Origin: Deltaproteobacteria bacterium
Lineage (GTDB): Bacteria > Desulfobacterota > Binatia > UBA12015
NCBI GenBank assembly: GCA_016874795.1
Contig: VGTG01000053.1
Span: 1-33,590 of the forward strand
Direction: 5' to 3'
Length of the DNA: 33,590 nt
Within the stretch, counting starts at the first letter, position 1, and the number at the start of each line of letters is the position of its first letter. Below are positions 1-33,590 of this stretch, piece by piece. The notes below the pieces were generated by a model that was given only the letters and a program-made list of their open reading frames with translations, did no database searches and was not told the DNA's origin. A program made the position numbers and the translations under genes.

Positions 1-105
1 GACGTACTGTTCAAGTACGCCTGCGTCGCCCTCCGGTCCGAGGCTCGCGAATCTTCGGCACTCTCGACCGCCTCGCGACGTGATCTGGTGAGAAATGCAG
101 GCTAG
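1..105 (+). repeat. E1 palindromic element, copy 1 (left part cut by window edge)
   Basis: This is the right-hand 105 bp of the 186-bp E1 element and matches positions 82-186 of the full copies. It includes the hairpin centre GTACTGTTCAAGTAC and the complete right terminal inverted repeat, which ends in GGCTAG. I saw no differences from copies 2 and 4 over the shared part. The neighbouring secernin gene ends at another CTAG nine bases further right. The left arm lies outside the window. Confidence 0.93.
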
Positions 106-117
106 TGCACCGCACTA
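103..117. other. Possible footprint of an E2 end beside E1 copy 1
   Basis: Read on the minus strand, this stretch gives GCGGTGCACTAG directly joined to E1. The same 12 bases join the right end of the complete E2 element to E1 copy 3 (around 30874-30885). Here only the outermost bases are present, followed by a second GCACTAG. It may be the stump of a deleted E2 copy or a shared target sequence; the match is short, so this is tentative. Confidence 0.3.
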
Positions 118-1407
118 GAGCCGAGCGAGGAGCGCGCGCGCCGCTTCCTGGACCCGCGCGGCGACGCCGACCAGCAGCTCCGTCGCGAAGCGTTCGGCGG
201 CCGTGTCCGTCATCGCATCGAGCTCGACGCGAGCCGCCTCGCCCTCGGCGAGGAGCGTCGTCTCGAGCGGATCGAACGCCTCCCGCACGGAATCGGAAAG
301 CTCGGGGCGGCGCTCCACGGCGCAGCCGATCTGCTCGAACGTCCACCAGAGCACGTCGGCGCGCGGCTCGTCGCTGCCGCGCGTGAACGCTTCCGGGAAC
401 CGGCCGGCGAGGACGACGGGGAAGAAGAGCGAAGCGCACGGCCTGCCGAAGCTCGCCCACACGACGTTCGGTCCGCGGCGTCCGAGCTCGAGCGGCGCCA
501 CGATGCTCGCCGTCGTTCGGCTCGGTCCCTCGTGCATGCAGATCGTGAAGTACTGCTCCTGGTCCGACGTCGCGCCGGGACGGAAGCGGCGTCCGCTCGC
601 GTCGTGATCGCGCAGGATCTCGCGCAACGAGGCCACGTCGTGCGCGCCGCGACCCGCTTCGAGACGCGTCCGCGAGCAGCGGAGCCGTCCCTCCGAGAAC
701 GCGCGCGGGACGTTCTCGACGTCGCGATACGAGCCTTCGAAGCTGAACGGCTCGGCGAGGGGAAGAGCGATCTCGCGCGCGTGCTCCTCGACGCGCGGCG
801 AAAGGCGCTCCCAGTCCGCGCCGATCGTGATGTGGTTCGAGATCGAGTCGGTCGTGCGCGCGCGTCGCGCTGCCCAGTGGTGACCGACCGCTTCGAGGAT
901 CCACGCTTCGCGCGCGTCCGCGATCAGGAAGGAGCTGTTGTAGGGGAACTCGAACTCGCGGAAGCCGGAGCCCCCCTGCCCGTGCTCCTCGACGAGTGCT
1001 GCGATCACGTCGACGGCCATCGCGGCGCTCGAGGCACGCTCGAGGCCGAGCCGGACGAGATCCATCCCGAGAAGACCGATCGCCGCCGGCGCTTCCCGCG
1101 CGAAGATCGTCTCGTTGCCGATCGCGAGTCCGTGCTCGTTGACGCCGTGCTCGAAGCCCCAGAGCCACACGGGCCGTGATCCGAGAACGCGCGCCGTCGA
1201 CGCGACTTGCGGGATCTCGACGTACTGGCAGCGGACGCGCGCGTCCGGCGGGTGCTCGGCGCGCTCGAGCAGGACGAGCGGCTGGCACTCTCCCGGCGGT
1301 CGGTCGCTGTTCTTGGCGAAGATCGTCGCGCCGGAAGACGTCGCTCCGCCGAGCGACACGATCGTGTCGCAGCCGAGAACCGGTACGGCTGATCCGGATT
1401 CCCCCAT
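115..1407 (-). CDS. Secernin-family (peptidase C69) dipeptidase-like protein
   Basis: This 430-aa protein has the N-terminal signature of secernins and C69 dipeptidases. Cys13 begins a CDTIVSLGG block followed by IFAKNSDRPPGECQPL. In N-terminal-nucleophile hydrolases of this family the Cys becomes the catalytic residue once the leader is removed. The conserved GFEHGVNEHGLAIGNE and GLLGMDLVRL blocks follow, and the length is normal for secernins. No signal peptide is visible, so a cytoplasmic enzyme that cleaves dipeptides or N-terminal amides is likely; the substrate is unknown. The ATG at 1407 lies just 12 residues before the Cys, as expected for a self-processing enzyme. The stop codon is the TAG of a CTAG next to repeat element E1. 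An Xre regulator lies upstream on the same strand, 127 bp away across a hairpin-rich repeat. Confidence 0.85.
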   Translation of the reverse strand: MGESGSAVPVLGCDTIVSLGGATSSGATIFAKNSDRPPGECQPLVLLERAEHPPDARVRCQYVEIPQVASTARVLGSRPVWLWGFEHGVNEHGLAIGNETIFAREAPAAIGLLGMDLVRLGLERASSAAMAVDVIAALVEEHGQGGSGFREFEFPYNSSFLIADAREAWILEAVGHHWAARRARTTDSISNHITIGADWERLSPRVEEHAREIALPLAEPFSFEGSYRDVENVPRAFSEGRLRCSRTRLEAGRGAHDVASLREILRDHDASGRRFRPGATSDQEQYFTICMHEGPSRTTASIVAPLELGRRGPNVVWASFGRPCASLFFPVVLAGRFPEAFTRGSDEPRADVLWWTFEQIGCAVERRPELSDSVREAFDPLETTLLAEGEAARVELDAMTDTAAERFATELLVGVAARVQEAARALLARL

Positions 1408-1441
1408 CCGGGGCTATTTAACAAGAAGGGCGCCGCCCCTC

Positions 1442-1519
1442 TCCTCCGCGCGGCGAAGCCGCGCGGAGCCTCCACTCCCCGCTCGCTTCCGCTTCGGCCG
1501 CGCGCTTCGCGCGCGGAGG
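1442..1519 (-). repeat. Structured intergenic repeat, copy A
   Basis: Two perfect hairpins sit between the Xre and secernin genes: CTCCGCGCGGC-GAA-GCCGCGCGGAG at 1444-1468 and CCGCGCGC-TTC-GCGCGCGG at 1498-1516. The stretch 1472-1519 is almost identical, in reverse orientation, to 11142-11189. In both places the repeat has the same orientation relative to the gene just upstream of it, as a 3'-end element or terminator would. Confidence 0.6.
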
Positions 1520-1534
1520 TTCGGGCCCCCGAGT

Positions 1535-1813
1535 CTATTCCCCGTTGAAACGGTGGCCGGAGAGCTCCTCGATCGTCTGGCTCTCCGCCGACGAGGTCGG
1601 CTTGCGCGTAGCCAGGGCTTCGATCGCCCGGCGCGCCAGCTTGCTCGGCTTGGCGTGGCCGTTCTCCCAGCGGTTGACCGTCGAAAACGTCACGGCGACG
1701 GCGTGTGCGAACTCTTCCTGAGTGAGACCCAGCCGCTTCCTGAGCTCTCGGATCTCGGGCCCGCTGAGATCGTCCGACATGCTCTGACCCTCCATGTACG
1801 CAGCTTCCATCAT
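1535..1813 (-). CDS. Xre-family helix-turn-helix regulator
   Basis: This 92-aa protein is mostly one lambda-repressor-like DNA-binding domain, roughly residues 20-65. Helix 2 and the recognition helix are visible in LRKRLGLTQEEFAHAVAV and FSTVNRWENGHAKPS, a textbook Cro/C1 pattern of the kind found in type II antitoxins and small regulators. The start is set by a strong GGAGGAG seven bases upstream of the ATG at 1813; a second in-frame ATG follows at once. It diverges from mrp across about 280 bp and may control that promoter or its own. No toxin partner is adjacent, so an orphan regulator is more likely than a toxin-antitoxin pair. Its target is unknown. Confidence 0.85.
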   Translation of the reverse strand: MMEAAYMEGQSMSDDLSGPEIRELRKRLGLTQEEFAHAVAVTFSTVNRWENGHAKPSKLARRAIEALATRKPTSSAESQTIEELSGHRFNGE

Positions 1814-1872
1814 CTTTCCACTCCTCCGCCGAGGCCGGTGCCTCCGGGTTTTCGGCTCCTCCGCCTGGTGTC

Positions 1873-1901
1873 ATGACGCTGAACAAAAGGCTGGGTATAG
1901 C
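1873..1901 (+). promoter_or_regulatory. Possible sigma70-like promoter for mrp
   Basis: ATGACG and TATAGC, separated by 17 bp, fit the -35 and -10 boxes with four of six matches each. They lie in the divergent Xre/mrp gap and would give a leader of about 185 nt before mrp. This rests only on pattern matching. Confidence 0.3.
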
Positions 1902-2091
1902 GGCCGTGTCTGTCCTCCCTGTGGGCGACTGCAATGGGGATGCCATCGCAACACCGCGAATTCTCGTGCTCGGAGGGATTCCCCAGCGTCACAAATGTAC
2001 GATGCGTTATTGCTGCGCCGCTCCGGACGAAGAGCGGCATCCCGCAGGCGCGACTTGCCGCGAAGTCGAGGTCGGCTACCTTTGCCCAGTG

Positions 2092-3222
2092 ATGGTCATT
2101 TCGTCCGACGTGCTCTCGGCGCTCCGGCAGGTGAAGTACCCGGGTTTCTCGCGGGACATCGTCTCCTTCGGGATCGTCCGGGACGTCCGCAGCGAGGACG
2201 GAGTGACGACTCTCGTGCTCGCTCCACCGGCGGGCGACCCGGCGCTGATCGAGCGGATCCGGCCGGAGATCGAGCGCGTCGTGGGCGCGGTCGAGGGGAT
2301 CGGGCGGCTCGAGATCACCACGGCCGAGGCGCCGCGAACGATCCAGGAAGCCCGCACGCCGGCCCGCCCCGCGGGTCAAGCGGGGGCGGCCGGACATGCC
2401 GACCACGGGCACGCCCACGGGCACACGCATCCGCACGGTCCGCGGGGCCCACAGCGGATCGCCGGAGTGAACCGGATCATCGCGGTCGCGAGCGGCAAGG
2501 GCGGCGTCGGGAAGTCGACGCTCGCGACGAACCTCGCTCTCGCGCTCCGCGAGCACGGGCGCACCGGTCTCCTCGACGCCGACGTGTACGGACCTTCGAC
2601 CCCGCTTCTCCTCGGCGTCGAGGGGGAGCAACCCGACGTCACGCCCGAACGGCGGATCACGCCGATCGAGGCGCACGGCATCCGGATGATCTCGATGGGC
2701 TTCTTCGTCGAGCAGGAGCGCGCGGTGATCTGGCGCGGCCCGATGGTGACGAAGCTCGTGACGGAGTTCATCCGCAACGTCGAATGGGGCGAGCTCGACT
2801 ACCTCGTTCTCGACCTTCCGCCCGGTACCGGCGACGTCCAGCTCACGCTCGCACAGCAGCTGCACATGGACGGCGGCGTGATCGTGACGACGCCGCAGGA
2901 CGTCGCTCTCGCGGACGTCCGCCGCGGCGTGCGCATGTTTCAGCAGGTGAACGTGAGCGTGCTCGGCGTGGTCGAGAACATGAGCGGCTACGTCTGCCGC
3001 CACTGTGGCCACGAGACGGACATCTTCGGCAAGGGCGGCGGTGAGGAGATGGCGCGTTCTCTCGGGGTGCGCTTCCTCGGACGGATCGCGCTCGCCGCCG
3101 AGATCGGCGAGCGCGGCGACGCGGGGAAGCCGATCGTCGCGGGCGACCCCGAGGCACCGACCTCGCGGCAGATTCGCGGCATCGCGGCGGAAATCGCCTC
3201 CGCCGTCGCGCGCGCGGCGTAG
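2092..3222 (+). CDS. mrp: Mrp/ApbC-type iron-sulfur cluster carrier ATPase
   Basis: This 376-aa P-loop protein of the Mrp/ApbC/Nbp35 family takes part in iron-sulfur cluster transfer to apoproteins in the cytoplasm. Residues 1-90 form the MIP18/DUF59 domain (start VISSDVLSALRQVKYPGFSRDIV). The MinD-like ATPase follows, with the deviant Walker A GKGGVGKST near residue 137 and LVLDLPPGTGD as Walker B. The C-terminal CRHCG pair is the usual cluster-binding CxxC. Between the domains lies an unusual histidine-rich linker, HADHGHAHGHTHPHG (about residues 103-117), which could bind metal. The frame stays open upstream to 1873, but homology starts at the ATG at 2092, which I chose although no clear ribosome site precedes it. 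A hairpin follows the stop. Confidence 0.92.
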   Translation: MVISSDVLSALRQVKYPGFSRDIVSFGIVRDVRSEDGVTTLVLAPPAGDPALIERIRPEIERVVGAVEGIGRLEITTAEAPRTIQEARTPARPAGQAGAAGHADHGHAHGHTHPHGPRGPQRIAGVNRIIAVASGKGGVGKSTLATNLALALREHGRTGLLDADVYGPSTPLLLGVEGEQPDVTPERRITPIEAHGIRMISMGFFVEQERAVIWRGPMVTKLVTEFIRNVEWGELDYLVLDLPPGTGDVQLTLAQQLHMDGGVIVTTPQDVALADVRRGVRMFQQVNVSVLGVVENMSGYVCRHCGHETDIFGKGGGEEMARSLGVRFLGRIALAAEIGERGDAGKPIVAGDPEAPTSRQIRGIAAEIASAVARAA

Positions 3223-3232
3223 CGCGAAACGA

Positions 3233-3264
3233 AAAGGGCCCCGCGCTTGCGCGCGGAGCCCTTC
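3233..3264. terminator. Hairpin terminator between mrp and a decayed gene
   Basis: AAGGGC plus CCGCGC pairs with GCGCGG plus GCCCTT around a four-base loop, with one mismatch. The T-rich tail (TTTTCGTTT) lies on the minus-strand side. It therefore looks like a terminator of the minus-strand gene whose remnant ends at 3301, and may also serve mrp. Confidence 0.6.
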
Positions 3265-3300
3265 CCGATCCGTGGTGGGTGTCGCGTGAGATCTTCGCGA

Positions 3301-3573
3301 TCAGTAGGTCTTGCCCGCGGCGCCCGCATTGAAGAGGATCGACTCCTTGACCATCAGGTCGCCACTCAAGTTCTGCGTGCCGTTCGGCTCGCAGGCGACG
3401 TCGAACGTCGAGGTGTCGCGGACGCTGACCCCGCTCGTCGTCCAGTTGAAGCAGATCGTCTGCCAGATCTGGGCAGCCGTGCCGCGGCGGAGACGCATGC
3501 ACTGCTCGTCGTTGTTGCCGCCGCCCTGGCCCTTCGAGCCCATCAGCGTGACGTTGCAGAACTTCGGAGCCGA
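3301..3573 (-). pseudogene. 3'-end fragment of a beta-helix surface-protein paralogue
   Basis: About 90 residues match the C-terminal part of the intact 753-aa protein at 8104-10365. The clearest block, APKFCNVTLMGSKGQGGG, corresponds to NPKFCNATLIGSKGQGGG there, followed by RRGT and then MVKESILFNAGAAGKTY against VIQDSIFFDCGADGQNY. The first several hundred residues and the start are missing; similarity stops abruptly near 3573, and the reading frame beyond it is unrelated. The fragment is on the opposite strand from the intact gene, on the far side of the TonB receptor. It is a relic of rearrangement and probably makes no product. Confidence 0.72.
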
Positions 3574-3985
3574 GCGCGGCGTATCGGACCTCCAAGGCGA
3601 ATGAACGCCTCTCCTCTTTCTCCAGTTCCCTTCGTTCATGAGACCGCACACTCGTGGGGGGATGTGCGATCGCGAGTGCGTTGTAGCGGCGGCCGTTGAT
3701 GAGGCCGTGGCTCGCGCGTTGCGGTTGTGCGAATTCGGGCGACACAGAGCGAAGCGCGTCGTATGCTTGACGATTTCGGACGAAGCTCCCGCAGGGAGAG
3801 CGTGTGGCGAAGCGTTCGTGACAGGCGGCTTACGCCCGACGCGGTATCGCCCCAGTCAACGGAACGTCATGTTCCCGTAACCGGCTCCCAACACCGGCTC
3901 GTTAAGGTGCGCGCGGTCTTCCTCTCGCGTGATTTCCCACCTCGAAAGACCTTCGCCCGTGACGAGGCGACTCGGAGAACCGGTG
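3574..3985. other. Non-coding leader region of the TonB receptor gene
   Basis: I see no gene in these 412 bp. They hold the ragged edge of the decayed paralogue and the upstream region of the receptor. A TTGACG occurs near 3767, but no convincing -10 box follows at the right distance. No riboswitch fold was recognised. Confidence 0.5.
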
Positions 3986-6793
3986 ATGAAAAGAAGCTCG
4001 CCTCGCTTCGGCCCCGCGCTCGCTGGGATGATCCTCGCGCAATTGGCCGTTCTCTCAGGGGATTCCTCCGCCCAGGACATGCGGCCGACCGCGATCAGCG
4101 GAAAGGTCGTGAGCGCGCAAACGGGCGAACGCATGTTCGGCGTCGAGATCACCGTGATCGGCACGGGCCAGAAGGCGACGACCGACATCGAAGGCACCTT
4201 CCGCATCCCGGTCCTCGCCGGCACCTACGAGCTTCGTGTCTCTCTCGACGGGTTCCAGACCCAGCGCATCACCGACGTGCGGGCGATCCCGAACGAGGCC
4301 GCCGACGTTCGCGTCGCGATGGTGCCGGCCGACGCGGCGGCACAGATGCCCGCAAGCGGCGCGCCGGGAGGCGTCGAGACGATCGAGGTCGTCGCGACCG
4401 CGAGCAAGGCCGCCGAAAGCGCGGCCCTCGTCGAGCGGCAGGTCGCCGACGTCGTCGAGGACACGATCAGCGCCGAAACCTTCCAGCGCGCGCCGGATTC
4501 CAACGTCGGCGAGATCGTCGAGCGTCTCGCCTCCGTGACCGTCGAGGACGACTTCATCTTCGTCCGTGGCCTCGGCGAGCGCTACTCGACGGCCGTCCTG
4601 AACGGCAGCCGTCTCCCCAGCACGAACCCGGACAAGCGCGTCATCCCGCTCGACCTCTTTCCCGCCGACTTCGTCGAGTCCCTCGCCATCATCAAGTCGT
4701 ACTCGCCGAATCTCGAAGGAGATTTTGCCGGCGGCCTCGTCGACATCCGCCTCAAGACCTTCCCGAGCGAGCTCACCTGGAAGGTCGGGATGGACATCGG
4801 CGGCAACACGAACACGACGTTCCAGGACTTCAAGACCTACGCGACCGCACGCGAGCTCCCCGACTTCTTCGGGGTCGACACTTCCCGAGGTCTCCCCTCG
4901 GTGTTCGGCGACGAGCGCGTCGTCTTCACGAGCCAGCAGGACGCCGCCGCGTACGCCGCGACGCTGAAGGACATCTGGTCGGCCGAGAGCATCACGGCCC
5001 CGATCGACGGAGGGCTCGACTTCGAGGTCGGCAACACGTTCGGGGACTTCGGCTTCAACTTCGCCGCCCTCTGGGAGAACGACTACGAGACCATTCCCGA
5101 CCAGATCGAGAGGCAGTTCACCACGCTCGAAGGCGACGAGCCCGTTCTCGGCGAGGATTTCGTCTACGATTCCAGCACCTTCGAGACGACGCTCGGCGCC
5201 CTCTTCACGTCCGCGTACGACATCAACGACGACAACCGGATCAACCTGCGCGTCCTGTACCAGCGCGTCACCGGGGACGAGGTCCTGATCGGCAAGGGGT
5301 TCCGGCGCAACAACCCGGAGGTGACCCTCGACACGACCCGCCTCACCTACCAGGCGGAGCAGCTCGTCTGGGGGCAGCTCCAGGGCGACCACGCCTACGA
5401 GGACCTCGAGCTCAGCTGGCGGTCGGCCTTCGGCTGGACTTCGCTCGATCGGCCGGACACGCGCACGACGGTCTACGCGAGCTCGCCCGGGAATCCGACG
5501 CCGGTCTACTCGCGCGTCGCCGGCAGCGGCTCGCGCCTCTTCCTCGACGTGAAGGAGAAGCTCTCCGACACCCAGGGCGAGATGGCGGTCCCGTTCGGAG
5601 TCTGGGACGAAATGGAAGCGCGCTTCCGGATCGGCGGCGCGTACACCTGGCGCGACCGAAACTCGCAGCTCCGCAAGTTCCTCTTCCGGCCGACGAACAC
5701 GAGCAACGTCGAGCTCTACGAGATGATGCCGGAGGCGTTCTTGAACGCGGAGATGGTCGAGTCCGGCGCCACGAACTTCTTCGAGGAGACGGCGCCACAG
5801 GACAGCTTCTCCGCGAACGAGTCGATCATCGCCGGCTACGCGATGCTCGAGCTGCCACTGATCGAGGACCAGCTCCGCTTCGTCGGCGGCCTCCGCGGCG
5901 AGAACTCGGTGATCGACATCACCTATTTCCGCCAGGACCAGCAGGGCGCGCCGGTCGACCGCTCGCTGATCAACCTCGATCCGATGCCGGCCGCGAGCCT
6001 CGTCTACAGCCCGCGAGAAGACATGAACGTTCGCGGGGGCTACAGCCAGACGGTCTCGCGTCCGGAGTTCCGCGAGCTGTCGCCGATCCAGTTCCCCGAG
6101 CCCTTCGGTCTGCGGACGGTCGTCGGCAACCCGGACCTCGTCGAGACCACGATCCAGAGCGTCGATCTCCGCTGGGAGTGGTTCCTCTCGAACCTCGAGC
6201 TCGCCTCGATGAGCTTCTTCTACAAGGACCTGGACCAGCCGATCGAGACGACCGTCGTGTCGCTCTCGGGCTCGACGGCGACATCCTTCGCGAACTCCGA
6301 GAGCGCCACGCTGTACGGCCTCGAGTGGGAGCTCCGGAAGGACTTCTCCTTCATTTCCGACGACTTCGCGGACTTCATGATCTTCCTGAACGCGAGCTGG
6401 ATCGAGTCGAACAGCATCAGCGTCGACGATCCGGGCGAGGAGACCCGCACGAACACCGAAGGGCCTCTCCAGGGCCAGGCGCCGTTCATCATCAACACGA
6501 CCATCCAGTACAGCCACGACGACTGGGGCGTGTTCCGCCTCCTCTACCGGACGGAGGGCTCGACCCTCGACGCCTTCGGCTTCAACGGGCTGCCCGACAT
6601 CTTCTTCGAGCCGCGGAACCAGCTCGACTTCGTCTACACCTTCGACGTCGAGCTCTTCGAGTGGCCGATCGACATGAAGTTCAGCGTCGAGAACATCCTG
6701 AACGACCAATATGTGTGGATGCAGTCCGGGATCGTCCAGCAGTCGTGGAAGTCCGGCGTGACGTTCGGGTTGAGCGCCTCGTACCGCTACTGA
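3986..6793 (+). CDS. TonB-dependent outer-membrane receptor with carboxypeptidase-regulatory-like N-terminal domain
   Basis: This 935-aa protein has a signal peptide (residues 1-30, cut after SSAQ). An immunoglobulin-like CarboxypepD_reg domain follows (about 35-110; ISGKVVSAQTGERMFGVEI). A TonB-box-like ETIEVVATA lies near residue 131, then a plug domain (about 150-260) containing FIFVRGLGERYSTAVLNGS and PNLEGDFAGGLVDIRLK. The rest is the 22-strand barrel ending in the aromatic ASYRY. Such receptors import large scarce ligands across the outer membrane using energy from TonB/ExbB/ExbD. I start at the ATG at 3986 because GGAG precedes it and a proper signal peptide begins there; the frame extends 19 codons upstream without function. 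The adjoining paralogous secreted proteins are probably its surface partners. The ligand is not evident. Confidence 0.9.
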   Translation: MKRSSPRFGPALAGMILAQLAVLSGDSSAQDMRPTAISGKVVSAQTGERMFGVEITVIGTGQKATTDIEGTFRIPVLAGTYELRVSLDGFQTQRITDVRAIPNEAADVRVAMVPADAAAQMPASGAPGGVETIEVVATASKAAESAALVERQVADVVEDTISAETFQRAPDSNVGEIVERLASVTVEDDFIFVRGLGERYSTAVLNGSRLPSTNPDKRVIPLDLFPADFVESLAIIKSYSPNLEGDFAGGLVDIRLKTFPSELTWKVGMDIGGNTNTTFQDFKTYATARELPDFFGVDTSRGLPSVFGDERVVFTSQQDAAAYAATLKDIWSAESITAPIDGGLDFEVGNTFGDFGFNFAALWENDYETIPDQIERQFTTLEGDEPVLGEDFVYDSSTFETTLGALFTSAYDINDDNRINLRVLYQRVTGDEVLIGKGFRRNNPEVTLDTTRLTYQAEQLVWGQLQGDHAYEDLELSWRSAFGWTSLDRPDTRTTVYASSPGNPTPVYSRVAGSGSRLFLDVKEKLSDTQGEMAVPFGVWDEMEARFRIGGAYTWRDRNSQLRKFLFRPTNTSNVELYEMMPEAFLNAEMVESGATNFFEETAPQDSFSANESIIAGYAMLELPLIEDQLRFVGGLRGENSVIDITYFRQDQQGAPVDRSLINLDPMPAASLVYSPREDMNVRGGYSQTVSRPEFRELSPIQFPEPFGLRTVVGNPDLVETTIQSVDLRWEWFLSNLELASMSFFYKDLDQPIETTVVSLSGSTATSFANSESATLYGLEWELRKDFSFISDDFADFMIFLNASWIESNSISVDDPGEETRTNTEGPLQGQAPFIINTTIQYSHDDWGVFRLLYRTEGSTLDAFGFNGLPDIFFEPRNQLDFVYTFDVELFEWPIDMKFSVENILNDQYVWMQSGIVQQSWKSGVTFGLSASYRY

Positions 6794-6907
6794 GCTTCTC
6801 CCATCGCTGCGACGCTGGTCACTCGCGCTTGATGGCGCGTTCACGGGGCCTTAGTACGCGTTTGATAGCGAGCTTGCGCCATTCATCCGTTCAAGGAGGA
6901 GGTTTTG

Positions 6908-7818
6908 GTGCAAGCGATCCAGCGGGTACGACGGGCGAGCCTCGCCCGAATGAAGCGAGCGATTCGAGTCCTCGCGATCGGCTCGATTTTCACGGTCCTC
7001 GGAGCGACGGCGACGACGCCGATCGCGCGAGCGCAGGCGGTCGGCGAGCCCGAGGTGAGCGGCGATCAGCTCATCTTCATCTTCGACGCGCGCCAGAATC
7101 GGAACGCGTTCCTATCGGTCACGAGCTCGTCGGACGATCCGATGTTCGTCGACGTCGCGTTCTACTCGGCCTCGATCGGGCTTCTCGCGCGCGAGACGAT
7201 CGAGCTCACGTCCGGCCAGAACCGCGTGATCGACGCGACCTCGTTCGCGGGCGGCGCGGCGAACGGCAACGCCGGCCTCGCGGTGATGACACCGCTGCTC
7301 GCGGACGGACAACCTTCAGCCCGTGGTGCCCACGGCGCCGCTGACGGGCGTCTTCACGCGCGCAAACCTGCAGCTCCTCTCGGGAATCGGCGAGAACCCG
7401 TTCGGCCGGTTCGCGGTGGACGACTCCGGAGACCCGGCCGTGGCGGGCAACGCCGTCGACGGTGAGTCGGTCCTCTACGAGCGCTTCGCGCCGAGCGTCC
7501 TGATGGTGCCGACGTACTTCGATCCCGCCACGCTCGGCCCGCCCGAGTACGATGGCAACCGGATCCTCCTCGCCGCCTTCGAGGACCAGTACGGCACGCC
7601 GTTCAACCTCGGCCCGCTGACGGACGACGCGCAGGCGAGCTTCTTCGACAACGCCGGCGTGCTGCTCACCACGGCGGCGGTGCAGATCGACGGCGTCCTC
7701 CTGACGGACCTGCAAAGCGTCGCCGGTGCGACGAGCCTGAACGGCGCTGACGGAGGTGAGCGAGCTTCTCGGGAACATCGTCACGGACCAGGTGACCTGC
7801 GTCGTGACGGTCTCCTGA
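6908..7818 (+). pseudogene. Frameshifted, shortened paralogue of the 753-aa surface protein
   Basis: A strong GGAGGAGG precedes the GTG at 6908. A secretion signal and QAVGEPEVSGDQLIFIFDARQ follow, closely matching the intact downstream paralogue (AIGEPDVTGDQLIFIYDARQ). At 7303-7310 the bases GGAC occur twice in tandem, where the paralogue reads straight from gcggac to aac. The four-base duplication shifts the frame, and homology continues in another frame from about 7311 (PLTGVFTRANLQL) to NGAD near 7747. A second frame jump, or a deletion, then joins a tail reading SELLGNIVTDQVTCVVTVS up to the TGA at 7818. The beta-helical half is absent. Either this is a pseudogene, or the tail is the true end of a shorter paralogue carrying two sequence errors. 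Confidence 0.78.
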
Positions 7819-8103
7819 GAACGCGACGATCACAGTCACAAATTCGTCATGTGCTCGAAACGGAACGGAAAGGGACTCGGCGCGGTCGAGCGCGTTGCGT
7901 GACCAACGTGTTGCGATGCGCGCATCGATCACCACCGGTTCACCGCTCCGTCACGAGTGCGTAGCAATCGAATGCGAAGGTGCGTTGCGGTTCGTTGGAG
8001 CGTCGCGGAGGGCGACCGCTCCCACCCACGCGAAGCCGAGCGGCGACGCGCTTCAAATCCATCGACTCCAGGCAAGTGAGTGAAGGAAGAGGAGACCAGA
8101 GAC

Positions 8104-10365
8104 ATGCGGCGACCAATGCAAAGCCCGCGTGAACGCGGGACGCGATCGCATCGAAAGACGAGCCGGCTCGGAGCCGCGCTCGCGTTCGTCGCGGCTGCGG
8201 CGATGAGCCTGCCCGCGACCGCCGGAGCGCAGGCGATCGGCGAGCCGGACGTGACCGGCGATCAGCTCATCTTCATCTACGACGCGCGCCAGAACCGGAA
8301 CGCGTTCCTATCGGTTGCGAATCCATCGAACGGCACGATCTTCGTCGACGTCGCGTTCTACGACGCCACCGTCGCGCTGCTGACCCGCCAGACGATCGAG
8401 CTCTCTTCGGCGGCGAACCTCGTGATCGACGCGACCTCGTTCGGCGGGGGAGCGGCGAACGGCACCGCCGGTCTCGTCGTCATGACGCCGGTCGTGGCCG
8501 CGGACAACCTCCAACCGGTCGTGCCGCCCACGCCGCTGACGGGCGTCTTCACGCTCGCGAACCTGCAGCTCGCTTCGGGCATCGGCCAGAACCCGTTCGC
8601 CCGCCTCGCGGTCGACGGCTCGGGCAATCCGGCCGCGCCGGGAACGGCGGTCGACGGAAGCTCGGTCTCGTACGAGCTCTTCAACCCGACCGTCCTCGTC
8701 GTACCGACCTACTTCGATCCCTCGACCCTCGGTCCGCCCGAGAACGACGGCAACCGCATCCTCCTCGCCGCGTTCGACGACCAGTACGGCGTTCCGTTCG
8801 GCATCTCGGCGCGGACGGACAACGCGCAGGCGAGCTTCTTCAACAACGCGGGCGTGCTCCTGACGACGGCCGGCGTGCAGATCAACGGCGTCCTCCTGAC
8901 CGACCTGCAGGCGGTCGCGGGCGGAACCAATCTCGACGGCGCGAGCGGCAAGGTCTTCTTCGACGTGAACGCCGGCGACGGCAACATCTTCGGCCTCTTC
9001 GGCCAGTCCGTCGGTACGTTCGCGGCGGGCCAGGTGATGCCGGCGGTCGCCGCGGTCCCCGAAGGAACGAATCAGGGTCCGGTGATCGACTGTCCGGGCG
9101 GCACCGCGACGATCAGCGCGAACATCACCTCGAGCCAGGTCTGGCCGAGCAGCTGCACGATCCTCCTGAACGGAACGATCTTCGTCGACGATGGCGCGGT
9201 GCTGACGATCCAGGCCGGCACGACGGTCATGGGCATGCGCAACCCGACGAACCCGCCGCCGAGCGCCCTCGTGTTCCGCCGCGGCTCGCAGATCAACGCG
9301 AACGGCACGGCGAGCTCGCCGATCGTCTTCACGAGCGACCAGCCCGAAGGCGCACGCGCTCCGGGTGACTGGGCGGGTCTCGCGCTGAACGGCTCGGCGC
9401 CCGTCAACTGCCCGGGTGGCGAGTGCGAGGCGGAAGGCCTCGTCGACACGCCGTTCGGCGGCAACAACTCGGCCGACAGCAGCGGCACCGTCCGCTACGT
9501 CCGCGTCGAGTTCGCCGGCCGCGAGCTCGCGCCGGACAACGAGCTCAACGTCTTCACGATGAACGGCATCGGCTCCGGCACGACGATCGAGTACGTGCAG
9601 GCGCACATGGGCCTCGACGACGCACACGAGTGGTTCGGCGGCACGGTGAACGCCCGCTACCTCGTCGGTACCGGTGCTGCGGACGACATCTTCGACTGGC
9701 AGATCGGGTACACCGGCGCTGCGCAGTACCTCTACGGTGCGTTCTACGGCGGGAACATGGACGCCGAGGGAAGCCGCAACTTCGAGGGCGACAACAACGA
9801 GGACGGCTTCGACTTCGAGCCGCGCTCGAACCCGAAGTTCTGCAACGCGACGCTGATCGGCTCGAAGGGCCAGGGCGGTGGAGACGTGCCGAACGAGTGC
9901 GTCTTCATCCGCCGCGGAACGCTCCTGAAGCTCGGGAACAGCATCGTCACGCAGTGCAACACGACCTGCTTCGAGATGCGTGACGAGGCGACCGCCGATC
10001 AGGCCTGCGACGCGCAGGGTGATCCGACGGGCGAGACCGTCATTCAGGACTCGATCTTCTTCGATTGCGGCGCGGACGGCCAGAACTATGCGCAGAACCA
10101 CTCGTCCACGGCCGCTGCTCCCTGCCAGTCGACGGATCTCTTCGCGGACTGGCAGGCCAACAACGGCCTGACCACCAACGACCCGGGTCTCCCCGCCGAG
10201 TGCGACGAGTTCGGCTGCACGCCGATTCCGACCGGCGACGTGAGCTCGGACTTCAACTGCTCCTCGCTCGATCCGTTCCTCCAGAACACCAACTACGTCG
10301 GAGCCTTCGCGCCGGGCGCGTCGGGCTGGGCAAATCCGCCCTGGGTCAGCTACGCGACCAACTGA
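8104..10365 (+). CDS. Secreted surface protein with right-handed beta-helix-like C-terminal half, TonB-receptor-associated
   Basis: This 753-aa protein begins at the ATG at 8104, nine bases after GGAAGAGGAG. A signal peptide (to about residue 43, ATAGAQ) is followed by a 280-residue N-terminal domain starting GEPDVTGDQLIFIYDARQNRNAFLSV. From about residue 330 the pattern ILLNGTIFVDDGAVLTIQAGT, SSPIVFTSDQPEGARAPGDW, VRYVRVEFAG, EWFGGTVNARYLVG and NFEGDNNEDGFDFEPR matches a family of secreted beta-helix-like proteins often found next to TonB receptors. Several paired cysteines suggest disulfides. It lies downstream of the receptor on the same strand and ends at a strong terminator. A role in capturing or handing over the receptor's ligand is inference; no enzymatic motif was seen. 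Confidence 0.82.
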   Translation: MRRPMQSPRERGTRSHRKTSRLGAALAFVAAAAMSLPATAGAQAIGEPDVTGDQLIFIYDARQNRNAFLSVANPSNGTIFVDVAFYDATVALLTRQTIELSSAANLVIDATSFGGGAANGTAGLVVMTPVVAADNLQPVVPPTPLTGVFTLANLQLASGIGQNPFARLAVDGSGNPAAPGTAVDGSSVSYELFNPTVLVVPTYFDPSTLGPPENDGNRILLAAFDDQYGVPFGISARTDNAQASFFNNAGVLLTTAGVQINGVLLTDLQAVAGGTNLDGASGKVFFDVNAGDGNIFGLFGQSVGTFAAGQVMPAVAAVPEGTNQGPVIDCPGGTATISANITSSQVWPSSCTILLNGTIFVDDGAVLTIQAGTTVMGMRNPTNPPPSALVFRRGSQINANGTASSPIVFTSDQPEGARAPGDWAGLALNGSAPVNCPGGECEAEGLVDTPFGGNNSADSSGTVRYVRVEFAGRELAPDNELNVFTMNGIGSGTTIEYVQAHMGLDDAHEWFGGTVNARYLVGTGAADDIFDWQIGYTGAAQYLYGAFYGGNMDAEGSRNFEGDNNEDGFDFEPRSNPKFCNATLIGSKGQGGGDVPNECVFIRRGTLLKLGNSIVTQCNTTCFEMRDEATADQACDAQGDPTGETVIQDSIFFDCGADGQNYAQNHSSTAAAPCQSTDLFADWQANNGLTTNDPGLPAECDEFGCTPIPTGDVSSDFNCSSLDPFLQNTNYVGAFAPGASGWANPPWVSYATN

Positions 10366-10384
10366 TCCGCTCGGTTCTGCTCGC

Positions 10385-10419
10385 GGGGGGCGAGGCGCGA
10401 TCCGCCTCGCCCCCCTTTT
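10385..10419 (+). terminator. Strong intrinsic terminator after the surface-protein gene
   Basis: A 13-bp perfect stem, GGGGGGCGAGGCG paired with its complement, has a five-base loop and is followed by TTTT. It lies 20 bp after the stop of the 753-aa protein and only 7 bp before the next start codon. Confidence 0.9.
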
Positions 10420-10426
10420 CTCGCCG

Positions 10427-10996
10427 ATGAACCCCGCATCGTCCCTCTTCGCCGCTGCAGCGCTCCACCTGGGGCTGCTCTCGGTCCCCGTACGCGCCGA
10501 GACGGCTGCACCGGCACCCTCCGCGACGGCCTCCGCGGCCGCCGAGGCGACCGTCACCCGGCTTTCGGGTGGCGCGCCGACGCTCGACGAGCTCGTGGGC
10601 CGCTTCGCAACGGCCCTGAGCGAGAACGATCGTGCCGCGCTCGAGGCGCTGCGCGTCACGCAAGCCGAGTATCGCGACCTGATCGTGCCGGGGAACGTGA
10701 AGCCCGGTGAGCCGCCGCAGATCGTCGGGGCCGAGGCGAGCGAGTACTTCTTCGGCGTGATGAACACGAAGAGCGCCTACTATCGCGACGCTCTCCTGAA
10801 GAGCTACGCGGGCAAGAAGCTCTCAATCCGCGAGGTGAGGTTCGAGAAGGGCGTCCAACAGTATGCGGGCCATCGCGCCCACAAGCGCCTTCTCCTGACG
10901 GTCGTCGACGAGACCGGGGCGACCCACGAGATCCGCACGGGCTCGATCGTCGAGCGCGACGGCGTCTTCAAGCTCATGTCGTTCATCCGCGACTGA
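10427..10996 (+). CDS. Small secreted protein of unknown function
   Basis: This 189-aa protein has an N-terminal hydrophobic signal (SSLFAAAALHLGLLSVPV, cut near residue 24) and an Ala/Pro-rich linker. A 140-residue domain follows, beginning LDELVGRFATALSENDRAALEALRV. That opening, together with later strand-like segments (RLLLTVVDETGATHEIRTGS, FKLMSFIRD), resembles NTF2-like folds, but I cannot name a family. The ATG at 10427 lies seven bases after the T-run of a strong terminator and has no evident ribosome site. Translation may therefore depend on readthrough or a very short leader, or the true start may be further inside. It sits in the TonB surface locus on the same strand and is probably periplasmic or surface-exposed. 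Confidence 0.7.
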   Translation: MNPASSLFAAAALHLGLLSVPVRAETAAPAPSATASAAAEATVTRLSGGAPTLDELVGRFATALSENDRAALEALRVTQAEYRDLIVPGNVKPGEPPQIVGAEASEYFFGVMNTKSAYYRDALLKSYAGKKLSIREVRFEKGVQQYAGHRAHKRLLLTVVDETGATHEIRTGSIVERDGVFKLMSFIRD

Positions 10997-11007
10997 TCGC
11001 GCGCTCG

Positions 11008-11124
11008 GTGACGATCGACGGGGAGCCGATCTCGCTCGACGCCCTCGCGGAGCGCCTTCGTCACGCGGAAGGAACCTTCCTCGTCGCCGTGACGCCCGGC
11101 CGCACCGCCGCTGGCGGCCAGTAG
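11008..11124 (+). pseudogene. Short ExbD-like remnant
   Basis: A 38-codon frame from GTG to TAG begins VTIDGEPISLDALAERLR and ends LVAVTPGRTAAGGQ. The first part resembles the periplasmic segment of ExbD/TolR proteins, which energise TonB receptors. The membrane helix before it and most of the domain after it are absent, and no ribosome site is visible. It is probably a gene fragment, though a chance resemblance is possible at this length. Confidence 0.3.
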
Positions 11125-11141
11125 CCCTCGATCCACCGCAC

Positions 11142-11238
11142 CCTCCGCGCGCGAAGCGCGCGGCCGAGCGGAGAGCGAGCGGGGGAGTGGATCAAGTCCG
11201 GCTCGGCCGGACCTGCGGCGAGGGGGCGGCGCCCCCTC
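11142..11238 (+). repeat. Structured intergenic repeat, copy B, with three hairpins
   Basis: 11142-11189 matches copy A (1472-1519, reversed) with only small gaps. Hairpins lie at 11145-11163 (CCGCGCGC-GAA-GCGCGCGG), 11196-11212 (GTCCGGC-TCG-GCCGGAC) and 11220-11238 (GAGGGGGC-GGC-GCCCCCTC). A GATCCAC/GTGGATC pair at 11130 and 11187 encloses the first. It follows the end of the surface-locus genes. Confidence 0.6.
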
Positions 11239-11250
11239 GCTCAAACAAAG

Positions 11251-11281
11251 AAAGGGCCCCGGGAAGGTCCCGAGGCCCTTT
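11251..11281 (-). terminator. Intrinsic terminator of the DUF1329 operon
   Basis: AAAGGGCC and GGCCCTTT form the outer stem with GGG/CCC inside it. Read leftwards, the stem is followed by a U-rich run (TTTCTTTGTTT). It lies 54 bp past the stop of the DUF1329 gene, the last gene of the minus-strand operon. Confidence 0.8.
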
Positions 11282-11334
11282 CGTGGGAGTTGCGGGGCTC
11301 GGCCCCGCCCGACGCGGATCTCGAGCCGCTAGTG

Positions 11335-12642
11335 CTAGTCGCTCAAGCGCGAGAGCGCGCGCAGCGAGAAGTGACCCGGATCGAAGTTCCGCTCGATGAA
11401 CTGTCCCTGGTAGCGACCACCGAGCGCAGCGCGATCGGTCTTGTCGTTGACGCCCATCACCATGTTGGGCGTCGCGGCGCCGAAGCTGCCGTCCCCGCTC
11501 TTCGACCAGTGGTAGCTGCACATGGCCGTGTAGAAGTACTCACCGGCACGGTTGTGCACGTTCTTCCAGTAGATGCGGCTCATCTCCTTGTCGATGTACA
11601 TCACGACCTTGCCGAAGTTGTAGTACGGATCGGTCGACTCGCCCTCGACGACCCACACGGGCCGCTCGACGAGGACGAGGTTGTCGGTGATCTGCCAGGG
11701 CGCGCCCTCGTTGCCCGGCGTCTCGTAGCCGCCGCGGAGGTACGGAATGTTCACCTCGTACTTGGTGTCGCCCGCCTTCTCCTGCTCGAGAGCGTAGGGA
11801 CCGACGATCGCGCCGAGGATCTTCTGCTCGCCGACGAGCTTCCACTTGTAGTACTCGACCTTGCCCGCGTAGCAGTTCAGGTCGTCCGAGAAGATGTCGA
11901 GGCCCGCGATCGGGTCCGAGCGGGTGGCCGCGTTCACGCGACGCGCGCGGCGCATCTGGGGGAGATACGCCCAGATGTTGTCCTGCGAATCCCAGTCGTT
12001 GAGCTGCTGCGCGAGGATGTTCACGCCCTCGGCGTCGGCCGGCTCCATGGCGTGCGACATCGTCGTGCCACGCAGGTTCTCGGGATTCTCTTCCGCCTTC
12101 TCGGTGCGGCCCATGTACGACTGCGCGTGCAGCCACAGCTTGATGCGGCGGAACTCGCCGTTCCGGTCGATGCCGTTCAGCGTGAACGTCGCGCCCTGCC
12201 CTTCACCGATCTGATTCGCGAGATAGAAGTTCCACGCGACCTTGCACGCGGCCTGCGGGTCCTTCGGATCGATGCGCGGGAACGGCTGACCGAAGACGTG
12301 ATCGGGAAGCTCGCCGTTCTCCTTCAGCTTGAGACCGCACGTCTCGGCGTCGAGCTCGTACTTGCCCTCGTTCGCTTCCGAAGCGGCCCAGTACGCCGAC
12401 GTGTAGTTCTCCTTGAACTTCTGCTCGTCGACCGGAACGACGGTGAACGTGTAGTCACCCGCCTTGACGCGCTTCAAAACCGGATCGGGCAGCAAGCCCT
12501 CGGCCTTCTGCCAGTTGTCCTTGTTGAGCTTCCACGCGCCTTCCGGCAGCGGCGCGCCACCCTCGGCGCCCACGGAGAGCGTCGGTAGCGCGAGCGCCGC
12601 GACCACGAGTGCGGTGCGTACGAACGATCGGCGAACATGCAT
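11335..12642 (-). CDS. DUF1329 periplasmic protein
   Basis: This 435-aa protein has a signal peptide (residues 1-26, ending LPTLSVGAEG) and the features of the DUF1329 family, a LolA/LolB-like lipid-binding fold. Examples are WNFYLANQIGEGQG, QDNIWAYLPQMRRARRVNAATRSDPIAGLD and the DLNCYAGKVEYYKWKLVGEQ block. The length is typical. I chose the ATG at 12642, ten bases after GGGAGG, because the upstream frame carries no homology and the signal peptide starts here. In other bacteria DUF1329 proteins are usually encoded with DUF1302 barrels, YCF48 propellers and RND exporters. Here the same partners occur, but the exporter is a Gld-type ABC module. A role in carrying a hydrophobic molecule through the periplasm is inferred from that context. 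It is the last gene of the operon and is followed by a terminator. Confidence 0.88.
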   Translation of the reverse strand: MHVRRSFVRTALVVAALALPTLSVGAEGGAPLPEGAWKLNKDNWQKAEGLLPDPVLKRVKAGDYTFTVVPVDEQKFKENYTSAYWAASEANEGKYELDAETCGLKLKENGELPDHVFGQPFPRIDPKDPQAACKVAWNFYLANQIGEGQGATFTLNGIDRNGEFRRIKLWLHAQSYMGRTEKAEENPENLRGTTMSHAMEPADAEGVNILAQQLNDWDSQDNIWAYLPQMRRARRVNAATRSDPIAGLDIFSDDLNCYAGKVEYYKWKLVGEQKILGAIVGPYALEQEKAGDTKYEVNIPYLRGGYETPGNEGAPWQITDNLVLVERPVWVVEGESTDPYYNFGKVVMYIDKEMSRIYWKNVHNRAGEYFYTAMCSYHWSKSGDGSFGAATPNMVMGVNDKTDRAALGGRYQGQFIERNFDPGHFSLRALSRLSD

Positions 12643-12740
12643 GCGTCGGTACCTCCCTTTCGGATTCAATCCCTGATCTCTGCCAGGGTCAATCTCTGTT
12701 CGGACTTGGAACCGTCCGTTCGGACGATGGAAGCGGCGCG

Positions 12741-13340
12741 TCACTCGGATGCCTCGTGACTCGCCAAAGCAGCAAGCTTGTCGATTTCGAGCAGGAGGAC
12801 CGCCCCGACGAGGACGACCTGCCCCCCAGGCATTATCTCAACGTAGACTCCCGTCAAAGGGGGATTACGCCCACCGATCCGAAGCTGGATCTGTTCGCCT
12901 TCGGTGCGATGCAGCGTGACGAGATCGCGCGCCGGCGCGAGACCGAAGTCCGCCAGCGGCACCTCCGCGCTCGACCCGATCTCGGCGAGCGGCGGAAGCT
13001 CGGCGAAGCTCGCAAGGAACTCCTCGACGCGATCGTCCGGCACGGGCTCCGTGCGATCCGCTTCCTGGATGTCCCAGGCGCTCCCGCTCCGAACCAGGCG
13101 AAATTCCTTTCGCCCCCTCTCGACGTCGATTGCGTCGAAGTCGGACGGCGGGAAGTCGATCAGCGGTCGCGCCTCGGTCTGTCGCTTCGGCGCCTCGATC
13201 CTCGGGAGCGCCACGGCGAACACGAAGGCCCCGAGTGCCGCAGCGAGCACGGCCATCCCGAGAAGCAGCCATCGCCTCGAGGCGAACGGCGCGTCCGTCG
13301 ACCCGTGCCCGCGCGACCCGTGCGACGCGTGCACGGTCAT
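12741..13340 (-). CDS. DUF4340 membrane-anchored protein
   Basis: This 199-aa protein has one transmembrane helix near the N terminus (residues 23-45, WLLLGMAVLAAALGAFVFAV). An extracytoplasmic domain follows with the DUF4340 pattern of paired strands: DFDAIDVERGRKEFRLVRSG, then a WDI segment and DDRVEEFLASFAELP. It ends with a beta-rich piece, RTEGEQIQLRIGGRNP. DUF4340 proteins commonly follow GldG-type genes, and here the ATG overlaps the GldG stop as ATGA, so the two are translationally coupled. It is shorter than many family members, which often carry two copies of the domain. It presumably anchors or gates the extracytoplasmic part of the ABC module; the molecular role is unknown. Confidence 0.8.
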   Translation of the reverse strand: MTVHASHGSRGHGSTDAPFASRRWLLLGMAVLAAALGAFVFAVALPRIEAPKRQTEARPLIDFPPSDFDAIDVERGRKEFRLVRSGSAWDIQEADRTEPVPDDRVEEFLASFAELPPLAEIGSSAEVPLADFGLAPARDLVTLHRTEGEQIQLRIGGRNPPLTGVYVEIMPGGQVVLVGAVLLLEIDKLAALASHEASE

Positions 13341-14725
13341 CCCGCGCTTCGCGTCCGCCGGCGCCATCCGACGAAGACCCCGAAGAGGAGCACCGAAGCC
13401 GGGAGGAGGACCACCGAGGTCCAGAACAGGACCCGCGCCTCCTCGGCCGTCAGGTAGATGCGCGAGAAGGTTCCACCCTGCGGGCCGCTCTGGCGAACGG
13501 CGATCAGGCTCTCGGCGCGCGCCGCGAGATGGGCCATGTTCAGGAACAGATCCTTGTTTCCGAGCTGTCCCGAGTAGAGATTCGTCGCGAAGCTCGCGTC
13601 GCCGACGACCACGATCGAGCCGCCCGTGTCCTCCTTCTCCTTGCCCTTCTCGCCGACGCGCACGTGCGCGATCGCCGCGACCGGGACCGGGCCGACACGA
13701 TCGCCCTCCTGGAACTCCGGACGTTCCGTTTCGACGCTGCTGCGGTCCGTGTCGACCCACGTGTCCGCGCCGGTGAAGGCGAGCGGGGCGTTCTCGACGT
13801 CCGCGCGCTCGGGCCGCTCGACGCTCATCGACTGCGCGAGCGGTAGGACCGCGGGCGGCGCTCCCGTGTAGGGCAGGATCTCCTCGTTGAAGTAGGCCAC
13901 CTGCGGGGCGAAGCTGTCCGCGAAGAAGAGCCGGTTCCGCTCGTCGACCACGAGGTCGTTCCCCGGCACGACCCCGAGCTCGCGCACCAGCGCCTGGACC
14001 TTCGGCGGAGCGTTCGCCTCGAGAAGGATCAGCGCACCGCCGCCGGCATTCAGATAGCGCCGCACGACCTCGATTTCGCTATCCGTGAAATCGGTGCGCG
14101 GACCGGCGATCACGAGCAGAGCGACGCCTGGAGAGATCTCGGTGCGGAGGTCGCTCGAGCGCTCGATCCGGTAGCTCTCGGCCTCGAGATCCTTGGCGAC
14201 GAGCGAGAGACCGCGGCGCTCGTCCGGATCCTGCGGATCGCTCTCGCCGTGGCCGACGGTGAAGAGCGCCTTCCGCTCGACCCCCTCGATCAGCTTGATC
14301 AGGTTCGCCGTGAGACCGCTCTCGTCGAGGTTGCGCACGACGAGCACCCGGTCCGCACCCTCGATCACCGCGGTGTCGTAGTTCGCGATGCCGTAGCGAT
14401 TCGCGAGGAGCGGGCTTCGATCGAGGTCGTACATCTTGAACTGCAGATGCGACGATTCGCGCTGGAACCGCTGCAGAAGCTCCTTGATCTCGCGGACGCG
14501 GCCCTGCTCGCGGCTGTTGTAGAACGCCGTGATCGTGACGTCCTTCTCGAGCCGGCCCGCCGTCCGTCGCGCCTGATCGGAGAGCGTGTGCTCCTTGTCG
14601 GGCGTGAGGTCGAGTCCGACGTTGTAGGCGAAAGCGATCGCGAGCAGCATCACGCCGATCACGACCGCGAGAGACATCTCGACGGCCAGCGCCGCGACGT
14701 GCCAGCGCGCGCCCGAGGGGATCAA
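13337..14725 (-). CDS. GldG-like auxiliary subunit of an ABC transporter
   Basis: The protein (about 462 aa) has a transmembrane helix at each end (MSLAVVIGVMLLAIAFAY and VLFWTSVVLLPASVLLFGVFVGW). A large extracytoplasmic domain lies between them, with the GldG-family pattern LTPDKEHTLSDQARRTAGRL, VTITAFYNSREQGR, LFTVGHGESDPQD and GGGALILLEANAPP. This family accompanies ABC ATPases and permeases first studied in Flavobacterium gliding. I start at the TTG at 14725, which overlaps the permease stop and has a G-rich stretch before it; an in-frame GTG at 14740 would add five residues. The stop overlaps the DUF4340 start (ATGA). The hydrolase-like domain probably senses or binds the substrate outside the membrane; its ligand is unknown. 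Confidence 0.85.
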   Translation of the reverse strand: MIPSGARWHVAALAVEMSLAVVIGVMLLAIAFAYNVGLDLTPDKEHTLSDQARRTAGRLEKDVTITAFYNSREQGRVREIKELLQRFQRESSHLQFKMYDLDRSPLLANRYGIANYDTAVIEGADRVLVVRNLDESGLTANLIKLIEGVERKALFTVGHGESDPQDPDERRGLSLVAKDLEAESYRIERSSDLRTEISPGVALLVIAGPRTDFTDSEIEVVRRYLNAGGGALILLEANAPPKVQALVRELGVVPGNDLVVDERNRLFFADSFAPQVAYFNEEILPYTGAPPAVLPLAQSMSVERPERADVENAPLAFTGADTWVDTDRSSVETERPEFQEGDRVGPVPVAAIAHVRVGEKGKEKEDTGGSIVVVGDASFATNLYSGQLGNKDLFLNMAHLAARAESLIAVRQSGPQGGTFSRIYLTAEEARVLFWTSVVLLPASVLLFGVFVGWRRRTRSAG

Positions 14726-15465
14726 ACCACCCCCCGCCACGCGCGGCTCTGCAGCGACCGGAGCCCCGCGTACAGGAAGAACAGCGTGAAGAGAGCGAAG
14801 TACGCGAGATCGGCGGTCTGGATGCTGCCGGTCGCGAAGCTGTAGTAGTGGTCGAAGAGGGAAAGAAGGAGCAGCACGCGCACGATCCACTCGCTGCCCA
14901 CCGCTTCGTTCCAGGTCATGAACCAGAAGAAGACGAGGATCCCGTAGGTCACCATCGCGGCGACGACCTGGTTCTCCGTCAGGGTCGACGCGGCGAGACC
15001 GCAAGCGATGAAGGCGGTGCCGAGCAGCAGAAGCCCGAGAAAACCCGCGGTCGGCGGGCCGAGCGCGAACGGGTGGTACACGTAGAAGACCGCGAACGGG
15101 ATCATCGCCAGCACGAGCGTCACCAGGAAGAAGCCCCATGCCGCGAGGAACTTGCCGAGGATGAGCTGGTAGTCCCGAACGGGCAGCGTCCACAACAGCT
15201 CGATCGTGCCGAGCTTCCGCTCCTCGGCGAAGAGACGCATCGTCACGAGCGGAAGAACGAGCAGCGTCACGAGCCGGAAGTCGATGAACACGTACCGCCA
15301 CAGCCCCGTCTCGAGGACCTGCGCACCGAACGTCACGAAGAAGGCGACGTCGCTGTAGAAGAAGTATCCGGAGAGCGTCAAGTAGACGGCGAGCAGGACG
15401 TACGCCGTCGGCGAGCCGAAGTACGCGGCGAACTCGCGCCGCGCGATCGCACGAACGGCGCGCAC
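14722..15465 (-). CDS. GldF-like ABC transporter permease
   Basis: This 247-aa membrane protein has about six hydrophobic helices. It begins with the ABC-2 permease pattern AIARREFAAYFGSPTAYVLLAVYL. An EERKLGTIELLWTLPVRDYQLILGKFLAAW stretch follows, the usual cytoplasmic coupling motif of GldF and related permeases. The GTG start at 15465 lies two bases after the ATPase stop, and the last codons overlap the GldG start. The three genes therefore form one translationally coupled ABC module. The family exports or moves substrates not yet identified in most bacteria. The neighbouring outer-membrane and periplasmic genes suggest an envelope route rather than gliding itself. Confidence 0.87.
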   Translation of the reverse strand: MRAVRAIARREFAAYFGSPTAYVLLAVYLTLSGYFFYSDVAFFVTFGAQVLETGLWRYVFIDFRLVTLLVLPLVTMRLFAEERKLGTIELLWTLPVRDYQLILGKFLAAWGFFLVTLVLAMIPFAVFYVYHPFALGPPTAGFLGLLLLGTAFIACGLAASTLTENQVVAAMVTYGILVFFWFMTWNEAVGSEWIVRVLLLLSLFDHYYSFATGSIQTADLAYFALFTLFFLYAGLRSLQSRAWRGVV

Positions 15466-15467
15466 GG

Positions 15468-16538
15468 CTAGTGCACCTCCCCGGCTGGCGCAGCTGGCGG
15501 CCCGCTCCGCGAAGCGCCGCCGTTCGCACGTCGATCGCCTTCTCCGCCGACCAGCGCGAGGAAGATCTCCTCGAGCGTCATGACGACCGGCCGGAGCTCG
15601 ATCAGCCCCGCTTCGCTCCCCACGGCGGTCGCCGCGATCTCCCGTCGCATGTCGAAGCCGTGCTCGACGCGCACGATCACCTCGGTCCCGTCGGCGGCCG
15701 AGGAATGCGGGACCGACAGCGGATCCCGCTCGCGGCTGGCGACCTCGGCGACGTGCGGCAGCGCGCCGATCTTCGCGAGCACGTCCGGCGTCGGCATCGC
15801 GAGCCGGACCGAGTACTCGCGAAACGGACGAAGACGGCGCTCGAGGTTCGCCGGCTCGTCGACGGCGAGGATCCGTCCGCCCGCGAGGATGATCACGCGC
15901 GAGCAGATCATCTCGACCTCGGGGAGGATGTGTGTCGACAGCACGACCGTGCGCTTCTCGTCGCCGAGTGCACGGATCAGCGCGCGGATCTCGCTCACCT
16001 GCTCGGGATCGAGGCCCGACGTCGGCTCGTCCAGGATGAGGACCGGCGGATCGCCGAGAACCGCTTGCGCGATCCCGACGCGCTGCCGGTAGCCCTTCGA
16101 GAGGTTGCCGACGAGCCGATGTGCGACGTGCTCGATCCCGGCCGCGGCCATCGAGCGGCCGACCGCACGTGCCACCTCGCGATGCGGGATCTGCTTCATG
16201 TCGGCGACGAAGCGCAGATAGTCCTCGACGGCCATGTCGCCGTAGAGCGAGGTTCGCTCGGGCAGATAGCCGACCGCGCTCCGTGCGTGGATCGCTTCGC
16301 GGACGACGTCGTGCCCCGCAATCGTGCAGCGTCCCGAGCTCGGCGGAAAGACGCCGGTGATCATCCGGAGCGTCGTGCTCTTCCCGGCGCCGTTCGGTCC
16401 GAGGAAGCCGATCACCTCGCCGCGCGCGACCTCGAACGAGACGTCGCGGACGGCGATCGTCGCGCCGAACGCCTTCTGCAGGTGCTCGGCGCAGATCTCG
16501 CCGGCTCCGGAAGCTGTGATCGATCGCGGCGAGCCCAC
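15468..16538 (-). CDS. GldA/CcmA-type ABC transporter ATPase
   Basis: This 356-aa ABC ATPase has Walker A GPNGAGKST (residues 47-55), a signature LSKGYRQRVG and Walker B PPVLILDEPTSGLDPEQ. The switch His lies in VLSTHILPEVEMIC. The roughly 100-residue C-terminal extension after the nucleotide domain is typical of GldA and drug-type single-domain ATPases. GTG at 16538 is the only usable start before homology begins. The gene lies 69 bp after the YCF48 gene and two bases before the permease. With the permease and the GldG-like protein it makes a complete transporter that works at the inner membrane by ATP hydrolysis. The substrate is not evident. Confidence 0.92.
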   Translation of the reverse strand: MGSPRSITASGAGEICAEHLQKAFGATIAVRDVSFEVARGEVIGFLGPNGAGKSTTLRMITGVFPPSSGRCTIAGHDVVREAIHARSAVGYLPERTSLYGDMAVEDYLRFVADMKQIPHREVARAVGRSMAAAGIEHVAHRLVGNLSKGYRQRVGIAQAVLGDPPVLILDEPTSGLDPEQVSEIRALIRALGDEKRTVVLSTHILPEVEMICSRVIILAGGRILAVDEPANLERRLRPFREYSVRLAMPTPDVLAKIGALPHVAEVASRERDPLSVPHSSAADGTEVIVRVEHGFDMRREIAATAVGSEAGLIELRPVVMTLEEIFLALVGGEGDRRANGGASRSGPPAAPAGEVH

Positions 16539-16607
16539 CTGCGGCCAAACCTTCCGCGTCTCGCGGAACTCCGCAAGCGCAACCGGGCGAGTGGTCGGTC
16601 GGGCTGG

Positions 16608-17654
16608 CTATCCGCCGTGCTCGACGACCCGCTTGTCGGCGGTCGGGCCGCCGAGAAGCGTCGCCTGGTCTCCCTCGGTCTTGTAGAGCAGGCCCGCGCC
16701 GCCGACGATGTAGCCGGTCGTACCGGACAGGCTCAGCCCGCGGAACCACTCGGAGGCGAACTGGATCGGCGTCGGGAACGCCGTCCAGGTCTTGCCGTCG
16801 TCCTTGCTGCTGAGGAGCGTGCCGCGGCTGCCGACGATCCAGCCGATGCCGTCGGAGAATCCGACGTCGTAGTAGGAGAGCTCCTGGAACGGCGAGCGCA
16901 CCGGGTTCCAGGTCGCGCCGCCGTCCTCGGTCATCAGGATCGTGCTGTCGATGCCGACGGCGACACCGTGCTGGGGAGTCGTGAAGCTGATGCCGAAGAG
17001 CGTGCTCTCGACGCCGGACTGCTGCTGGCGCCACGTCTTGCCGCCGTCGTCCGTGGCGAGGATCGTCCCGAACTCTCCGCAAACCCAGGCGTGATCGGCG
17101 TCGAGATAGTTCAGGCCGTAGAGAAGCGCGTCGTCCGGCGCGATGCCCATGTCGAGAGCGGAGTCCGGCAGCTTGAAGTCCTCGGGGAGGTGCACCTGGG
17201 TCCAGGTCGCTCCGCCGTCCTCGGTGTGGACGATCTGGCCGAAGTCGCCGACGGCCGTTCCGCGGTTCTGGTTGGCGAACCGGACCTGGAGGAAGTTGCG
17301 GTCGACCGGAGTCTTCTGCTCCTTCCAGGTCGTTCCGCCGTCCGTCGAGGCGTAGATCGTCCCCTGCGTCGAGGCCACCCAGACGTGGGTCTCGTCCGCG
17401 CAGGTGACGCTGAAGTAGGGTTTCCTTCCGGACGGCTCCTGGCGCGTCCAGCTCTTGCCCCCGTCGTCCGTGCGGAAGACTCGACCGAGGTCGCCCACGA
17501 CCCAGCCGACGTTCGGGTTGGCGAAGCAGGCGCCGAAGAGGTTCACGCGAATGTCGGTCGGCGGAACCGTTTCCGCCACCGCGCGGGACGCGAGCGCCCC
17601 GCCGAAGATCAAGAGTCCGACCGCAAGGAGCGCGGCGGAACGTACGGGCCTCAT
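16608..17654 (-). CDS. YCF48/BNR-type secreted beta-propeller protein
   Basis: This 348-aa protein has a signal peptide (to about residue 27, SRAVAE) and at least six propeller repeats marked by DDGGKSWT, DGGTTWKE, DGGATWTQ, DDGGKTWR, DGGATWNP and DDGKTWTA. A degenerate seventh near the C terminus fits a seven-bladed propeller. These blades resemble the photosystem II assembly factor YCF48/Hcf136, but there is no photosynthesis here. In many heterotrophs such propellers are encoded beside DUF1302 and DUF1329 proteins, as in this operon. The ATG at 17654 follows a GGAAGGA site and lies 27 bp after the DUF1302 stop. It is probably a periplasmic scaffold that assembles or bridges the outer-membrane and transport components; that role is inferred. 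Confidence 0.88.
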   Translation of the reverse strand: MRPVRSAALLAVGLLIFGGALASRAVAETVPPTDIRVNLFGACFANPNVGWVVGDLGRVFRTDDGGKSWTRQEPSGRKPYFSVTCADETHVWVASTQGTIYASTDGGTTWKEQKTPVDRNFLQVRFANQNRGTAVGDFGQIVHTEDGGATWTQVHLPEDFKLPDSALDMGIAPDDALLYGLNYLDADHAWVCGEFGTILATDDGGKTWRQQQSGVESTLFGISFTTPQHGVAVGIDSTILMTEDGGATWNPVRSPFQELSYYDVGFSDGIGWIVGSRGTLLSSKDDGKTWTAFPTPIQFASEWFRGLSLSGTTGYIVGGAGLLYKTEGDQATLLGGPTADKRVVEHGG

Positions 17655-17681
17655 TGAGCTGATTCCTTCCCGTCCTCTCGA

Positions 17682-19448
17682 CTAGAGCACGTACTCGATC
17701 TGCAAGCGGACGTTGCTGCGGTCGCGCACGAGACCGAACTGATACTTGTACACGCCCGAATTGATCGCAGAGTAATCGATGATGAAGCGCCACGGATCAC
17801 GCGCGAACCGCACGCTCGGCTGGAACACGAACATTCCCTGCCAGTCGAAGAACATGCCGAATCCGGGCGTCGTCTGCACGGTCAGGTCGGTGAAGGGGAT
17901 GTCGTTGTTGTAGGTCGTGTTGATCAGGAGCGTCTGCAGGTAGCCGTCCTGCGCCAGCCCGACGACGCGGGTCGAGTTGTTCGGCTGCGGGATCGGGACC
18001 GACTGGCAAGGCACGCCGAACGAGCACTCGTCGTAGTTGAAGATGTGCCGGTAGAAGAACTGGGTCGAGAACAGGAAGGACTGCGCCGGGTTCAGTGCGC
18101 GGATGTACTGGTTCATGTCCCAGCCGACGACGAAGTTCAGCGTGTCCTTCCGGCTGACCGTGTCCAGGGTTCCCCCGAGGACCGGACCGAGGAAGTTCGC
18201 CACGTAGTTCCCGTCGAGCGGTGAGCCCCCGATCCTCGGGAACGCGCTCGCGACCGGCCCCTTGAAGAGCGCTTCGTTGCGGAACCACGCGATCTCGCTC
18301 CGGAGGACGCCCTTCAGCTGCGGGAACGCGGTCGTCATGGCCGCGCCGTTGATCCACACGCGCGGTGCCGTCGATTCGGCCGTGATCGTGCTGACGCCCT
18401 GATGGAAGTTCGGGTCGGTCGGCAGCGAGCCGCGGAAGTGCACGGCCTGCGTGTCGAGCATCGTCACGTAGCTCGCCGCCGTGAACGTGTAGTCCGAAAC
18501 GTTGAACACGAAGCGGCCACCGCCGCGGAGGCTCGAGGGACTCGTCGGCGGCGCGTCTAGAATCTGCAAGGTCCGGCCGGTCGGCGGGCCGAGCGGGTTC
18601 GCCCACGGTGAGCCGTTCGGCGCGCCCGGGATGAAGGCGACGGTGTTGTCGTAGGCGAGGTAGCCCTCGAAGAAGGCCTGATCGATCACGCCGCCGACGC
18701 CGCCGATGAAGTAGCTGCCGCGGAGCATATTGAGCGGCACGCGCCGCTCGTCGAGATCGACGAAGAATCCGCCGAAGCTGTTGTCGATCGGGTTGATGTT
18801 GTCGAGGAGACGGAAGACGTCGGTCTCACCCCAGACCAGGTTCTGGCGGCCGAAGCGGACGAACAGGTCGCCGAACTCCATGTCGACGAAAGCCTGGAAG
18901 AGCCGATTCCGGTACGTCGCGACCTGACGCAGGCGGTGCCGGTTGAAGTAGGTGATGCTCGGAATGAACTCGAGCTGGCCCGGAGCGAAGGTCGGGCTCT
19001 GCTTCAGGAACGCCGTGAGCTCTTGCTGGGACTCGAACGCGTTCTTGTAGACGCTGGGACCGTAGTCGTAGATGCCTTCGTACTCCCCCCGGTAGTTCAG
19101 GGTGTACTCCAAGGTGGTCATCCAGTCGGGAGTCCACTTCTCGACGAGCGGGAGAAGGTCGTGATCCCACTCGACGTCGAGGAAGTACCGGTTCTGCAGG
19201 ATGTTGCCCGCTGCCGAGTAGGGGAAGGTGCCACCGAAGTCGCATGGCGCGCCCGGCTCGCACGTGTCTTCGCCCTTCGTCGACTGCTTGGCCATCGTGC
19301 CGATGCGCAGGTTGACGTAAGCGCGCATGCTCACGTTGATCGAACCGTCGTCCGTCAACGGGATCGCGTCGGATCTCCCCGGCGCGAAGATCAGCGTCAA
19401 AGCCCCAAACAGGATTGCGAGCCGCCACCTTGCTCGTTTAGGCAACAT
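17682..19448 (-). CDS. DUF1302 outer-membrane beta-barrel protein
   Basis: This 588-aa protein is of the DUF1302 family. It has a signal peptide (residues 1-27, ending APGRSDA) and then a long alternation of short amphipathic strands. Family marks include LFVRFGRQNLVWGETDVFRLLDNINPIDNSFGGFFVDLDERRVPL and the C-terminal aromatic-bounded strand RSNVRLQIEYVL, the usual insertion signal of barrels. I chose the ATG at 19448 because the signal peptide starts there and a GAGGGGG precedes it. It is the first gene of the operon and would be the outer-membrane component. DUF1302 proteins usually occur with DUF1329 and RND transporters in pathways handling hydrophobic compounds; the substrate here is unknown. 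Confidence 0.87.
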   Translation of the reverse strand: MLPKRARWRLAILFGALTLIFAPGRSDAIPLTDDGSINVSMRAYVNLRIGTMAKQSTKGEDTCEPGAPCDFGGTFPYSAAGNILQNRYFLDVEWDHDLLPLVEKWTPDWMTTLEYTLNYRGEYEGIYDYGPSVYKNAFESQQELTAFLKQSPTFAPGQLEFIPSITYFNRHRLRQVATYRNRLFQAFVDMEFGDLFVRFGRQNLVWGETDVFRLLDNINPIDNSFGGFFVDLDERRVPLNMLRGSYFIGGVGGVIDQAFFEGYLAYDNTVAFIPGAPNGSPWANPLGPPTGRTLQILDAPPTSPSSLRGGGRFVFNVSDYTFTAASYVTMLDTQAVHFRGSLPTDPNFHQGVSTITAESTAPRVWINGAAMTTAFPQLKGVLRSEIAWFRNEALFKGPVASAFPRIGGSPLDGNYVANFLGPVLGGTLDTVSRKDTLNFVVGWDMNQYIRALNPAQSFLFSTQFFYRHIFNYDECSFGVPCQSVPIPQPNNSTRVVGLAQDGYLQTLLINTTYNNDIPFTDLTVQTTPGFGMFFDWQGMFVFQPSVRFARDPWRFIIDYSAINSGVYKYQFGLVRDRSNVRLQIEYVL

Positions 19449-19531
19449 GGGTCCCCCTCGGTCGGATATCCGTGCCGGCCACACTTCCCAGGAACGCGTG
19501 CAGCGCCACACGTCCGTGGAATTTCGCGGCG

Positions 19532-19561
19532 GTTCTATGCCCTCTCGATCGGTTGTGTCAA
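19532..19561 (-). promoter_or_regulatory. Sigma70-like promoter of the DUF1302 operon
   Basis: Read on the minus strand, a perfect TTGACA (19561-19556) is followed after 18 bp by TAGAAC (19537-19532). Transcription would start near 19525, leaving a leader of about 77 nt before the DUF1302 ATG. It lies in the 251-bp gap shared with the divergent haem-porin gene. Confidence 0.5.
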
Positions 19562-19699
19562 CGATTTCAGCGAGTTTCCGCGACCGTCTCGCCCCGCGGG
19601 AGCCCGTTCCGCATGCCTCCTTTGACTCACGCGCGGACGCGGGTGTAGAGCCTCGCCGCCGAGGTCGTTTTCTCGCCGGGGAAGAGGAGCAGCCCGACC

Positions 19700-20923
19700 A
19701 TGGTCGTTCAGAGACGCGGGTGGCGTGGCGGCAGGAAGGCGCTGGGGTTCACCCTCGCGCTCGTCACGCTCGTAGCGTGCGCCGCCACGACGGCCCGAGG
19801 CGAGCCGTACATGGCCATCCGCGAGGGCCGCAAGTGTGGGACCTGTCACGTGAACATGACGGGTGGCGGCATGCGGACCCTGCTCGCCAACACCCACATG
19901 CAGGAGATCACGCACTACCGCGACATCTTTCCCCAGCTCGACGAAGCCGCCGAGGTCTGGAACGGGCAGATCACGAGCTTCTTCTCGATCGGCGGCGACC
20001 TTCGCCTCGACGACTCGATCGTCTTCCAGGACGAGCCCGACGCGGAGGGTCAGGTCCCGCACAAGGCGTTCCGCGGGAACGTGGACGAGAACATCCTCGA
20101 CGTCCGCGAGTTCGCGACCTACTTCGACTTCAAGCTCGTCGAAGACTACCTCGACGTCTACGTCGACGTGAACTGGCTCCCGGGGAGTCCAGTGGCGCGC
20201 GAGGCCTTCGGTCTGCTGAAGGGCGTCCTGCCATGGCGAGGCTACGTGATCGCCGGCCGATTCTTGCTGGACTACGGCCTCAAGATGGAGACCGACAACC
20301 TGTTCAGCATCAACACGAGCTCGCAGGACATGTTCGTGCGCGGGCGCACCGGGACGTCGTTCACCGGGTACGACCAGGGCCTCGAGATCGGCTTCGAGCC
20401 CGGGCCGTTTCATCTGACGACGTCGGTGACGAACGCGGCTTCGGGAGACGCTACCGTGCGCGTGACGAGCAACGGCTACGGGGTCTTCCGCGACTTGCCC
20501 GTGATCGACAACGCGATGCTCGGCGCTTCGTTCATGTACGCGGCGCCGACCGGACAGGATCAGTTCATCTGGGGCTTCTACGGCGGCGCGAACCTCGGGC
20601 CGCTCGAGTACCAGGTGGAGGTCGACTGGATCCACCAGGCGATCGACGACCAGCCGAACTCCGTCGGGACGTTCCTGGCGTACGGGGAGCTGAACTACCT
20701 GCTGCTCGACTGGATGAACACGAAGGCGTTCGGCGAGTATGCGGACAACGACGGACAGCTCGGTCGAACGAACACGGCGCAGAACCGATTCGGGTTCGGG
20801 ATCGAGCCCTTCCTGGGGCGTTTTCTGCAGACTCGGCTGTTCTACTCGATCGCCAACGGTCCAAAGGACCTCGCCATCTCGAACCAGAACCGCCTCGTGA
20901 TGGAAATTCATTTGTTCTTCTAA
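19700..20923 (+). CDS. Monohaem cytochrome-porin-like outer-membrane protein
   Basis: This 407-aa protein starts at the ATG at 19700, ten bases after GAAGAGGAG. An export signal covers residues 1-34. LVAC at 24-27 could alternatively be a lipobox. A single c-type haem site, CGTCH (residues 46-50), follows in the context REGRKCGTCHVNMTGGGMR. From about residue 90 the rest has the alternating strand pattern of a beta-barrel (GYVIAGRFLLDYGLKMET, FTGYDQGLEIGFEPGPFHL, RLVMEIHLFF) and ends in Phe. The layout recalls fused cytochrome-porins such as Cyc2 of iron oxidisers, but the barrel sequence is not recognisably Cyc2. A role in electron transfer across the outer membrane is inference. It diverges from the DUF1302 operon, and its stop codon lies at the edge of a long palindrome. 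Confidence 0.75.
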   Translation: MVVQRRGWRGGRKALGFTLALVTLVACAATTARGEPYMAIREGRKCGTCHVNMTGGGMRTLLANTHMQEITHYRDIFPQLDEAAEVWNGQITSFFSIGGDLRLDDSIVFQDEPDAEGQVPHKAFRGNVDENILDVREFATYFDFKLVEDYLDVYVDVNWLPGSPVAREAFGLLKGVLPWRGYVIAGRFLLDYGLKMETDNLFSINTSSQDMFVRGRTGTSFTGYDQGLEIGFEPGPFHLTTSVTNAASGDATVRVTSNGYGVFRDLPVIDNAMLGASFMYAAPTGQDQFIWGFYGGANLGPLEYQVEVDWIHQAIDDQPNSVGTFLAYGELNYLLLDWMNTKAFGEYADNDGQLGRTNTAQNRFGFGIEPFLGRFLQTRLFYSIANGPKDLAISNQNRLVMEIHLFF

Positions 20924-21010
20924 GGGGGTCCGGTTCGTTACGGCGCATCTGCACCCAGGCTCCGGTGGTGAGCCCTGGTGCAGATGCGCCGTAACGAACC
21001 GGACCCCCTT
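20922..21010. repeat. 89-bp near-perfect palindrome (41-bp arms, 7-base loop)
   Basis: The left arm (20922-20962, from AAGGGGGTCCGG) and the right arm (20970-21010, ending CCGGACCCCCTT) pair over 41 bp with two mismatches near the loop. The first 34 bp are perfect. The left arm includes the last two bases of the haem-porin stop codon. TGGACCCCCTT repeats once more just to the right. It may end transcription of the porin gene, but it is much longer than a normal terminator and may be a mobile palindrome. Confidence 0.9.
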
Positions 21011-21019
21011 TGGACCCCC

Positions 21020-21049
21020 TTGAGCAGGCTCGGGGGGCGTGGGTATTCT
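21020..21049 (+). promoter_or_regulatory. Sigma70-like promoter of the lytic transglycosylase gene
   Basis: TTGAGC and TATTCT are spaced by 18 bp, placing a start near 21056, about 36 bases ahead of the ATG at 21092. The site lies just right of the long palindrome. Confidence 0.4.
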
Positions 21050-21091
21050 TGGACCTCTCAAAGAAACCGACCTCCGGAGGAACTCGGCTGC

Positions 21092-22177
21092 ATGTGGTGC
21101 TCGTCTCCCCGGAGCCGGCGCAGTCTGGTTTGGGTGGTGGTGGGGCTGTTGCTCGGGGCGCGTCCCGCGGACGCGCACGAGACGGCGCGGCTCGAATACC
21201 CCGACGGCTTCGAACTGCCTGCTTCGCTGGCGTTCCGGGTCCAGTTCTGGATCGACGTCTTCACCCGCTACTCGCTGCGCGAAGCGGTCGTCCACGACCG
21301 CGCGCACCCCGAACGGGTCCTCGCCGTCCTTCCCCTGAAGGTCGGCGACTCGGCGGAGCTCGCCGAGATCAAGGCGAGCTACGAGGAGGTGATTCGCGAG
21401 GTCGCGACCGCTCCGACCTTCACGCCGAGCCCGTTCCTGAACCTCTTCCTCCCCCCGGTCGATCCCTCGGCGATCGCCGCGGCCGCCGGAGTCGACCGCG
21501 TCCGCGTCCAGCCGGGACAGCGCGAGGTCTTCGCCAAGAGCATCCTTCGCTCGCGTCGCTACCTCGACGCCATCCGCCGCGAGTTCGAGCGCGCCGGCCT
21601 CCCGCAGACGCTCGCCTACCTACCGCACGTCGAGTCGTCCTTCGACTCGGAAGCCCGCTCCAGTGCGGGCGCCGTCGGGATGTGGCAGCTCATGGCAGAC
21701 ACGGCTCGACCCGTCATTCGCGTCGACGACGAGGTCGACGAGCGAACGTACCCCGTCAAGGCGACGGCCGCTGCCGCCGCGTACCTGACGCGAGCCTACG
21801 TCGCGCTCGGCAACTGGCCGCTCGCCCTGACCGCGTACAACTATGGGATCGCAGGCACCGTTCGCGCGGTGCAAGCACTGGGCGCCGACGACCTCACCGA
21901 CCTCATCGCGCATCATGACGGCGTCAACTGGGGCTTTGCGTGCAAGAACTTCTACGCTCAGTTCCTCGCCGCGGTGCACGTCGCCGAGAACACCGGCGAC
22001 TACTTCCCGGAGCTCGTCTACCCGAACGGGATCGAGCACGTCGTGCGCAAGGGGGACACGCTCTGGCACCTCTCGCGACGGTACGGCGTGCCGATCGAGT
22101 CGATTCGCGAATCCAACGCGCTCTCGGGAGCAACGACGCAGCTCCGGCTCGGGCAGCGCCTGATGATCCGCGGCTAG
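21092..22177 (+). CDS. LysM-containing lytic transglycosylase (MltD-like)
   Basis: This 361-aa protein has a signal peptide (residues 1-28, LVWVVVGLLLGARPADA), a helical N-terminal region and an SLT-type lysozyme-like domain. The catalytic Glu is in YLPHVESSFDSEARSSAGAVGMWQLM (about residues 175-200), and the later NYG and NFYAQFLAAVHVAEN segments are typical. A single C-terminal LysM repeat (VVRKGDTLWHLSRRYGVPIESIRESN) binds peptidoglycan. Such enzymes cleave the MurNAc-GlcNAc bond to form 1,6-anhydro ends in the periplasm. GGAGG 11 bases upstream fixes the ATG at 21092; the frame stays open into the palindrome further left. It ends with GGCTAG, five bases before repeat element E1. Confidence 0.92.
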   Translation: MWCSSPRSRRSLVWVVVGLLLGARPADAHETARLEYPDGFELPASLAFRVQFWIDVFTRYSLREAVVHDRAHPERVLAVLPLKVGDSAELAEIKASYEEVIREVATAPTFTPSPFLNLFLPPVDPSAIAAAAGVDRVRVQPGQREVFAKSILRSRRYLDAIRREFERAGLPQTLAYLPHVESSFDSEARSSAGAVGMWQLMADTARPVIRVDDEVDERTYPVKATAAAAAYLTRAYVALGNWPLALTAYNYGIAGTVRAVQALGADDLTDLIAHHDGVNWGFACKNFYAQFLAAVHVAENTGDYFPELVYPNGIEHVVRKGDTLWHLSRRYGVPIESIRESNALSGATTQLRLGQRLMIRG

Positions 22178-22181
22178 GCGG

Positions 22182-22367
22182 CTAGCCTGCATTTCTCACC
22201 AGATCCCTACTGCGGCGGCCGATAGCACCGAATCTTCGCGAGCTTCTCCCTCCGGGCTCCTCGACGTACTGTTCAAGTACGCCTGCGTCGCCCTCCGGTC
22301 CGAGGCTCGCGAATCTTCGGCACTCTCGACCGCCTCGCGACGTGATCTGGTGAGAAATGCAGGCTAG
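22182..22367 (+). repeat. E1 palindromic element, copy 2 (complete, 186 bp)
   Basis: The element runs from CTAGCCTGCATTTCTCACCA to its exact inverse ending TGGTGAGAAATGCAGGCTAG. The terminal inverted repeats are 24 bp and perfect. The inside is an imperfect palindrome centred on GTACTGTTCAAGTAC near 22265-22280. It fills the gap between two convergent genes, whose stop codons (GGCTAG at 22177, and CTAG at 22370 on the other strand) flank it closely. No transposase gene is present. Confidence 0.95.
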
Positions 22368-22369
22368 GT

Positions 22370-23347
22370 CTAGGCGAAGAACGACTCGATGCTGCTCGCC
22401 TCGACGGCGATCTCCAGGCTCTCGCCGGCGCGGCCCACGCGGACGCGCACCGTACGGCCGGGCGCTCGGCTCCAGATCGCGGAGTAGAGCGAGCGCCGAT
22501 CGGTCACTTCGACGCCGTCGACGGCTTCGATGACGTCGCCGGAGGCGATCTCCGCGGCCTCGGCCGGACTCTCGGGGAGGACGGCAGCAACGATCACGCT
22601 GCGGCCGATCGGGTAGCAGGTGATCCCGATCCACGCGCGCGGCGCCGCCGTCGCGTAGCGACCGCTCCGCTCGATCGCGTCGAGCATCGGCCTCGCCTCG
22701 GCCGCCGGCACGGCGAGCGTGAACTTCCCGACCTCCGCCAACGAGAGCGAGACGACGCCGAGCATCCGCCCGAGCGCGTCGATGAGCGGCCCGCCGCCGA
22801 GCCCGGGACTGGGAGCGCTCGCCGTGATCGCGTGATCGAGCATGTACTCCCAGAACGCCTCGAAGGGGGCGTAGGACGTCAAGACTCCGCTGCTCACGCG
22901 GCGGCCGTCGCCGACGCTGGCGATCACGAAGGCTTCCTCGCCGACCAGGTCGGCGCTCGCGGGCCGGATGCGCAGACCTGGAAGCCGCGCGCCCTCGACG
23001 CGCACCGCGGCGAGCCCGGTCGCGTAGTCGATCCCGACGACCGTACCGGGAAGGACGGTTCCGTCCGTCGACGTGACCTCGACGGAGCGCGCGCCGATCA
23101 CCATGTAGTGCGCCGTCAGCACCACGCCGAGCGGGTCCACCACCGTGCCAGCCCCCATCCGCTCGGTTCCCAGGATCGCCGCCGAAGCATGCGTCGGCGG
23201 GACGTCCGAGCGCAGATGCACGGTCGAGCGCAGCGCTCGGTGAAGGAGGTGAACCGATGCGTTCAAGGCGCTACGGTCTCCGGCGTACGCTCGCTGCGCG
23301 AGCCGTAGGTCGTCCGGCGTCCGGCCGCGCGCGTGGCCCGGTCGCAT
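22370..23347 (-). CDS. HtrA-like protein with PDZ domain and degenerate catalytic triad
   Basis: This 325-aa protein has the fold pattern of HtrA/DegP-type (S1C) proteases followed by one PDZ domain (about residues 225-325; VAAVLPESPAEAAEIASGDVIEAVDGVEV). The active-site residues appear lost. The usual LTNxHVV reads LTAHYMV, with Tyr81 where the His should stand and a His one residue earlier. The Asp of the TDLA motif is Gly111 (ATGLAAV), and the Ser of GNSGGPL is Gly184 (GLGGGPL). It is therefore probably a non-proteolytic PDZ binding or chaperone protein. No signal peptide is visible at this start. It diverges from pabB, and its stop is next to E1 copy 2. Confidence 0.83.
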   Translation of the reverse strand: MRPGHARGRTPDDLRLAQRAYAGDRSALNASVHLLHRALRSTVHLRSDVPPTHASAAILGTERMGAGTVVDPLGVVLTAHYMVIGARSVEVTSTDGTVLPGTVVGIDYATGLAAVRVEGARLPGLRIRPASADLVGEEAFVIASVGDGRRVSSGVLTSYAPFEAFWEYMLDHAITASAPSPGLGGGPLIDALGRMLGVVSLSLAEVGKFTLAVPAAEARPMLDAIERSGRYATAAPRAWIGITCYPIGRSVIVAAVLPESPAEAAEIASGDVIEAVDGVEVTDRRSLYSAIWSRAPGRTVRVRVGRAGESLEIAVEASSIESFFA

Positions 23348-23371
23348 TCAACAAGCGAAAAGATCGCTCGC

Positions 23372-24796
23372 ATGGCTTCCCACGAGCTCGAATACACGAC
23401 CCCGGCCCTCGTTGCCTTCGCGAGACTTCGCCAGCGTCCCGGTCTCTTCTGGGTGGACGCGGCGACCGCCGACGGCGCCTCCTTTATGGGCTTCGCCCCG
23501 GTGGCGCAACTCCACGTGCACACGAGCGGGCGCGTCGAACGCTTCGATGCGAGCGGCGAAGCGCATGCTTGCCACGGCGGGATCGCCGAGATCGAACGAT
23601 TCGTCGCCGAGGCCGCGGTGCTCGACGGCTCGGATCCGCCACCGCGCACGATCGGCTTCTTCGGATACGATCTCGGCCCGCTGCTCGAGCCGCACGTGCG
23701 CGCTCCCGGTCCGAGCGAGCCGTGGCTGCCGGCGGCATGGCTCGGTCGGTACGACGCGGTGCTCGCGTGTCATCCGATCGGCGCGCTCGACGGGCCGTGC
23801 CGCCTCGTCGTGCACGCGACGGACGACGGCGCTGCGAAGCGTTTGATCGATGCGATCGACGAAGCGAGCGACGCCGACGCCGACCTCGAATCGGCCCGCA
23901 GAGCCCTGCCCGCGGGACGCCTCCTCGAGCTTCCGAGCGAAGCGCCCTACGCGAGCGCGCTCGAGCGGGCCCTCGACTACATCGCCGCGGGCGACGTCTA
24001 CCAGGTCAACCTGACGGGACGCTTCCGCGTCGCGAGCGCCGCGGATCCGGCCGAGGTCTACGTCCGTCTGCGCGAAGCCCAGCCCGTGCCGCACGGCTTC
24101 TTTCTCGATTGCGGGCCGTTCCAGGTGCTCGGGCGATCGCCGGAGCGCTTCGTGCGCGTCCGCGGCCACGCGATCCGCACCGAGCCGATCAAGGGAACGC
24201 GGCCGCGGCACGGCGATCTCGAGGACGACCTCGCGGCCGTCGCGGAGCTGCGCGCCGATCCGAAGGAGCGCGCCGAGCACGTCATGATCGTCGACCTCGA
24301 GCGGAACGACCTCGGGCGCCTCTGCCGAGCGGGAAGCGTCCGCGTCTCCTCGTTACTGCGCGTCGAGAGCTTCGCGACGTTGCATCACCTCGTATCCACG
24401 GTCGAGGGGCGGCTCGAAACCGAGGTCGATCTCGCGTCGATCTTGCGCTCGACCTTTCCAGGCGGCTCGATCACGGGCGCGCCGAAGATCCGCGCCACGC
24501 AGGTGATTGCCGAGCTCGAGACGCAAGCACGCGGCGTGTACACGGGAGCTCTCGCGTGGTTCCGCTCTCCTCGGGACTTCGACTCCGCGATCGCGATCCG
24601 CACCGCGGTCGCGCACGAAGGCGTGCTCGCGTACCACGCCGGCGGCGGCATCGTCGCCGATTCCGATCCCGAGAAGGAGTACGCGGAGTGCTGGCTCAAG
24701 GCGCGCGTCTTCCTCGACGTCCTGCTCGGTGCATCGGCCGCCGAACGAGCGTTCTCGTCGCCGAGCGAAGCACCCGCGCCGGGGCGATTCGCGTAG
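23372..24796 (+). CDS. pabB: Aminodeoxychorismate synthase component I
   Basis: This 474-aa chorismate-binding enzyme joins chorismate and ammonia to 4-amino-4-deoxychorismate for folate synthesis. The C-terminal domain carries the family core: RSPERFVRV, TEPIKGTRPR with the PabB-type PIKGT Lys, HVMIVDLERNDLGR, FPGGSITGAPKIRA and HAGGGIVADSDPEKEYAE. The N-terminal half follows the PabB/TrpE pattern (FFGYDLGPLLE). The adjacent aminodeoxychorismate lyase gene, seven bases on, favours PabB over anthranilate synthase. Ammonia would come from a PabA subunit encoded elsewhere. I start at the ATG at 23372; the frame is open to a GTG at 23333, but that would overlap the divergent HtrA-like gene. Confidence 0.9.
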   Translation: MASHELEYTTPALVAFARLRQRPGLFWVDAATADGASFMGFAPVAQLHVHTSGRVERFDASGEAHACHGGIAEIERFVAEAAVLDGSDPPPRTIGFFGYDLGPLLEPHVRAPGPSEPWLPAAWLGRYDAVLACHPIGALDGPCRLVVHATDDGAAKRLIDAIDEASDADADLESARRALPAGRLLELPSEAPYASALERALDYIAAGDVYQVNLTGRFRVASAADPAEVYVRLREAQPVPHGFFLDCGPFQVLGRSPERFVRVRGHAIRTEPIKGTRPRHGDLEDDLAAVAELRADPKERAEHVMIVDLERNDLGRLCRAGSVRVSSLLRVESFATLHHLVSTVEGRLETEVDLASILRSTFPGGSITGAPKIRATQVIAELETQARGVYTGALAWFRSPRDFDSAIAIRTAVAHEGVLAYHAGGGIVADSDPEKEYAECWLKARVFLDVLLGASAAERAFSSPSEAPAPGRFA

Positions 24797-24802
24797 GCAT
24801 TC

Positions 24803-25678
24803 ATGCGCTCCCGCGTCTGGATCGACGGGCGGATCGTCCCCGCCGCGCGCGCACGGATCTCGGTCTTCGACCGCGGGCTTCTCTACGGCGATGCCGCCTT
24901 CGAGACGATCCGCGTCTACGACGGGCGGCCGTTTCGCTGGCGCGAGCACTGCCGGCGACTCTTCGCGACGCTCGCGCGCCTCTCGATCCCGAAACCCGCG
25001 GCCGACCTTCGCGACGCCCTCGATCACCTGCTCGAGGCATGCGCGCTACGCGAGGCAGCGGTGCGGCTGACGATCACGCGCGGCGTCGGCGAAGGGCTCG
25101 TCCCTCCGCCGGGCCTCCGCCCGACCGTGATCCTCATGGCCCGACCGATCCCGGCGGACCTCGAAGAGAAGCGTGCCGACGGCGTCGCCGCGATCCGCCT
25201 CCCCTTCGGCCGCGGCCGCTTCGGATTCACGACGGGCCACAAGACGACGGACTACGCGACCGCGGTCCGCGGGCGGATGCTCGCCGACCGCGCCGATGCC
25301 GCCGAAGCGATCTACGTCGAGAGCGACGGCACCGTGAGCGAGGCGACGACGAGCAACGTGTTCGCCGTGCGCGCCGGCCGTTTGCGGACGCCGCCGATGG
25401 AAGCGGGCTGCCTTCCCGGCATCACGCGCGAGACCGTGCTCGGTCTCGCACGTCGCGCCGGCTTCGTGGTGCGCGAGAAGCCCCTCGTCGCGAAGGAGCT
25501 GACGTCGTTCGACGAGCTATTCTTGACGGGAAGCGTGATCGAGATCCTTCCCGTCGTCCGCCTCGATCGTCGCACGATCGGCACGGGCCGCCCCGGCGAG
25601 CGCACGCGAGCGTTGCAGGATCTCTACGGACGCCTCGTCGCGACGACGAGGAAGGCCGCGCTCAGAGCGCGCCGATGA
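24803..25678 (+). CDS. pabC: Aminodeoxychorismate lyase (class IV PLP enzyme)
   Basis: This 291-aa protein is a class IV aminotransferase-fold PLP enzyme. It opens with RVWIDGRIVPAARARISVFDRGLLYGDAAFETIRVY. The PLP-binding Lys is in TTGHKTTDYATAV (about residue 152), and the phosphate-binding block is EATTSNVFAVRAG. D-amino-acid and branched-chain transaminases share this fold, but the position six bases after pabB points to PabC, which releases pyruvate from aminodeoxychorismate to give p-aminobenzoate. The pair forms a two-gene operon. Its last 17 bases overlap the convergent lipoprotein gene. Confidence 0.85.
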   Translation: MRSRVWIDGRIVPAARARISVFDRGLLYGDAAFETIRVYDGRPFRWREHCRRLFATLARLSIPKPAADLRDALDHLLEACALREAAVRLTITRGVGEGLVPPPGLRPTVILMARPIPADLEEKRADGVAAIRLPFGRGRFGFTTGHKTTDYATAVRGRMLADRADAAEAIYVESDGTVSEATTSNVFAVRAGRLRTPPMEAGCLPGITRETVLGLARRAGFVVREKPLVAKELTSFDELFLTGSVIEILPVVRLDRRTIGTGRPGERTRALQDLYGRLVATTRKAALRARR

Positions 25679-26096
25679 GGTACGGGAGCGCCGCCATCCC
25701 CGCGCCGACGAGGACGCTCATCGTCGCGAGAGTCGCTTCCTGCGCCTTCTCGCCGAAGCTCTTGTTGGGCTTCGGCCCGAAAGCGTCGTCCTCCTGGTCG
25801 GTGCCGCCCCCGGAGGAATCGCCCTCGCCCCAGTAGGGATCGGCGTGCGCGGCGAGGAGCTGGTCGTCGGAGTTTCCCTCACCGGGATTGGCGAGCCAGT
25901 CGTCGCTCGGGGACTGTCCGCCCGCGATCTCGTCGAGCGAGTCGGAACCGAAGCCCTCGTTGAAGAACGGATCGCTGAAGGGATCGTTCGGGTCGTAGGC
26001 CGCGAAGGGATCGTCCGGCCCGTTGTTCTGCGCGCACGCACCGGCGATCAACGCCGCAGCGATCGCGAGCCGGCCCACCCACACCCCGACTCTCAC
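25662..26096 (-). CDS. Acidic lipoprotein with C-terminal membrane segment, unknown function
   Basis: From the GTG at 26096 this makes a 144-aa protein with a lipoprotein signal (VGRLAIAAALIAGAC, lipid Cys near residue 22). A highly acidic, Asp/Gly/Ser-rich region follows (YDPNDPFSDPFFNEGFGSD, EGNSDDQ, SSGGGTDQEDDAFG). A final hydrophobic helix reads MSVLVGAGMAALPYLIGAL. The NDPF/FNE stretch is faintly like the start of MlaA/VacJ lipoproteins, but the rest does not fit, so I leave it unnamed. An earlier in-frame start at 26186 is possible but would bury the lipobox. It lies 79 bp after uvrA on the same strand and overlaps the end of pabC. Confidence 0.65.
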   Translation of the reverse strand: MRVGVWVGRLAIAAALIAGACAQNNGPDDPFAAYDPNDPFSDPFFNEGFGSDSLDEIAGGQSPSDDWLANPGEGNSDDQLLAAHADPYWGEGDSSGGGTDQEDDAFGPKPNKSFGEKAQEATLATMSVLVGAGMAALPYLIGAL

Positions 26097-26175
26097 GGCT
26101 CTTCGGTCTATCAGGTCCGCCGGCGAGAGGGAAATCTGCTCGGCCACGTGCGCGGGTTCGAGTCCATCGCGCGAC

Positions 26176-29031
<2,856 letters not shown>

Positions 29032-29116
29032 CCCGGGGCCCGTAGCATATAGCGCAAGGGGAAGGAGAGCGCGTTTTCCACGACCCGATGGCACGACTGT
29101 CCCCAGCCGCGCCGCT

Positions 29117-29313
29117 TCAGACGGCGTCGTCGTCCGCGGGCGGAGCCGGCGGCGCGACCGAAGCGGGCGGCTCCTTCGCGGGAGAGCTCACCTCGCCGAA
29201 GAAGAACGCGATCGCCCGCGTCGCGTGACGTCGGCGGACGAGATCTCGCGCGCCACCAGATTGCGCACGAGATCCACGATGCCGGCGTAGTGGATCTCGG
29301 AAATTCGGCGCGT
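29117..29313 (-). pseudogene. Frameshifted C-terminal gene remnant behind the RelE-fusion gene
   Basis: Straight after the stop of the RelE-fusion gene the same frame reads SEIHYAGIVDLVRNLVAREI up to SSADVTR. Protein-like sequence then continues one frame over as [18 protein letters not shown] and a Pro/Ala-rich acidic tail to the stop at 29117. At the junction (29217-29226) CGCGT is present twice in tandem, a five-base duplication that explains the frame break. No proper start codon is visible. It may be a broken regulator or partner of the upstream gene; I do not recognise the family. Confidence 0.45.
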
Positions 29314-30525
29314 CTACCGCGTCTTCGCCGTGCGAATGTAGCGCTGCAGGTCCTCGCGGTCGATCAAGGACAAGATCTCGATGCGCCCGCCGTCGAGCAG
29401 CCGATAGATCAAGCGCACGTCGGAGGCGATCCGGATGCGATAGTGCCCGGGCAAACCCTCGAGCGGGATCGCGCGGAGGCTCGGGTGCCGCCAGTCCTCG
29501 GCGAGGCGCACGATCTTGTCGAACGCCGTCCGCAGCACCTTCCGATCCCAGCTCCGAATCGAGTCGTAGAACTCGCCGGTGAAGACGGGCAGGCTCCACG
29601 TCGCGGTGCTCGCAGGGTCGGCGCGGGCGGCTTCGCCGCCGGCTTCCCCGGGAGCGGCTCGACGCTCCTCGAGCTCGCGCAGACGCGCAGACGCTCGAGC
29701 CTCGGCATCGCGCGCTTCGTCGAGATCCTCCTCGGCGGTGCGACGACGCTCGCGCTCGTCCTCGATCAGGTCCTTCAGGCGCTGCACCTCGCCGGACGTC
29801 CTTGCTTGGAGCCTCGAGCGCGCTTCGTCGCGCTCGCCCGCGAGGCGGCTCGCGGCGGCCTCCGCCTCGACTCGTCCCGTGCGCTCGGTGCGCACCTCCT
29901 TGCGCGCCGCGGCGAGCGATTCCTCCAGCTCGACGAGGCGCGACCGCATGTCGTCGACACGCTTCAGTGCGCGCTCGCGGCCTCGCTTCGCGCTCGCCGT
30001 CTCCTTCTCGACGCGCCTCGCGATCTCCTCGGGATCGGGCTCGGCCGGCGCCGCATCCGGCTCGGCGTTCTTGCGCTGCTCCTCCTCGGCGCGCGCGCGC
30101 GCCTCCGCGTCGTCGTACTCGGTGATGATCGCCTGAATCGCCTCGGCAGCTCGCGTGCGCGCGGCCTCGCTCGCGTCACCGCCGGCGGAGAGGAGCGCCC
30201 ACGCGAGATCGCGCAGCGGGTCGCGGGACGTGAGGACGAGGTCCGAGAGCGCCGTCGCACCCTCGAGCGTCGCCGCCGCGGGGGCGAGGGGCGAGATGCC
30301 GATCTCCCGTTCGAGCGCCCGATCCACCTCGGCCGCCACCTCGGCGTCGTTCCCGTAGAAGTCCACGAGCGTCCGGGCGAGCTCCCAGATCGACATCCTG
30401 TCGAGACGCGATCCCTTCGGTGCCGTCCCGAGCGCGCCGACGAGCCGCAGCAGCGTCCGCTGCGAAAGGGACACAACGAGAAAGGTGGTTCGCTGCTCGT
30501 CGCCGAGCGGAGAGAGGAACGCCAT
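29314..30525 (-). CDS. Coiled-coil protein with C-terminal RelE/ParE-type toxin-like domain
   Basis: This 403-aa protein has three parts. Residues 1-135 are helical and of unknown family (QRTTFLVVSLSQRTLLRLVGALG, MSIWELARTLVDFYGNDAE). Residues 140-305 are a long charged coiled coil rich in Glu, Arg and Ala. Residues 315-403 resemble the RelE/ParE superfamily: FYDSIRSWDRKVLRTAFDKI, HPSLRAIPLEGLPGHYRIRI, SDVRLIYRLLDGGRIEIL and a final EDLQRYI. RelE toxins are normally about 90 residues long, stand alone and cut mRNA at the ribosome. Here the domain is fused to a large N-terminal part, which may restrain it. I chose the ATG at 30525; another lies 12 codons upstream. No intact antitoxin is adjacent. 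Confidence 0.7.
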   Translation of the reverse strand: MAFLSPLGDEQRTTFLVVSLSQRTLLRLVGALGTAPKGSRLDRMSIWELARTLVDFYGNDAEVAAEVDRALEREIGISPLAPAAATLEGATALSDLVLTSRDPLRDLAWALLSAGGDASEAARTRAAEAIQAIITEYDDAEARARAEEEQRKNAEPDAAPAEPDPEEIARRVEKETASAKRGRERALKRVDDMRSRLVELEESLAAARKEVRTERTGRVEAEAAASRLAGERDEARSRLQARTSGEVQRLKDLIEDERERRRTAEEDLDEARDAEARASARLRELEERRAAPGEAGGEAARADPASTATWSLPVFTGEFYDSIRSWDRKVLRTAFDKIVRLAEDWRHPSLRAIPLEGLPGHYRIRIASDVRLIYRLLDGGRIEILSLIDREDLQRYIRTAKTR

Positions 30526-30554
30526 CGATCGATGGGGACACAAGCCGGCGACCG

Positions 30555-30742
30555 ATGTCAACGAGACCCCTTCACGTGTTCACGGGAGGTGCTCGACGCT
30601 TCGCAAGACGGCGCATCGCCGCATCTTCCAGGCGCTGGCCGACGTCGCGCGCGAGCGTCCGGTGCTGCACCTCACCGCGCGCATCGACGGCCTGACGACG
30701 ACGTTCCTCGTACGGGACGCCAGTGCACCGCCGTCGAGATAG
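30555..30742 (+). pseudogene. Small broken gene truncated by element E2
   Basis: An ATG at 30555 starts STRPLHVFTGGARRF. After about 30605 the protein-like sequence moves one frame over: KTAHRRIFQALADVARERPV, then LHLTARIDGLTTTFLVRDAS. The last residues and the TAG lie inside the left end of E2. A one-base indel and the E2 insertion would both be needed to explain this. It might be a remnant of a small cytoplasmic protein; the family is not recognised and confidence is low. Confidence 0.3.
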
Positions 30743-30883
30743 CGTCAACATCTTACCGCCCCTCGACGCCCCTCGCGGCGTCACACCTCCTCGAAATATG
30801 CCAGATATTCCTTCGTCGGCGTTCCTTGCGAGGGACGCCGATGAACGGCAATCTGCTTGACGCTATCTCGACGGCGGTGCACT
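30722..30883. repeat. E2 palindromic element (162 bp, 27-bp perfect ends)
   Basis: The left end begins AGTGCACCGCCGTCGAGATA. The right end (30857-30883) is its exact inverse complement over 27 bp. The interior is an imperfect palindrome centred on ATATGCCAGATAT near 30800. Its right end runs directly into E1 copy 3, sharing the CT of CTAG. No open frame or transposase is present, so it looks like a non-autonomous miniature element. I saw only one complete copy in the window. Confidence 0.85.
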
Positions 30884-31067
30884 AGCCTGCATTTCTCACC
30901 AGATCCCTACTGCGGCGGCCGATAGCACCAAATCTTCGCGAGCTTCTCCCTCCGGGCTCCTCGACGTACTGTTCAAGTACGCCTGCGTCGCCCTCCGGTC
31001 CGAGGCTCGCGAATCTTCGGCACTCTCGACCGCCTCGCGACGTGATCTGGTGAGAAATGCAGGCTAG
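30882..31067 (+). repeat. E1 palindromic element, copy 3 (complete, 186 bp)
   Basis: This copy matches copies 2 and 4 apart from one substitution that I can see: A at 30930 in place of G. Its left CTAG adjoins E2. Its right CTAG (31064-31067) contains, on the minus strand, the TAG stop codon of the methyltransferase gene. Orientation is the same as the other copies. Confidence 0.95.
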
Positions 31068-31885
31068 CCGCGCCGGCGGGCGAGCGCGCAGACGAACTGG
31101 CCGGTCCAGTAGCGCGAGGGAAGCCGGTCGAGGCGCTCGCAGCGGAGCGCCCAGCCGACGAGCCTTCGGCGGCGTCCCTCCTCGCTCCCGAGGAGGCGGT
31201 CGACGGCGATCAGGAGGACGCGCGGAAAGTGCTGCGCCGCTCCCGCGTGCAGCACCTCGAAGCCCGTGGCCTCGAGCGTCTCGTGCAGCGCGCGCGCGTC
31301 GAGGGTCACGCCGACCTCGTAGGGAACCACGCCGAGGCGTCTCCAGAGGCGCACGCCGAGGGCGCGTACGGCGACGAGCGGGTGGGTCGGGTTGTCGAGC
31401 GTGATCAGAAGGCGTCCGCCGGGGGCGAGCACGCGGTGCAGCTCGACGAGTGCGCGGCCGATGTCGGCGGGATCCGCGAAGTGGTCGAGCGTCGAGGGCG
31501 ACACGACGGCTTCGAACGTTGCGTCGGGGAAGGGGAGACGGCGCACGTCGGCGCCGAGCACGGACGCACCGGGCCGTCGCGCGCGTGCGCGTCCCGCGAC
31601 GACGGGCGAGAGGTCGATGCCGACACGCGCACCGCCGGGAGAGACGTCGCGCGCCACGTCGTCGACGCTCTCGTCGCTCCAGAGAAACCCGCCCGTCCAC
31701 GCCTCGTCGAAGAGGTCGGTCTTCAGGAGGCGTCCGCCCGGCTTCTCGAGCCACGTCCGGACGAGCGCTTCGTTCGCGAGGTCGCTGTAGCTCCGCCACG
31801 CCGGGATCGGACCGCGTGCGACCACGGAGCCGGCGACGGAATCCCAGTACTCCGTCGTACCGCCGGCGATCTTCGGCCTAGCCAT
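31064..31885 (-). CDS. Class I SAM-dependent methyltransferase
   Basis: This 273-aa protein has a Rossmann methyltransferase core. VGIDLSPVVAGRARAR is motif I's acidic strand end, GADVRRLPFPDATFEAVVSPSTLDHFADP is motif II and post-motif II, and VLAPGGRLLITLDNPTHPL is motif III. The usual GxGxG loop before VGIDLSP is not present; the stretch SDESVDDVARDVSPGGAR replaces it, so cofactor binding may be altered. It also has the pattern of methyltransferases acting on small molecules or lipids. The start ATG overlaps the stop of the 48-aa membrane gene (ATGGCTAG), so the genes are coupled. The stop TAG is formed by the terminal CTAG of E1 copy 3. The substrate is unknown. Confidence 0.82.
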   Translation of the reverse strand: MARPKIAGGTTEYWDSVAGSVVARGPIPAWRSYSDLANEALVRTWLEKPGGRLLKTDLFDEAWTGGFLWSDESVDDVARDVSPGGARVGIDLSPVVAGRARARRPGASVLGADVRRLPFPDATFEAVVSPSTLDHFADPADIGRALVELHRVLAPGGRLLITLDNPTHPLVAVRALGVRLWRRLGVVPYEVGVTLDARALHETLEATGFEVLHAGAAQHFPRVLLIAVDRLLGSEEGRRRRLVGWALRCERLDRLPSRYWTGQFVCALARRRG

Positions 31886-32024
31886 CGAAGCCTTCGAGCG
31901 CGAAGAGCACGAGCTCCCGGTCGAAGCGGGGGTCGAGCGTCCGCGTGCTCCGCTCCCGCTGCAGGAGGACGAGCAGGACCGCGAGCACCGGGGCCGCGAC
32001 CGCGATCGCCAAGGTCGCGCTCAC
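31878..32024 (-). CDS. 48-aa single-pass membrane protein
   Basis: This small gene is set by overlaps on both sides. Its GTG start shares GTGA with the stop of the AhpD-like gene, and its TAG lies within ATGGCTAG at the methyltransferase start. The product has an N-terminal membrane helix (LAIAVAAPVLAVLLVLLQ), then a basic stretch (RERSTR) and a polar tail ending ELVLFALEGFDG. The tight coupling of all three genes argues that it is translated. It could anchor one of its neighbours at the membrane; the family is not recognised. Confidence 0.6.
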   Translation of the reverse strand: MSATLAIAVAAPVLAVLLVLLQRERSTRTLDPRFDRELVLFALEGFDG

Positions 32025-32575
32025 CGCGCGCTCGAAAGAGGTGCCAGTGCGGCGCCGAGGCGGCAGACGACGTTTGCGAGCGAGGTGACGCCGATCGCCT
32101 CGACGAACTCGGGGCGCTCGAGGCGATCGCGGACTTCCCTCGCGCGCTGCTGCAGCCGCGGCGTCTGGTACCAGACGGTCTCCCGGGAGATCCGCCGGGC
32201 GTACTCGAGGGCCGCCTTCACCGCCGGCGACAGGTCGGCGAGCATCAGGTCGTGCTCGAGGCGCGTGATCTGCTGCTCCGAAAATCCGAGCAAGCGAAGG
32301 ATCGCGCGCTGCGCCGCGAAGCAGTAACGGCACGAGTTGTCCCGGCTCACGACGACGCCGATCAGGTCGGCGAGCCGATGGTCGAGATGGACCCGCGTCA
32401 TCAGGCGCTCGCTCAGGAGCGTGAGCTGGTCGACGAGCCAGGGCGCTGCGTGGAAGTAGAGCGGCGTCGGTGCGACGACGGGGCGGATCGCGCTGCGAAG
32501 GTGGCGATCGACCTCGGGGCCGCTCGGCATCTCGAGCAAGCACTCCGCCCAGGGCGTGTCGCGGGTCGCACTCAA
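32021..32575 (-). CDS. Carboxymuconolactone decarboxylase/AhpD-like protein
   Basis: This 184-aa all-helical protein of the CMD/AhpD superfamily carries the redox motif CRYC (residues 82-85) in SRDNSCRYCFAAQRAILRLLGFSE, the position of the AhpD disulfide. Such proteins reduce peroxides through partner enzymes. In this subfamily the true function is usually unknown. The frame opens at a TTG at 32575; an ATG 15 codons in (MPSGPEV) is an alternative. A -10-like TACAAT lies just upstream on the minus strand, but no matching -35 was seen. It heads a coupled unit with the 48-aa membrane protein and the methyltransferase and diverges from pssA. Confidence 0.82.
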   Translation of the reverse strand: MSATRDTPWAECLLEMPSGPEVDRHLRSAIRPVVAPTPLYFHAAPWLVDQLTLLSERLMTRVHLDHRLADLIGVVVSRDNSCRYCFAAQRAILRLLGFSEQQITRLEHDLMLADLSPAVKAALEYARRISRETVWYQTPRLQQRAREVRDRLERPEFVEAIGVTSLANVVCRLGAALAPLSSAR

Positions 32576-32631
32576 CTCGAGCGTGATCTATTGTACGCCA
32601 TGGTCGGATTCCACCGCGGGCCGGCGGCCTC

Positions 32632-33273
32632 GTGACCCCGGAGCCCAGGACGCGCGACGCGAGGCCGCGTCCGTTCTCGATGATCCGCAGCTTCTCCGGT
32701 GCGGATCTGATCACGCTCGCGAACGGCTTCGCCGGCACCGGGTCGATCCTCGCGACGCTCCAGTACATGGACACGCAGAACCGCCGCGTGCTGTGGCTCG
32801 CCTTCGCGCTTCTCCCGGCGGCGATCGTGTTCGACTTCCTCGACGGCCGCGTGGCGCGCTGGCGCCACAAGAGCTCGCCGCTCGGACGCGAGCTCGACTC
32901 GCTCGCGGACCTGATCTCCTTCGGCGTCGCACCCGCGGTCCTCGCGTTCGCGGTCGGGCTGCGAGGAGCGTGGGACGCGGTGATCCTCGTGTTCTTCGTG
33001 AGCTGCGGACTGTCCCGCCTCGCGCGCTACAACGTGACGGCCGGCGACCTCTCCGACGAGACGGGCAAGGTCAAGTACTTCGAGGGAACTCCGATCCCGA
33101 CGAGCGTGGCTCTCGTGGCGCTGCTCGCCGTCCTCGTCTGGTTCGACGCGATCGACGGCTCGCTGCCCTTCGGGGAGATCCGCTTCCTCGGAGGGACGTT
33201 CCACCCGCTGATCCTGGTATTCGCCGCGAGCGGCAGCGCGATGATCAGCACGGTTCGGATTCCGAAGATCTAG
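32632..33273 (+). CDS. pssA: CDP-diacylglycerol-serine O-phosphatidyltransferase
   Basis: This 213-aa integral membrane enzyme has the CDP-alcohol phosphotransferase signature DFLDGRVARWRHKSSPLGRE followed by LDSLAD, in the required D-x2-DG-x2-AR-x8-G-x3-D-x3-D spacing (about residues 64-86). About six hydrophobic helices and the later YFEGTPIPTSVAL motif point to PssA-type enzymes, which make phosphatidylserine as the precursor of phosphatidylethanolamine. The GTG at 32632 is the first start; the ATG at 32680 (MIRSFSGADLITLAN) is equally plausible. Its stop TAG is formed by the first CTAG of E1 copy 4, so the element begins inside the gene's last codons without changing the protein. Confidence 0.88.
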   Translation: MTPEPRTRDARPRPFSMIRSFSGADLITLANGFAGTGSILATLQYMDTQNRRVLWLAFALLPAAIVFDFLDGRVARWRHKSSPLGRELDSLADLISFGVAPAVLAFAVGLRGAWDAVILVFFVSCGLSRLARYNVTAGDLSDETGKVKYFEGTPIPTSVALVALLAVLVWFDAIDGSLPFGEIRFLGGTFHPLILVFAASGSAMISTVRIPKI

Positions 33274-33455
33274 CCTGCATTTCTCACCAGATCCCTACTG
33301 CGGCGGCCGATAGCACCGAATCTTCGCGAGCTTCTCCCTCCGGGCTCCTCGACGTACTGTTCAAGTACGCCTGCGTCGCCCTCCGGTCCGAGGCTCGCGA
33401 ATCTTCGGCACTCTCGACCGCCTCGCGACGTGATCTGGTGAGAAATGCAGGCTAG
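33270..33455 (+). repeat. E1 palindromic element, copy 4 (complete, 186 bp)
   Basis: This copy is identical to copy 2 as far as I can compare by eye. The left CTAG supplies the pssA stop codon. The right end GGCTAG is followed at once by CCCGTTTCTCTCACCAG, which looks like a worn copy of the element's own first bases. Confidence 0.95.
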
Positions 33456-33590
33456 CCCGTTTCTCTCACCAGGGGTAACGCGAAGGAGGTTCGGGACCGG
33501 GTTCGAGCCGCCGTGCGGGGGAGCGCGCCCGAATCGGGCCTCGGATACCTCGGAGAGGTGCCGGAAGCCGGGCGGGTGAGCGCTCGTCAA
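33456..33590. other. Unassigned region at the right edge
   Basis: These 135 bp hold no gene I can support. The first 20 bases resemble a damaged E1 end. The last 45 (GGAGAGGTGCCGGAAGCC and on) recall the 5' part of a tRNA-Ser but do not form its D-arm. The feature may continue beyond the window. Confidence 0.4.

Follow-up and report, generated by a model that had tools for sequence, protein, structure and literature searches.

The window (the whole 33,590-nucleotide stretch of DNA that was analysed) carries on its minus strand seven genes in the order DUF1302, YCF48, GldA, GldF, GldG, DUF4340 and DUF1329, and both open reading frames and Pfam matches bear out the positions, order and tight packing that an earlier note had read from this DNA (Table 1). 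Gaps of 27, 69 and 2 nucleotides separate DUF1302 from YCF48, YCF48 from GldA and GldA from GldF, respectively, while GldF/GldG and GldG/DUF4340 are joined by stop/start overlaps and DUF4340 is followed by DUF1329 after 98 nucleotides. By eye, the N terminus of the DUF1302 protein resembles a signal peptide, and the protein is 59-68% identical to those at the same operon position in seven relatives.

Table 1. Features of the operon and its flanks in the window.
Feature	Position	Strand	Evidence or remark
Intrinsic-terminator-like hairpin, 3' of DUF1329	11250-11282	-	15-pair stem and T-tail
DUF1329/LolA-like periplasmic protein, AmeB-like	11335-12642	-	PF07044 2.5e-31, PF17131 9.1e-14
DUF4340 protein	12741-13340	-	PF14238 3.6e-6
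GldG-like subunit	13337-14725	-	PF09822 2.1e-20
ABC-2 permease, GldF-like	14722-15465	-	PF12679 1.8e-9
ABC ATPase, GldA-like	15468-16538	-	PF00005 8.2e-32
Spacer YCF48-GldA, 69 nt	16539-16607	-	Probable scar of the RND (AmeD-like) gene carried by relatives
YCF48-type propeller, AmeC-like	16608-17654	-	PF14870 2e-38
DUF1302 outer-membrane barrel, AmeA-like	17682-19448	-	PF06980 1.2e-16
Weak promoter-like site, TTGACA-16 nt-CATAGA	19534-19561	-	Direct reading

The same note had placed a promoter at one end of the operon and a terminator at the other. The terminator-like hairpin is indeed present after DUF1329; the scanned region held 5 such sites, where shuffled sequence would be expected to give 3.9. 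A promoter was not confirmed: on direct reading TTGACA at 19561-19556 is perfect and the second hexamer is poor, and a promoter scan of the window region reported no promoter-like site.

The ABC module fits the description of an ABC-2 transporter with a GldG-type auxiliary subunit, since genes for the ATPase, the permease and the PF09822 subunit lie adjacent to one another (the GldF start codon was chosen from the alignment, and the TTG start of GldG is a presumed one). The ATP-binding motifs of the ATPase (GPNGAGKS, LSKGYRQR and VLILDEP) are intact on direct reading. Gliding-motility GldA, GldF and GldG are the best NCBIfam matches of the respective window proteins, but all three score far under the curated cut-offs (260.1 bits against 402.6 for TIGR03522, 119.1 against 288.5 for TIGR03518 and 39.6 against 389.85 for the GldG model), and the window module differs further in its linkage to Ame genes and in the DUF4340 gene that comes after it. 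To our knowledge, no substrate has been assigned to the GldAFG/DUF4340 module outside Bacteroidetes. In the GldG-like subunit, thioredoxin-like and GIFT domains are flanked by two terminal membrane helices; its sequence matches thioredoxin-like proteins and IFT52, and its predicted structure (pLDDT 82.6) matches the fold of the IFT52 N-terminal domain at 1.2e-11. The DUF4340 protein is predicted to consist of a single N-terminal helix, which would span the membrane, and an alpha/beta domain, which would lie in the periplasm (pLDDT 88.6). A Foldseek comparison of this model with the PDB gave no match at E <= 0.001, and the best score of a second structure comparison (Z 6.9 over 101 residues) is at a level that the tool itself calls common; we therefore claim no lipid-binding fold for DUF4340. 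A sequence search of the PDB with this protein gave no match up to E 1.

For comparison with known systems, we take COG4447 and YCF48 to be one group and treat the YCF48 protein as the counterpart of the COG4447-related protein of AmeABCD. The DUF1302, DUF1329/LolA-like and YCF48/COG4447-like proteins expected of an AmeABCD system are all encoded in the window, while the RND pump expected in the same cassette is missing there and is found in the operons of nine relatives. Given that the in-cassette RND is lacking, we do not file the window operon as a complete AmeABCD cassette; judged by gene content, it is an Ame system with an embedded GldAFG/DUF4340 ABC module. That it also works like AmeABCD is a separate step, which we infer. 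AmeABCD of Castellaniella defragrans is a four-gene system reported to export hydrophobic compounds (PMC6394551). It shares with the present genes the DUF1302, DUF1329/LolA-like and COG4447-related proteins, as well as an RND protein, which here is encoded in the operons of relatives and elsewhere in the window genome. The window operon differs from it in lacking an RND gene and in having an embedded ABC-2 module that includes GldG and DUF4340. A 'nanopod' cluster of the benzene-degrading ORM2a likewise groups a porin-like protein, DUF1329, YCF48 and an MMPL transporter, but the listed cluster has no ABC gene and includes instead a hypothetical gene and one for a universal stress protein (PMC13101534). 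Clusters of DUF1302, DUF1329, YCF48 and RND genes occur in hydrocarbon degraders (PMC6394551, PMC13101534). The window gene set probably moves oily molecules across the cell envelope.

The complete order DUF1302-YCF48-RND-GldA-GldF-GldG-DUF4340-DUF1329 occurs in seven genomes of the same family; an eighth shows YCF48-RND-GldA, and a ninth shows DUF1302-YCF48-RND before its contig ends. DUF1302 was not found within about 12 kb before YCF48 in genome G032. In all 8 of the other same-family genomes with contigs spanning the site, YCF48 and GldA are separated by an RND (MMPL) gene. Because seven other genomes of the family share the seven-gene order together with the RND gene, the window arrangement goes beyond chance. 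The genome search proposed in the earlier note recovers the order with RND added, and the version without RND only in the window genome among the readable ones, which is part of what that note had named as speaking against its proposal; judged from gene order across the family, the RND-less order is a derived exception.

The 69-nucleotide spacer was compared with the corresponding spacers of relatives. Against the RND-GldA spacer of G001 it scored 52 (200 shuffles: mean 28.7, maximum 48) and against that of G002 44.5 (shuffle maximum 44.0), while that of G005 (34.5, shuffle maximum 43.5) and the relatives' YCF48-RND spacers gave no match. The resemblance is clear for G001 only. That the RND gene was simply dropped from the contig during assembly strikes us as scarcely credible: the genome is a draft in 360 contigs, yet the flanking frames are intact, the deletion coincides with gene boundaries, the spacer is related to that of G001, and a single intact RND of the clade occupies another locus, flanked by genes that G001 and G002 also conserve.

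This solitary RND (G000:C8:42184-44631) is 74% identical to the operon RND of G001 and falls within the clade of the family's operon RNDs (support 100/100) in a tree that, like one other comparison, omitted short or low-scoring RND matches (the other comparison also omitted three duplicate loci). It is intact, retaining 247 of the 249 columns invariant in 24 other RNDs. For both proteins the HAE3 RND model TIGR00921 is the best one (128.9 bits for the G001 operon RND and 125.4 for the solitary RND, below the cut-off of 351.9), and the HpnN hopanoid transporter model TIGR03480 gives 63.5 and 63.4 bits, respectively, below its cut-off of 751.85. Outright loss of the RND from the genome was dropped as an explanation once this copy had been found. 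The copy is flanked by genes for an M3 peptidase and a CoA-transferase, which in the genus mates G001 and G002 adjoin each other with no RND between them. It groups with G005 and not with its genus mates (AU test p 0.003, log-likelihood 30.35 lower for the genus-mate grouping), so that a simple move of the native gene to this contig is poorly supported. Import from a relative resembling G005, the native RND being lost, fits these sequence comparisons better, although the copy may instead be a moved gene that evolves fast; if imported, it could serve another task. No donor site was seen, the M3-peptidase stretches of G005 and G006 sharing no other listed neighbour with this contig, and around the insert and the spacer just imperfect or short repeats were found when repeats and insertion-sequence ends were looked for. 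The earlier note had also named an RND gene beside DUF1302/DUF1329 elsewhere in the genome as speaking against its proposal, and this is partly what contig C70 holds, where an MMPL gene adjoins a divergent DUF1302 and a LolA-like gene.

The window operon by itself, with an ABC module and no RND, invites the reading that ABC took the place of RND in this species and drives an ATP-dependent route from the inner to the outer membrane, and the other genes of the operon show no decay (the terminal branch of the window is 0.21 in a concatenated tree). However, the earlier note's idea of an ABC module standing in for the RND exporter is not supported, given the finding of both together in the relatives' operons (8 genomes) and of the intact operon-clade RND in the window genome itself. 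A split set moreover has precedent in Pseudomonas putida, where the DUF1302/DUF1329 pair and a distant pair of periplasmic protein and efflux transporter (PP_0765/PP_0766/PP_2018/PP_2019) share phenotypes (PMC10866462). There too the locus tags of the transporter pair lie far from DUF1302/DUF1329, but the transporter has, by locus tag, an adjacent partner while the window-genome RND is solitary, and no ABC module is mentioned in the description of that system (PMC10866462). We consider replacement quite improbable.

Linkage of Ame genes with the ABC module was found in Candidatus Binatia in three ABC-module clades and at least four gene orders, which bears out the union proposed in the earlier note, both as a conserved operon and as a link that recurs in the class. 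These clades come from quick trees, one of them built on 46 selected loci, with 3 changes as a raw count. In these trees a module was labelled as standing alone on the basis of roughly 10 kb to either side, or less where contigs end (as at L091 and L121, among others), and locus L109 (G045) was counted as Ame-linked because of its relatives, its 3.8-kb contig carrying nothing but ABC genes. Gene orders were assigned with profiles built from the loci themselves, on gene calls from a custom caller. Among the 150 GldF matches listed, 32 lie within 8 kb and on the same strand of a listed RND, against about 0.6 expected under a simple model in which genes are placed uniformly in a 5 Mb genome (150 listed GldF and 150 listed RND); the RND list includes six lower-scoring rows from another search, on which five of the 32 depend (27/150 without them). 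By contrast, eleven genomes of the class have DUF1302-YCF48-RND-DUF1329 with no ABC module in the operon, and in the 9 of them that were inspected no Ame gene was seen in the retrieved stretch around the nearest ABC module, indicating that ABC is dispensable for some Ame systems. These 9 genomes (f7, f11, f13 and f15), where a related module stands alone and the Ame operon lies elsewhere, are what one would expect if the module were a passenger, an independent envelope transporter transcribed together with the Ame genes but acting on a different substrate. However, the association appears in three ABC-module clades with changing gene order and far above the expected number, and linkage kept through repeated rearrangement is not expected of a passenger; we regard that role as unlikely. 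Given the excess near RND genes and the recurrence in Candidatus Binatia, ABC probably works alongside RND, not as its substitute. Beyond the class, a plasmid search matched RND in 49 records, of which 15 were listed, and GldG in 2; in the two RND records inspected (Aromatoleum and Methylibium) no ABC genes are listed beside the Ame genes, in a gene table that is incomplete. In the open-access literature (subscription journals and preprints aside) we found no paper joining the Ame set with the GldAFG/DUF4340 set.

Taken together, we consider it likely that the window holds an Ame-type envelope transport operon with an ABC-2 module built in, whose RND gene has gone while an intact RND stands alone elsewhere in the genome. 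A normal Ame set comprises the DUF1302 barrel, the DUF1329/LolA-like carrier, the YCF48 propeller and an HAE3-like RND pump, and here GldA, GldF, GldG and DUF4340 are built in between the positions of the RND and DUF1329 genes. In the window species the RND gene is missing from the operon, a short spacer remaining, with one intact RND of the same clade on another contig. We infer that the proton-driven RND and the ATP-driven ABC would handle one and the same hydrophobic substrate, or take over consecutive stages of its transit. The side of the ABC transporter that faces the periplasm would be made up of GldG and DUF4340, DUF1329 would carry the molecule across the periplasm, YCF48 would help in assembly, and DUF1302 would provide the outer-membrane exit (or entry). 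The parts may add up to a complete inner-to-outer-membrane route for a hydrophobic substrate. More tentatively, RND and ABC could be two energy sources of one envelope route, feeding the same DUF1329 carrier and DUF1302 barrel, in a composite that recurs in Candidatus Binatia and whose halves are unlinked in the window species.

With the Ame set and the ABC module joined repeatedly within a single lineage, each gains a candidate partner, and this leads to the testable claim that ABC and RND share a substrate. In the window species, the displaced RND gene would represent a natural separation of the RND and ABC halves.

Open reading frames and Pfam placed all seven genes named in the earlier note (DUF1302, YCF48, GldA, GldF, GldG, DUF4340 and DUF1329) on the minus strand of the window, at the coordinates of that note and with the domains named there. 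Their spacing is operon-like, with gaps of 27 nt between DUF1302 and YCF48, 69 nt between YCF48 and GldA and 2 nt between GldA and GldF, stop/start overlaps joining GldF to GldG and GldG to DUF4340, and 98 nt separating DUF4340 from DUF1329. Of the promoter and terminator proposed for the two ends, the terminator has a candidate in a hairpin with a T-run, and the promoter is hinted at by a directly read TTGACA with a poor second hexamer, a promoter scan having found none. A gene divergent from the adjoining DUF1302 has a homologue at the equivalent position in three same-family stretches (L024, L026 and L027); a Pfam search with its protein gave no match. The draft genome to which the window belongs as contig C53 measures 6.27 Mb in 360 contigs and is 96.7% complete.

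A search with the window DUF1329 gave matches at 1e-20 or better in 72 of 98 genomes (window genome counted), and gene order was read in 40 fetched stretches around the best matches. The composite operon of the earlier note proved to be true: seven same-family genomes carry the order DUF1302-YCF48-RND(MMPL)-GldA-GldF-GldG-DUF4340-DUF1329, while an eighth (G009) reads YCF48-RND-GldA and a ninth (G003) DUF1302-YCF48-RND before the contig ends. Four further genomes bring the total to the 13 others sampled from this family: G007 and G013 were not judgeable, their contigs beginning at or within GldA, and G008 and G012 (63% complete) gave no DUF1329, operon-type GldF or such RND at the thresholds used. 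Among the same-family genomes that could be judged, the RND is missing at the YCF48-GldA site solely in the window genome; elsewhere in the family the seven-gene order was read in its RND-containing version. The 69-nt spacer at this site aligned with the RND-GldA spacer of the genus mate G001 at a score of 52 (best of 200 shuffles, 48) and marginally with that of the second genus mate, G002 (44.5 versus a shuffle best of 44.0), and matched neither the RND-GldA spacer of the more distant G005 (34.5 versus 43.5) nor the spacers that separate YCF48 from the RND in G001 and G002.

The operon RND of G001 found eight matches in the window genome at E 0.001, the best of which lies on contig C8 (74% identity, residues 1-800 of 812 covered), within a 19.9-kb stretch holding no DUF1302, YCF48 or DUF1329. 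A tree built from 16 RND proteins places it within the family's operon clade (100/100), beside G005 (96/97). An alternative in which it groups with G001 and G002, both genus mates, was rejected (p 0.003); the other window operon genes cluster with G001/G002 and G011/G007 (100/100). The M3 peptidase and class III CoA-transferase genes, which adjoin in G001 and G002, have a short-chain dehydrogenase and this RND between them on C8. At 247 of the 249 alignment columns where the other 24 rows never vary, the protein has the shared residue, a conservation within the leave-one-out range of those rows (96.1 to 100%). Taken together, tree position, flanking genes and kept columns indicate that the RND is present in the window genome, conserved and displaced, either because a copy was imported and the native one lost or because the gene moved and then evolved fast. 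The earlier note had suggested that the operon could be a complete route from inner to outer membrane, a reading that an RND exporter gene accompanying DUF1302/1329 elsewhere in the genome was to count against. The absence of the RND made the operon look like a replacement driven by the ABC module, but with an operon-clade RND on C8 this absence is best explained as a local rearrangement.

Other sets related to Ame (DUF1302, DUF1329/LolA-like, YCF48 and RND, after AmeABCD of Castellaniella) were also seen in the window genome. The pairs on C185 and C13 possibly form a second, split Ame set. That a split set can work has a precedent in Pseudomonas putida (PMC10866462), where the phenotypes of a DUF1302/DUF1329 pair are shared by a periplasmic protein and an efflux transporter at distant locus tags.

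Features with coordinates in the window and in fetched stretches
Stretch	Coordinates	Strand	Feature
Window (C53)	11282-11250	minus	hairpin with T-run
Window (C53)	19561-19556	minus	TTGACA, candidate promoter
Window (C53)	19700-20923	plus	gene divergent from DUF1302; product looks secreted, CGTCH haem-like motif
L011 (C185)	1152-4485		DUF1302-DUF1329 pair without adjoining RND
L073 (C13)	8351-11860		YCF48-RND pair without DUF1302
L014 (C70)	4436-10432		RND, divergent DUF1302, LolA-like gene, fatty-acid desaturase; third envelope lipid cluster
L122	13064-14197		acyl-CoA dehydrogenase gene directly after YCF48-RND-GldAFG-DUF4340-DUF1329

When named genomes were scanned with the operon GldF alignment, 25 loci were obtained, titled mostly Deltaproteobacteria or Candidatus Binatia and in some cases "bacterium", "Proteobacteria" or "Alphaproteobacteria", the three lowest (34-40% identity) being Aminicenantes and Bacillota; from these titles the class of operon carriers is taken to be Binatia (phylum Candidatus Binatota). 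Two of the loci come from metagenome bins titled Klebsiella pneumoniae (L090, L100); both hold GldAFG genes of Binatia type, with all eight operon genes present in L090, and these labels look wrong. Several GldF relatives at about 170-180 bits (e.g. G030:C79, G050:C34 and G037:C16) carry a single in-frame stop within the matched region, which may reflect only an alignment extending upstream of the start.

In family f8 the ABC module shares its stretch with RND or DUF1329 genes in six of the seven sampled genomes, the seventh (G045) having it on a 3.8-kb contig of ABC genes only; of the six, G020 has two tandem RND genes in an otherwise identical order, and G032 showed no DUF1302 in about 12 kb upstream of YCF48. 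DUF1302-YCF48-RND-DUF1329 forms an operon without ABC genes in 11 genomes of f7, f11, f13 and f15; in the nine of these whose nearest ABC module was fetched, it had no adjoining Ame gene, some of these stretches being contig-cut. Further ABC branches show the orders YCF48-RND-(RND or DUF1302)-GldAFG-DUF4340, followed by DUF1302 in some (L098, L120, L145, L147); YCF48-RND-GldAFG-DUF4340, followed by DUF1329 in L122 and L123 (L133 also has DUF1329, with YCF48 not seen there); and RND-DUF1329-GldAFG-DUF4340-(DUF1302 or DUF1329)-YCF48-RND in L141, L142, L149 and in part L148. Pfam backs seven proteins of L122 and L142. On quick GldA+GldF+GldG trees of unsure root, Ame-linked loci fall in three clades, one of which holds both of the last two orders, and the linked or alone state requires at least three changes. 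Among the 150 GldF matches listed, 32 have a listed RND on their own strand no more than 8 kb away, with about 0.6 expected from a simple estimate (5 Mb genome, uniform placement); these pairs span 25 genomes of f1, f3, f5 and f8, with the RND upstream of GldF in 27. The window GldF does not count among these pairs, since its RND lies at another site of the genome. No mention of such a union was found in the open-access literature searched, and the words DUF1302, DUF1329 and RND are absent from the Binatota genome paper (PMC8262859).

These gene orders argue that the Ame system and the GldAFG/DUF4340 ABC module have been repeatedly united in Candidatus Binatia. In Castellaniella (PMC6394551), AmeABCD combines DUF1302 and DUF1329 with an RND pump and a protein of COG4447 type, and its deletion lowered monoterpene tolerance and raised Nile Red accumulation in uncoupled cells. 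Direct reading shows GldA with intact ATPase motifs; for GldG the prediction is a body of thioredoxin-like and GIFT domains flanked by two terminal helices, and for DUF4340 a helix-anchored domain whose model gave no telling match against the PDB. The ABC and RND transporters would act on one and the same hydrophobic substrate, or on successive stages of its passage; DUF1329 is the putative carrier and DUF1302 the putative outer-membrane gate. The acyl-CoA dehydrogenase gene of L122, a hint, and the beta-oxidation genes surrounding Ame genes on an Aromatoleum plasmid point to acyl or hydrocarbon compounds as candidate substrates.
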